Shown here in pieces: positions 1-64,000 of a DNA stretch of 64,000 bases; position 1 is the stretch's first letter, and each line of letters opens with the position of its first letter. The stretch is taken from the NCBI GenBank assembly GCA_036925085.1, contig JAUPFP010000051.1, positions 1,021,001 to 1,085,000 of the forward strand. The letters run 5' to 3'. The notes under the pieces are model-generated. The model did not search any database. It saw only the letters and a list, made by a program, of their open reading frames with translations, and had not been told where the DNA came from. Position numbers and translations under genes: made by a program. Source of the stretch: Brachycybe producta. Its lineage: Eukaryota; Arthropoda; Diplopoda; Playtdesmida; Andrognathidae.

Positions 1-759
1 CGGGAACTACCACTTTAGATGACAGCTTTGGAGGTGTGTTGATCGGTGTGTGGAGGCGGTGGCATAATTGATGGCGTGACAGGTGTGAGTATCGACTCCC
101 GGTACCAAAAAGGTTCCAGGGGTGTCGCAGACGAGGGTGGTTCCGGTGATATAGACGGTGTTTCGGTTATTCTTCCACTTTTTCTATTTTCTCCTGTGTG
201 CTTTCCTTTGAAGTCTATGAGGTGTGCATCGATTCGGCCCCAGACATTATTTTCTCTTTGAAGTTTATTTTCCTATATTAACTGTCGGGGTCGTTGACGT
301 CCATCCATGATAAGGAAACATGGTGTATTTTTCTGCATGTCCCTTTTATGGTACTTTATTTTTTGGACGTCCTTGACTCATTATGTTGTTGTCTCAGGTA
401 CACCTCATGGTTGACAGTTATTTTGGAGGCCACGTGGTTCCAGTGTAGTTATTGTAGTGGTTGCCAATATGTAAACATTGGCGGGAATGATGAAAAACTT
501 GATTTGTGAGAATTTTGTGGTTTTAGGTGATATTTGAGTGTTAAGAGGAGTTGTTGATGTTGTGAGGTTATTTATTCGTTGGGGTTCCTTTTTACCCCCT
601 CCCCCACCTCTTGACAACTGTACTCAAGTTTTTCTCTCAAATTCTTCCCACTTTTCTATTGTTGATATTTGATAATTTATAGTGTTTATATCTATGGCTA
701 TAGATAAAACACTAATGGATTGTTATTGTTTTATTTGTCACGTTCGGTGTTATGCTAGC
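1..759. other. Non-coding, unresolved
   Basis: I see no convincing gene. Short open frames lack family resemblance. This stretch may be the decayed continuation of the minus-strand gypsy element that follows, since pol downstream of protease would lie here, but no RT motif is recognisable. Confidence 0.4.
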
Positions 760-3001
760 ATTGGTGGCCAACCACAGATCGTCGTCACTTCCAGAGTAGA
801 GGTTTTAGACCACCCCAGTGCTTCTATGCATTTTTGTCGGAGTGTAGACAAGAAGAGGTCGTCCTCTAAGTATACTTTATTGGTGGCCATGGATACAGTG
901 AGATGTAAAGCTCGGCCCAGATCTCGGCCTAGAATAGACTCGGGTTGGCCGGCAATTACCAGCAGGTGCCCTTGCAGTGTGGGTGCCTAGCTGAACCACT
1001 GTGGCGAGTCAGCCCACAACGGTGATCTTCAGGCCTCCCACACCCTGAACATCGTATGGTATATGTATGACTTTTCCGTTGATTGTGACGGCGATGCATC
1101 GGTTTCTTTCGCTAGCATCAGGCATGCAGCTATCTACCAGCTAGTTGTATACCGACTCCATGAGTTTCCAGCAGCAGGAGTGGCCTTTTGTCGGTGGTTG
1201 GGTGCCTGGAGCCATGACGGCTACCGTTCTGTTTTCACGGCACCCTTCTACTTCCACAGATGTTGAAAGGATGTCAAGCATGTCCTGCCACGTGATCAGC
1301 TTGGCCGAGGTCCATGCTCGCATGGGGGCTCAGTCCATCACATGGATTGGTACGTTCTCGGGATCGTCGGAACTGTCTGTGTTAGGTTTTTCAGGAGGTG
1401 GTGCCTTTTCGGTTGAAATTGGAGCTGGAAGAGGGATCTTGTGGATTTGTCCCCTAATCGGATCAATGCGAACTCAGCTCCTTTTTCAGTTATAATGTTC
1501 GCTTTGGGCACCTCCTTCTCGGTGCTGTAATCGGTGATCGGTTCTCCAAACTGCTTGATGGAGATCTTCTTTGGCTGGCGGCACTCACGGATAAAAAGAT
1601 CTAACTTCCCACAATTATAGCACATTGACTTCCTCTTGTCAAACGTGCAAGTGGTGTCTTGTTTTTTGTCCGTCCTGGAGTGTCGCCCCAAGTTAGTAGT
1701 AGCAGTTTGGTTCGGCTTTTTATCATGCCTAGAATGATGTGTATGGTCTTTAGAGCCGGTGGCTGCCACCTGCTCTTTATTGGTCTTCAATGCTTCTTTA
1801 CCAACTTGTGCGCCAGATGCAGCTTTGCACTCCATCGGCCATTTGTTCAAGGACAGTAGGACCACCTCTATGTTGAGGATGTCATTTGCAAAATCCTTGA
1901 ATGACGTGGTGGCTGCGTGATGGATGGCATCTCGAAGGGTTGGATGCAGAGCGCGACAACTGATTTATATGTAGCTGATCATCCATGTGCGGGTAAACAC
2001 AGTCGCCGAGGGCCATAAACTTCCAAATGAAGGCCTGTGTGCCCTCGCCTTCCGCTTGAAGCATCTCTATATCCTGTTTCTCCAGGATGGGTAATTCGTT
2101 CGGTCGACCGAACTTATCCACCATTCATACTCTCAGCTCAGGCCACGAAATGCCATGACATTCGTACTTCAGCTTGCTCAACCACGTACGGGTGGCCCCG
2201 GTGAAGCACCAAGTGAGATACTCTTTGTGGCGGTCAGTCCAGTCATACAGGTGAGCCACTTCCTCGAATTCCTTCACGAAGAGGTGAAAACCTGTCAATC
2301 CATCAAATTTTTGGATTGCATCGGCTGGGTGGCAGCCATTATATTTCTTATTGAAATCTTCAGTCGAGTTTTCCTTGGGGGCCGGTCTGTAAATGTCATC
2401 TTGTACATTAGACATCCCAGCGGTCATCGGTGCTGCCATTTGTGATGGAAAGCGTGATGCATATACTGAAGGATCCTGTGTCGGGTCTTGGTTTGGGGCC
2501 CTACCCTGCTGCTGTTCCGTGGGTGCTGGGTGATGGTCACCACGTGCAAGAGACAAGAGGGGCAAGAGATTGGGGAGTCAGCACGTGTCATAGTCGGTGG
2601 TGCGCGTGGTTGTTCTGCATGCTCGTCTCTATGGTTTGAACCATCCGACTGGTTTTGACACCGTTGTGGAGTGTACTGCCAGTCAGGGTGGTGCGGTAGA
2701 TGATGTGGTGTATAGTGTCTGTCGTACCGATCCTGACGCTCCCTGTAACCATAATAGGAGATGAAAGAGGCGTCCGAGTCATGGTCACAATGTTGGTATG
2801 TACGGTATGGTGTTGTCGGTCAATTGGGTGTGAACTGATCGTCCATGATCCGGGCCACCTGTTGCGATAGCTCAAGGAGATTGGGCCCAGTCGGCTGCAG
2901 CGGTGGTGTCGCATCATCAACAATGGCTACCTCCGGCGTACCCTCGTGGGAACCCTGGTGATCAGACAGGATGTCCGAGGAATCGTGTGCAGTGGCCATG
3001 A
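760..3001 (-). pseudogene. Decayed Ty3/Gypsy gag and protease tail
   Basis: This is a minus-strand gag of an LTR retrotransposon, broken by frameshifts and stops. The likely start methionine is at 2999. Its frame runs through a leader with a short helix-like block (LLELSQQVARIMD, near 2870). After a frame change, 2565-2125 holds a capsid-like region with the WTDRHKEYLTWCFTGATRTW block. A degraded zinc knuckle lies near 1620-1570 (CYNCGK...REC) in which the usual His is Phe. Further along (about 980-850) a piece resembling the C-terminal end of a retropepsin can be read (ILGRDLGRALHL, then KVYLEDDL). The sequence is clearly different from the gag of the large element at 17.4 kb, so it belongs to another Ty3/Gypsy lineage. 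No flanking LTR was identified. Identification as gag is good; the protease part is weaker. Confidence 0.6.
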
Positions 3002-5714
3002 TTGATGATGCGGCGTGTAGGGTGTAAGTGGTGTGAATTTGTGGTGACGAACGAGTCCGGCGAAGTCCAATTCGGTGTGTGTAGCTCCGAGGGTTCTCGA
3101 GTACGCTCTGATCGATGCTTTTCAGTTCTGTATCGGAGTCCAGTATGAAGTGGATCGTTCATGTTCATGTGTGTGTGTGTGCATTAGTAATTTGGTGTTT
3201 CTGTCGGTAACTGACACCCTCGTACTCTTATACACTGAGTAACGATGGATTACCTATGTTTTGCACGTGTAGTTGCATTGATCTTGCAGTCCCATGGTGT
3301 GTTGTGTTGGTTATAATGTCCTCAGTTGGGGGTGATAGTTCCCAACTGGTGTAGAGTGTGGTGACTTCTTTATTGAGTGTCTAGTCTTAGAATTCTAATC
3401 TTCTCAACACATGGTGAATGGCGACTACGTAGAGGTTATGAGAGTTCTAGAATTCTCAATAAAGAACAGCAGATGCCCAATCCAAATTTGAGCGTGGTAC
3501 ACCACCCAATCAAATATTGCACTGGAAGAAAGTAGGAAATAACTGGAAGATTCACTTAGATTCCCTTGTTTAGCAGAAAAAAAAGTTTGTGCAAAGAGAG
3601 GACACACAAAGCGATGAAAGTTCAAGATGGCTGAACTTTCAGAAAGCAGAGAAGAAGAATAAAAGTCCAAGATGGCTGGGCTTTTATAGAATAGAGTGAA
3701 GAAAGCTGAACTGCTCGAAAGTGTAGAGGATTCTGGTGTGGTGCCCACATGCCAAAGAATCTATTTTATTAAAAAAGCAAATCAGTGCAGAAATGGAAGA
3801 TTGTTGGTTGTTTGAGAAGAAAAGTTCTTTTCAAATAAGAAGGAATATACAGATTGATGAATTCAGACGTCCTCACTGGTGAATGGCTCTGGATGAAAAG
3901 GGCAGAATCACTGGCAGTGAGGAACTATGTTGAGTGATGAAAAGAGGTCCGAAAATGTTCAAAAATAATGAATTGCACCAGGTGGCGTTTGATGGTCACC
4001 AGGAGGAAGAACACTTAAAAGAGAGAAAAGTTCAAAAGAAAAGTGAACCTTTCTCTAGAAAGAAAAACTCCACCAGAGGCACGCAAGTGCAGGCCCTTTG
4101 GAAGAGAAGAAAGAAGAAAAGAACAAAAAGAGAATAGAAGATACAAGTGTTCATATGGAGCAAAAAACCGCTCTGTTGGCACTTTTTTTTGAAGAGTTTC
4201 CGGTCAATCCAAGATGGCGGCCAGTGCTTCAATGATGTCCAATGGAGAAGTTCATATGAAGTACTTTGAGGTGATGATGGTGAGTTTGAAGATGACTTGG
4301 GACATAGAGGGTCCCAAGGGAAGCATAATGGATGAACAAAAGAACAAAAAGAAGAGGGGACAAGAGAGTCCCACGTGGCTAGAAAAAGTATTTCAGCTTG
4401 TAAGCCCCTAACAATGATACGAAGTTAGGATGAAAACTTGCTAGGAAAATTAAAAGTGAAGAGTGAAGATAATAGGCACATTTAAGAGACACACACGTCT
4501 TTAAAGGCCTATTAATAGGTGGAAAGACAAGTAGCTGAGATTTGTTTGCTCACCTCACAATGATACGGAGTTTCGGCTGAGTAAACTCCTCTCAGAGATT
4601 AAAAAGAATTTGTTTGAAGTGTTGCCCACCTACTAACCAATGATACGGAGGAGGGTCAAGTGGGTTTCACTTCGAAATTTAAAGAAGAGTTGAGAATAAC
4701 GATGAAACATAAAACATAAAACACAAAAACATGGACGGAAACACGTGTGTCCACAACAGTTGCCACCGTGTTCCCCCGAGTGCTAAGCGGATGGCAGACA
4801 AAAGTTCTTTCTACACGTGTCTCTTTGGACAAGACACAGAATCGCGCGGTCGACCTGTGATGTGTATTCACAGTTTCATTCAACAAGTGTTTCCACAGAT
4901 TCTGCTCCATATGGTCGACCATTGATGTGATCGCTGATCTCTCAACACGTGGCTCCTACATAGAAAGGACGGATGAAGGATCGTGAAACACAATCACGAA
5001 ACTTAGGACAAAGGACGGCTTCCCCTGCACATCCACTAAATGTGAGGTTTTGACATCGACCTCGTAATTTTACCAGCTTATAGATGGTGTTTTCTGCGAC
5101 TTGTTTCTTCTCTTGATCGCACGGTGCCTGCACAAAGAAGATCCGAGTTACAGAAATAGCTGGATGGAGTTGGATTACAATCATCCTCCTGCATGGGAGT
5201 GAAATCGATGCAGAAGGATGGTGGCCATCCTTCTCTTGGTCGATGCTGATGTACATCTTCTCCAATGTGTTGTTACCCATAGAAGATGTTGTAGCTTCTT
5301 CAGGATTGTATGTCTCCTGCCTTATGATGTCTTCGACCTCTGTAGAGAAGTGATTAGTTACCGAACATAGAGACAATGCTGTTTTCCATTATAAACACTT
5401 TTATTCATCCTTATAAGGAAACACTTAGTTTACAAGGATGATGTTAATTATTAAAGATGCGTCCTCATGCTCATGATGTGATACGGATAAAGATCAAACG
5501 CAGTACAAAAGAGAACAAAGACAAGGACAAGGAACAAAGAGGAACACAGTCCTTTTATACCTTGGACCTGTGTACACCTATGAGGTGTAACCAGGTCCAA
5601 GTGACCATGGCCCTAAGTGTATCACTCCGCCACTTCAATGTGCGTCAGAAGTGTGAGTCAGAGGTGAGGGAGGGATAAGCAGGAGTTGTTTACCGCCCAA
5701 GCTATGGTTTTGGT
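3002..5714. other. Non-coding region with dispersed short repeats
   Basis: No gene is confidently supported apart from a doubtful minus-strand open frame at 4942-5376. Three CAAGATGGC-type, YY1-like sites lie near 3627, 3670 and 4208; the last reads CCAAGATGGCGGCC. The motif AATGATACG recurs near 4414, 4559 and 4640, with a related GTGATACGG near 5480. This could be an old LTR or non-autonomous element, but no termini were found. Confidence 0.35.
4942..5376 (-). CDS. Hypothetical 144-residue open frame
   Basis: An uninterrupted minus-strand frame starts at an ATG at 5376. I do not recognise the family. The translation has mixed composition with a fairly globular look (for example RIFFVQAPCDQEKKQ, then KLVKLRGRC, and several cysteines toward the end) rather than low complexity. 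There is no obvious signal peptide or membrane segment. It lies in a repeat-bearing region with no recognisable neighbour. It could be a fragment of a mobile-element gene or a chance open frame. Confidence 0.2.
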   Translation of the reverse strand: MSLCSVTNHFSTEVEDIIRQETYNPEEATTSSMGNNTLEKMYISIDQEKDGHHPSASISLPCRRMIVIQLHPAISVTRIFFVQAPCDQEKKQVAENTIYKLVKLRGRCQNLTFSGCAGEAVLCPKFRDCVSRSFIRPFYVGATC

Positions 5715-5937
5715 GGGAATGGGAGTTGCTGTGTTACAATGCATATCTTTACAGCATAATTAAAAAAATGATTGAAATTGTTGTTGGGTTTATATCAATG
5801 GGGTTTTATATTTTCTGGTTTTGACAATGCATTCTCTATGCTGCACTTGGACTCTTGTCCCTCTGCCATAGGCCTTTATGGCTGCTTGCAGAGTAATTTG
5901 TCAAATTCCAAAAATTTAAATTCAAATAGGGAAGTTC
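5715..5937 (+). mobile_element. 5'-truncated LINE, 3' end only
   Basis: This is a close copy of the 3' terminus of the LINE interrupted at 15.65 kb (compare 28930-29152). The shared parts are the block around TTTATATCAATGG, the line CTCTTGTCCCTCTGCCATAG, and the end GCTTGCAGAGTAATTT followed by short A/T-rich CAAATT-like repeats. Only the last ~220 bp is present, as expected from incomplete reverse transcription. It is non-coding. Confidence 0.8.
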
Positions 5938-7738
5938 AAATAATGCAGGCTTATAATCATAAAATATCATTGTATGTTTTCTTTTATTATTTTCATGTTT
6001 TATTTTTCCCAAATTGAATGTTCATTTGTGCAGTTACAGTTCGCTCAGATACCCCCATGCAATAAAACACTCATAAATCATTTAGTCCTCAGACACATTG
6101 CATTTAAGATATACAATATGTAACATTTTTCTTTTGAATAAGTTAAGTTTGAAATAGTTTCCAGGAAAACCCCTACAGCTGGGGTCACAAGAGGGCATGA
6201 GAACTTGTAGAACCCCAACTAAAATATTCTCCCCCCTCCCCTTCACATGAGGAAATATATTTAAGACCCCAACTTAAATATATTTTCTCATGGTCATAAA
6301 TTCCCTACTGTCAACTTTTTATATAAAAAATTATATGAAATTCATGAAAATAAGGGAGAATTAATGAAAACAAGTCAACCAATCATAGAACTTCCATGAT
6401 TCTCTATGAGAGGGATTTTGTAGAAAAGGGCCAACATTTTGGCTGAAAAATCAGAATCATCGGTGGATCAGCACCCATTCCACTCTCAGGAGAATCTTTT
6501 ATCCTAAGAAACATTGGATAAGTTTGGTATACAGCTCATGCTAGAAACCATCAGCCTGACTACAAAAAGTTACCATAAATGTTGCAAGTATTAGGTCTCT
6601 TGTCTCCACCAAATAAGTTACGATAATCTTTGATTATTTGTCTTTTTAATGGAGTTAATTAGTTAAAATGACTTGTGCATTGTAGGTCTTTCTGGTTTAA
6701 AGGCATCTGTGGTGGAAGGTTGAGTATAATCAATTTTGACTCTGATGGTTCTTTGCACATAGGTAACCACAAAATCACTATATGATAGGTCTTTTTTGCC
6801 TTTGGTCACATAAGTCACCCTAATCTGATTATTGGTGTTTTGTCTGACAGCAAATGAGTTACCATTCAAGGTGATTGTTGGTCCAGTGTGAAAAATACCT
6901 TAGAGAAAAAACTAGAAATCTTCTAGGCTTAACAGTGTGAAACTTGGAAAACTTGAACAACATGAAGGTTGGGCTATTTGTACTGTAAGTTGTTACCTTG
7001 TTTTTTTGTTAAATGATCTCGGCTGATTTGGCCTATTCTAGAAATTGACCAACCCTATTGGTTAGACACCTTTCACCATTAATTGGTTTGTTCATTTTCC
7101 CTTTTTATGCCCTAATTTGACTATTCTGGTCCTTACATTTCTTTTTATTGCATTAAGTAGTTAAAGCTCATGAACATAATATATCTACCTTTGTTTTTAC
7201 TTATAATTAAATAAACTTATGCTAAAGTCTGATTTTTGTAGTTTATATCTTTGTTTGTATGTAACTTATAACCCATATTTTGTCATAATAAACAATTTCA
7301 TAATTTTAAGTCAAGTTGATGTAGTGAGTTATTGAGAGTGAGTTATAGATCTTCATTGATCTGATGAACCTGAGTTTTAAAAAATCAGTTGGCCTTTCTC
7401 ACTAATAAAGTTTACACATAGGGAACGGCCAACAGTTACAACAGCCGGAATCGGCCAGGTATTCGAGGTGTTATCTTTAACGGACTATAAACCTGTTAAC
7501 AAGAAGAAACAAAAACACCATGCCAAAATTGCTCATAATGTATATTTAATTCACCATGCATACGGGATTCAAAGAATTCTAGGACCTACGTTAGTGTGGA
7601 CATATGGCATACGCCGATCGAAGATTCCAAATGACACAAAAATCCACAAGTCTTCGTCGTTAAAATTTCTACATCTCTTTTACGAGCGTACATTAACATT
7701 TAATTCCATGCTTTTATAAAATGTGAATTTTTTTACTA
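5938..7738. other. AT-rich non-coding DNA
   Basis: I see no gene, RNA or mobile-element terminus. Short frames at 6663-6869 and 7468-7719 have no family resemblance. Confidence 0.5.
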
Positions 7739-7742
7739 ATAT

Positions 7743-8607
7743 TGAAACGATAAGACCGGGAGAAATCCTGGCTCATTTAATTTTTCCTGGGTGGTTTGTT
7801 TTTGTTTGGATTGGCATAGAACTTTGTCAACCCTCTGTACTATCATAGAGAGGTTAGGTTACCGTCAGCTGATGATGCTAATATCCTGCTTTGGGTCACA
7901 CCACAGGGCTTGGGTTCTTTTATCCTCCCAGTCCCACCCCTTAATACAAAGAGATCATCCTGATAAACAGTAGCATTAAGTCTATGGGGTTGTGTTTTTT
8001 CTATTGAAATTGGTTTTAATTAGGGATGAATCATCTTTAAGATTTTGGGTGACCATTAATCAATTACTCTGATTGCTCCATTTGGGTTTTAAGTTTGTAA
8101 ATACCTAATCAGAGGATTCTGAGAAAGTCTTCTCAGTATCCTCTTGTTGGGTATAAAAAGGCCGTCTTTTTCATGTGATTCAAGCATTCTTGAAACAAAG
8201 AATCTATGCCCAAATAGGAATAAGTTTCTATGGAAATAATGAATGATGTAAATAAACTGTCGCTATGCTTAAAAAGTTGTAGAAGTCTTATTTTTATACC
8301 TATTGGATCGAACGAAAGTTCTGACATTTTATCATCTAGAGCTGTCAACCCAGGTGCAAACCTGGATCTCCAATCCTAGATGAGACTACAGAGGACAACA
8401 CGATCAACAAGCTTTTAATCGGGCGAAAGCCCACAGGGTAACAGACAGCTAAAAGATCCTTTTAACTGTAAAAGTTCACTAAAAAGGAACTTGTGAGGAA
8501 ACGGAAAGGGATTAATTATTCCCTTCCTCCCCAAACAGGGGAGATATAAGTGGCTTAGCCAACCACTTTTTGGTATATTCTATCCCCTAAGAAAGTGGTT
8601 CGTTACA
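7743..8607 (+). mobile_element. Solo LTR, second LTR family (copy 1)
   Basis: The repeat begins TGAAACGATAAG and ends GGTTCGTTACA. It is flanked by ATAT on both sides (7739-7742 and 8608-8611), a 4-bp target duplication. A TATA box (TATAAAAA, 8152-8159) and a polyadenylation signal (AATAAA, 8251-8256) sit in promoter-to-R order, so this is an LTR in plus orientation. Two related copies lie on the minus strand at about 29515-30248 and 30922-31835. No internal region adjoins it, so it is a solo LTR left by LTR-LTR recombination. Confidence 0.75.
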
Positions 8608-8611
8608 ATAT

Positions 8612-9939
8612 TATTCTTAAATAATTAATTTTTGTTATTTTAATGAAATAAACATTTCGTTTTATGATAAATACAAAACGTATATTTAATTATTTATTTC
8701 TTAAGTTGTTTAATTTTTTTAATATTTATTTTTCAAAATTATTTCATTCCAATATAAATTTCTTTTTTAAAATTATTAAAATAGTTAAATTATAATTATT
8801 TATTTCAATGTTTTTTGTGCTATATCCAAACGCCTGTATAAATCACCAGATGACCACGTGTCCACTCTCAGGAGCCCTGTGGACACGTGATCATATGAGG
8901 CTACCTATATAGCAAAAGCTATACCGACAACAGGCAGTTCGGCGCCACAAGAAAAATTCTGTTAGCCCCGCCCTTTTATGAGCATCAGACAAATAACAAA
9001 CACATGACAAACAGAATCAAAAACATAGGTTGACATAAGAATCCTAAATAAGCAATCAGAACAAACTTTTCTGACAGGCGCCCAACTGCTTCTATACGGA
9101 CAGCACCATAAGACTTCGATTTCTTTTTGACAAGCTAAGTCATCAGAACATCGGGTGATTACACATTTTTTTTAAAAATATGCTGTTTTATAAGCATCAG
9201 TTTTTTAAAGTTTGGTCATTTTGAAACACGTAAAAAGCTTATTTTGAAAATATCAACATGAAAATAGTATTATATGGAATTGAGCTACCGTTCTAGTTTT
9301 AAAAAACACATTTTGTAATTTCTCTTCATTTTGCACCTGAAAGACACAAAGTAACCAGCGTTTCGGAGACATCTACATGTTAACAAACCACGTTAACATT
9401 TTAAAATGTGATTAATAAAACATCAAATATATAGATTTTAAATCATATATAAATTATTTCATAAAAATTGCAAACTTATTTTTAACTAAATTGTCTAAAA
9501 TCAGTGCATCTCATCCAATTCAAACTAAACTTTATAAAATACAGTATTTTTGAAGGAGGGGACAAATGATTTTCAACAGAATTCTCTATTTAAGCACACT
9601 TCTGAAGTTAAGAGCGTTTTGTTAGCCTTTTTTAAATTACTAAAAAAAAAGATGACCGACAAAAATTAAAAAGTTTCGATTTTTATATTATAACAATTAA
9701 CGCATGTATTAACAACTACATAACGCATAATGGTCTGTTTCGTTAATTTTGGTTATTCATTTTTTTAACGTGGACCTGTATATTATAGAATGAGACTATG
9801 GAGCCCTGTTTAAAAAGTCATTTCTCAGACAGAAACAGCAGTCCTTTACTTTTCTGCATGTAGGTATTAATACATTGTACATACCTTCATTAGATTACTA
9901 GTTTGTAACATAACGCTCAAAGTAGAGACCTACATAAAG
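8612..9939. other. AT-rich non-coding DNA
   Basis: No gene or recognisable element. The first 200 bases are extremely A+T-rich, and several homopolymer A/T runs follow. Confidence 0.5.
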
Positions 9940-10550
9940 CCCATGGGCCGGTGGGCCATGGGCTGGGCCATGGCCGGCATTTTTATGTTAAAGGCCCATG
10001 GGCCTGGTAGGCTTTGTGGGCTTCATGGGCCTGGTGGGCTTTGTGGGCCTTGTGGGCTTCGTGGATCCTGGTGGGCTTAGTGGGCCTTGTGGGTTTAGTG
10101 GCCTTTGTGGGAATCATGGGTTTGGAAGGAGATTCATCATTTCTCTCATGTTTTTTTTTTTTACAAATATGTAGAACTGAAACACATTATTTTACACATT
10201 AATAAAAGTATAACATATTCCTCACTGACCAATCAATAAAATAAACATATTAAAGCCGTTAATGGGGCAGTTTCTGTTCTTGGTAAGCATGCGAACTTGT
10301 GAACCATTTAGTGTGGAAAATAGAGACCTACACAAAGCCTATGGGATAGTGGGCTTTTGGGCTGGGCTGGGCTTGAATCAGTATATTTATGTTAAAGGCC
10401 CATGGGCTTCATGGGCCTGGTGGGTTTTGTGGGCCTGGTGGGCTTCGTGAGCCTGGTGGGCTTCGTGGGCCTGGTGGGCTTTATGAACTTCATGGGCCTG
10501 GTGGGCTGGGCCCAGTATAAAGTCTCATGGGCTGGGCTAGGCTTGAAATT
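9940..10550 (+). repeat. GC-rich GGGCCTGGTGGGCTT minisatellite in two blocks
   Basis: Two arrays of a roughly 15-bp unit (GGGCCTGGTGGGCTT with variants) lie at about 9950-10110 and 10340-10545 in otherwise AT-rich DNA. Each block is preceded by the same lead-in (AGAGACCTACA..AAGCC.ATGGG, near 9926 and 10320), so lead-in plus array was duplicated as a unit. Translated Gly-Leu-Val repeats are a by-product of the array, not a protein. Confidence 0.85.
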
Positions 10551-11178
10551 TTTACTCAATGCAGGTCTCTAGCTCAAAGCTTACTAACATCTATACTATA
10601 CTAGATAGCTACTATACATTAGTGTCAATTTCCACATCATGTTGAATGTACTAGTTCTAATCCAATTACCAAAGTTAAGCAACCTTGAGCCCTGGGTGTT
10701 GTTTTATATTTTTTTAATTGTTTGAAAAAATGGGATTCATTAAAAAGTAACCTGTGTGATCAAGCGATGGAACATTTTTTGATCATAAAAAAGCATAGAA
10801 ATGATTTTTTTTAATTTTACCGTCCAAGAACGGGCAATATTACTAACTATACAGTATATAAAGTTTCCATGTTTCTAAACTTGTAACATAATGCTCAAAA
10901 GGTGAATTGCATAAAGGTTAATACTCAAATTTTGAATTGCACAAATTTTGTTGATTACTATAAAAGCCCTGAGTTGTACATAAGTGTGTTGGTGTTAGGT
11001 GTTCAAATAATGCACCCAATACACTAAAACACCTAACATTATTATATATATAATATACACAAAAATGAAATCAAAAATAGATTGAAAACAAAAAGAAGAA
11101 AAAATAATAAGAGGAACAATTATAATAATAAGAAGAAGAATGAAAATAATGTTAATAATAATGTTAATAATAATAATA

Positions 11179-11250
<72 letters not shown>

Positions 11251-12651
11251 TTTAAAAGAACTTCATGAATGAGGACAAGGACAATGGAAGTTAAATTCAA
11301 AAAGTTGTAAGTATAATGTGAGACATTAGTAAAACCAAAAAACAATCACATGCAATAGAGAGAGAAACAACATATTAAAAATATTATATGGTAACTATGA
11401 TGGGATGGGAAAAAAATAATAAAACACTTAAAAACTTAACCTTTATAACAAAGTTCAAAATATTTATAATTTATGATACTTTACTGTCACAATAAGAGGT
11501 AATGTTAAAGTGGCCTGTCAATCAAAAGACATAATGTTATTCTATTATCACCTGGCCATTACACTAACACTTACATGTAATCTTTTATAAAACAGGTGAC
11601 AGCTGTTTTACAATGTTAGTTTTTCCTGTCAATCACAATACTTTCACTTGTCAATCATAAGCTGACCAATTTGTTTGTCAACCCAAGTTGACCAATGAGA
11701 CTAGAATGGACTAAAAATCTTCAATTTTAATCAGTTCATTTTGGTTTTTCAAGTAGAGTGTGGCAGACTCTCAAGGAGAGTGTGTGAGAGGCTCTCAAGC
11801 AGTGTCTTGAGGAACATAAAGTTTTGGGATTATGTTTGGGATAGGTGTTTAAAGAGAAAAAATACAAAGACTTATGCTGGATACCAATGGGAACCCAGTA
11901 TATGATTTTGAATTTAAAATAGATATTGAAATTTCTATTTTGTCCCTTAGAAAATTTCTATTTTGTCCTAAGAAATTTTCTAACTTTGAATTTGTACTTG
12001 CACACTTTGAAACAAATTTTATTTTGTCCTTAGATATTTTTCTAACTTTGAATTTGTACTTGCATATTCTGAAACAGAGTTCTATTTTTTGGTTCCTTAC
12101 ATATATTTTAACCTAAATAGTTTTGAACTTGTTTCTGAAACAGGAGTATTTTGATAGATATAAACAGTGCCAATTTAAAAACTTCAGTGTATCAAGTGAA
12201 TTAAATTAGTTTGTTCAGTGATTAAAGTGCTACAGGGGTCAATGCAACACAACCTCTAGCCGACTGGACAACAACATCTCATCAAGACGTAAGGTAGGAA
12301 CAAAATCTTTATTTTAATTTAATACAAGGCAAATAACTTAAGCATCCACTGGCAAGAAAAAGGGACAAATAAAAAACTCAAACAGGGATAGTGGTTCCCC
12401 ATATAGACAATTGTCTGGAACCTCCTGAACCAAGCTGTACACTTTCACTTCTTCCCCTTTTCCAAAATTTCCAACTTTACATTCAGGGCTATAGAGTGGG
12501 GGTAAAAATAACATTGGGACGAGGTATAGGCTATATTATTATTAAAACAAATAATAGCTATCGGTAAGCAATCATATGTATATAAAAATATTTTTAAAAG
12601 TATGCCCCATTAAGATAAATATATTTTTATAAATATTTTTGTAAATTTAAA
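10551..12651. other. Non-coding DNA with microsatellite and small tandem repeat
   Basis: No gene is seen. A TAA trinucleotide microsatellite occupies about 11150-11250. Two imperfect tandem copies of a ~75-bp A/T-rich unit (containing TCTAACTTTGAATTTGTACT) occupy about 11945-12095. Confidence 0.5.
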
Positions 12652-13120
12652 GGCGCATTTACTAGTGAGCTGAAGAAGACAACTTTATGAACTGAACCAA
12701 AAATGTTGTACCATCTTATGCTTTTCCTCTATCAGCTCTGACATTTACATGTAAGTTGAAGATGAAAGATTTCAGCGGAAGCAGCAAATTCGAGCTTAAA
12801 ATGCATTTCAGCTTATATCTAATGTAGACATATCAGCTCCTTTGTAACTGGTCAGCTAGTGATGTCATCATCACATTCCAATAGGAATGTGAAACTGGTA
12901 TTATATGCAAATAATGATCTTATCAAGGCCACATGATGTCCACCTTGTGTATTCAAATAATTTCCCCAAAGGTGCTTGGAACTAACTTTATGTGAACTGA
13001 AAAGCTGAGCTGTTGTGTTGCAGCTGAAGATGGCTCAACACAATTAGCTGAAACACATGTTCATTTTCAGCTACTGCTTCAATACAGGAATTTCATCTTT
13101 AGCTCACTAGTAAACGCGAC
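12652..13120. mobile_element. Candidate MITE with ~20-bp terminal inverted repeats
   Basis: The left end reads G(G)CGCATTTACTAGTGAGCT (12652-12671). The right end, 13101-13120, is its imperfect reverse complement (AGCTCACTAGTAAACGCG). Similarity continues weakly inward for about ten more bases. The 430-bp interior is non-coding and rich in AGCTGA/TCAGCT words. No clear target duplication was found, so the superfamily is unassigned. Confidence 0.55.
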
Positions 13121-13944
13121 TTACAATTAAAGATAAATTGTCTAATGATGGGCTCCAATGCTAATATAATATAAAAAGTTAAAAACCTTAAACATCGTTT
13201 TCTATTAAATTACAAAATACTAATGAAATGCTTTATGTAGGGTAGGTGAAAACTTCTCTTTAAAACATTCAGTTTTGTTCTGATTTGATGAGAAAAACTA
13301 ATTCTATGGAAAATTTGGTCATCTTTAAAATATGCAGACATTTTAATACTATACATAATAAATTGGGTTACTAATTGGATGTATATATATACATTAATAA
13401 TGTAATGTATAATAATTGGCACAATATGCTAAATTAATAGGTTCTCTTATTGTTAGCATTGTAATAACATTAAGCATCATCTACATGTATGTTCTGTCCA
13501 TAGTTTGTCCCAAAAAAAAATTGAAATTTGTAAAGTCTCAACATTTAAAAAGTTTCATTTTGATAACAGTATTAAAATTGTAAAAGTTTAGGTCATTTGA
13601 TGTAATCCACCAAACCCAAGTAGCACAAAATCAATGGGAAACTGTAATTGTAACTGTTGGCATTACCGTGAAATAACGTTGGCCTAATGTGTTGGGCCAA
13701 GGTTGTCTATGCCGTTGGTCACAATGTTGGTGTTATGTTGTAAAAGTGTCGTTTCCGACTGTTGCCCCAACATATTGCCCCAACATAAAATCAATGTTAT
13801 TTTTCAATTTCCAAAATACTATAATTATATATCGCATTTGATAGATAATGTTCATAAATTTAAAGAACGTTTTCATCCACAAAATGTGAATTTGAAATTG
13901 GTCACGATTTCATAGATTAATTTTAATTGGGTCTTCCTTCTTTA
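13121..13944. other. Non-coding DNA
   Basis: No gene. About 13650-13800 is rich in GTTGGC/CCAACA words loosely like the ends of the candidate MITE at 53.0 kb, but no paired termini were found. Confidence 0.4.
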
Positions 13945-15650
13945 TTCCAACCAAAGTAGTTAGGGACTGCGCCACACCAGTATGGTACACTAGCAAAGTT
14001 AAAAGAGCTCTTCATAAGCAACGTTTATGGAGGAATAAGACTAGAAATCAACCAAATTTAGTAAATTCCAATGAATTCTGTATTATACGCACAGCAGCGA
14101 AACGGGAAATCTTGTTAGCTCATGACAAATTTAAAACAGAAACGCTTGGAGAATGGATAAAAACAGACCCAAAATTATTTTGGCATTACATTAAGAACTC
14201 TAGGTGAAGTAGAGAATCTATTCCTTCTCTGGTTGACACAAATGGGAAGCTTGTTTTAGATCCAGTAGTGAAAGCTACCTTATTAAATGTACAATACAAG
14301 AAGGTCTTCACAGTTGATGATGGCATACCACATGAGGGTTTTCTTTCAACTTCTCTTTGTGTGGATCAAATTGTAATAACTGCATATGGGATAGTCAAGC
14401 AACTACTAAAATTAGACTCAAATAAAAGCTGTGGTCCAGATGGGATGTATGCTATCATTTTAAAAAATCTTGCACAAGAGTTGGGTCCTTACCTTCAGTT
14501 AATTTTTCAACAGAGTTTAGATGTAGGTATTGTACCAGATATGTGGAAATTAGCTAACGTTAGTCCAATTTTTAAATCAGGAGACAAGTCTCAGGTAACT
14601 AATTATAGACCCATGTATTTAACCTCGATAGTTTGCAAGGTCCTTGAACATATTATATATTCCTCCTCAATGAATTTTCTTATGGAAAACAATCTTTTGT
14701 GTGATAACTAGTATGGGATTCTTAGGGGGCGTTCATGTGAAACCCAGCTTATACTTTTAGTTGACAACCTTCAGAAAACTTTAGACAAAGGCAGTCAGAT
14801 AGATTTGGTTTTTCTTCATCTCTGCAAGGCATTTGGCACAGTTTCTCACTCAAAACTAATGACAAAAATTAGTGGGTATAGATTGGGCAAACAGCTGTAT
14901 TTATACAGCTGTTTGCCCGCATTCTTTTTTGAGTGATAGGAAACAAAGGGTTATTGCAGGTGGGTCTGAATCTGACAGGATATGGGTTACATGAGGAGTT
15001 CCTCAGGGTAGTGTATTGGGTCCACTTCTGTTTCTTTTATATATCAATGACCTCAGCAGTCAAGTTAGCAGCAATTTCCGGGTATTTGCAGATGATACAA
15101 TAATTTATCGTGAGGTTACCTCTGAAAATGATTGCCATATTATTGATAGGGACTTGAAATCCATAGAGGCATGGTGTTCTAAATGGCAACTTCAACTTAA
15201 TAAGGAAAAATGTTGCATAATGAGGGTAGCTAGGGGAAGGAATCCAATAATATTTCCATATAGAATAGGGGTCATTCCACTTAATAACGTAGATTCTTAT
15301 AAATATTTGGGGGTGAGGATTACAGCTAAACTTTCTTGGAAGCTGCATGTCAAACAGATTATTTCCAAGTCTATGCAGATGCTAAGGTTTAGTCAATGCA
15401 TTCTAAGAAGGTGTCCCAGGGAGGTAAAATGTATAGCATATCAATCATTAGTACGTCCCCATCTAGAATACTGCAGCTCCGTGTGGAATCCCCACACTGC
15501 AGACTTAGCTCACTCCATAGAAATGGTCCAAAACAGGGCTGCTAGGTTTGTTTGTGGTAAATATGGATATGCTGACAGTGTAACTAAAATCCTTTCAGAG
15601 CTTGGTTGGGATAGTTTACTTGCAAGACATTTAGATTTTAGTCTTAATAT
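13945..15650 (+). pseudogene. CR1/L2-like LINE ORF2 (RT), 5'-truncated, split
   Basis: This is the reverse-transcriptase part of a non-LTR retrotransposon of the CR1/L2 (Jockey superfamily) type. In order it shows the linker before RT (PVWYTSKVKRALHKQRL near 13975), SCGPDGM, WKLANVSPIFKSGD, NYRPM, RGRSCETQL, GVPQGSVLGPLLFLLYINDL (near 15000-15050), the FADDT catalytic box (near 15080), KYLGVRI, and the C-terminal HLEYCSSVWNP block. The endonuclease is missing. A frame stop is present near 14203, another near 14710 (DN then TAG), and a TGA lies just before GVPQG. A 16-bp foldback replaces sequence at 14885-14918. The frame breaks at 15650 where the Ty3/Gypsy element inserted and resumes at 28751. 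Confidence 0.85.
14885..14918. repeat. Perfect 16-bp foldback palindrome
   Basis: Arms 14885-14900 and 14903-14918 (starting GGGCAAACAGCTG) are perfect reverse complements separated by 2 nt. It sits inside the LINE RT frame, where related LINEs have ordinary coding sequence, so it is a lesion and not a functional site. Confidence 0.85.
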
Positions 15651-15661
15651 TGTGACGACCC

Positions 15662-15741
15662 AGTTCTGCTCCTTTTTGGTGCAGAACTAAATCCCATGTC
15701 GTCTGCTAGGCACTTGCTAAATTGATTGCCAAGCAGACGAC
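15662..15741 (+). promoter_or_regulatory. Two hairpins at the LTR 5' end
   Basis: The first hairpin pairs AGTTCTGC (15662-15669) with GCAGAACT (15681-15688). The second pairs GTCGTCTGCT (15698-15707) with AGCAGACGAC (15732-15741). A stem at the same place is found in the other LTRs of this lineage with different base pairs, which suggests a conserved structure or a factor-binding palindrome at the start of U3. Confidence 0.6.
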
Positions 15742-15794
15742 AAAATGGCCAGCAAGGGTCCCTGTCCTCCCCCAGGTGGAGCAGCCTGGGGGTG

Positions 15795-15818
15795 TATATA
15801 ATGGCGGCGGCCATTGTA
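15795..15818 (+). promoter_or_regulatory. LTR TATA box with paired YY1-like sites
   Basis: TATATAA at 15795-15801 is immediately followed by AATGGCGGCGGCCATT, an inverted pair of ATGGCGGC-type sites that match the YY1 core. A second inverted GGTGGCCA/TGGCCACC pair lies at 15883-15901. Together these look like the core promoter of the LTR. The same block is in the 3' LTR at 28063. The solo LTR at 37638-38476 keeps the TATA and AATGGC palindrome in inverse orientation. Confidence 0.6.
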
Positions 15819-16069
15819 TACTGGACAGTGGAAGTGAAACCCTTGATGCTGCTGCAGGTTTGTGCTCTTCATCTTTTCAGCAGGTGGCCAAAATGGCCAC
15901 CATTCATCTCTTTGTTTTGCCTTTGTGATAGAGGTTGTTAACCTCTTCTCCTGGCTGGAATTAGCCAGGAGATTCATCTTTAATTGCATCTCTTTGTTGG
16001 CTCTCTGCTGGTAGAATTTACCAGCAGATATTGCCTGTGTACAGTGAGTGTTTTTATATATTCCTTGTG

Positions 16070-16075
16070 AATAAA
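16070..16075 (+). terminator. LTR polyadenylation signal
   Basis: AATAAA lies 275 bases after the TATA box and is followed by a T- and GT-rich stretch (TTGTTATTTTC, then TGTGTCCGTGTC). This is the expected order for U3-R-U5 of an LTR. In the 3' LTR the equivalent is at about 28338. Confidence 0.6.
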
Positions 16076-16482
16076 TATCTTGTTATTTTCACTCTCTCCA
16101 ACCACTGTGTCCGTGTCATATTATTTCTTTAATATTACTGGGGAAGTTACCGTGGGGAAGGTGGGGGTTCCGGTGTGGGGAAACGCCGTCACCATCACCG
16201 TCCTGTTCCGCCATGTTTTCCAGCATGTCGGCCGGTGCTTCGCGCGCGGTTCCGCGGTAGGATCCATCGGGGATCTACCGTGGGTTCCTCGTCTTGTTCG
16301 GCGGTCTTTCGTCCGTCGACGTGCGGCGAGGGAGACGACCTCCGTCCGGCGCTACCCGTGGACACGGACGGGTACAAGAGGAGGGCTGGCCAGCGCTTCG
16401 ACCCGTCCCAAGGAGGTCAAGCGACGGTAAGTTGTTTCAGAATTTGCCGTAGGTATTGTAGCGACCAAGTCGGGTCGTTACA

Positions 16483-16512
16483 ATTGGTGGAGGCGCCGGG
16501 TAGCGCTACCAC
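16483..16512 (+). promoter_or_regulatory. Putative primer-binding site
   Basis: Directly after the 5' LTR the sequence reads ATTGGTGGAGGCGCCGGG. The TGG at 16485 would pair with a tRNA CCA end, which is the usual place for minus-strand priming. I could not assign a tRNA. The segment runs into a perfect palindrome, GGTAGCGCTACC, so the local RNA could fold on itself. Confidence 0.5.
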
Positions 16513-16559
16513 CAGCCTCTCTTGTGCGGTCGGTAAGACCGGAGTCGTGTGGTGCCGGT

Positions 16560-17310
16560 AGGGCGTGGACATCTGTCCACGGAACTACGGCCGATCGCGG
16601 CTTAGGGCGTAGTAGTCCGGTGAAGGACCGTGGGACACGGACGGTTGTCCGTGATACCGCGGTGGTCACCGGGGAAAGCCCTAGGTTATCCGTAAGTACG
16701 ACGGTGGGCACGGTGGTTGACCGTGCAGGACCGTCCGAACGCGGGATAACGGTTGTTTTTACCGTCAGTATACCGGTAGCACGGTGATTTACCGTGCAGG
16801 ACCGGTAGAACCCGGTAAAAAGGCAACTTAACCGTAGCTTGTCCGGTAGACAGGTAGTACGCCATAGGGCACGGACTTTTGTCCGTGGAACTGCGGCGGA
16901 AACCCGTCTACGGCCAGGTTTACCGGTGATACCGTGGGACACGGACTGTTGTCCGTGATACCGTGGTAAAACCGGGTTACGGTCAAGTTTTACCGTAAGT
17001 AGACGGTGGATTACGGACTTTTGTCCGTGAGTCACCGTTCGAACACGGTAAGAAGTCGGTTTCACCGTTGGTGGACGGTAGATTGCGGACCGTTGTCCGT
17101 GTATCTCCGTTCTGGGACGGTGAAAAAGCTTTGTACCGTGATTAGACGGTGAACAACGGACGGTTGTCCGTATATCACCGGTCGAAGACGGTAAGAAGGA
17201 GCTCCACCGTAAATCTGACCGTGGGACACGGACTTTTGTCCGTGAAACTGCGGTAGTTTACGGTTCTACCGTTAATTGTCGGTGTTTTGCGGACTTTGGT
17301 CCGTAAATTC
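16560..17310 (+). repeat. Leader array of ~71-bp units, each with a hairpin
   Basis: Untranslated leader between the LTR and gag. Short stem-loops start at about 16564, 16636, 16709, 16779, 16870, 16940, 17013, 17085, 17156, 17227 and 17290, spaced mostly 70-73 bp. Nine share the form CGGAC-4 nt-GTCCG, with tetraloops usually TTTT or NNTT. Two (16709 and 16779) are variants with CACGGT/ACCGTG stems. Between them ACCGT and ACGGT occur about 30 times by hand count, often as ACCGT-6 nt-ACGGT. The regular phase shows a diverged tandem repeat. Possible roles are RNA packaging or dimerisation, translation control, or protein binding. Several GTAAG donors are embedded. Confidence 0.85.
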
Positions 17311-17402
17311 ACCGTATTTTACGGTAGAGTTCCTTCCGACAAGTGGTGGCCAGTTTTGCCCGTGTTCGCACGGACGAAATCGGCCAAGACCCTGGTTTCC
17401 CG

Positions 17403-19223
17403 ATGTCTGGTCGGGGAAGCAGTTTGTTGGAAGGATTGGAGTTGCGTTCCCGCACCGTCGGCCGTGGAAGGCGGCCGGAGGGGCAGCACCCTGTTGAGGG
17501 TGCTGTTGGCGGGAACGTACCCGGTGACTCCACGGAGGAAGGTGTCGTAGAAATTGTTTCTACGGACCAACCTCCGGCGGGAGGCTTTGTGACGGTGCGG
17601 ACGCACCGTCGAGACACTGCCTCCGGTGGAGCACCGGGAGACGGTGGTGATAGAGGGTCACCGACCCCAACTGGGACAGGCGTACGGCCTATGGCCGGCC
17701 TGTTAACCTCCACCGCCTCCCGTCCGGTTGGACGTGGAGGTAATCCCTTAGCGGGAGAGGTGGTAGGGACCCCGGGGCCACCCTCAGTGAATACGACGTC
17801 ATGGTTGGCGTCGATGACTGAGGAGGAGCTCCGTGAGGTTGCCAGGGGGATTGATGAACTGCGATGGCAGGGTCATCTTTCCCCAGGGATCGGGCGGCTC
17901 CATCGGTCGCAACCTCGGTTCACACCGTCGCCCGTGCACCGGGAAGGTGCAGGTAGGGAGGTTCCGCCGGCTCCGGCCAGGCGGGTGCCTCCAGGTGGAG
18001 GAATTCGGACCGCTCCTACGGGAGGCGGTCGGGGGGTTCCTCCGCCCGTTCAGCGACCACGGGTCCACTTGGTGGAACCAGAGGATGCTGAATCCGATGC
18101 TGAGACTTCGGGGAACCGGGGCAGGGCACCACGGCGGGTAAGTACCGCGCCGTGGACGCCTGCACCGGCTGTCCCGTCGGAGATCCAGGCGTTTGGGTTT
18201 TTTAACCCAGTTCACTCGTTCATACGGTATGATGGACGAGAGGACATTACGCCTTTTCTCCGGCAGTTTGAAGCCAAAGCTCGGGCTCAGCGCTGGACAG
18301 ATGAGGCCAAGTGCAGTTTCTTTACGTACCTGCTCGATGGTCCGGCTGAGGAACATTACGCCTGTTTGGTGGAGTTCAAGCCGAACCTGACCTGGCCGGA
18401 GTTGAGGCAGGCTATGCTTCACCGCTTTGGGACGAAGAATCAGGCTCAGGCCTGTTTCGACCGTTTCGAGGCCATGAAGCAAGGGCCTGCGGAATCACTC
18501 CAGGCGTTCTACTGGCGCTTTGTTGAGCTAGCAGAACGAGTTTCTCCTGGTGAGGATGAGTCTTGTCGACTCCTCCGATACAAGAAGAAACTGCAGCCGG
18601 AGATTCTCAGACCTCTCTGGGGATCGAAAGCTGAGACGGTCAGGGACTTTACCACCGAGGCGATGTTGGTCGAGGCCGACATGCTTACGGCGGGAGCGTT
18701 ACCTGCCCGTACCTTGACGGTACCCGGGACCCAGGCTGCGGCTAAGGTCTCTGGTGCTGTGGCAAAGCCCAAGGGCTCTGCTACGTCTACTTCTACCTCT
18801 TCGGGTGTGAAGGCAGCGGCACCGTCCAAATCGGACGGAGCTACCGCCAAGACCGGAGGGCAGAAGGGAAGAAAGACGAAGCGGCAGAGCCAGGGTGGAA
18901 ATAAGTCCACAGCGGCCCCGTCAAGTTCCAGCCAAATGGCTGGAGGTGGAGGTCCTACTCGTAGGCAACCAGGTCCATGCTTTCGGTGTAACCAAATGGG
19001 TCACCTTAGGAAGGACTGTCCGAGGGCAGTTGCCCAAGGACAGGTTGCTCGAGTACCACCGGGCGAAAGCCCAGTGGTGCAGTACCTGCCGGGTCTAGCA
19101 CCCGTGGTACTGCAGGGCCGGGAGTATCTGTCCACCGTCATTGATGGACAGATGTTCTATCTACCTGTCGCCAGAAACGAGGGCCCGCCCTCGTTAAACC
19201 GGCGCCGGTCCCTGCAGAACTGA
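17403..19223 (+). CDS. gag: Gag polyprotein
   Basis: Structural protein that would form the virus-like particle and bind the element's RNA. I choose ATG at 17403 (606 residues); the frame is open upstream but has no earlier ATG back to 17343. Residues ~1-260 are Gly/Pro/Arg-rich and probably disordered. A capsid-like helical region spans roughly 262-430, containing FLRQFEAKARAQRWTDEAK, the TWPELRQAMLHRFG block and ESLQAFYWRFVELAERV. A Ser/Thr/Lys-rich linker follows. A canonical CCHC zinc knuckle has C526, C529, H534 and C539 (CFRCNQMGHLRKDC). It is larger than many Ty3/Gypsy Gags because of the long N-terminal region. The stop (19221-19223) lies in the loop of the frameshift hairpin, so a fraction of ribosomes should continue into pol. 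Confidence 0.93.
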   Translation: MSGRGSSLLEGLELRSRTVGRGRRPEGQHPVEGAVGGNVPGDSTEEGVVEIVSTDQPPAGGFVTVRTHRRDTASGGAPGDGGDRGSPTPTGTGVRPMAGLLTSTASRPVGRGGNPLAGEVVGTPGPPSVNTTSWLASMTEEELREVARGIDELRWQGHLSPGIGRLHRSQPRFTPSPVHREGAGREVPPAPARRVPPGGGIRTAPTGGGRGVPPPVQRPRVHLVEPEDAESDAETSGNRGRAPRRVSTAPWTPAPAVPSEIQAFGFFNPVHSFIRYDGREDITPFLRQFEAKARAQRWTDEAKCSFFTYLLDGPAEEHYACLVEFKPNLTWPELRQAMLHRFGTKNQAQACFDRFEAMKQGPAESLQAFYWRFVELAERVSPGEDESCRLLRYKKKLQPEILRPLWGSKAETVRDFTTEAMLVEADMLTAGALPARTLTVPGTQAAAKVSGAVAKPKGSATSTSTSSGVKAAAPSKSDGATAKTGGQKGRKTKRQSQGGNKSTAAPSSSSQMAGGGGPTRRQPGPCFRCNQMGHLRKDCPRAVAQGQVARVPPGESPVVQYLPGLAPVVLQGREYLSTVIDGQMFYLPVARNEGPPSLNRRRSLQN

Positions 19224-19238
19224 GCTGCAGACGACCGG
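19193..19238 (+). promoter_or_regulatory. -1 programmed ribosomal frameshift signal
   Basis: The heptamer G TTA AAC (19193-19199) is in the gag frame with the X XXY YYZ phasing, and GUUAAAC is a known -1 slippery site (arterivirus type). After a 5-nt spacer, CCGGTC (19205-19210) pairs with GACCGG (19233-19238), and CTGCAG (19212-19217) pairs with CTGCAG (19225-19230), closing a 7-nt loop that contains most of the gag stop region. The pol frame is open from 19145 through this point, giving a ~78-nt gag-pol overlap. A -1 slip enters pol directly without needing the pol ATG. Confidence 0.85.
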
Positions 19239-19240
19239 TA

Positions 19241-22200
19241 ATGCTTGAAAACTCAGGTGCCCGGCAAAGCCGGCGAAGTAAGGAAGGAGCGTACCTTCGG
19301 GCAGTCTCCAGATATGTGGGTATCCTGCATGACGCAGGGGTGCCTCTGGCTAGGTCTGCGGACCCAGAAATTACCCAGTGGGTATTTCAGGAGCCAAGCC
19401 CCACACTGGAAGCTGCGCTTGCCCGGCTGGAGAGCTGGGTGGCACCTTTCTTCCCTGATGAGGGGGAGGAAGGTCCGAGTGGTACGGGCATTACGAGGGC
19501 TTCGAGCGTTGGTGCGCCCATGCTGTCGCCCAGGCCTGGTGGGTCTCCTGGAGTGGAGACTGGAAGCCGGGCCCCTGAGCATCCGGTACGACCGGATGAG
19601 GCTCAGAGAAGTAATGTCGGGCAACGACGGTTGCCCATTCCGGAATTACAGAGCCGTGCTTACTTGCGTGGGGCACCGCGTGTTCTGGTGTCGATGGATG
19701 GTCGGCTGGTTGAGTCGATCGTCGACACCGGTGCCGAAGTATCGGTAATGAGCATGTCGGTGGCACGGGAGATGGAGTTACCGGTGCAGGAGGTTAGCCT
19801 CCCCTCATTCCTGACGGGCATGAGCGGGTACTCCATCCAGATAGAAGGAGTCATGTACGTGGACATGTCAATCCACGGACGGTCCATACATACCCATCTT
19901 CTCCTCATTGAGGGTGAAGGGGAAGCCGTAATAGGTGTTGACCTGGCTTCCCGGTTCGGGTTAATGTTGGACGTCGTGAGCCGGAAAGTTTATTTCCGGG
20001 AAGACATCTGGAATGCACATCCAGATGATCTTCATGCCGCACTGGCCGTCCAGGCTGCACAGGGTACTTCGGTACAACTTCCGAGTTCCGTATTGGAGGC
20101 GTTGGCGAGGCTTCACGATTCTGTGGAGCCGGTGCTACTCCCTCCTTTCGGGTTCCCGGAAGGTATGCCTGCGGAGCCTGAAAAGGTGGATGGGTGGGTT
20201 GACATTGTGTCACCTACGCTTGCCGAGACCAGTTCTCCAATTAGGAGCGGGGAAGTTTGTTCCCTGCGACTATTGCAGAATGTATGGTTATCAGCTCATG
20301 AGCGGAAGGTAGTTTCCGTGAGCTTGATAGAGCATGCTGGCCCTGGACAGCTGCTTCTCGTTGAGCCCCATCGTAAAGCCTTAGGAGGCCGTGGTCTGTT
20401 GGCGGTGGCAGGAATTGCCGAAGCCACAGAGGAAGGCTCTTACGACATTTGGCTTGAGAACGTCGCCGACGTACCCATTGCCCTGGAGACAGGGGAGGGT
20501 GTGGCGACAGCTCAAGCTGTGGAGGCAGCCCTAGTGGTGGGACTGGACGTTCCATCTAAGTTGAGAGGGGGAGACCCCACTCATGGAGATGGTCGACCAG
20601 GGGGGCTTCCGCCTAAGTTGAGAGGGGCGACCAAGAAAGGTCGCCGGATCCTCAATGCGGAAGTCAAGCCCACTCTCGAAGAGTGCCTTAAAATCGGACC
20701 TAGTCTGAAGCCTGAGGAGGCGGCACAGCTTCGGGAGTTCCTGCTGGAACGCCGTGATCATTTTGCGTTCGATTACACAGAGCTGGGGGAAACCCCGCTC
20801 GTCGAGCACACAATTGATACCGGTGGGTTACCTCCGGTGCGTGAAGGATTGCGAAGAACCGCTCCGGCGGCTCGTGCAATCGAGAGAGAAGAGGTAGCGA
20901 AGATGTTGGATGCAGGGGTAATCCAACCTTCGCATAGTCCCTACGCGAGCCCTATCTTGCTTGTTCGCAAGAAGGATGGTGGCTTCCGTTTCTGCGTGGA
21001 CTATCGGCGACTGAATGCCCAAACTAAGGCGGATCAGTACCCGTTACCTCGCATCGATGATGCCCTCGATTCACTTGCTGGAGCGAAGTATTTCGCAACC
21101 CTAGACCTTGCTAGTGGTTACTGGCAGGTCAGGATGGCGGAGCAAGACATTGAGAAGACAGCATTCATTTGCTCTCAAGGTCTGTTTGAGTTCCGAAAAA
21201 TGCCTTTCGGACTCTGCAATGCTCCTGCCACCATGCAAAGAGCGTTAGACCTCTTGTTGGCGGGACACAAGTGGGAGAGCTGCTTGGTGTACCTAGACGA
21301 TATTATCGTCTTTGGGAGCACCTTCGAGCAGTTTCTCGAACGCTTGAGTACTGTCCTGAGACTGTTACGAGGGGCGGAGCTGAAACTCCAGCCGAAGAAA
21401 TGTTTCTTCGGTTTTGACAAAGTCAAATATCTCGGTCACATTGTTAGTGCCGAGGGAGTTGCTCCGGACCCGGGACTCGTAAGAGCAGTCGAGGAGTTCG
21501 ATGTCCCTACAACGGTGACCGCCGTCCGAAGTTTTCTTGGACTGGCCGGCTACTACCGTAGGTTCATCAAGGACTTTGCCAAGATCGCAAGACCTCTGCA
21601 TGATCTGACCAGGAAGGATGCGTCCTTTGACTGGTCAGAGCAGTGTGGTCTAGCTTTCGAACGGTTAAAGGCATTTTTAACCGAAGCACCGGTGCTCACC
21701 ATGTATGATCCACGTGGTGAGGTGTTAATTCACACCGATGCTAGTGGGTACGGTCTAGGTGTCGTAGTATACCAGAAGTTACCTGAGGACAAGGCTCCTC
21801 GGGTTCTGGCCTACGCTAGCCGTCTCATGAAGGGACCGGAAACACGGTATAGTGTCACCGAGCAGGAATGCTTGGCGATCATGTTTGCCGTGGGTAAATT
21901 CCGACCTTACATCTTTAACCGGGACTTTGTGATCGTCACAGATCACCATGCGCTCTGTCATTTGCAGACTGCCAAAAACCTGCAAGGCAGGTTGGGGCGT
22001 TGGCAAATGCAGTTGCAGGAGTACCGGTATAAGATTCAGTTCAAGAAGGGGAAACTTCACGAGGATGCTGACTGTTTGAGTCGGTATCCGGTGAAGGAAG
22101 TTGTTGATCCTTCTTTGCCTGAACACGTCGAAGCCGACGTGGGTGAGGTGATTTACCGGATCCGGTCTGAGGTGGATTGGGTAATGGAGCAGGCCAACGA

Positions 22201-25200
22201 CAGTTGGTGCTCCAAGGTGAAGGGTGAGCTCTCCACCGACCCCGACTCGGACTTAAGGTTCAAGTTTGTGGTGGCAGACAAGTTGTTGTATGCCATCAAA
22301 TCCATTCAGGATCGCACTAGAACTGTGTTGGTTGTGCCGAGGTCGTGTCAAGCCTTCTGCTTGCGGAAGTTGCACGATAGCTCCGAAGCTGGTCACTTCG
22401 GAGTGTACAAGACCTACCAACGTATGCGTACTCGTTTCTACTGGTTAGGTATGAAACGTGACACGGTGGAGTATGTTAAGTCATGCTTAGTGTGTCAGAG
22501 AGTACGACAGTTCGCAAGAGCTCAAGGATTCTTGCAACCCATAGTTCCTGAGTACCCGGTTCATGCCTGGGGAATGGACTTCGTTGGGCCTTTTCCCGCG
22601 TCCGTGGGTGGAGTCACATATGTATTAATTATGGTGGACTACTTCACCCGGTACGGCGTGGCAAAGGCAGTACGAAGGGCTACGGCCGCTTGTGTTGTCA
22701 AGTTTCTGAAAGATGAGATCTTGTCGGTGTATGGCACTCCGACTACTCTCATCTCGGATCGTGGATCCCAGTTCTGTAGCAAGATTTTGCGAAAGTTCCG
22801 GGAGCGCTATAATATAGCGCAGCACTTCACGACGGCGTACCATCCGCAAGCTAATGGGCTTACGGAGCGTACGAACAAGACCGTGATGGAAACCATCAAG
22901 CGTTACCTTGATCCCCTCAAGGACCAACGTGATTGGTGGGAGAAATTGCGGCCCGCCGTGTGGGCCTACAACACTGCGGTGCAGGAGAGCACGGAAGTGT
23001 CTCCGTACCAATTGTTGTTTGGTCGTGAGCCTAGGTTGGGGATTGACAATCTCCTCCCTAACGGTCCGGTCCGCGACTTGCCCGACCAGCAAGCCGTGGA
23101 AGAGCGTGCTCGTCAAAATTTGGCGGCCGCTCAAAGAAGACAGAAGAGTCGGTATGACGCCGGCCGGGTGGAGCCACCCCGATACCAGCCTGGTAATAAG
23201 GTCTGGATAAGGGATATGGCTGGGAAGCTCGGTCAAGCCAAGAAGTGGAATTTCGCTTACAAGGCTGAACTGGGTACGGTGGTCCGGCAGGTTTCCGACC
23301 TAGTCTACGAGATAGAATTCGTAGATGGGTATGGTCGGAAGGTGCGGGACCGGTTTCACGTTGATAACTTGAAGCCGTACATTCCCACATGTGGGGTTCG
23401 TGAGGAAGATGGCCTAGGTGGCTCTGAAACCTCATCGAACTCTGAAGGGTCCAGTGATGCTGAGTCTGGGTCAGCTAGAAGTGAAAGGAGGGATGATATC
23501 TCTCCAGGACCTTCTGGCCAGCCTAGCTTGGTGGTGGAGTCGTCTGACTCTGAGGCAGAGGAAGCACCTCGGCCCCGGTATTACCTCCGTCCGAGGAAAC
23601 CCAGGGCCTTTGAGGTTATGCAAGCTTCCTCTGGAGCTCCAATTGGCACCAGGGTGGTGCAGGGACTTTGGAAGTCCCTGTCCTGGTGGGAGAGAGCAGG
23701 TCATTCCCTGTTGTGGGATGATGACTTGAATTGGGGAAATAAGGATTGGGAGCGCAGTGACCCCTGGACTGGGCGCCGCCTGTCTGTCACGGACAGATGG
23801 CGGTTGTTCAGGGGGAGCTGGGTGGAGAAATCCACAATTCCCAACTGCAAACTCGAAGAGGAGTCTGCAGTAGTAATTTCCCTTAAAGATCTCTCTCCTG
23901 AGTCTTTCCGTAGAGATTCAGGCCGTGTATCTGCTCCTATTGTGGCAGACGACGGTAGAATCTCTATGGTAACAGCGACGGAGGCGGCTAAGACTGTGTT
24001 AGCCGCCAAGCCGCCGCTGTTAGCCATTCCGTTGGTGAAATTAGCGGCTAAACGCCATCTTGTCGTTAAATTAAAAAAAAGACGGACGTTTGCCGCTATT
24101 TTTGCGAAAAAACGTGTATTTCACCGACGAAAAGGCAAAAACTCAGGACAATTGGATGCTTCAAAACCAGAAGTAAGTCCCCAAAGGGGAATTTCCTTTT
24201 CCTGCCCTTTGGCAGTATTCTTTTATTGCTTTTGGGTGTGTCAAGCGGTCATTGACCGCTTGAACACGTGGTTTTGGTGGAGGCGTCACCGTCATAGTTT
24301 TGACGGTGATGCTACCGCTGATGGGGCCGTGGAGAACACGGTGTTTTACCGTCAGAACGCCGTGGGACTTGGTGAGGACCAAGTTCTACGGAGTTTAGAC
24401 GGTGAAAAGGTGTTTTTGCACGGTTCTGTCCGTGAAACCACCGTGGAAAATGGTTTCGACCGTGGTCCACGGTGTTCTAACGGACAGAAAGTGGTTTTGC
24501 ACGGTAGTTGTCCGTGCAAATCACTCCCCAACGAACCTGAAGTGTCGGTGCCAGGTTTGGACGGTCCAAACACCTGTTTGGCCGATTCCGACCGTGCGAT
24601 TCCCGTGAAGGACGGTTTTTACCGTGGGTCACGGGATATGCACGGTGGAAACGGGATTTCCTACGGTGATTTACCGTGGAAATCACCGCCCAAGTTACCG
24701 AACGTAAAATTACGGAATTTGGACCGACCAAAACTATTTTTGGCCGGTTCCGACCGTGCAATTACCGTTGGGGACGGCTTTGGCCGTGTACCACGGTGCC
24801 TGCCCGGCCGGAAAGCATTTTTTCGCGGTTTTGGTCCGTGGAAAATGTTTCCTACCGTAGTAGGTCAAATACTTATGATGTTTTTTGATCTTTTTCAGGT
24901 AGCCACGGCGGAGAAGGAAGACACTGGCGGGGGTGGCAGCGGTTCCTCCTCCCTCAGCTCTTTGCATCCGGGTGATGCGGAGCTGTTGGAGTCGGATGCC
25001 GCTTGCTCCCCGGACTCTTTGGGTCGGGCCATAGCTGACTTGGCCGACGGCGGACCTTTGGGTCTGCTATTGGCTGATGATGCTGTGGTGACCCAGCCGT
25101 CCCCTCGGACCCCTCTATACTATGGGTCTGTTTGGGGACGGTTGACACCGCCTCCCACCGTGGGTTCTCCGAGGGCGACCATTAGGTTGGGAGCCATGGA

Positions 25201-27838
25201 GATCCCGGCGGTTGGTGAGCCGGTGCGGGCCAGCACGCCCGTCGAAGAGGTGGCCACCGGTTTGGCAGCTACCTCTTTGACGAAGTGTGATCCTCCGGCG
25301 GACCAAGGCCGGCTAGAATTGGCTAGCCTGGCTGAGGGAAGCAGAGATGCCTCCTTGGGAGGAACTCTGGTCATTGACACGGAGGCGGAGATGGACACCA
25401 TGGAAGATGATGTGGTGCCCGTCTCCAGGCGGTGGCGAGGCCAACGGATCCTCTCTTCAGAGGACTCTTCGGAGTCTGAAGGGAGAGGATCAGGCTCCCT
25501 GGGTAAACGGTCTGTGACCGGATCCCAGGAGGGTACTCCAGCCCGGAAGGGCAGTCCAATTCCGGTTGACCCTGTTGGGGAGACGGAAGCGGCCTGTCTG
25601 GAAAGGCAGGATGAAGCCGCGCAGTACCAATCGGCGTCAGGTGGTTTCCTGGCGTCGGATGGGAAACGCTACTTCGTTGGGGAGTACCCTACCCAGCAGT
25701 TCCGTAAGGACGGTTCTAAATCCAAAAAGAAGTCCGGAGCTGCTCGGTACACCGCCAGGATGAAAGCCCTGGCGAAGAGGGAGGCACAGTTGGAGAGGAC
25801 GAAGGCTGCCTTGGCGAAGTTTACGCCGGCAGTGGGTCTTCTCCCTGTGTCGCCAGCTCATCCTGAGGGAGCTGCTGGTGCTGCCTGGCCTGTTGGTCAG
25901 CCTCCGGTTTCGGGACCAACCGAAGCGGAGGCTGGCTGTTCAAGCTGGCAGTCTGCAACTCCCAAGAGGGACCGAAGAGCGGAAAAGAAGGCCAATCAGC
26001 CTTCTCCTCCCGCTCCGAGGAAGAGCACTCGCGCCAGTGGTGGTGGTGGTCAGGGACAGAAACGTCCCCGCCCCTTCACCCCACCTTTGGCCAGTAATCC
26101 GGTGGGAAAGAAGGCTAAGACCTCTCGTGGAGGTCCGGCCGGCTTTCCCAAAGGAAAGTGGAGCCAGGAGGACCGCTTGCGGTACCACCAGGCACAAGCG
26201 GCCAGATGTGCTGCTCTTGTCCAGCGGGACAAGAAGGCTGCACACCGTCGGGAGTTTGAGCTCCAGGCCTCTCAGTTTCCGCCCCTGCGGGAAGCTGATG
26301 CCCGGGATCCGCTCAGTACAGGGGAACCTCCCGTCGGAGTTGGTGCCACTCCTATTCCGAGTGCCACCACGGCTGCTGGCCAACAGCGTATCGCCCAGAG
26401 GGGGGTGATACAAGCTGCCAAGGCACCTCACCAGGGTGCGGCAGTTAGACCTGTTGGTGGCAAGGGTCAGCCGACCCTTGCCCCGGAGAAGAGAGATCTT
26501 CCCCGGGATGGAAAGGGACGCTTCGTGGCGACACGAGCGTCCTCGACCGTCAGTTCGGCTACGGGAGCTAGTTCAAAGACTAGTACAGCTTCGGCTAGAA
26601 AGTCTGCGACTAGTAAGTCCGGTCAATCGAAGGGGGCTAACCACCCTCCTAAGACTGACCGGCCCGGTAAGTCTGCGAGCCATGGTGCGTCCAGCTCGCA
26701 GCACGGTGAACCTTCTTCTCATGATAAGAAGAAAAAGAAAAAGAAGAAAAAGAAGGGCAAGAAGGCCCATCATGAGAAGAAGGGAGGTCCGAAGACTTCC
26801 ACCCGTGGGTCCCAGGGGACTGGTGGTGGTGGAAGTATCGGGACCGAGGAGGAGGAGTCCCGACACGGTGCGGCCGTGTCGGCCGGGAGCCAACCGCACC
26901 ATACCCGTCATAGCACGACGGCGCAGATGGATGATCGGTCAATGCGAGACGTTGTTCTCGGTATACCGTCATCCTCCCCGAAGGTGGTGGCGGTACCGAA
27001 CTTATCAGTTCGGTCGGTGGGAACTCTCCACCGGGTCAGCTCACCGTTACCTAGCGGTGGGGGCAGCCCGGCGGGGAAAAGTAACGTTCCCGCCAAACGT
27101 GGTCCCGTGCCTTCCGTGGGAAGGACACCCTTCTCTCCGGGTCCCGATGATGGGGTCTTTGCGGCCCTAGGACCGGAAGAAAGAGCCAAGTCTCCTGAGC
27201 CCGAGGGCGAGGGTCGACGCTTTGGTGCGGAGCCTCCGTATTCAGAAGGAGAGGTCTTTCTGAATAACCGGCTTGGTCTGTGGCAGGACCAGCCGGGAAT
27301 GGAGGGGTACCAATACCACGGATACTATCGTCTGGGAGAGATACTCCCAGTTCCGTGGACGCCGTCGTTGCCGTCATTTGCCATGCGATATGTGCTGGCA
27401 TTTGGCAGTACGGACTATCCGGTGTTGCTGGTCGTCAACCCGGTAAGGAGATGCTACGCTGTTCTAGACGTGGTGGGGACAGGAGCTGGGCTCGTACGTA
27501 TAGCCCAGCTCGCGGCCCCATACGTCCAGCGTCTCCTTGGCTGCGACTTGGAAGGAATGGTGGGAGAATTTGTCACCCACCCTCTACGAGGTAGCGTGTC
27601 CGATCCCGCGGCCGCTCTCGTAGACCTTCTTACAAGTCGGACTCTTCGTCAGAGTCCGCAACTTGACACACTTGCCGTCGAAGAGTTTCGACAGCAGGAG
27701 GTGTTGAGACTCAGGGGGACTGATTTCGATGTCGGTCTCGGGTGGAGAAACACCCGGATGTGTTCGTGGTGGATACGTCGGTGGATGTCGGAGTGGATGG
27801 TGGCTCCGATGAATCCACCACCGAAGAAATCAGTCTGA
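19241..27838 (+). CDS. pol: Pol polyprotein with long C-terminal extension
   Basis: Replication enzymes of the element, made probably as a Gag-Pol fusion by -1 frameshift. Numbering from the ATG at 19241. The retropepsin has D162-T-G-A. RT has the FRFCVDYRRLN and SGYWQVRMAE blocks and the catalytic Y684-L-D-D687. RNase H has HTDASGYGLG (D833) and TEQECLAI. Integrase has a zinc finger H1045, H1052, C1082, C1085 and catalytic D1113, D1173, E1209 (DX35E spacing). An SH3-like tail ends in HVDNLKPYI and YYLRPRKPR near 1447. No chromodomain is visible. Every catalytic residue checked is present. A normal Pol would stop near residue 1455; this one continues open to 2865 without a stop (see the separate extension entry). 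The protease must be cleaved from Gag-Pol; cleavage sites are not evident by eye. Confidence 0.95.
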   Translation: MLENSGARQSRRSKEGAYLRAVSRYVGILHDAGVPLARSADPEITQWVFQEPSPTLEAALARLESWVAPFFPDEGEEGPSGTGITRASSVGAPMLSPRPGGSPGVETGSRAPEHPVRPDEAQRSNVGQRRLPIPELQSRAYLRGAPRVLVSMDGRLVESIVDTGAEVSVMSMSVAREMELPVQEVSLPSFLTGMSGYSIQIEGVMYVDMSIHGRSIHTHLLLIEGEGEAVIGVDLASRFGLMLDVVSRKVYFREDIWNAHPDDLHAALAVQAAQGTSVQLPSSVLEALARLHDSVEPVLLPPFGFPEGMPAEPEKVDGWVDIVSPTLAETSSPIRSGEVCSLRLLQNVWLSAHERKVVSVSLIEHAGPGQLLLVEPHRKALGGRGLLAVAGIAEATEEGSYDIWLENVADVPIALETGEGVATAQAVEAALVVGLDVPSKLRGGDPTHGDGRPGGLPPKLRGATKKGRRILNAEVKPTLEECLKIGPSLKPEEAAQLREFLLERRDHFAFDYTELGETPLVEHTIDTGGLPPVREGLRRTAPAARAIEREEVAKMLDAGVIQPSHSPYASPILLVRKKDGGFRFCVDYRRLNAQTKADQYPLPRIDDALDSLAGAKYFATLDLASGYWQVRMAEQDIEKTAFICSQGLFEFRKMPFGLCNAPATMQRALDLLLAGHKWESCLVYLDDIIVFGSTFEQFLERLSTVLRLLRGAELKLQPKKCFFGFDKVKYLGHIVSAEGVAPDPGLVRAVEEFDVPTTVTAVRSFLGLAGYYRRFIKDFAKIARPLHDLTRKDASFDWSEQCGLAFERLKAFLTEAPVLTMYDPRGEVLIHTDASGYGLGVVVYQKLPEDKAPRVLAYASRLMKGPETRYSVTEQECLAIMFAVGKFRPYIFNRDFVIVTDHHALCHLQTAKNLQGRLGRWQMQLQEYRYKIQFKKGKLHEDADCLSRYPVKEVVDPSLPEHVEADVGEVIYRIRSEVDWVMEQANDSWCSKVKGELSTDPDSDLRFKFVVADKLLYAIKSIQDRTRTVLVVPRSCQAFCLRKLHDSSEAGHFGVYKTYQRMRTRFYWLGMKRDTVEYVKSCLVCQRVRQFARAQGFLQPIVPEYPVHAWGMDFVGPFPASVGGVTYVLIMVDYFTRYGVAKAVRRATAACVVKFLKDEILSVYGTPTTLISDRGSQFCSKILRKFRERYNIAQHFTTAYHPQANGLTERTNKTVMETIKRYLDPLKDQRDWWEKLRPAVWAYNTAVQESTEVSPYQLLFGREPRLGIDNLLPNGPVRDLPDQQAVEERARQNLAAAQRRQKSRYDAGRVEPPRYQPGNKVWIRDMAGKLGQAKKWNFAYKAELGTVVRQVSDLVYEIEFVDGYGRKVRDRFHVDNLKPYIPTCGVREEDGLGGSETSSNSEGSSDAESGSARSERRDDISPGPSGQPSLVVESSDSEAEEAPRPRYYLRPRKPRAFEVMQASSGAPIGTRVVQGLWKSLSWWERAGHSLLWDDDLNWGNKDWERSDPWTGRRLSVTDRWRLFRGSWVEKSTIPNCKLEEESAVVISLKDLSPESFRRDSGRVSAPIVADDGRISMVTATEAAKTVLAAKPPLLAIPLVKLAAKRHLVVKLKKRRTFAAIFAKKRVFHRRKGKNSGQLDASKPEVSPQRGISFSCPLAVFFYCFWVCQAVIDRLNTWFWWRRHRHSFDGDATADGAVENTVFYRQNAVGLGEDQVLRSLDGEKVFLHGSVRETTVENGFDRGPRCSNGQKVVLHGSCPCKSLPNEPEVSVPGLDGPNTCLADSDRAIPVKDGFYRGSRDMHGGNGISYGDLPWKSPPKLPNVKLRNLDRPKLFLAGSDRAITVGDGFGRVPRCLPGRKAFFRGFGPWKMFPTVVGQILMMFFDLFQVATAEKEDTGGGGSGSSSLSSLHPGDAELLESDAACSPDSLGRAIADLADGGPLGLLLADDAVVTQPSPRTPLYYGSVWGRLTPPPTVGSPRATIRLGAMEIPAVGEPVRASTPVEEVATGLAATSLTKCDPPADQGRLELASLAEGSRDASLGGTLVIDTEAEMDTMEDDVVPVSRRWRGQRILSSEDSSESEGRGSGSLGKRSVTGSQEGTPARKGSPIPVDPVGETEAACLERQDEAAQYQSASGGFLASDGKRYFVGEYPTQQFRKDGSKSKKKSGAARYTARMKALAKREAQLERTKAALAKFTPAVGLLPVSPAHPEGAAGAAWPVGQPPVSGPTEAEAGCSSWQSATPKRDRRAEKKANQPSPPAPRKSTRASGGGGQGQKRPRPFTPPLASNPVGKKAKTSRGGPAGFPKGKWSQEDRLRYHQAQAARCAALVQRDKKAAHRREFELQASQFPPLREADARDPLSTGEPPVGVGATPIPSATTAAGQQRIAQRGVIQAAKAPHQGAAVRPVGGKGQPTLAPEKRDLPRDGKGRFVATRASSTVSSATGASSKTSTASARKSATSKSGQSKGANHPPKTDRPGKSASHGASSSQHGEPSSHDKKKKKKKKKKGKKAHHEKKGGPKTSTRGSQGTGGGGSIGTEEEESRHGAAVSAGSQPHHTRHSTTAQMDDRSMRDVVLGIPSSSPKVVAVPNLSVRSVGTLHRVSSPLPSGGGSPAGKSNVPAKRGPVPSVGRTPFSPGPDDGVFAALGPEERAKSPEPEGEGRRFGAEPPYSEGEVFLNNRLGLWQDQPGMEGYQYHGYYRLGEILPVPWTPSLPSFAMRYVLAFGSTDYPVLLVVNPVRRCYAVLDVVGTGAGLVRIAQLAAPYVQRLLGCDLEGMVGEFVTHPLRGSVSDPAAALVDLLTSRTLRQSPQLDTLAVEEFRQQEVLRLRGTDFDVGLGWRNTRMCSWWIRRWMSEWMVAPMNPPPKKSV
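24173..24898 (+). other. Possible in-frame intron (exitron-like) within pol
   Basis: The segment starts GTAAGT after GAA and ends TTTTTTGATCTTTTTCAG, a strong polypyrimidine tract and acceptor. It is exactly 726 bp, or 242 codons. Both ends fall between codons, so the frame is open with or without it. The related pol copy also has AAA|GTAAGT at the same place (near 62020). The acceptor could alternatively be used with a donor in the LTR or leader to make a subgenomic mRNA for the 3' module. Splicing is inferred, not shown. Confidence 0.5.
24241..24865 (+). repeat. Second hairpin / ACCGT-ACGGT array, inside pol
   Basis: Stem-loops include 24241-24263 (10-bp arms, 3-nt loop), 24286-24309 (9-bp arms), 24338-24352, 24419-24434 and 24499-24517, followed by ACGGT/ACCGT pairs to about 24865. 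Composition and motifs match the 5' leader array. As the frame stays open, the DNA repeat is also read as three imperfect ~49-residue repeats (around SDRAIPVKDGFYRG and SDRAITVGDGFGRV), that is two ~73-bp units per protein repeat. Confidence 0.75.
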
Positions 27839-27894
27839 AACTGAGTGGGGGTCATGGGCGCAATCCTTGCTGGCTCAGCCGACCTGATCCCGGG

Positions 27895-27918
27895 GCGGAT
27901 CAGGGAAGTTGAGAGGAT
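27895..27918 (+). promoter_or_regulatory. Polypurine tract
   Basis: A purine-rich run ending GGGAAGTTGAGAGGAT abuts the TGTGACG start of the 3' LTR and would prime plus-strand synthesis. The diverged relative has GGAAAAGTTGAGAGGAT in front of its LTR start at 51871, so the tract is conserved. Confidence 0.75.
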
Positions 27919-28750
27919 TGTGACGACCCAGTTCTGCTCCTTTTTGGTGCAGAACTAAATCCCATGTCGTCTGCTAGGCACTTGCTAAATTGATTGCCAA
28001 GCAGACGACAAAATGGCCAGCAAGGGTCCCTGTCCTCCCCCAGGTGGAGCAGCCTGGGGGTGTATATAATGGCGGCGGCCATTGTATACTGGACAGTGGA
28101 AGTGAAACCCTTGATGCTGCTGCAGGTTTGTGCTCTTCATCTTTTCAGCAGGTGGCCAAAATGGCCACCATTCATCTCTTTGTTTTGCCTTTGTGATAGA
28201 GGTTGTTAACCTCTTCTCCTGGCTGGAATTAGCCAGGAGATTCATCTTTAATTGCATCTCTTTGTTGGCTCTCTGCTGGTAGAATTTACCAGCAGATATT
28301 GCCTGTTTACAGTGAGTGTTTTTATATATTCCTTGTGAATAAATATCTTGTTATTTTCACTCTCTCCAACCACTGTGTCCGTGTCATATTATTTCTTTAA
28401 TATTACTGGGGAAGTTACCGTGGGGAAGGTGGGGGTTCCGGTGTGGGGAAACGCCGTCACCATCACCGTCCTGTTCCGCCATGTTTTCCAGCATGTCGGC
28501 CGGTGCTTCGCGCGCGGTTCCGCGGTAGGATCCATCGGGGATCTACCGTGGGTTCCTCGTCTTGTTCGGCGGTCTTTCGTCCGTCGACGTGCGGCGAGGG
28601 AGACGACCTCCGTCCGGCGCTACCCGTGGACACGGACGGGTACAAGAGGAGGGCTGGCCAGCGCTTCGACCCGTCCCAAGGAGGTCAAGCGACGGTAAGT
28701 TGTTTCAGAATTTGCCGTAGGTATTGTAGCGACCAAGTCGGGTCGTTACA
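27919..28750 (+). repeat. 3' LTR of the 13.1-kb element
   Basis: Same length as the 5' LTR and identical by eye except for one base (T versus G in GCCTGTKTACAG). TATA and polyadenylation signals are at about 28063 and 28338. It is followed by ATAT (28751-28754), the target duplication, and then by the resumed LINE frame. Confidence 0.95.
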
Positions 28751-29152
28751 ATATCTTTAATCAAATGCTGGAAGGCTCTTGCCCTAAACCTACTTCAAGT
28801 AAACTTTGCAGGGCATTATATTCGGGTAGGGGTGACCACTCTAACAAAGTTGGAGAGATTTTTGCATGAACAGATTCTTATTACTGGTCATTTGTCCCTA
28901 GGACGATTCAACAATGGAACTCGCTTGCTGGGGATTCGCTTATGGGAGTCATAATTTTGTTTTGTTTTAACAATGCATATGTTTGCAGCATTAAAAATAT
29001 TGAAATTGTTGTTAGGTTTATATCAATGGTGTTTTATATTTTCTGGTTTTGACAATGCATTTTATATGCTGCACTTGGACTCTTGTCCCTCTGCCATAGG
29101 CCTTTATGGCTGCTTGCAGAGTAATTTTTCAAATTCAAATTCAAATATATAT
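28751..29152 (+). pseudogene. LINE ORF2 C-terminus and 3' UTR, continuation of 13.9-15.65 kb
   Basis: After removing one ATAT copy, the frame from 15650 continues here into GRGDHSNKVGEIFA, a stop, then TDSYYWSFVPRTIQQWNSLAG, the conserved C-terminal block of this LINE type. The 3' UTR ends with the CTCTTGTCCCTCTGCCATAG line and CAAATT-type tail repeats near 29130-29150. This confirms that the gypsy element is nested in an older LINE. Confidence 0.85.
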
Positions 29153-29514
29153 TAAGCCCCGTATATCCTTCGATGTTTACTTCTTTCTTTCTTTCGTACA
29201 AATAAGATCAAAAACCTTGAACCACGTCAGAATTTATATAAATATAAATGAATAAATGATATTAAATTGGCAAGGGGAAAAGGTTGGAAAGTGTAGAGGG
29301 GGTGAGAGAGAGAAACGTGGAGGGAAAAAAGGGGGAGGGTGAAACTGAAATTGAAATGGAGTAAAAAAAAGGAACAAATGACCTGCATGCGCACACTAAA
29401 AAAAATGAAAAGCTCATTTTCCCTTTCAAATATAAAAAGGGGAGGAAATAATAGTAGCAAAATTAAACTAGAATTTATCACAGGCAATTGTGCCCAGCAT
29501 TAGAATTTCTTTTG
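29153..29514. other. Purine-skewed non-coding DNA
   Basis: No gene. The stretch at about 29270-29460 is strongly A/G-rich on the plus strand (GGGGGTGAGAGAGAG-like), a low-complexity tract. Confidence 0.5.
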
Positions 29515-30248
29515 CTCTGCCTTTTTATGAATGTCATCAATTTCTAATTTTCTTCTTCCTCGGGCTTTCGCCCAGTTAAAAGCTAGTTGATCGTGTTGTC
29601 CCTTGAAGTTCCATCTAGAAGTGATGATCCAGGTTTACACCTGGGTTGGCAGTTCGAGATGGTGAATGATGAGAACTTTCGTTTCTGTCCAGTAACTATA
29701 AAAATAAGACTTGGCAATTTTTAAGCATAATAACAGTTTATTTACAATTATTTCCATTGAGGTCTATCCCAAATTAGGCATAGATTCTCTGCTTACAGAA
29801 TGCTTCATAAGTATCAAAAACATGGCCTTTTTATACCCAAAAAGAGGATACTGAGAACATTTTCTCAGTATTCTCTGATTGGGCAAAAACACAAGTAACA
29901 ACCAAACTGGCCAATCAATGTGATTGACCAGTGGTCACCAAAATATAGAAAAATTACTCATCGTCAATAAAAACAAACATACAATAGAAAAACACAATCC
30001 CATTGACTTAATGTTACTGCTTATCAGGACGATCTTTTTGTATTAAGGGGTGGGGCTTGGAGGAAAAAGGACCCAAGACCCAGGAGCTGACCCAAGGCAG
30101 GATATTGGTATCGTCAGCTGATAAAACTAGGTCAAACCTCTGTACGTTAGTACAGAGAGTTGACAAAGTTTCATGACAATCTAAAACAAAAAGAAACAAT
30201 CCAGTAAAAACTAAGCGAGCCAGGATCGCTCCAGGACTTATCGTTTCA
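29515..30248 (-). mobile_element. Second LTR family, copy 2 (truncated)
   Basis: Reverse complement of the solo LTR at 7743-8607. The minus-strand start TGAAACGATAAG is at 30248. It shares the CAGCTGA block, the TTACTGCTTATCAGG region (here inverted), the TATA region (CTTTTTATACCC on the plus strand near 29827) and the GGGCTTTCGCCC hairpin near 29565. The far (3') LTR end is missing beyond about 29515. Confidence 0.7.
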
Positions 30249-30921
30249 CCATGAAACATCTTAAACCAATAAAAAGAACTAGATTAACTAGAAAAAGTAC
30301 AGTGATAAATTAAACGAGCTTTTCGATCTTGTTAAAATTTTCTAAGCCTGACGAGATACAGATGACAAAAGATCCTCAAAACTGTGAAAATCCTTTTGCA
30401 TGCTAGTGCAATCCTCACGGACCAGACAGAACAAGTAAAATCTATCAAGTTGAGAAGTGTCTGTCACAATAGTGTGTCTAGCATTATTGTAAACAGTTAC
30501 CGTTATTATCCGTTAACTGTCGGGATGGACCACAAACAAACACGATGTGCTTCATTCGTGTCCGTCGTATATTGCCTTGTTGCTGTTTTATAAGCCGTTA
30601 CTTTGGTGAAGGAGACCATCTGAGAAGAGGTTCACCGAAATACAAGCCATCATGCTCAGCCATCCTACCATCCTGCCCAGCAGTAGAAAGACTGGGCTCT
30701 TTCTACTACTGATTTGTCTGGCTCAAGTTGGGTCGTGACACATGTCTGCTGCTGATGCCCAGTTAATGATATCTTGTTGATCAAAGGCCTACATGCCAAT
30801 GATTACAACGAAAACTGCTGATTTTAAGTCAAAAGCTTGCACACGCCTTTTTATTTGTTGGTTTTTTTCTCACAGTAAATAAAATTATATACAAAATAAC
30901 AAATTAAGAAGTGAACACTTG
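30249..30921. other. Non-coding, unresolved
   Basis: No gene. A segment ending CAAGTTGGGTCGTGACA (near 30740) resembles the terminal bases of the large element's LTR and may be an old LTR scrap. The rest is unassigned. Confidence 0.35.
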
Positions 30922-31835
30922 TGTAATGAAACACCTTTAGGGGGAATAGAATTTACCCAAAAGTCGTTGGCTAGGCCACTTACTCTATTCTGGTCCAAAA
31001 CGAAAAGAACAAATTAGTCTCTTTTGTTTCCTCACAAGTTTTTCTTTTATGAACTTTTACTGCTTTAAGGATCTTTTCGCTGTCTTCTACTCCTCAGGCT
31101 TGCGCCTGATTAAAAGCCGGCTGATCGTGTCATAATCTAGAGACTTCAGCAACTTTTTGCCCATAGTAGCAGTTTATTTACATCATCATCTTCTGAAAAG
31201 ACATGGGCATAAATTCGGTGTCTCATCTAGTGTTGGTGATCCAGGTTTGCATCTGGATTGGCAGCTCTAGGTAAGAAAATATTAAAGTACTTCGTTCGAT
31301 TTAATAAAAATAAATAAAGACTTCAGCAACTTTTTGCCCATAGTAACAGTTTATTTACATAATCATTTTCTGAACAGACATGAGCATAAATTCGGTGTCT
31401 TGAGAATGCTTGAATTATGAACAAAAACATGGACTTATATACCCAAGAAGACAATTCTGAGAGGACTTTCTCAGTATCCTCTAATTGGTTATTTACAAAA
31501 GTAAAACCCAAATCGACCAATTAAAACGATTGACCAGTGGTCACCCAAACGTATCACAGATGATTCATTCCTAAATAAAACAAAATACAATAGAGAAATG
31601 CAACCCCATAGACTTGGTGTTGCTGCTTATCAGGTGGATTTCTTTATGTTAAGGGGTGGGACTGGGAGGAAAGGGCCCAGGCCCCGGTGAGGTGTGACAC
31701 AAATAAAAATATAGGCAACATCAGCTGTGCAGAACTGGGTCAACCCTCTGTACAATGGTACAGAAGCATGACAAAGTTCCATGCGATTCTAAAAAAAATA
31801 AACGAGCCAGGATCCCTCCTGGGCTTATCTTTTCT
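30922..31835 (-). mobile_element. Second LTR family, copy 3 (solo LTR)
   Basis: Minus-strand copy of the 7743-8607 LTR. Its ends on the plus strand are TGTAATGAAAC (30922) and GCTTATCTTTTCT (31835), flanked on both sides by CTTG (30918-30921 and 31836-31839). It contains an internal tandem duplication: about 31140-31230 is repeated at 31319-31405, covering the segment ACTTCAGCAACTTTTTGCCC. No internal coding region is attached. Confidence 0.75.
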
Positions 31836-31839
31836 CTTG

Positions 31840-32094
31840 CTTTTAAGTCTGTTCCTTGCAGTGCTTCGAAAAAGTGCAAAAATGCACCTTTTAAAAATAA
31901 TAGTGTTAATGTCACGGTTCTCAACGTGTTGGTTAAATTCTGATTCAAATCACAATTGTTTAAGGATGCCACAGCTTCTATTAAAAATTTGTCTTGCATT
32001 AATAATAGTGATGAACAGGACAACGTGACAACCCGGTTGGCACTAACCACCAAAATGGTGAGCAAATTGGTTAGAAATGGTGGTGACACCATAA
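31840..32094. other. Non-coding, possible LTR scrap
   Basis: No gene. GTGACAACCCGGTTGG at about 32026 resembles the start of the large element's LTR lineage, but only some 70 bp precede the next element. Confidence 0.3.
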
Positions 32095-32277
32095 TTTGAA
32101 TTTGAATTTGAAAAATTACTCTGCAAGCAGCCATAAAGGACTATGGCAGAGGGACAAGAGTCCAAGTGCAGCATAGAAAATGCATTGTCAAAACCAGAAA
32201 ATATAAAACCCTATTGATATAAACCCAACAACAATTTCAATATTTTTTAATGCTGCAAATATATGCATATAATGTGT
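32095..32277 (-). mobile_element. 5'-truncated LINE 3' end
   Basis: Reverse complement of the 3' end seen at 5715-5937 and 28970-29152. On the plus strand it begins with AATTTGAATTTGAATTTG, which is the tail repeat of the LINE. It is non-coding. Confidence 0.8.
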
Positions 32278-32379
32278 TCAATCCAGGCCTCTCCCATTTC
32301 TATGAATATATAGCAAATGCGAGAGGTGTTTTATGTTACAAGTATTTCTCCAGGTGGCACCAATGACTAAAACCCAGGG

Positions 32380-33960
32380 CATTATTAAGCAACTATTGAC
32401 ACTTAATACAAAATAAAAGTGGGGGCCCAGATGGAATTCATGCAGTAGTTCTTATAAAATTAGCTAGGGAAGTGGGACCATTTCTTCAGCTAATTTATCA
32501 GCATTCTTTGGATCAAGGGGTTGTTCCAAGTATGTGGAAATTAGCAAATGTTAGCCCAATATTTAAGTCAGATAATAAGTACGAAGCTGCAAACTATACG
32601 CCTGTATCTCTAACTTCAGTGGTTTGTAAAATTCTTGAGCATATCATATACTCTGGCTGCATTAAGTTTCTCAAATCTCACAATCTCATTTTTGATAACC
32701 AACATGGTTTCCTGAGAGGGCGCTCTTGTGAGACTCAACTTATCCTGGTAGTAGATGACCTCCAGAAAAGTATAGACAATGGTGTTTCTTGTCTTTTGTA
32801 AGGCATTTCACACTTCAAAACTTCTGGTAAAAGTTGCAGCATATGGGTTTGGGGAGGCAGGTAACCGAATGGGTAACTTTTTTTAAGTGATAGGAAAACG
32901 AAGGGTAGTTGTAAATGGGTCTCACTCAGAGTGGTTGGCTGTTAAATCTCTTGTACTCCAGGGTAGAGTGCTGGGTCCTCTTTTGTTCCTCATACTTATT
33001 AATGAGCTCAGCAGCACAGTTGGCAGCAAGTGTAGACTATTTGCTGATGATACTCTAAATTACAAAGAGATTGATGGTATCCAAGACTGTGAAACATTAG
33101 CTCTACACTTGAAGGCAATTAAGGGATAATGTAATACATAGCAACTTCAGTATGAATGAGGGGAAGTGTTGTGTTATGAGGCTAACTCGGGTTAGAAATC
33201 CAATTATAGTATGAAAATTATAGTATGAATGACACTATTCTTCGGAGTGTCAAGTCTTATAAGTACTTGGGGGTTACAATGACAGATGACCTTTCTTGAA
33301 AAAAACACATTGATGGTGTTACTGGGAAAGCTCTACAAATGCTTCGTTTTAGTCAAAGTACATTGGGTACCTGCACAGCACAAGTTAAAACTATTGGCTA
33401 TCAAGCATTGGTTCGGTCTCATCTTTAGTATTGCTGCAGTGTATGGAATCCTCACTCTGTCACACACAGCGGCAGGCACAAATTTACAGAAAGTGTCACT
33501 GAGATGCTGTCAGGGCTACAATGGCATAGTTTGGCACATCACAGGGCTGAATTAAGTTTGAAATTGTTTAGAAAAACTGCACGTGGTGATTGTTCTAAAC
33601 CACAGTCCAGTGATATTCATAAAGCATTTTACATGGGCAGGGCTGACCACTCTAAGAAAATTAGGGAGATTTTTGCTAGGACAGATTCATATTATGGTCT
33701 TTTTTTTTTTTCTAGAGTTATAAGACAATGAAACTCTCTTCCTGAGGCAGTGGTGAATGGGGATAATTTTGTTTTGTGGGATTAACACTTGTATATTCAT
33801 TTTGTTTTTATATATGTGCAATTGTGCATGTATCTGTGCTTGACAATGCTTAATGTTGCATGTGGACTTCTATGTCCCTCTGCCATAGGCCTGTTTGGTT
33901 GCTAGCAGAGTACTAATTGTTATTGTAATGGTAATTGTAGTACTTCAGATAAGCTTGTTT
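32380..33960 (+). pseudogene. Decayed CR1/L2-like LINE RT, 5'-truncated
   Basis: A second, diverged LINE on the plus strand. Readable RT blocks are GGPDGIHAVVL, FLQLIYQHSLDQGVVPSMWK (32480-32540), YTPVSLTSVVCKILEHIIYS, NQHGFLRGRSCETQL (32700-32740), LGPLLFLILINELSS and CRLFADDTLNY (near 33040), then degraded C-terminal fragments including RADHSKKIREIFARTDSYY (33645-33700). Many stops and frameshifts are present. The 3' UTR keeps a variant of the CTCTGCCATAGGCCTG line at about 33880, but with different flanking sequence, so it is a different subfamily from the 13.9-kb LINE. Confidence 0.8.
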
Positions 33961-34474
33961 TGCTTATCAGTGTACTTTTTCAAGTTTATCTGATCCATCT
34001 CATTGGTAAGTTTGCAATGTTTCATCTAAGAACTTTTCGAATAAAATTGGATACTAAGCATTTAGCATAATATAAATAACCATTTCATATTACTGTCACA
34101 TAATTACTCAGAAGAGAAGACAGTTTGTTTCTGACTTTTATGCCTGACAATTAAAATAATCAACTTGCACGACCATGCCATATTTCAACTACAGTGTATT
34201 TTTCTTACAGCTAAAACTCTAATGGTGATAACATCAGAGCTTTTGGGAGACCTCCAACATTTCTTAAATGACCTAAAAGTCTTTCTTTTGATAAATATTA
34301 TCAAAAGAAAACGTTTTTAATGTGGAGACTATAAATTTCAACTTTTTTTTGGGGGGGGGGGCACCCTAATGTACATGCTTAATTGAAATTTTCAAAATTG
34401 ACAGCGCACCATCCAGATTGATATTGCCGTATTTTCACTGGTAAATACATGTCACAATTTCTATTGTTCCTTAC
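33961..34474. other. Non-coding DNA, probable intron
   Basis: No gene. A small foldback (12-bp arms) lies at 34282-34310 and a G run at 34351-34361. If the adjacent exon is real this is intron sequence downstream of it. Confidence 0.4.
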
Positions 34475-34662
34475 CTGCTTGTTTAGATGTGGATGTTGCA
34501 GTAATTCAAAAACTGCCTTGAAACACTTGTCGTGCTTATCCTGGCCTACAAGTCGAACAATAATCTGTGGTAAAAATCTTTTAGCCTTAAGTAACGCCTC
34601 TTCAAATATTACAGCCCTTTCTGTTTCTGTTTGTCCCAGATTTCTTTTTAAAAATATGGCAT
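34475..34662 (-). CDS. Putative host-gene exon (188 bp)
   Basis: On the minus strand the open segment is bounded by TTTTTTGTTATTGCAG upstream (acceptor, exon starting at 34662) and CAG|GTAAGG downstream (donor, exon ending at 34475). It begins two bases into a codon and ends on a codon boundary, encoding about 62 residues (DAIFLKRNLGQTETERAV, then EALLKAKRFLPQIIVRLVG and FELLQHPHLNKQ). Composition is that of an amphipathic alpha-helical repeat protein (HEAT/ARM-like) and does not resemble a transposon gene. I do not recognise the protein. The exon at 54040-54235 is on the same strand and similar in character, so both may belong to one gene, but their splice phases show they are not consecutive. 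Confidence 0.5.
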
Positions 34663-35057
34663 CTGCAATAACAAAAAAGCATTCATAGAGAATAATGTTC
34701 AGCATCAATAAAATCCAAACTTAAAATAATTACTTTAGAAAAACCACCTACATGTACACGTGATGTGTATCATAAAATAAGTTCCCCTCTACAAATGTTA
34801 AAATGGTTTACAGTTCACAGTATGCTAATGTTTGTTGTACATGTACTGTACGTATTATGTGAAACCAATTAGATACAATAAACTCATACTATTGTTCCTT
34901 AAAATTTTAATGTACAGCACATTTGGGTTATGATATGTATATGTGCATTATATATCAGCCCTAAGGTCGTAGCCTCACTTTCTGTGTACAAAATGGCGTA
35001 AAAGCCACACCGTGCAATATTGGAGGAATAATGAAACTGCAGCATGATTGTGATTCA
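34663..35057. other. Non-coding DNA, probable intron
   Basis: Nothing recognisable in this AT-rich stretch. Confidence 0.4.
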
Positions 35058-35510
35058 TGTAACAACCCACCCAGTTGCAACTCTGCTTTGGGGATGGAAT
35101 CGTATGCAAGCGTGCCTACGGTGAACCCCCGTGGAATGTCGGAGAAAAGACAGTCTCCCCCTCACCTCAACCAAACGGGTCCGTTGACAAACAGAAGCGG
35201 TTGTTGGGTAAGAGAAAAATGGTGGTGATAATTGGCCGTTGACCCCAGTGAAACCCCTCAAACAATGACACACAAAGGTAGGTGTAAATGATAAAAGAAA
35301 GGTTTACTGCACTTACAAAAAATATCCACGAACATGTAAACAACTGCTGGTCAACTCGGCCAACAGGGAAGCATGTTACACAATTAAAAAATAAAATGAA
35401 CATGTGACAGAATGCCCTCTGCCCCAACAATGGCTGACCTGGCCCTTAAATACACCCAGGTGACTCCTTCTGGGGGCGGGCAGCTGCACAACTTCCTCTC
35501 TCTGCTCACC
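35058..35510 (-). repeat. Decayed 3' LTR of a related Ty3/Gypsy element
   Basis: On the minus strand it ends GGGTTGTTACA (35058), like other LTRs of this lineage, and contains a TATTTAAGGG promoter-like box near 35450 and AT-rich R-like sequence. It directly follows the integrase remnant at 35520-36460 in element orientation, so it is that copy's 3' LTR with the 3' coding extension deleted. Confidence 0.55.
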
Positions 35511-35519
35511 GAAATTAAT

Positions 35520-36460
35520 GGGAGTCAATTTATCCCACAAATCAAGTTGCTCCTTGAGCAGATGAAGGTAATGTTTGATAGTCTCCATCACAGTCTTCTT
35601 CATATGCTCTGTAAGCCCATTTGATTGCAGATGGTATGCTATCAGGTAGTGATGCACTATATTATATTGCTCCTGGAATTTGAACAAAACTTTACTTGAG
35701 AACTGGGAATTTGACCCAAGACAAAAGCCTTTAGAGTTCCAAACACCATCAGGAACTCATCCTTCAGGAACTTTATAACACTAGTGGCTGCAGCCCTTCA
35801 TACTGCCTTTGACATGCCATAGAGAAAAGTAGTCCACCATGATCAACACATATTAGACTCAACCCAGTGATGCAGGAAATGGGCCTATGCAATTCATTCC
35901 CCAGGTGTGACTTGGGTGCTGTTGAACCTGCATTCACTGGTAAAGACTCAGTCAGCATCCTTATGAAGCTTCCCGTTCTTAAACTGAATCTTATACCTGT
36001 ACTCTTGTAATTGCACCTACCAACAATGCAACCTGCTTTGCAGGTTTTTGGCAAGCTGCAAATGACAGAAGGTATCCCACCTGCAGACTGCCAAAAACCT
36101 TAAAGGCAGGTCAGCACAAACTTCTGGTTAAAGACATAAGGTCAGAATTTGGCCATGGCAAACATTATTACCAAGCACTCCTGCTTAGCGACACAATACC
36201 GTGTCTTTGCTAATTTCATGAGTTGGCTTGCACCCGATGAACCTTGCGCTCAGAGACCTTCAGGTACACTACTTTGACTAAGCCGAACCCACTCACATGC
36301 ATGTTGATTAATATCTCGCCATGAGAATCATACATGGACAGCAAAGGTGCTTCGGTCAAAATGACTTCAACTGATCAAATGCCAAACGACATTGCTTTGA
36401 CCACTCGAAGGACCTACGATAGTAACCGGCCAGTCCGAGAACATGATGGCCTGTGTCACT
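35520..36460 (-). pseudogene. Decayed Ty3/Gypsy pol fragment (RT end to integrase)
   Basis: Minus-strand remnants in order: end of RT (VLGLAGYYRR, FEWSKQCRLAFDQLK, 36440-36360), RNase H-region pieces (36300-36000), and integrase (NIVHHYLIAYHLQSNGLTEH, then KTVMETIKHYLHLLKEQ, 35660-35540). Sequence matches the large element's pol closely enough to place it in the same lineage. Many stops, frameshifts and deletions are present and gag is absent. Confidence 0.75.
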
Positions 36461-36717
36461 GACTGCCTTTCTCAAATTAAACATTTGTTTCCCCAGACAA
36501 ACTATTAGTATGAGTGTGATCGCTCCCTCTGTACTTGTTTTTTTTAATAGTAGAAGTACTCGAAACAATCAGAAAACGAAGCAGATAGAACAAAAAAAAA
36601 ACGATGTAAATTATGATTTTCTTGCTATTATTCTTTTTTATTCTTTATAAGATTTTTATGTAACTATTAAGGGATCCTCTGCACAGTTCAATTCAATTCA
36701 ATTAAATACACCTGCAA

Positions 36718-39700
36718 TTAGCTCGAAAGCCATGTGGCAGGGGGGGATTGCTCCCAATCACGACTGTCATTATTTAAAAATAAGACATCATCATGAAATT
36801 GAAATCGTCCTAACAAAGAACTATTCACAGGAAGAGAATTCCATAGTCTAATAACATTAGGAAGAAAAGACCAAAAATATGCATCAGTCCTAGCCATTAA
36901 TTCTTTGAAAGTCTTTGAATGCCCATATCTACCTTTACGAGGATTTCTAGTTAGTAAACCATTAAGCAGAGTAATGTTATCACAAGACAGCAAATGCCCC
37001 AAAAGAGCAAAGCTTTGCTCATTTCTTCGGCCTGCTAATGATTCCTATTCTAGCTCTTGGAGCATAGACGATACGCTGTCAGTATACGGATACCGACCCT
37101 TTACAAATCTTGCAGCCCTACGCTGCACCATTTCTATTTCTTGTTTTAGGTTATTTCTAAATGGGCTCCAAATTGGGGAACAATATTCTAAAATAGGTCT
37201 AACTAGGATAAAGTAACAGACCTTCTTTACATTTTCTTTACAATGTTTAAGGGTGCGTTGGACAAACCGCAGCCTCTGATTAGCTTTGGCAACTGCTTTG
37301 GTTATATGATCTTTCCAAAGCATGTCCTTGGACAAGGTTAAGCCAAGATATTTGATGGTATCAACATGGGTTAGCTGAACATCTCCCATTGTGTAATCTG
37401 CCATGCAAGATTCTCGCATTCGGGAAACTCGCACAACATTGCATTTACTCCTATTCAGTTGTAAATGCCACTCAGAGCACCACTCTTCAAAACTGTCTAG
37501 ATCTCTTTGGCGGACTTCACTATCTCCATTATCCCTAATCCTCCTGTAAACAACAGCATCATCTGCAAACAAATGCATCATACTGTTGCATCTGTCTGCG
37601 AGATTGTTTATGAACAGAAGGAAAAGCAGTGGTCCAATGTAACGACCCGACTTGGGTTCGTTGCAACACCCCGGCAAAACTTCCCCGTCTTACCGGATCC
37701 TTGACTCCCTTGGGGCCGAGGGCGAAGCGCGGACTGCCCGCTCTTGTCCGTCCGGTCCCTGGGTGACGCCGGTCGAGAGTCGATCTCTCCGTAGGTCGAC
37801 GGACGAATGGCCGACGAACACGACGAAGAACCCACGTTAGACCCCCGATGGATCCTACCGCGGAACCGACGCGAAGTACCGGCCGAAATGACGGAAATAG
37901 GATGGTGGGTGGTTGGTGAAATCTCACTTGAACCCCCACCCTCCCCGCGGTAACTTCCCCAGAATAACAATAATAATAAGTTGACACGGACACCAGTGTG
38001 TTGAGTGAAAATAATAATAATAATTTATTCACAGAATAAATTGATAAAAACACTCACTCAATGGATGCAGTAATCTGCTGGTTAATCCAACCAGCAGACA
38101 AACAAGGTGGTAAAACACCCAAACAATTCAAGACTCCTTTTAAAGATGCAATAATATATCTCCTGGCTAATCCAGCCAGGAGCTAAAGTGTAACACACCT
38201 GAACACCACAAAAGATGATGAAGAATGGTGGCCATCTTGGCCACCTGATGAAGAAGAGCACCAATAATCACATGCACAAGCATGAAGGGTCTAACACACA
38301 CTGCCTAGAATATAATGGCCGCCGCCATTATATACCCCCAGGCTGCTCCACCTGGGGGAGGACAGTGACCCTTGCTGGCCATTTTGTCGTCTGCCTGGCA
38401 GCTAAATAGCCAGCCTAGCAGACGACACAGGAGATTTAGTTCTGCTCCACATAGAGAGCAAAACTGGGTTGTCACACCAAGAATGCTACCCTGAGGTACA
38501 CCAGATGTTACTTTAGCCCAGTCTGACACAGCACCATCAATTTGGACTCGCTGTTGTCTATTTGATAAGAATGATGATGTCCACAAAATTACTTGTTTAT
38601 TTAACTTAAAAGTCATCATTCTTTTAATTAGTAGTGAATGCTTCACTATCAAATGCTTTTGCAAAATCTAAAAATACCAAGTCAAATTCGGCCGTACTAT
38701 CTAAGCCAGATTGTATGTATTGGATGAATAGTGCTAGCTGGGTATCACATGATCAGCCTTTACGAAAACCATGCTAGTTTTCATGAATTAATTTATGGTT
38801 TTTAAATGCTTGATTGTACTAGAATAAATGATATGCTCTAGAGTCTTACAAACAATGAAGGTCAGAGAAATCGGTCTATAGTTCTTTGGACAATTTGTAT
38901 CTCCTGTTTTAAAAATTGGGCAGATATTTGCTTGCCTCCATGCCATAGGCAGTGTACTACTATCAAGGGAATCTTGGAAAAGTTTACTTAAAAAAGGGCT
39001 AACTTCTGTGGTCAGCTCTTTTAGCGATCTTGGTGAAATTTCATCTGGACCAGCTGATTTATTAACATCTAGATTACAAAGCAATGGAGGTGGAGTTTAT
39101 GATTATATCAGGCATGACATGAGATAAGGTGCCAAGTTGAGGTTCCTCGTCGCCATCATTAGCATGAAAGACACTTTGAAAATAATCGTTAAGTGTGCTT
39201 GCAATAACCTGTTTGTCAGTACAAACATCACCAAGTGGTGTTATAATTGAAGTTATATTATTTCGAATTTTGTTGAGATTTTTTACATATTTCCAGAACA
39301 ACTTGGGATTTTTTTGGAGCCCCTAAGACATTGTTAGTAAAGTTTAAGTGTTCTTTTTAAGCAAGCTTTTCACAAGACATCGCTGGGAATTAAACTGCAA
39401 TTTAATATTATCATTCATTTTAATCTTCATTTTAGATCTAAATTTGCGTTGTTTACGAAGAGCGCGGCGTATCTCAGTGGTGAACCAAATTGGTTCCAAG
39501 CTTGATTTTAGATTTTTGAATGGGATGAATTTATTTATGCCATTAGAAATGACACTGACAAACAATGACCACTGTTGGTTTACATCTTTTGATAGTCCAC
39601 TTTTATTTTTATTTTTCAGTTCATTTGTTACAAAGAGCTTAAAATTAGCCCAATCAGCTTTATTGTACTGTAGGACTTTTCGGGGAGCTGATTGGAGTTT

Positions 39701-40450
39701 TTCGGATTGGGTGGCAAATTCTAAGTAAATCATTTTGTGATCGCTTATGCCATCAGCAATTTCAATTGATTTGGCATTTTCTGGGGTGTTCGTAAAAACT
39801 AAATCTAGAATATTAGCTGTTGTATTGGGGTTTGCACAAGTTGATCCAGTTGATACACTATCAAGCAGTATATTTATTATTTTTTTTACTAGAGCACTGG
39901 GAGTCAACAGTATAATTTTTCCAATTTATTTATGGAAGGTTAAAATCCCCACCAATGAGAACTGATGCATGTTTGTGGGTAGAAAATAAGGAATCTAAAC
40001 ATTTTCTAAATTGGAGTAATTCCTCCTCGTCACTTGAAGGTGGGCGATAGCATGAAAATAAGAAAATTTTTCTCCCATTATGAAGTGAAATGCTACAACA
40101 AACTGCATCACAATCACCTTCTTAAAGGGGTTCTCTTTTTGATGTAAGGTTTTTATTGATAGCAAGAAATAAACCTCCACCTTTGATTATGTTCTGATCA
40201 TTTCGGAATATGTTAAATTGTTGGGGTTTCCCCTGCGGAAGAGCCATGATTCACTACCGAAAATAATGTCTGGATTGTAGCTTTCTATAGCTTATCTAAA
40301 CTGAATTACTTTATTTTTTATACTTCTGCAATTGATTATTAACATTTTTAAAGATTTATTTAAGATTTCTTTTTTGGGCAGAAGAATTGTCTTAGAAGAA
40401 ATTTTTTTGTTAGAAAGTTGGGTTTCTTTTTGAATAACTATTTTAGGTAC
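36718..40450 (-). pseudogene. LINE ORF2: APE endonuclease and reverse transcriptase
   Basis: In the sense direction: APE-type endonuclease start (LKMLIINCRSIKNK, 40350-40300; YNPDIIFGSESWL near 40260), endonuclease end with the SDHKMI motif (near 39740), a linker (PIWFTTEIRRALRKQRK, 39500-39440), RT with SAGPDEISPRSLK (39060-39010), ANICPIFKTGDTNCPKNYRP (38930-38870), GVPQGSILG (near 38490), LTR insertion, then GPLLFLLFINNL and FADDAVVYRR (37620-37540), KYLGLTLSKDMLWKDHI (near 37340), LEYCSPIWSPF, and the C-terminal ARTDAYFWSFLP..IRLWNSLP (36900-36830). Frames are broken in several places (for example near 39950, 38800 and 37060). Without the LTR the GVPQGSILGPLLF box is continuous. Confidence 0.85.
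37638..38476 (-). mobile_element. Solo LTR of the large Ty3/Gypsy family, inserted in LINE RT
   Basis: 839 bp on the minus strand. On the plus strand it begins TGTAACGACCCGAC and ends GGGTTGTCACA, the reverse complement of the LTR ends at 15651-16482. It is flanked by CCAA on both sides (37634-37637 and 38477-38480). It retains the TATA/AATGGC palindrome block (near 38310-38335) and the three leader hairpins. It lies precisely inside the GVPQGSILG|PLLF codons of the LINE. It is a moderately diverged copy of the same family. Confidence 0.93.
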
Positions 40451-40494
40451 AGTAACTAGATTTGATTTCTTCCTAGAATCAGGGTATTTAGAGA

Positions 40495-41388
40495 TTAGAA
40501 GTTTCCCTGGACTGGACTACAAACAGATTTCCAGAGAACAGAGCTCAAGACATCCTTACCAGCTGCAGTCAAGTGAAGGCCATCACGCAGATAATACTTA
40601 TCAGGTGCGTTAAGAAGCTCCCGAGCAGCATCTGCAAATGAATAACCAGCACTACGACAGAGAAGAGAAATCTGCTGGACTGCAGGGTTTGGAAGAAAAG
40701 AACCCCTAGCATCACGCTCAAACCGTGGCAGGACAGTAGAAATCACAATCATTGCACAAGGCCTGATGCATTTTACCTCTCTAGAAAAGTGTTTAAGTCT
40801 CTCAGCTATCCCCTTTGGCGCATCCATCTTGAGATTATTAGTGCCGGTATACACAACTACAACAGGGTTAAGGCTAGCTTTGTTAAGCACTGCCTTAACT
40901 AGAGTAGTTAAATGTTCAACACGTGTGCCTGGATAGCACCACGTTGTTGACTTCCCAGTTTAGCCGACCCTAACACCTCTAACGATACTGTCACCATTGA
41001 GGTGCACATCGATAGGCTTGCCAGTTTGCGGGCTATAATTAGTGGATGTTGAGGCAGGAATATCCTTAACCTCAGACAGCACACCAAATCGGTTACCACC
41101 CGTGGTAGCCAAACTACCATTAGCCACGACACTGGCAAAGCTTTTTCTTTGTGGCCGAGATCCTTTGCCTTTGACCACCATCCATCTGTCTCCTGTCTGG
41201 GCTGCCTGATTCTTAACTACCAAGTCAGTCCCTACAGATACATTGGATGAAATGCCAGACACAACATCACTCGTCTGGCATGCAATCTCGTGAGTCACTG
41301 TAGGGTGAGCATTACAATGCCGAAAGAACAATTCTTTTAACTCAGCAACCTCCTTCCGCAAACAGGCGATATCACGAGATGCCTGCAC
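40495..41388 (-). pseudogene. LINE ORF1 with SGNH/GDSL-type esterase domain
   Basis: A coiled-coil-like N-terminus (CLRKEVAELKELFFRH, near 41350) is followed by a Ser/Thr-rich linker and then an SGNH hydrolase: block I GDSIVRGVRVG (41000-40965, with the catalytic Ser), block III-like VVVYTGTNNLKMD (near 40850), and block V DGLHLTAAGKDVL (near 40570, with the catalytic Asp and His). SGNH esterase ORF1 proteins are typical of CR1/L2-related LINEs and are thought to act in RNP or membrane association. A frame change near 40965 breaks the gene between blocks I and III. Confidence 0.75.
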
Positions 41389-41430
41389 TGAACGAGTGGA
41401 AGGAGCACCAGGTGGGGGTCAAAGTCTTAA

Positions 41431-41929
41431 GAGGCATAGTTAATATGATAATAAAGTAAGAAAGAGCCTAATAATTTTAGAGAAGAAAAAAGCGTGGACG
41501 TTAAGCTTTTTTTTTAACTTTTTGGGCCTAAAGTGGCATTTTGATTTGAAAATGCGTTATCTCAAAACTACAAGTTGGATTTGGATTCTGCTTTCACCAG
41601 AGTGTTAGGCACGCTGAGATCTACAATATTCTATAAGGATAAAAAATCAGTTGCGTTTTGAATAAAAAATGCACACAAACAAAGGAAACAAAGAAAAAGG
41701 AGACAAAGGAAGTAGCGCCCTAAACTAAAATCGCTCTAACTCAGAAAATACTTATCCAAATTGGAATCCGATTTCACCACTGTATTCAGGAGACAAAACA
41801 CTATTTAAACACCTTACTATACCCTCCGATGACAAGTTTAAATTAGTAAAATAGCCGAAAAATCGGGAGACAAAAAAAAACTTGCTTCTCCTGTTTATAA
41901 TAAACACAGTAGTCTGAATATCAGTAAGG
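41431..41929. other. Non-coding DNA with a diverged direct repeat
   Basis: No gene. About 41550-41625 and 41730-41790 share a similar order (TTGGATTCTG.TTTCACCA / TTGGAATCCGATTTCACCA). It could be the 5' flank or promoter of the transposase remnant that follows. Confidence 0.35.
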
Positions 41930-44115
41930 ATGCCACACTGTTTTGTACCAGGATGCAAATCTGGCTATAAAAGTAATCTTGAGAAAGTTAATCATAGACG
42001 TCAATGATAGACAAGAGAATAGATGATGAATGATTGAGTCTATTGTAACATTTATGTGAATGAAATTGCAGACTATTGAAGATTCCATAAAATGGTTGGA
42101 TTCCTGGGAAAAATATGTGGCAACATTACCCAACATAGTCATTTTTTTCTTAGTCAACAGACAGCACAAAGTCTGTGCTGTGCTTATCATTGCATAGCAT
42201 TTTAGGTTTCACAAAACATTGCTAAACATTTATGGTTATGACTATGTCTTAACAGGTCGCTTCAATCAAGATCCATTGGAGGTAGTACTATTACCAGCAT
42301 ATAATTAGATGCATAGTATATAATGTGTTGCATATTTTCAGAGTTTTTTTGGTATCATAAGACAAAGCAGTGGAAGTGACAACGGACCAAGTGTGACACC
42401 ACCCACACATGTGCCAGCTGCACATGTGTGAGTGAGGTCGCTCCCTTTGATCCCCTTTCGCCGGATGGCACCCCGTGGTGTCCAAAACTGACCAGTCTCA
42501 AAAAGACATTAAATTTGACAGTTTTAACGGTGACAAAAAGCAGAGTTTCTAAAAACAGAAACTTCGAAAGAAAAATTGGAAACTTTTAATTAAAGTTTTT
42601 GAAGTTTCTCACGATCAAAAAGGCCATTAATTCCAGAATCATTTCTCTGAAATTATGCAAATTCCTCTGAGAATTTGCTGCCAAATAAGGAGAAATTTTG
42701 TAAGCAGGACTGGCCATTGGTCAATCGGACCAATGGACAGGTTCTAGGATCGAGTGGCCCCTCCCAAGGGCCAAAACATAAAAGTGCTTGCACAAGGCAA
42801 GCTCAGGACTGATGCTGACTATGAGGAGAATTTCGTTCTTCAAAATGTTTTTGATTTTGTAAATGATTCGTTCAAAGGTGGAAATATTCTAAGTCCAACT
42901 CGATTGTGGACTTAGAATATTTCCACCTTTGATTTCCACCTCAGTCACTTATGCTTATGTAGTTACCATTCGCTCATGTGTTATTTTATATTCATTTGTA
43001 ACACCTTACAATCGCTATAAAATAAAACCAGTTAGTAGTAAAAAGAGAAGTCTTTTTAATGTGAAGTCGTCACTTTCTCTTTAAAACGTGAAAACTTGAG
43101 TCCCGTACAAACGGAACCCAAACAGACACAACATGCTGAGGAGTCCAACTCCAACCCGGAATGGAGGTGCGACCAAGGGCCACGCATCCAGGTCATCGAG
43201 TCGACTCGGATCACCCGGCAGGTTGCAGAGCCCAAGCTTGGGAGGTGCGGCGCGGCATACAATCTTAACTCAACTGGCTGGTACAGGACCAGCCACTTAA
43301 CAAAAGAGAACCAAACAGCCTGGGCAACAGGGGTCAGCAAACAAACTGGTGAACCACCTGGAAGGACTCTAGGCCTGTTAAACAGTGTTGGTGGCAGTGC
43401 GAAACAAGGCCGTACTACTACAAGAACAAACCAGGCTGGACCGACTCCAGCCTCGTTACAGAACATTGCTGGGCAACAGAGTCCAGCATTGTTACACAAG
43501 TCCAATTCATGTATTTGTACCGCATTATGTATATGCATTCACTTGTGCATCCACCCAAGAGAGCCTGTGTCGATTTCAACCCATTAACCATGATTATAAA
43601 GCTTGCAGAGGTAAAAAAAACAAAGTGCTGTGAACATGACTTATACAAACAATTGCAAGACAACCTTGAAGCAATTTTACTGCAACCAGAAAATCAGGAA
43701 CCATTACAAGTAGATGAAGGTGTGCCAATGGAATTAGAGCATGACTACTCCAAATCAAAAACAACACACTGCATCTCGCATTCTCTCAGAGAATTCATTA
43801 TTCATTGTATTTTACATAATGAATGTACAGATTGTGTACATTCATTACTGGGTAACAGTTCACCAAGCTCTAAATCTTTATTTACAGATATTTGCAATTC
43901 TGGATCTTTAATTTACCCTTCTGTGCACATGCTGCAGCTTTTATAGTTTGCACAAAAACATGTTTGCAAACAACTTTTGCGTCCTGGTAAATTTATGTAT
44001 TTTGATATTACTGATAACATCTTAGCAGACGAACAACTAACAAACTTGCAAGTCGGTTGTGTTGATCTCAGTCACTGTTGTGCAATTAGATCAAAGAAAT
44101 TTTTTTTGTAACAAT
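41930..44115 (+). pseudogene. THAP/P-element-type transposase remnant
   Basis: Three pieces on the plus strand in the right order for a THAP9/P-element transposase. First, MPHCFVPGCKSGYKSN at 41930 matches the start of a THAP zinc finger (C-x4-C); a stop follows at 42001. Second, YVLTGRFNQDPLE at 42243-42281 matches the conserved FNQD-LE block of the transposase. Third, 43780-44110 resembles the C-terminal part (CTDCVHSLLG, SKSLFTDICNSGSLIYPS), with a TAG at 43944. Large parts between are missing or intronic, so it is inactive. A 26-bp foldback (42872-42932) lies inside. Identification rests on short motifs seen by eye. Confidence 0.5.
42872..42932. repeat. Perfect 26-bp foldback palindrome
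   Basis: Arms 42872-42897 and 42907-42932 are perfect reverse complements (TCAAAGGTGGAAATATTCTA at the start) with a 9-nt spacer. Nothing in the surrounding sequence explains it as a transposon end. Confidence 0.9.
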
Positions 44116-44645
44116 GCGGATTCACTTTTTCACAGGAATTCAAAACTAAGAATCTTTCATCAAAACAGACAACACTAGCTAACAGAAAACTACCTCATTT
44201 ACAATAGTATTATTAATAGAATAAATGTATATAAATGCTGCTATTAATAATTAAATGTCTTCTTCATAATGTTTGTAATGTTTTAATTTCAAAATTAAAT
44301 ATAATAATTAAAGGTTTTTTCATGTTTGTAAAACTAAATGTAATAATAATAATGTAATAATAATGTAATAATGTAATAATGTAAAAATGTAATAATAATT
44401 AAATATAATAATAATAAATATAATAAAAATTAAATATAATAATAATAATCAATATAATAATAATAATCAATATAATAATAATTAAATTAATAATAATTGT
44501 CTTTTTTTTGTAATGGTTTAACTTTAAAAATAGATCTTTGCTTTTTTCTATCATAGATTCAGCCATGCAAAGTAAGGCAAGATGTGATGACACTGCCACC
44601 TAGTGGGAGCAAATGTCCCTAATCATGATTTTGTTGTCGAGATAG
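44116..44645. repeat. AT-rich DNA with AAT microsatellite
   Basis: An imperfect AAT/TAATA microsatellite spans about 44340-44490. The rest is non-coding. Confidence 0.6.
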
Positions 44646-44649
44646 AGTG

Positions 44650-45420
44650 CTGATAGGGGCTGCTATTGCCAGGCATCATCCTAGCAACAAGCACTTTAAG
44701 CATTGCCACCTTGGGACAGTCGCACTTGGTGAGACCCATCTGGTAACACAAGAAGCACAGACCCCATTGCCTAAAGCCTGGCATTCCTGGTTACACTGTT
44801 TCTTTACCTTTTTACCCCTAGTCTTGTCCAGTGAACCATCATTCTTGAAAGGTGCACTGGCCTCCACATGCAGTGGGTTGGACAATTGGACAGAACCACC
44901 AGACGGTGTCGCAGGTCTGGAGTCTTTGGCCTTCACCTTCGGCTCCACTACTTCACTCACATGGAGTGGCAATGCACCAACTGCCACCATGTCCACTTCC
45001 AGCAGACAGGCAGCATAGGCAAATGCCACCATGTTTCTGGCCACCTATCTCCACATATGCTTGCAAATCGCCTGCTGAAATATCCCTTTAAATAAAGCAA
45101 GGCTCGGAAGCCTTCCAACTCATTGAGAGTGGCTTATTCTACTGTGCCCATATATCTCCAGTAAAATGCCTAAACTGATGCGGTCTCGCCCTGCTGTAAT
45201 GTTCTGAGCTGTTGGAACAAGAGCTGAGCCTGGTCAGCCAAGCCGAAGCACTCAATCATAGCTGCCTTCAGCTCCAGCCAAGTCATATCAGGATGAGCCT
45301 CAGCCAGTCGAGCATAATACAGCTCTGCAGGAACTATACCTGGGCTTGTCCTGGAGCAAAGTATCTTCCCCTCCATCATAATGGGCAAATGAGTGGACCT
45401 AGTTGAAAAATTTTAATGCC
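44650..45420 (-). pseudogene. Decayed gag fragment of the large-element lineage
   Basis: On the minus strand, 45388-45170 reads AELYYARLAEAHPDMTWLELKAAMIECFGL and continues with QLLFQQLRTLQQGE, which aligns with the capsid block of the intact gag (EEHYACLVEFKPNLTWPELR). Further on (45030-44990) EVDMVAVGALP aligns with gag VEADMLTAGALP, and a degraded Cys-rich stretch near 44750-44680 is where the zinc knuckle would be. Orientation is opposite to the neighbouring pol remnant, so it is a separate or rearranged fragment. Confidence 0.65.
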
Positions 45421-46095
45421 TGGTTCTCCAATGAGATGACATAAGCAGGGACAGTAAGCAACTATAACCCTTTGGAGTGCGCGAAGTCTTCCACAGTCTC
45501 AGCCTATATGGGTTCCTAGATATAAAGCCTTAGCTGCTTGATGGTTTCAGGGCCCGCTTGGCTATTCCACATTGAATTTGCCCAGTCAGAAAAATCTGCA
45601 GACCCAGAAATTATCAATATGATATTTCCGGAGCCATGCACCACATTCAATGGCGTGGTGACCAGCTTGGAAAAACTATAACGCCTTTAAAATACTTTTA
45701 AGTCTTGGAAGAGCTGAGGAGAAGGTTGGTCGTGAGGCCTGGAACAAATGCATTCATGCCCTGTGCCAGGCCTGGGAAGCCTTTTAAGTCAGTGGCAACA
45801 GATACCTTGTGAAGTGCAGAAAATCAATCTCTGGAGGTCAACGTAGTCCCATAGCTAAGCATCAAAGTTGCACAGGCTGATGTTACTTTAGTGAGCACAG
45901 CCGTAGCAGAGTGGATAGAAGTCACTCCATGCCTGAAAACAACAGATGACAGCTTCGTAACATAGTCGGCATGATTGCGAAGCAGATTTGTCTCCATTGC
46001 AAGTTGATGACCGCACCCATACTTGTGATCGACGAATGAGAGGCTATCCTAAGTGCAGACCTAGCTGGTGGTTTTGGATTGTTAATTGATATGAT

Positions 46096-46823
46096 TGTGA
46101 CAACCTGGTCTGGCTCCTTCTTAATTGAAGAAGCAGACAAACTCCTAATGGTGGTCTGCCCGGTTGCATACAGTAGGAAGCCAGGCAGATGTTATATTGG
46201 TGCCAGCAGGCCTCTCACAATTGAAGTCAACTGGTGAGATGTCAGGAGTGACCACTGTCCCCCTCCAGGTGGAGTTACCAAGTCGGCCATTATTCTGGGC
46301 AGTTGGTTGAGGACATTTGACCAGACTAGATCCATGCCGGAGGCCAGAGTGGCCTCCAGTGCATCATGCATGTTGTGGTTTTGGCCCATGGTCCTGTTGT
46401 AATAATGGGTTTTTGGCTGGCCAAACAGGCCAGCCTATTTGTACATATCCACCGTTCATTTGTTCAGTAAGTTAAATAAATATTACTTGTTTATTTCACC
46501 TGTTACCATTGTCTCGGTGTTTTTTTATTGGAGGAGTATGTCATGGAAAGAGGGTTACGGTTGGGTAATCACCGCTTCCAAACCGTCTTGCTCGGCCGGC
46601 TATTTGCATTGGTGCATGGTGGGACCATTGTTCCACCATGGTTTCTTGTCGTGTCGGTGGTTTTCGTCCGTTTTGTGGCTAGTAAGGTTGCATGGTGGCC
46701 AATGCCACCCTACCGTCGCACAGAGTAGCTACGTGTGCGGTTCCGCCCCTAATCAAAGCTTGGCTGATAAAATTCGGGAAAATTTGCCAGGGGTTATTTT
46801 GACAAACAAGTCAGGTCATTACA
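46096..46823 (+). mobile_element. Solo LTR (728 bp) of the same lineage, diverged
   Basis: Starts TGTGACAACCTGG and ends CAGGTCATTACA, with TGAT on both sides (46092-46095 and 46824-46827). It contains the U3-start hairpin (GTCTGGCTCCTTC against GAAGAAGCAGAC), an AATAAATATTA poly(A)-like signal near 46475 and a terminal third with CGGTG/CCGTC words. It inserted into the older pol remnant around it. Confidence 0.8.
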
Positions 46824-48539
46824 TGATATCCAGGAAGATGTTCTTTCAAGAACTTATGGGTGGCACACCCAGTCTTTTTGCCACATTGAATGGTACAAGC
46901 CTCCACGACTACTGAGAAAATTTACTCGGGATAAAATGGAATTTTATAGAGGCATTGCAGGATGCTTTGGTTCCAAAGCTACATATGTTTGCCATTGAAA
47001 AGTGGGAAAATTATTCCCTGCAACTCATGGATAATTTATGGTTGCCAGTGCACAAGCAGGTAATAGCTCATGTGACACTGGTAAACGAAGTAAGCGAGCT
47101 GTTCTTGTTGGAACCCCAGCAGAAAGCCTTGGGAGGACAAGAGGTACTGGCCATTTTTGGAAAGAGGAGTTGCCACCACTCAAGGTGTGGAGACTGCCAT
47201 TGAGGTGGAATGGGAAGTTTCAAAGTTGAGAGGGAAGACCTCTAAATGCTGGTGGAGTAGGATATGCAGTGGAGTCTGCTCTCCTACAGAGGAAATTCCA
47301 CAAGTGGGAAACACCTGTCTAATTTGCGATAGGCAGCCGGTGATGCAGGAGACCAAATTCTCAGGACTAAAAAAGATGTTCTTACTCTAGAAGAATATCT
47401 GAAGATTCAACCCAATCTTGAGCCTCATGAGGCCAGACAACACATAGTTTCTGGTTGAACACACCATAGATACCAGTGGACACTGCACTCTGCTTCTCAT
47501 TGGATCGAGATGGCGGAAGTAGCTTTTGTATTAAAAAAGGATGGTGGGTTTCGGTTTTGGTTCCCTCATAGCAATGATGCACGCGATTCTCTGGAAGGGC
47601 TAAGCATTTTGCTACCCTGCATCTGGGTAGTGGATACTCACAGATCCACATGAGGAACCCAGACATTGAGAAGATAGCCTTCATGTGCTCTCAAGGTTTG
47701 TTTGAGTTTCCAAAAATGCCTTCCGGACACTAATGCTCCAGGAACCATGCAGACAGAATTAGATCTCGTTACCATTATTTCACAGGGATACCTGTTTGGG
47801 TTACCTTGATGCTAATACCTTTTAGTAGTAGTTTGGTAGTACCTTTGAGCAATTTCTCGATAGGCTTTCCAATATCCTTGGGCTTTTACGGTCTACTGAG
47901 TTGAAACTCTAGCCGAAAAAAACGTTTGTTCAGATTTAACATTGCATACAGTGGATTCTGCTATACAATTGGCTAGTAATACTTTGGTCAGTGAAACCTG
48001 AAAAAAATGTTGAAACTGTAGTTAAGTCTACAGAATCACCTGATCTTTCAGGATTAACTAGAGTTTGGGCAGTGGAGGACCTATGCCAACCAGAGAATGC
48101 AGTTGATTCTGCTACTCTGGCAGTGCTACTGGGTGCCACTGGCAGTCAACCATTGTTTAGCAACTCAGATTGGTCCATGGTGGTTGTACATTAGGTTGAT
48201 ATGGATATTGGTTCCAAAGTAGCAGTGGAGGCATATTCCGTCGACTATCTCGGAAGGTTTTGGAGAATCCGAGAGATTGAGCGGTGTTTGCATTGATAAA
48301 TGGACCAGTTCCATATCTTGTGCATCTAACCGTGTTCTGAAAATCATTGTGGACAAGGAGATGAGTGGTTAGATGATTCAGAGGTCGACGGGAAGGAGGC
48401 TTCACGATGTCCATTGGGAAGAAGTATTTCATTGGTGGTGCACCTGATCTGCAGCCTAAGAGAATAAAAAAAGTCTGAAGCTACTAAACATGCTGCAAGC
48501 AGGAGCATTATCTGGACAGACTACAGAAGTGGACAAGTG

Positions 48540-50640
48540 ATGCCACATGTTGCAACCACGTGCAGCCACATGTTGGATTGCATCGTTATTTTGATGTTTT
48601 GGTTTTGTGTAACATGTTTGCCGAGTTACGTAAATATTGTTATTATTTTCTGTAATTAAATGTATATTAATACTGTAATTAAACTTCTTTTCTACCGTTT
48701 ACAGCTGCGTACTATCCTGTTATTTTGGGGGTTATATGGTGTTTTTTGATCAGGGGTTTGCAGGCAAACGACTGTGTTGGTCTGATGAAGAACCCCACTT
48801 GTTTCGTTGTGTTACCTGTAGAATTCAGGTAACAAAATCTCAAACTTTTTATTTTTTATTTTGTGTAGACATACAATACATAAACCAGTTCCTCCTCTTT
48901 CCCCCCCTTTTTTGTTTTTACCCAAACAAACACACAAAAGAAAAAAACCACCACTTGAAAGAAATATATATCCAATCATCCAATCAATATAATCCAAAAC
49001 ATACTGTAGACTAAACATAAATTTTTAAAAGCAAAAATGCTCCCCTCTCAAAAAACTTTTAAAGGAACAAAATTCTCCCCTATTTAAACTTAAGAAATCC
49101 CATTTATTACCCCTCCTTCTTAAAATTCATTGTGCTTCTTAACTTACCTTCATTATATAACCCCTGTTGACTTTTATCCCCTTTCCTCTTCTCTTGAAAA
49201 TACCCAGACAAGAGAACTGTCTGGAAAATGAGGAAACAAACAAAATTCCCCCCTCACAGCTCTAGGCCACCTAACAACCCAAACAAACAAGACCAAAACA
49301 GCCCAGTTCACACAAAAAACCCAGACAGGAAGTAAAAAATAAAAAATAATTTTTTGTATGTGTATAATGAAGAAACATGTAGAATCTATGCCCCAACATA
49401 AATCTTGCATGGTTCTTTATGTATTTTAATATGTATATGTCTACAAATTATGTAAATTAACCATTAACCAATGGGAAGCCTCCAGTGCAAGCCTATGGAG
49501 GCCATTTCCTATAAAATGGCCAAAAGTTGCTTCAGAAAATTATTAGGACTTTGGCTTTTCAGCCATCTACACTGGAGACTTCTCAGCAGTGAATCTTCTA
49601 CTAGGTAAGAGTATTTGAAGGAGACATATATCTGAGCACTGGTTTCCAAATCACTGGAGTACTGTGGTTCAGACTGTGTCTAATCAAAATATTGCTTAAC
49701 TACCTTGAGAATGGATAGCTAAACTCATTTTTGCAGTCTATCATTGGGGTACTGTTGTGCTGAAGGTTTCCTTTCCTTTGGAGTACTGTTAGGCCTAAAA
49801 GTTTCCATTTGGAGTACTATAGAAACTATTGGTTTCCATTTATTTGGAGTACTGTAGTGACTATTGGTTTCCATACTTTGGAGTACTGTAGGACTTATTG
49901 GTTTCTAAGTTAGGAGTACTGTAGCTCCAAAGGTTCCCAGTGAGGAACTATAAAGGAAAATCAGTTTGGCTAGTGTGGAGGATTCTACATCATCATGGAT
50001 TTCTATATGTGGGTTACATTTTATATGTGTTATATGTATTTTCTTTTACTATTATTTTTATTTTTTATTGACAATATTTAGCTTTTTATACTTTTATTTT
50101 ATTTTAATGGTCATATTACCATAGCCTTATTTTTCATTTTCTACACATTTTTTCAAATATTATAAACATATGTAATTTCTCAAACCCAATTTTTAAGTTA
50201 ATCTTATTGTAATATCAATTTTTGTTTAATTGATTAACCCTATGAAAAAAATCCTAAAATAATCCTTTTATTATATTTTGGTAAAGGTCATGTTAATCCC
50301 CATTTATATGTTTATATGAATTAAAATAAAATATTCTTTAACTTAAATAAAATTTGAGTCAATTTGATTTATTTTTTATGGGCCTTCATTGACCCCGAAC
50401 CTTAAGTCAAAATTAACTTCAGTTGGTTATTTTCAAAAATAAAGCTATACAGCCGGAAAACAACCAACAGTTGTTTTCTTGCCACATTGCCGGGATTTCT
50501 ACCATCAACATCAGCAAGGGACTTTGAGGATCGGCAATCATTACCAATAATTCACTAAGAGGCAGACAGAGTATGATCCTGCTGCCTAGATAGAGTCAGC
50601 ATGGTAAATACCATGGTTTTCTGTGGAGAGGAACTGGGAG
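48540..50640. other. Unassigned ~2-kb insert with LTR-like features
   Basis: This sequence separates two parts of the old pol 3' module, so it is probably an insertion. It has a TATAAAATGG box at 49511 and AATAAAG at 50438, suggesting an LTR of another family, but termini and target duplication were not found. A minisatellite at 49640-49945 (units around GGAGTACTGTAG..TATTGGTTTCC, ~35-40 bp) lies inside. No coding region is recognisable. Confidence 0.4.
49640..49945 (+). repeat. Minisatellite with GGAGTACTGTAG core
   Basis: About seven imperfect units containing GGAGTACTGT and GGTTTCC, 30-40 bp apart and decaying at both ends. Confidence 0.75.
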
Positions 50641-51870
50641 GGTTGTGACAATGTCCAGCTCTCAACTCCGGCCAAAAGCCCATTGGAGATGGAAAGGACC
50701 AGAAAACTCCCCATCTTCTGATTGGAACCTCTCCTATCATGTATCAGGGGAAGAAGGGCCCAGAAGGTCCTCTTTAAAAAAAAGAAGAGGACCTACATAT
50801 GTTAAGGATATGTCAGGTAAGACTGGAAGCCAAGATCCAAAAGCTCAAGGGCTTCAGTCATCTAAACGAGTTTAAAGTCCAGAAGGGTGACTTTCTGAAC
50901 ATGCAGGATTGTCCCTTTAGAAACCTGATCAGGGAACCAGGACCTTCTGTGGACAGCAGTAAGGGTCAAATAAGGATCGCTGCTCCCTACCCTCAGTGAC
51001 TTATGGGTCAGGAAGGAACTGTTGCGACAAGAGTGCAGGAGGCAACTCCAACACCAACTCACTGTGCAGCTCCTGCAAAGGTTGCTGGCAGCAAACTTAA
51101 GCCAAATCTAGCACCAAAAGTGTTCTACTCCCTCAGAGACCTGATGACAGATTTCTAAAGAAGTCTGCCATGGTATCCGGTTCAGTTATGGAAGTGACAT
51201 CGCCCAAGAGTTATGGCTGTCTCACCAACATTTTTAAGCCTTCAACATCAAAAATTGTAGACAACTTCTGCGACGGTGAGACCTGTTAAGTCCTTGAATG
51301 TGGTGAAGTAAACTATGATGTATGGTAAACTGACTTCTCAGGAGCCTGGAAAGGCAGGATTATCAATTCCATGGCTTTTACCATCTGGGAGCGCCACTTC
51401 CAGAGCCATGGGTGAGAGTAACACAGCCTTACAAATTGATCCACTTCGTGTTTGTAAGTTGGGAAGACTTTCCATGATTGATTTTGATCAACCCAGAGAA
51501 GCAAACATTCTGCGTTATGGATACAGTGAGACAAGGTGCTGGGCCTGTTGCTGTGTTCCTGCATGCAGCCCCACTTATGGAATGTTTGATAGGAGAAATG
51601 TTGGGACAATTTATTGTTGAACCAGTATGAATCCCGCCATGTGCCTGATTGATTTCCTCATCAGTTGTGTTCTTGGATTGAACCGATGAATCCCCCTGTA
51701 CTCGCATGTACCTAGCATGAGCAGGCCAGTGTGCCACATCACTGGTGGGTCCATATCGTTCAACTCTGGAGGTTCGGAAGTAAGTACAGGTACTACGGGT
51801 TTCTGGGCAAAATCCATGGACTGGCTCGACCTACCTGTTCCCGAGGCAGAACAGGAAAAGTTGAGAGGAT

Positions 51871-51975
51871 TGTGATAACCTGGTTTTGTGCATGTGTTTT
51901 TCATTATGCCCTGCACTTGCTGGATTATTTCATTATTTTTTACAAAATTCCTCACCCCAAAATTCGGTTATCACA
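51871..51975 (+). repeat. LTR start remnant with inverted ends
   Basis: Immediately after a polypurine tract (AAAAGTTGAGAGGAT) the sequence TGTGATAACC begins, like an LTR of this lineage. About 105 bp later GGTTATCACA (51966-51975) is its perfect 10-bp reverse complement. It is either a nearly deleted 3' LTR or a small inverted-end derivative. Confidence 0.55.
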
Positions 51976-53036
51976 CCCAGTCAAATGCGTAGTCCGTTAT
52001 ACTGTAATACTAAAAAATTATTTGATAATTGAAGCATAAGAAAATAGACAAAATGATTTCTAAATTGTAAATAATTTATGAATATATGAATAATACTAGC
52101 AGAAATGTCCAGCTTTGCCTGAGCCAAAATGGCAGGTACCTTTACCAGACCATTGTTCTTGCTTCAATATAAATCATACATACCGGTACAACTTTTATTT
52201 TGATGTACACATAGATATATAAATATATAGATGTCGAAGGTTTGAGGACCCAATCTACATCCATCTGCCGTGCACATGCAGTGTAGTTATCGAAGCTTTC
52301 TTTAGGTTATATGCCCATTAGATCGTGTTCCTTTTGAGAAAATGCCCCTTGGGCGAATGGCACTTGCGGTGCATGATCCTTAGGGTAAGTGGACATTTGA
52401 AGTGAGTTGCCTTTGGGGTGAGTTGCGCTTGAGGTGTGGCTCTTCAGGCCAGTGGTCCTTGGGGTGAATAGACATTTGGGGCAAATTGCCCTTAAAGTGA
52501 ATGACATTGGTGAACTATTTCTAAGATAGGTGTCTAATGAAAGGATCCTACACAAAATACATGTCGATCGAAATGCAAATACATATAAAAGCTCAAAAGT
52601 ATATATAGCCCAAGGTATAATAACATCCTGGTTTCAGAATCAGCAGATGGATGGATGCCCCTGTACAAATAGGCCCAAGGTATAAAGGTCTGTGTCTCGA
52701 TTGCTTCATGGGTCCATTCTCTGATCAACTAAACATGAAATAATTCACGTAAATGGTCCAGTGGCTAAGTAACGCCACATTTCTTCTAATGTTCTCTGCT
52801 TAATGCATTACAATGGTTGCGTACATTAAATAAGTATATTGTCAACCTGCATTCATCTCGCCAGTTTATTGTCATTCTCCACTCCACAACTCCATCCTCC
52901 TTGAGAACGGTCCCGGGCACCAAGTTGGAATCAGGCCTAATCAACCACAAATTCTCCAAGCCCAAGGTGGTTCCCGCCACAAACAAAGAGAGCCTATAGG
53001 CCTGAGTCCCGTAACAGGGGCTCTACACTGTTACAT
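51976..53036. other. Non-coding DNA with a small minisatellite
   Basis: About 52335-52510 holds diverged ~20-bp units (CTTGGGGTGAAT.GACATTTG). A minus-strand open frame at 52786-52986 was not recognised. No gene is assigned. Confidence 0.45.
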
Positions 53037-53793
53037 ATTGGTTGGCGCAATGTTGGCAAATTTACGTTGGACCAATGTAAGGAAAAACGACATTCAGGGA
53101 CGTACAGGCCTGGGTGGCAAATGCCACCTGCGCCAGTCCTTCCAGGCGCCAGTGCGTCAAACATTTACTTTTATACGTTGTCAAGTGGTGCACGTAATGT
53201 GTTTAGGAAACGTATTTCAAAAACTATAACACCTACATCTTTGTAATTTAAGCTAATTGTTAACAGCACATTAAAATTCTAACTATACTGTATATTACTT
53301 GAAAATTAAATAGTTACACGGATAAACAACCCTACAAGAGCCTAATAATTTTGTGAAGGCGTCAGGATGTTCTTGAAACTTCGAGGCATCTGAAAAACCT
53401 CTCAAAACAGGGAAGGTCACTGGGAGCTTCTCAAACAACTAAGAAGCCCCTAAGCATATAGAAATTGTGAAACCCTCTGGATCTTCTAAAAAATGGATGG
53501 GCCTTGACAGCCTCTTTCTTAACTGGGAAATGTAAATTTACATTTACCAAAATTTAAAAACTATCTCGATTTCATACGTGTTTATATGTATGGTGCTATA
53601 TTAAAAAAATGTTACTGATTTTTTTTTTCCGGCTCGTTTCGCTCGCAGCTAAAAAAATTCTTCTTGGAAGATAGACGAAGCGCCGATGCCAGATATAGCC
53701 GACCTAGATTTTTTTAGCCAGTACGTCCCTAACGTCATTGGCCCAATAGTCGTTTTAATGTTAGGCCAGCATTGACTGCCAACGCCAACCAAT
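53037..53793. mobile_element. Candidate MITE with ~70-bp terminal inverted repeats
   Basis: The left end, ATTGGTTGGCGCAATGTTGG (53037 onward to about 53104), is matched in reverse complement by 53721-53793, which ends CCAACGCCAACCAAT. Shared inner blocks include GGGACGTAC and CCAATG(A/T). The 615-bp interior has no coding capacity, consistent with a non-autonomous DNA transposon. No target duplication was identified. Confidence 0.65.
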
Positions 53794-54039
53794 TCCCAAC
53801 GCGTCCATACATTGGGTAAATTATGTGTGCTACACGGGAAATAACATTAACACAATTCACTTTTTTACCAACATACTGTATACATGTACTTTGATTTTGT
53901 ATTTAGATACTAATACAAAAACGACATACAAGTATATCTCAAAAACCAGCTACAAGATGCAAAAAACCGATTGCTATTTTTAGAAATGTTTGGTTAAGCT
54001 AAAGGCGATATATATTACCAGATTATATTATGTACATAC
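53794..54039. other. Non-coding DNA, probable intron
   Basis: AT-rich sequence with nothing recognisable. It follows the donor site of the exon at 54040 on the minus strand. Confidence 0.4.
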
Positions 54040-54235
54040 CAAAAGATATTGCATAATTTCATATTCCAACCTTTTAACAGATGAATGAAGACGACAATTC
54101 TTGGATGTGTTAATGCTTGTCTAAGTTGTAGTTCAAGATAATCCTCTGTCATTTCTTCCAGTTGTGAACCAAAGCACTTGAGAAGCGGCAAAACAAAATG
54201 TAATGACCACCTCGGCATCTCAACGAGTTTCAACC
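54040..54235 (-). CDS. Putative host-gene exon (196 bp)
   Basis: Minus-strand open segment between TAATTTCTTATCAG (acceptor; exon starts at 54235) and TTTTG|GTATGT (donor; exon ends at 54040). It starts with two bases of a split codon and ends with two bases of the next. It encodes about 64 residues (LKLVEMPRWSLHFVLPLLKC, then DYLELQLRQALTHPRIVVF and LLKGWNMKLC). The Leu-rich amphipathic helical pattern suggests a HEAT/ARM-type repeat protein. I do not recognise the protein. It is not transposon-like and contains no stop. It could belong to the same gene as the exon at 34475-34662. Confidence 0.5.
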
Positions 54236-54539
54236 CTGATAAGAAATTACAGCTTTCGTTATTAATGGTGGTACAAATTCTAATGTTCAATTAACACTTT
54301 TGCATACACATATATGTCACGTAATCACATAGATTCCTTTGAGGAATCACGAATTTTGAACGTTGCAGTCTCCTTGAATTGTGACTCGACTCAATCACAG
54401 TATTGTCCAATAATAAAGACTTGAATAACCTGGATTCATCCATGGTTAGCGGGCGAAAATTCGTGCAAACATCCCTATACTCGGTTTTGCTTTAAAAAAA
54501 AAACGGTAACTGCTAAAGAAGAGTTTTGAAATAGCAGTT

Positions 54540-55768
54540 TGCAAAAGAGCAGCAAAATACGGTGCCTAAGAAGTGCAATCGCTATATCCAAACACAAGAC
54601 AACATGCAATACGCCACAACAACACGCAATACACCACAACAGCACCCAGACACCACAACAACACCCAGACACCACAACAAGACCCACACACCACAACAAC
54701 ACCCAGACACCACAACATATTAAATATTATTTAATTTATATCAATTGATAATTATTCTATTCATGTGTGCATTTACTAGTTTGTGCAGTTTGCTTGTGCA
54801 CACTCATGTGTGTGCATGCACTCATTTACGTGTGTGCAAGCATGTGTGTGCACACCCATTTGTGAGTGTGCATGGCACGTGTTAGTGGCTCATTTGTGTG
54901 TAATTCAGTGCATGCACATACACGCGCATTTGCGAGTGTGAGTGTGCATTGTTGAGTGTGTGTGTGCGCTCGGTGTTGTGAGTGTGCTTGTGCCTGCTCA
55001 TTTGTGAGTGCATGTGCCTGCTCATTTGTGAGTGCATGTGCACGCTCATTTGTGAGTGCATGTGCACGCTCATTTGTGAGTGCATGTGCACGCTCATTTG
55101 TGAGTGTATGTGCACGCTCATTTGTGAGTGTGCACGTAAGCGCTCAATTGTGTGTGTGTGCACGCACGCTAAATTAGGAGTGTGTGCACACGCTAAATTA
55201 TGAGTGTGCCCACACGCTAAACTGTGAGTGTACACGGTTGTTGGTGTGCATGTGCACGCTCATTTGTGAGTGCATACATGCACGTGTATGTGCTCATTTC
55301 CCCACCCCCCAAAAAAACTTTTTTTGGATTTTCTAATGTTAAAAAAACATCAGCTTCTTGACTTTTTTGTGAGATTTTTAAACTTTACAGAAAAGCCACC
55401 GTATCTCTCAAATTGTTTGGATATAGGTCCTTTAAGACCATTTTAATTTTTTTTTCTGTTAATGGGCTTTTTCACATTTACATACAGATCTCTACACAAG
55501 ATATTAAGCTGCAATAAAAATATACTAAAATACATCTAGCTGCAACGTTACAGGCAACATTTTCAAATCAGTTCACTAAGTTCCCTCACTTTCAGTAACA
55601 TGAGATCAACAAAATTACAAAGTCAACTCACTTTAGTTATCAACCTAACAGTTATTTAAAGGCAAACAATATTTTTATTTATAGAATAATTGAGATTTAA
55701 GCATGATCTGCAATGAAACCATTATTACTAATATTTCAAGAAACAAAATTGTGTAAATACCAGGTGGT
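54540..55768 (+). repeat. Left arm of a large inverted repeat
   Basis: This sequence matches 62787-63690 in reverse complement: AAGTGCAATCGCTATATCCA near 54576, then a CAACACCCAGACACCACAA minisatellite (54610-54715), then GTGTGCA/TCATTTGTGAGTGCATG repeats (54780-55290), then the block with CTTTTTTGTGAG, TATCTCTCAAATTG and GAAACCATTATTACTAATATTTC (55340-55740), ending AAATTGTGTAAATAC. Translations of the tandem repeats are artefacts. Confidence 0.8.
54780..55290 (+). repeat. Minisatellite, 24-bp unit GTGCACGCTCATTTGTGAGT
   Basis: Near-identical 24-bp units are contiguous at about 55005-55130, with more diverged GTGTGCA-rich units on both sides. There are no unique spacers, so it is not CRISPR. 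Confidence 0.85.
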
Positions 55769-55769
55769 G

Positions 55770-56819
55770 CACAACCAATGTCTCATTTTAAAAAAGTCAC
55801 AATTTTGGCAACATTAAAGCCATAAGTTTAAAACTTTACAATCTTACTGATGGATTTCTTGCCGTAATTGTATAAACAGGAACAAATAAAAAAAACCATT
55901 GCAAAATTACAAGAGATACATTAATTAATGCTTGCAAATCAGAATTTTCATTAATGTCAGCAATGCCTTCATGAGAATGAAGGACACTTTTGAACGTTTG
56001 AAATAATGCATCATTTAAACATGAAACATTTAATGCTTTTATATCAACTCTAATCTGTAGTGTTACATACTGTAAGGACAGTAAGGTGGATTTACAAAGG
56101 AGGTAACATTGCTGAAGACACGTCTTATTAGCAATGTTGTTAACAAATAGTAGAAATCAGTGCCTGCAAAATGTATTAACTTGTGTTATCAACATTTCTG
56201 GATAACATTTGCTATTTAAATTGTTAATCGTCATTAGAAATAGTAGTAACATTTTGCTATTAACTGTTGTCAATCACATTTGCTTTCAATATTATTTTTT
56301 GCATTAACAAGTCGATAATATTGTTGCTAATTTTGTTAACAGCAGAAATTTTGCAAACGCTCTGTAGTTGGTAGTGTAACCTTAGACTATTACCTTACTG
56401 GACTGGCAACAACAGAAATTTTGTGTTTGACTGATATGCGGCGTCGCTTTAACCAGTTTTGGACGAGTTCATTTTGTAGTTATAGAGGTTGTATTTCAAG
56501 GGGGTAGACATTGAAGAAAAAAATCATGTATGAGATTCACTAAGATTTGGAAAGATTCATCAAGATTCACAACAGATCGTACATATGGAAAGCCATTTTA
56601 CTCTTTTATCCGTGTTTTACTGGATTCCCAAAATAGAATTAAAATCTGAAAATCCAGTAAAACGTGGAAAAACTAAAATGGCTTGTCATACAGTACATGA
56701 TTCACCCCCCAATGTCTTCCCCTTTGCAAAAAACAGACTTCCACTCGGATTTTACGCACAAATAATGCCACCAGACGAAGCTGTCTTCACTTTTGAATTA
56801 GATCAGGCATTCAACGCTT
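55770..56819. other. Non-coding DNA inside the inverted repeat
   Basis: No gene. AT-rich. A plus-strand open frame at 56585-56857 runs into the following LTR and has no recognisable domain. Confidence 0.4.
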
Positions 56820-57719
56820 TGTGGCAACCTGGTCTGCTCAATCAAATTTTTGATTGAGCAGACGAACTCCCTATGGTGATCTGCCTGACAGCATACAGTA
56901 GGCTGTTAGGTCGGACGCCATTTTGGTGCCAGCAGACCTCTCACCATTGGAGTCAATGAGTGAGAGGTCAGAAGAGGCCATTGAATCTGGGCAGTGTGTT
57001 GTAGGCTTGTGACTGACTAACATCTTCATGCTAGAGGCCAGGGTGGCCTCCATTGTTCTTTGTTTGTGTTTTTGGTTTGCCTTGTGTTGTTTTCCATGGG
57101 GGCTTGGCTGGTGGAGGGCACCAGCCAAGTTGTGTGGAATTAACATAACCACTGCATTTTACATATTGTGCTCTTTAACTGAGTAAGTGTTAATAAACAC
57201 CTTTTTATTTTCAACTTACATTGTGTTGTGTGCTTTATTGGCCAAGAAGCCAAGGAGGCCTCCATTGTTTTCTTGGTTTTATTTGTTTGCCTTTTGGCCT
57301 ATAGGCCTTTGTGTATTTATAGGGTCTTGGCTGGTCAAGTGGATCAGCCAAGGTGTGTAAATAATCACTGCCTATCTTTATTGTCAGTAAGTGTGTATTA
57401 AATCATTTTTTATTTATTTAATCTTACATTGTGTCGTGTCGGTTTATTGAGGGGAGTTACCGTGAGGAGGGTGGGAATTCCTGTGGGGAAATTACCGTCT
57501 TTTACCGTCTTGTTTCGGCCAGTAACTCGTGTCGTGTTGTGGTGGAACCGGAGTTCCACCGCGATATTCTCGGCGTGGTGACTTGTTTTGCTCAGAGGAG
57601 CCGACACCACCCGGATTTTAACCCTGAGAGGCCGCTACGGGTGTGATCCCATCCCCTGGAGCCGGGTAAGTTGGTTTGTCTTACTTGGGGTACTGTAACA
57701 AACCAGTCGGATCGTTACA
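56820..57719 (+). repeat. LTR (900 bp) of a related subfamily, with internal duplication
   Basis: Starts TGTGGCAACCTGG and ends CGGATCGTTACA. A perfect 15-bp hairpin at 56832-56863 lies at the U3 start. The segment 57045-57240 is tandemly repeated at 57257-57449; both copies hold the putative R region (TTACATTGTGT.GTG) and an upstream AT-rich block. The last third carries TTACCGT/CCGTC words like the large element's LTR. No matching target duplication is seen at its borders (CGCT versus CTGA), so it may be a 5' LTR that lost its internal region. Confidence 0.75.
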
Positions 57720-57754
57720 CTGAGAAAGGGGTGCGGTTTTGGGTCAGGATAAAA

Positions 57755-58230
57755 GGATGAACGAATGAACAAGATGAACATTGGGGTAACTCTAAAACCC
57801 GACACAAAATGCATATAGAATTAGATGAACATTATATTATGGATGAACACACATTTTAGAGGGATGAACAGAAAAATAAAAGGATGAACATACTTTAAAG
57901 GAATGAACATGGCTTAAAGGGGGATGAACATGGTTTTTTAAAGGATGAACATAGGTTTAGGGGGATGAACATGGTTTTAGGAAGATGAACATGGTTTTAA
58001 GGAGATGAACATGGGTTTAAGGGAATGAACATGGGTTTATGGGGGATGAACATTGGTTTATGGGGGATGAACATGGTTTAAGGGGATGAACATGGTTTAA
58101 GGAAGATGAACATGGTTTAAGGGCGATGAACATGGGTTTAAGGGTGATGAACATGGGTTTAAGGGGGATGAACATGGGTTTAATGGGATGAACATGGTTT
58201 TAGGGGGATGAACATGGGTTTAGGAGGCTC
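57755..58230 (+). repeat. Minisatellite GATGAACATGG(T/G)TTTAAGGG
   Basis: About twenty-plus ~20-bp units with the invariant core GATGAACAT and a variable T/A/G tail, most regular between 57900 and 58225. It lies between an LTR and a pol copy, where an element leader and gag would be expected. Confidence 0.9.
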
Positions 58231-58504
58231 ATCCCCCTTTCACCCATTTTCATCCCTCTTAAATTTCTTAACAGTGAAGAGGAAAGTCAATAAAAATTAT
58301 TTTAATTGTTTACTTAACCCGAGCAAAGCCGGATAGTAATGCTAGCATAAAATAACAATCATGTATAATTAATTTCTCGATGGTTCATTAATTAAATTTT
58401 CCACCAAATAATGTGATATTTTCTTTTTTTCAAGTAACATTATAAAGTTGGTCTGCGCCAAATGGTATTGTAACGTCCCGCCAGACCTGTGCTCAATATG
58501 ACGA

Positions 58505-61500
58505 CGACTCCCACTCGAAGAGTGTCTTAAGATTGGTCCCAATCTGAAGCCTGAAGAGGCGAGACAGCTTCGGGAGTTCCTGCTGGCACGCCGGGATCAT
58601 TTCGCGTTCGACTTTACAGAGTTGGGTGAAACCTCTCTGGTCGAACATATGATTGACACCGGTGGGCAACCTCCAGTGCGAGAAGGATTGCGTCAAACCG
58701 CTCCAGCGGCCAGAGCAGTCGAGAAAGAAGAGGTGACGAAGATGTTGGATGCAAAGTTTATCCAACCTTCGCGTAGTCCCTACGCGAGCCCTATCTTGCT
58801 TGTTCGCAAGAAGGATGGTGGTTTTCGTTTTTGTGTGGACTACTGGAAACTGAGTGCCCAGACAAAGCTGGATCAGTATCCGTTGCCTCGCATCGATGAT
58901 GCGCTCGACTCATTGGCCGGTGCGAAGTTCTTCGCTACTTTGGACCTGGCTAGTGGTTACTGGCAGGTTCAGATGGCTGAGCCAGACGTTGAGAAAACGG
59001 CATTTATTTGCTCTCAAGGTCTGTTTGAGTTCCGGAAAATGCCTTTCGGACTCATGCTCCAGCCACCATGCAGAGAGCGCTAGACCTCTTATTTGCAGGA
59101 CATAAGTGGGAGACTTATCTGGTGTACCTGGACGATATTATCGTTTTTGGGAACACTTTCGAGCAGTTTCTCGAAAGACTCTCCACTGTCCTTGGACTGT
59201 TACGAGGGGCGGAGCTAAAACTCCAGCCGAAGAAGTGTTTCTTTGGCTTTAACAAAGTGCGTTATCTCGGTCACGTAGTGAGTTCCGAGGGAGTGGCTCC
59301 GGAACTGGATCTCGTGCGGGCAGTTCAGGAGTTTGATGTCCCGACGATGGTGACAGGCATCCGCAGTTTTCTCGGACTTGCCGGTTACTATCGAAGGTTC
59401 ATAAAGGACTTCACAAAGGTGGCAAGGCCTTTGCATAATCTGACGAAGAAGGATGTGTCCTTCGAGTGGTCGGATCAGTGCAAACTAGCATTTGCTCGGT
59501 TAAAGGCATTTTTAACCGAAGCGTACTCACCATGTACGATCCTCGTGGTGAGATAATTATCCATACAGACGCTAGTGGGTACGGCTTGGGAGTCATAGTC
59601 TACCAGAAGTTGCCGGAGGACAATGTCCCCCGTGTTCTAGCCTACGCAAGCCGGCTCATGAAAGGAGCGGAAACATGGTATTCGGTCACCGAGCAGTAGT
59701 GTTTGGCGGTCATGTTTGCCGTGGGTAAAATCCGTCCTTACCTCTTTAACCGGGATTTCTCGATCGTAACTGATCACCATGCTCTTTGCTATCTGCAGAC
59801 CGCCAAAAACCTGCAAGGCAGGTTGGGGCATTGGCAGATGCAACTACAAGAGTACCGGTTTAAGGGTCAGTATAGGAAGGGGACACTGCAAGTGGATGCC
59901 GACGCTTTGAGTCGGTATCCTGTTCATGATGTGGCGGACCTTTCCTTGCCTGAATACGTCGAAGCCGACGTAGGTGAGGTTATTTACCACATCCGTTCCG
60001 ATGTGGATTGGGTCAAGGAGCAAGAGGCCGATGGCTGGTGCTCCAAAGTGAAGTGTGAAATCTTCCGTGCCCCAACTCGAACCTCCAGTTCAAGTTTGTG
60101 GTGGCAGATGACTTGTTGTTTGCCATCAGGTCCATCCAGGATCGGTTGAGAACTGTACTGGTAGTTCCGAAGTCATGCAGGGCTTTCTGTCTAAGGAAGC
60201 TACATGACGTTTCCGAAGCTGGTCACTTCGGGATGTTTAAGACCTACCAGAGACTGCGCTCACGCTTCTACTGGATTGGTATGAAGCGGGACACCGCCGA
60301 ATATGTTAAGTCTTGTTTGGTGTGTCAAAGAGCGTGACAGTTCGCTCGAAGTCAGAGATTTCTCCAACTGATTGTGCCGGAATACCCAGTTGATACCTGG
60401 GGAATGGACTTCGTTGGACCGTTTCCTGCCTCTGTGGGTGGAGTCACCTATGTGCTTATCATGGTTGACTATTTCACCCGTTACGGTGTGGCAAGGGCGG
60501 TACGAAGGGCCACGGCCGCCTGTGGTGAAATTTCTGAAGGACGAGATCCTTTCGGTGTGCCATACACCGAAAGGATCTCGTCCTTTGTCCTTTTTCTCGG
60601 ATCGTGGGTCCCAGTTCTCCAGCAAAGTCCTGCTGAAGTTCCGGGAGCGCTATAACATAGCGCATCACTTCACGACGGCGTACCATATGCAAGATAATGG
60701 GCTTACGGAGCATACGAACAAAACCGTAATGGAAACCATCAAGTGGTACCTTGATCCCCTCAAGGAACAGTGTGACTTGTGGGATAAATTACGGCCCACC
60801 GTGTGGGCTTATAACAGCTGTCCAGGAGAGTACACAGGTCTCTCCGTATCAGTTGTTGTTTGGCCGTGAGCCCCAGATGGACATTGATAACCTCCTTCCG
60901 AACGGTCCAGTCCGTGACTTGCCTGAAAAGCAAGTCGTGGAAGAGCAGGCTCGTCAACGTTTGACGGCTGCTCAAAGAAGGCAGAAAGAGCGGTACGACG
61001 CTGGCCGTGTGGAGCCTCCTCTGTATCAGCCTGGTGATCAGGTGTGGATTAGAGATCAGGCTGGGAAACTCGGTCAGGCGAAAAAATGGAACTTGGCATA
61101 TAAAGCTGATAGGGTACGGCGGTCGCACGGTATTCTGACCTAGTCTATGAGATAGTTCGTAGACGGGTATGGTCAGAAGGTGCGCGACCGGTTTCACGTA
61201 GATAACCTGAAGCCGTATATACCCACCTGCACTGTGAGAGAGGAAGATGGACTTGGTGTCTCTGACACCTCCTCCGATGCAGACAGCGATGCCACGGAGG
61301 CTTCGGCGCGGAGTGGAATTACTCCGGTGCTAAAGCCACCATCTATTTCTCTGCAGGAGTCTACCGAATTCGAGGCAGATGACCCCCCTCCTCCTTGGTA
61401 CAATTTCCGTCCGCGGAGACCGAGGGTGTTTGAGGTGGGTGGGTTTGAGCCTCGAGTAGGAAGTTGGACAGTATGGGGTACTCTTTGGGTGTCCCTACGG

Positions 61501-62270
61501 TGGTGGGAGAGAGCCGGCAGTCCACTACTGTGGGCGGACGGCTGGGACAGGAGGCGGCCGGACATTGCGGTGTTTGGGGCCCGCCACGGTTTTGGTAGAA
61601 ACCAAGGGCGGCCCATCACCAGGTGTCCAGCCAAAGGTCCGACAAAATCGGTCCGTGGACGGAGAAATCCGTCCGTAAAAACCTCCATGAAACCTCCAAT
61701 TACCGTCAATATAAGAGAATTGACGGTAAATGTCTACCCACCAGTTCCAGTCTTGGTGTAGGAGAATTCACCGTGTGTCTGCCCCTAAAAAGGCAGACGA
61801 CGGTGAAATCTCCATGGTGACCATGCATGAGGCGGCTGATGATCTTTTAGCCGCTACTGCACGACCACTAGCCGCGAAGACGGTGAGTTTGGCGGCTAGG
61901 CGCCATATTGTTTGTAAATCTAACAAACAAAGAATGCCGGCACCACGTGTGACAAAATATCCTCGTTTTCACCGTCTGAAAAGCTGCCCAAGCCTGGAAA
62001 AGAAGAACAAAATTGAAAAAGTAAGTCCCTCTAAGGGAATTTCCTTCTCCTGCCTGTTGGCAGTTCTTTTTTCTGTATTAACAGTTTGTTTTACGGTCAA
62101 TGACCGTATACACACGTGGTGGGAGTGGCTACGCCGCCATGACCGTTGTCATGGTGGCCAAACCACTACGGAAAGCACTTTTCCGGCAGGTTCAGCCCGT
62201 CCGAACGCCGTGTCGCTTGGGAAGGCCCAAGTTCGATGGTGTTTGGATGGTAGAAGCCCGCCAGGGAGTG
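58505..62270 (+). pseudogene. Frameshifted pol copy of the large Ty3/Gypsy family
   Basis: Homologous to 20680-24300 of the intact pol: pre-RT, RT (YLDD box near 59125), RNase H (HTDASGYGLG near 59565), integrase HHCC (60200-60325), the first catalytic Asp (MDFVGPFP near 60405) and NGLTEHTNKTVME (near 60700), SH3-like tail, and the 3' module as far as GISFSCLLAVLFSVL (near 62035). It is inactivated by 4-nt deletions near 59054 and 59521, a TAG at 59697, a frameshift near 60070, a TGA near 60336, a foldback insertion at 60537-60585 and shifts near 60820 and 61140. Gag and protease are missing upstream. It ends against an inverted LTR near 62270. Confidence 0.9.
60537..60585. repeat. Perfect 22-bp foldback palindrome in integrase
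   Basis: Arms 60537-60558 and 60564-60585 (AAGGACGAGATCC at the start) are perfect reverse complements around a 5-nt loop. The intact element lacks the right arm at this point, so it is a newly made inverted copy of adjacent sequence that destroys the DDE frame. Confidence 0.92.
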
Positions 62271-62279
62271 GTTTTCACC

Positions 62280-62786
62280 AAATCAGAAACCCACCCTCCC
62301 GCGGTAAACCCCCAAGAAAACACACGGACACAAAGTATAAAACGATGAATAAGTGTTTTAATTTACACTTCGGTGATAAACGGTGGCAGTGATATATACA
62401 AGAAGGGGCTGGTCCGTTTGACCAGCCCACAAGCACTTTATACAAATAAAGGCCAACAGGCCAAAAGGCAAAACGAAGAGATGAACAATGCTGGCCAGTG
62501 GAGGTCTCCTTGACCTCCACCCACACATCTAGTCACATCAGCTGCCTTCAACCAACTGCCTAGATCCTGTGGTTGACTAGGCCACAGGAAACCTCCAGGC
62601 AACTCCACCTGGGGGGACAGAGGTCACATCTGACCTCTCACCCATAGACTTCATGGTGAGAGGTCTGCTGGCACCAAAATGGCGTCCGACCTAACAGCCT
62701 ACTGTAGCTGTCAGGCAGACCACCATAGGGAAATTCGTCTGCTCCATCAAAATTTAAAAATTGAGCAGACCAGGTTGCCACAGTAT
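62280..62786 (-). repeat. Truncated inverted LTR of the 56.8-kb subfamily
   Basis: On the minus strand it starts TGTGGCAACCTGGTCTGC (62786) with the U3 hairpin GTCTGCTC/GAGCAGAC, followed by the CCTATGGTGGTCTGCCTG and GGTGCCAGCAGACCTCTCAC blocks shared with 56870-56960. It has no tandem duplication of its R region. It is cut near 62280 where it meets the plus-strand pol copy. Its outer end abuts the right arm of the inverted repeat. Confidence 0.8.
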
Positions 62787-63310
62787 TTACACAATTTTAT
62801 TTCTTAAAATATTAGTAATAATGGTTTCATTGCAGATCATGCTTTATTGTCAATTACATTATTCAATAAATACAAATATTATTCACCTTTAAATAACTAA
62901 TAGGTTGATAAATAAAGTGAGCTGAATTTGTAATTTTGCTGATCATAAGTTAATGAAAGTGAGTGAACTTAGTGAACTGATTTGAAACTGTTAACTACCG
63001 CTGCAGCTATATGCATTTTAGTATTTTTAATGCAGCTTAAAACATTTATTTAAAACATTTGAAAAAGTCTGTTAGGAGAAAAACAAATTAAAATTGTCTT
63101 AAAGGACCTCTACCCAAGCAATTTGAGAGATACTGTGGCATTTCTATAAAGTTTAAAAATCTCACAAAAAAGTCAAGAAGCTGATTGGTTTTTAACATTA
63201 GAAAATTAGAAAAAGTAACATACTTTTCTTTTTATTTTTTTGGGGTGGGGAGGGGGAGAAATGAGCACACACATTTACGCATACTCACAATTGAGCATGT
63301 GCATGCTCAT

Positions 63311-63349
<39 letters not shown>

Positions 63350-63690
63350 CATCTTAACATGCACACAGACACTCACAATCATGCACACGCTGTCTCACAA
63401 CCATGCACATGCAGTCACAACCACACAAACTCACAAATTACTGGGCACTGTCTGGGTGTTGTTGTGGTGACTGGGTGTTGTTGTGGTGTCTGGGTGTTGT
63501 TGTCATGTCTGAGTGTTGTTGTCGCGTATTGGGTGTTGTCGTGGGTATTTGATGTTGTGGAGTATTGTGTGTTGTCGTGGACTTTTGGATGTTGTCGTGG
63601 GGTATTGGGTGTTGTCCAGTGTTTGTATATAGGGATTGCACCTCTCAGCCATCGTAGCAAAAGCAGCAAAATACAACGAAAACTGCGTTT
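62787..63690 (-). repeat. Right arm of the large inverted repeat
   Basis: Reverse complement of 54540-55768 with indels. It begins GTATTTACACAATTTTATT, contains the 62850-63230 unique block, a CA microsatellite and CACACACTCACA-type repeats (63265-63430), the GGGTGTTGTTGTGGTGTCT minisatellite (63455-63625) and the TATATAGGGATTGCACCTC end (63630-63655). Confidence 0.8.
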
Positions 63691-64000
63691 AAGATCGTAA
63701 AACAATTAAATTTAATGAAAAATTTTCTTTTAAAATAGTCTGTAATCCAGATTCCAAACAAAAAAATAGAATCAGGGAGAAGCCATTATTTATTATAACA
63801 ATATTAAAAAATTAAAAATCGCAATGACTGATGTTTCGAATACAATTGTATTCATCTTCAGTCTAAACAAATAGATAAATAGGCAAACAACAAATAATTT
63901 TATAGAATAATAATTTTATAACATCCAAAAAAGAAAAGAAAAAATAATAGTAATCATACCATGTATTTGAGTTGAAGTAGTTTCATTTAGGCATACATTA
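63691..64000. other. AT-rich non-coding DNA
   Basis: No gene or element end recognised to the end of the window. A GTTTCGAATACAATTGTATTC stretch near 63833 is partly palindromic. Confidence 0.5.

What the first reader, a model, noticed from the sequence alone, without database searches (positions are those of the whole stretch)
15651..28750. Giant Ty3/Gypsy element with a third, unrecognised coding module
The element is complete and young but twice the usual size. Pol continues open for about 1410 residues beyond the normal integrase end. The extension has distinct blocks (hydrophobic stretch, acidic and basic parts, KRYF block, QFPPL block, C-terminal globular domain) and no env layout. This may be a previously undescribed accessory gene of a Ty3/Gypsy lineage.
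Basis: partly seen in the sequence, partly recalled or inferred. Interest (0 to 1): 0.9.

Follow-up and report, generated by a model that had tools for sequence, protein, structure and literature searches.

The report
Giant retrotransposon with dead-protease-like tail
A large mobile element has lengthened its main protein by about 1,400 residues with a piece that no protein collection searched here recognises, that is kept under selection in several related element families, and whose end may fold like a SUMO protease without its catalytic residues.

Summary
Window 15651-28750 is a complete, young Ty3/Gypsy element: 832-bp LTRs with 1 mismatch, TSD ATAT, inserted in a LINE ORF. Its pol frame stays open about 1,410 codons past integrase. 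The extension is not a quirk of this copy. The same genome (295 Mb, unnamed) holds it in many copies of this family and in related families; one family group lacks aa 1648-2018. It is under purifying selection: dN/dS 0.42 overall and 0.28 for the last 212 aa against a distant family, versus 0.13 for RT-IN. No relative was found in Pfam, PDB sequences, IMG/VR or 5.8 billion proteins, within those tools' limits. Pol is probably reached by -1 frameshifting at a GUUAAAC that is invariant in 10 of 10 copies. The C-terminal domain is predicted, at low confidence, to have the Ulp1/SENP/adenain (CE-clan) fold. By register, the catalytic His and Cys sites hold Tyr/Phe (Ile in one family) and Pro, which suggests a pseudoprotease used for binding. 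Sequence comparison with Ulp1 is not significant. New variant of a known kind.

The parts
15647..15650 (.). target-site duplication ATAT (second copy 28751-28754)
15651..16482 (+). 5' LTR, 832 bp
16486..17342 (+). leader: array of repeated hairpin modules, strongly structured
17343..19223 (+). gag frame (626 aa from the first GTG; first ATG at 17403), Retrotrans_gag and CCHC knuckle
19193..19199 (+). GUUAAAC, probable -1 frameshift site in the gag frame
   Evidence: invariant in 10 of 10 copies aligned
19204..19239 (+). hairpin downstream of the slippery site
   Evidence: z -2.6 for 19190-19260; 2 of 200 shuffles as good
19145..27838 (+). open pol frame (2897 codons stop to stop)
19688..19936 (+). 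retropepsin (pol aa 150-232)
20963..21445 (+). reverse transcriptase (aa 575-735)
21632..22024 (+). RNase H (aa 798-928)
22334..22846 (+). integrase H2C2 and rve core (aa 1032-1202)
23606..27835 (+). pol extension, aa 1456-2865: the unrecognised module
23561..24181 (+). proximal block aa 1441-1647, Trp-rich and basic, fast evolving
24182..25294 (+). block aa 1648-2018 with hydrophobic segment (24191-24253) and degenerate internal repeats; absent in the family with 2478-codon frames
25295..27199 (+). block aa 2019-2653: acidic, then basic, Gly/Ser/Lys-rich, probably mostly disordered (inferred from composition)
27200..27835 (+). C-terminal domain aa 2654-2865; modelled CE-clan-like core at 27251-27673
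27416..27607 (+). positions equivalent to the catalytic centre: Y2726 (His site), P2727 (Trp site), D2743 (Asp site, kept), P2789 (Cys site)
   Evidence: inferred from register and modelled secondary structure
27919..28750 (+). 3' LTR, 832 bp
58514..62251 (+). decayed relative in the window; its extension remnants are at 61381-61548 and 61748-62251
51355..51627 (+). decayed C-terminal domain of an older relative (33% identity, in-frame stop)

Best explanation
A Ty3/Gypsy lineage of this genome carries a long in-frame accessory module behind integrase, probably translated as part of a frameshifted Gag-Pol-X polyprotein of roughly 3,500 residues. The module is an anchor or linker region (hydrophobic segment, acidic and basic stretches) that ends in a globular domain with a catalytically dead Ulp1/SENP/adenain-type (CE-clan) fold. 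Most likely the dead protease domain works as a binder: it docks the integrase-linked part of Pol, or a product cut off by the element's own retropepsin, onto a ubiquitin-like modifier such as SUMO or a modified nuclear or chromatin protein. That would help the pre-integration complex reach or choose its target, in the position where chromoviruses carry a chromodomain and Ginger1 transposases carry Ulp1. Shown: the architecture, its spread through related families, selection, the invariant slippery site. Supported by low-confidence prediction only: the fold. Inferred: inactivity, the binding partner and the step in the life cycle.
Confidence: 0.5

Rival explanations
1. CERV-like regulator: the extension is (also) the last exon of a spliced mRNA and acts in the nucleus on genomic RNA (export or packaging). 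The basic stretches and the structured leader would be partners.
For: Cer1 of C. elegans has an unrelated ORF of no homology at the env position behind integrase, in frame with the polyprotein, expressed by splicing as CERV, which is needed for genomic RNA export (PMC10309623, abstract and passages). Net charge +30 in aa 2131-2420 and +24 in aa 2421-2653, with a poly-Lys run. The leader is an exceptional hairpin array, also structured in one copy each of two other families.
Against: The frame is open from IN into the extension in open copies of families 1 to 3 and in L058 and L057, which a spliced exon would not need. No splice site was tested. No similarity to CERV was tested.
Confidence: 0.22
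2. Envelope-like or membrane-anchoring module (degenerate env), the hydrophobic segment being its anchor.
For: Position after pol; one hydrophobic segment (aa 1651-1671, mean hydropathy up to 1.85, and up to 2.56 in relatives); L057 has two hydrophobic stretches as read by eye from its sequence.
Against: No Pfam env match; no separate frame; the family with 2478-codon frames lacks the segment yet keeps the C-terminal domain, and L058 has no comparable segment as I read it.
Confidence: 0.06
3. The C-terminal domain is a new fold or another beta-beta-beta-alpha-beta-alpha fold (for example RNase H-like), and the CE-clan match is an artefact of a shallow alignment.
For: Low pLDDT; non-significant profile comparison with Ulp1, while the control comparison with the element's own RNase H gave a somewhat higher score (19.1 vs 11.6).
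Against: CE-clan chains fill the ranked PDB lists of two models, and Ulp1-like proteins are among the top rows of the viral list. The two models are not independent.
Confidence: 0.2
4. Non-functional read-through sequence that happens to be open.
For: GC-rich DNA has fewer stops; fast evolution of the first half; ratios of 0.75-0.80 in several segments of the close pair L021-L015.
Against: Same 2897-codon frame in 12 of 150 scored copies; dN/dS of the extension as a whole 0.40-0.60 in the 5 pairs bootstrapped, all ranges under 1; relatives at 33-50% identity still keep the C-terminal domain.
Confidence: 0.02

Closest known systems
Ginger1 DNA transposons (Gypsy-type integrase plus C-terminal Ulp1 or OTU domain)
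   Same: Gypsy-type integrase followed by a C-terminal domain of (here only predicted) Ulp1 fold (PMC2836005, passages seen)
   Different: Ginger1 are DNA transposons with inverted repeats; here an LTR retrotransposon with RT, with over 1,200 residues between integrase and the domain and no catalytic residues at the inferred sites
Cer1 CERV (C. elegans LTR retrotransposon; Ty3/Gypsy by recall)
   Same: Long module without known homologues behind integrase in the polyprotein frame, not env-like (PMC10309623, abstract and passages)
   Different: CERV is 517 aa, from a spliced 5-exon mRNA, with a G-protein-like domain in an AlphaFold model; splicing not tested here; predicted fold differs
Utopia/NeSL non-LTR retrotransposons with Ulp1-like protease
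   Same: Retrotransposon protein carrying an Ulp1-like domain (PMC4640811, passages)
   Different: N-terminal position, non-LTR element; activity of either was not compared
Bdelloid Vesta/Juno and planarian Burro elements
   Same: LTR elements with extra domains; Burro is gypsy-like and has extra domains in frame (PMC5408684 and PMC6431247, passages)
   Different: Their modules are DEDDy exonuclease, GDSL esterase, env, dUTPase or SUMO-like domains, not this one

Membership tests
Ty3/Gypsy LTR retrotransposon | LTRs with TSD, gag with CCHC, pol order PR-RT-RH-IN | tested here: met
Ty3/Gypsy LTR retrotransposon | gag-pol expression by frameshift (common, not universal) | tested here: inconclusive
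   Slippery site invariant in 10 of 10 copies; hairpin folded for the window copy only; no translation assay
env-bearing errantivirus-like element | env gene after pol | tested here: inconclusive
   No Pfam env match; no separate long ORF there; structure of aa 1441-2653 not modelled
CE-clan (C48/C5) cysteine protease | Fold | tested here: inconclusive
   Leans to yes: CE-clan chains fill the lists, but model pLDDT is 49 and 62 and sequence tests are negative
CE-clan (C48/C5) cysteine protease | Catalytic His-Asp-Cys (with Gln) | tested here: not met
   At the inferred positions Tyr/Phe, Asp (kept) and Pro in the A2 members that reach them; Ile at the His site in L058. Placement is by register, so it depends on the fold. 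Filed as 'folds like', not as a protease
Chromovirus | Chromodomain C-terminal to integrase | tested here: not met
   No chromodomain among the pol matches up to E 1
Ginger1 | DNA transposon with terminal inverted repeats, no RT | tested here: not met
   RT and LTRs present
CERV of Cer1 | Spliced mRNA joins gag exons to the post-integrase exon | not tested
   No transcript data

The most novel reading that the evidence does not exclude
A lineage of animal-type Ty3/Gypsy elements turned a SUMO-protease domain into a dead SUMO/ubiquitin-like reader fused to Pol, using the host's modifier system as its integration or nuclear-transport address, together with an RNA leader built as an array of about 72-nt hairpin modules that may be the partner of the basic linker. 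This would be a third kind of integrase-linked targeting module besides chromodomains and host-tethering motifs.
Probability: 0.22. Interest if true: 0.82.

Novelty: new variant of a known kind. Interest (0 to 1): 0.62.

Why it matters
Extra modules behind integrase are where LTR elements acquire new ways to reach chromatin, leave the nucleus or enter cells. This one is large, conserved by selection across element families, absent from the collections searched, and ends in what may be a pseudoprotease of the SUMO/adenovirus-protease fold. If right, it links LTR retrotransposons to the recurrent but unexplained association of transposons (Ginger1, Mutator, Utopia) with Ulp1 folds, and suggests that binding, not cleavage, can be the selected function.

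Tried and rejected
Env: rejected (no family match; hydrophobic segment lost in the family with 2478-codon frames). Host-gene capture by sequence: no hit in Pfam, PDB sequences or proteins beyond weak chance matches, and only such matches in NCBIfam. A weak PDB profile hit to mug105 (E 0.14) and hits to NucC (E 1.7-2) were judged chance. Among the 120 pol relatives listed (of 2464 hits), none matched the extension at E <= 1. Those 120 are mostly from the pseudoscorpion Cordylochernes, with a few fish, frogs, a nematode, plants and algae, and they match the standard pol part. Rfam: none at gathering scores. Internal ATG start for pol: rejected (3 of 10 copies). Sequence proof of the Ulp1 relation: failed. 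The host could not be named.

Limits: each genome search scores at most about 150 places, so counts are lower bounds. Of the families seen only (37 of 150 rows with frames of 2560-2582 and 10 of 150 with 2364-2370, by my count) I examined one copy each (L057, L058). The L057 C-terminal match to the window is weak (26%, E 0.018). Protein searches see only relatives of a limited length range sharing 5-residue words. The selection tests used 5 bootstrapped pairs and 9 pairs by segment, chosen from intact frames; decayed copies were left out.

Full report
OBSERVATION. The window stretch 15651-28750 is a complete LTR element. The LTRs are 832 bp (15651-16482 and 27919-28750), start TG and end CA, differ at 1 position, and are flanked by ATAT on both sides. 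Joining the flanks shows an uninterrupted LINE reverse-transcriptase tail, so the element inserted into a LINE. gag (17343-19223) has a Retrotrans_gag domain and a CCHC knuckle; pol has PR, RT, RNase H, H2C2 and rve in Ty3/Gypsy order. What looks like the usual pol tail (RPRYYLRPRKPR, aa 1444-1455; recognised from recall) is followed by an open frame to aa 2865. The coordinates of the element and of pol in the finding are right.

EXPRESSION. gag and pol frames overlap (pol is open from 19145, gag ends at 19223) and pol is in the -1 frame. The overlap holds G UUA AAC in the gag frame followed by a hairpin (-26.1 kcal/mol for 19190-19260, z -2.6, 2 of 200 shuffles as good). In 10 of 10 copies aligned, from three family groups, this heptamer and its immediate neighbours are invariant, while the ATG at 19241 is present in 3 of 10. 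So pol, with the extension, is probably made by -1 frameshifting. This is an inference from sequence.

SPREAD. The genome is 295.3 Mb in 442 contigs, unnamed, and the window is C51:1021001-1085000. With the C-terminal domain as query, 150 of 150 scored places (1487 candidates) match, from 100% to 75% identity; 12 of the 150 lie in a 2897-codon open frame and 16 in one of 2870 or more. The proximal block gave 129 matches from 124 scored candidates (of 1545) at 61% or more. A 50-aa query from the old decayed copy in the window found a further family (150 of 150 scored of 631 candidates), 9 rows of which by my count have frames of 2879-2966 codons. Reading 20 fetched stretches and 15 more, some of them decayed, gives these family groups. 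Family 1 is this element. Family 2 has pol frames of up to 2478, 2433 or 2584 codons, with RT-IN very similar and aa 2019-2864 about 63-66% identical, but lacks aa 1648-2018. Family 3 has frames of about 2880-2966 codons, with the full extension at about 46-50%. Older decayed ones keep the C-terminal domain at 33-40%. A fourth (L058, frame 2369) has the extension at about 44% in its conserved part. A fifth, very numerous (L057, frame 2571), has a highly diverged tail with hydrophobic stretches and only a weak match in the C-terminal domain (26%, E 0.018). One copy each of the last two was read, and whether the L057 tail is homologous throughout is open.

SELECTION. Window vs L034 (family 3): RT-IN dN/dS 0.13; whole extension 0.42 (bootstrap 0.36-0.48); aa 2019-2653 0.39; C-terminal domain 0.28 (0.18-0.41). 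Window vs L015 (family 2): 0.16, 0.50, 0.53 and 0.30. L015 vs L034: 0.13, 0.45, 0.51 and 0.27. Close copies L010 and L009: extension 0.40 and 0.60. The first part, aa 1456-2018, is less constrained (0.35-0.83), with two bootstrap ranges reaching above 1. By smaller segments in nine pairs the ratios reach 0.94, with four segments of the L021-L015 pair at 0.75-0.80. So constraint is real but looser than on RT-IN.

SEARCH FOR KIN. No Pfam family for the extension beyond chance-level matches, no PDB sequence beyond chance, no protein at E <= 0.001 for the extension or E <= 1 for the C-terminal domain among 5.8 billion within the tool's length and word limits, and no viral contig. RT-IN itself has 2464 hits; the best 120 are listed, at up to 53% identity, mostly animal; none of those 120 shares the extension.

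WORKING. The best reading is a pseudoprotease binder at the end of Pol. Position next to integrase, a basic middle and the Ginger1 precedent (PMC2836005, passages) point to docking of the integration machinery. The main rival is a CERV-like role in genomic RNA export (PMC10309623, abstract and passages); the exceptional leader fits it too. Env and chance are disfavoured. Function was not tested.

LEADER. Between the LTR and gag lies an 857-nt array of hairpins, some perfect with 7-bp stems (7 found; mean 0.32 in 100 shuffles), folding at -453.7 kcal/mol against -326 for shuffles (z -13.8, 20 shuffles). 850-nt slices near the same place in a family 3 copy (L059; its slice also takes in some 400 nt of LTR) and a family 2 copy (L060) fold with z -10 and -12 (8 shuffles each). 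Rfam has no match at its gathering scores.

NOVELTY. LTR elements with extra ORFs are a known kind (PMC5408684, PMC6431247, passages), and Ulp1 domains are known in other transposons. The paper searches listed no Ty3/Gypsy retrotransposon with such a tail, judging from listings and the passages read; PMC6338049 on accessory domains (passages) does not contain the word Ulp1. I therefore call it a new variant of a known kind.

On rereading I corrected the range of dN/dS for aa 1456-2018, added the Ile of L058, the off-register pairwise scores, the composition of the L059 slice and the tool-route overlaps.

Noticed in passing
16486-17342: Leader RNA built as an array of repeated hairpin modules (period about 72 nt), fold z -13.8; slices of one copy each of two other families fold with z -10 and -12. 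Possible packaging, export or translation signal.
   Followed up: partly
58514-62251: Second, decayed relative of the element, by eye closer to family 3 in its extension remnants; one of several decayed gypsy pieces (35520-38476 minus, 44647-45551 minus, 46778-51888 plus).
   Followed up: partly
39344-41418 (minus): LINE endonuclease-like ORF next to a GDSL lipase-like ORF (Pfam hits below curated cut-offs): looks like an esterase-bearing LINE (label recalled).
   Followed up: no
G000: A very numerous gypsy family with frames of 2560-2582 codons (37 of 150 rows by my count); one row shows a 4082-codon frame.
   Followed up: partly
L013, L019: RT-IN about 94% identical to the window element while the extension is only about 65%: either fast evolution of the tail or exchange of tails between families.
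   Followed up: no
16483-16513: The presumed primer-binding region TGGTGGAGGCGCCGGG... can fold on itself as a hairpin; the primer tRNA was not identified.
   Followed up: no
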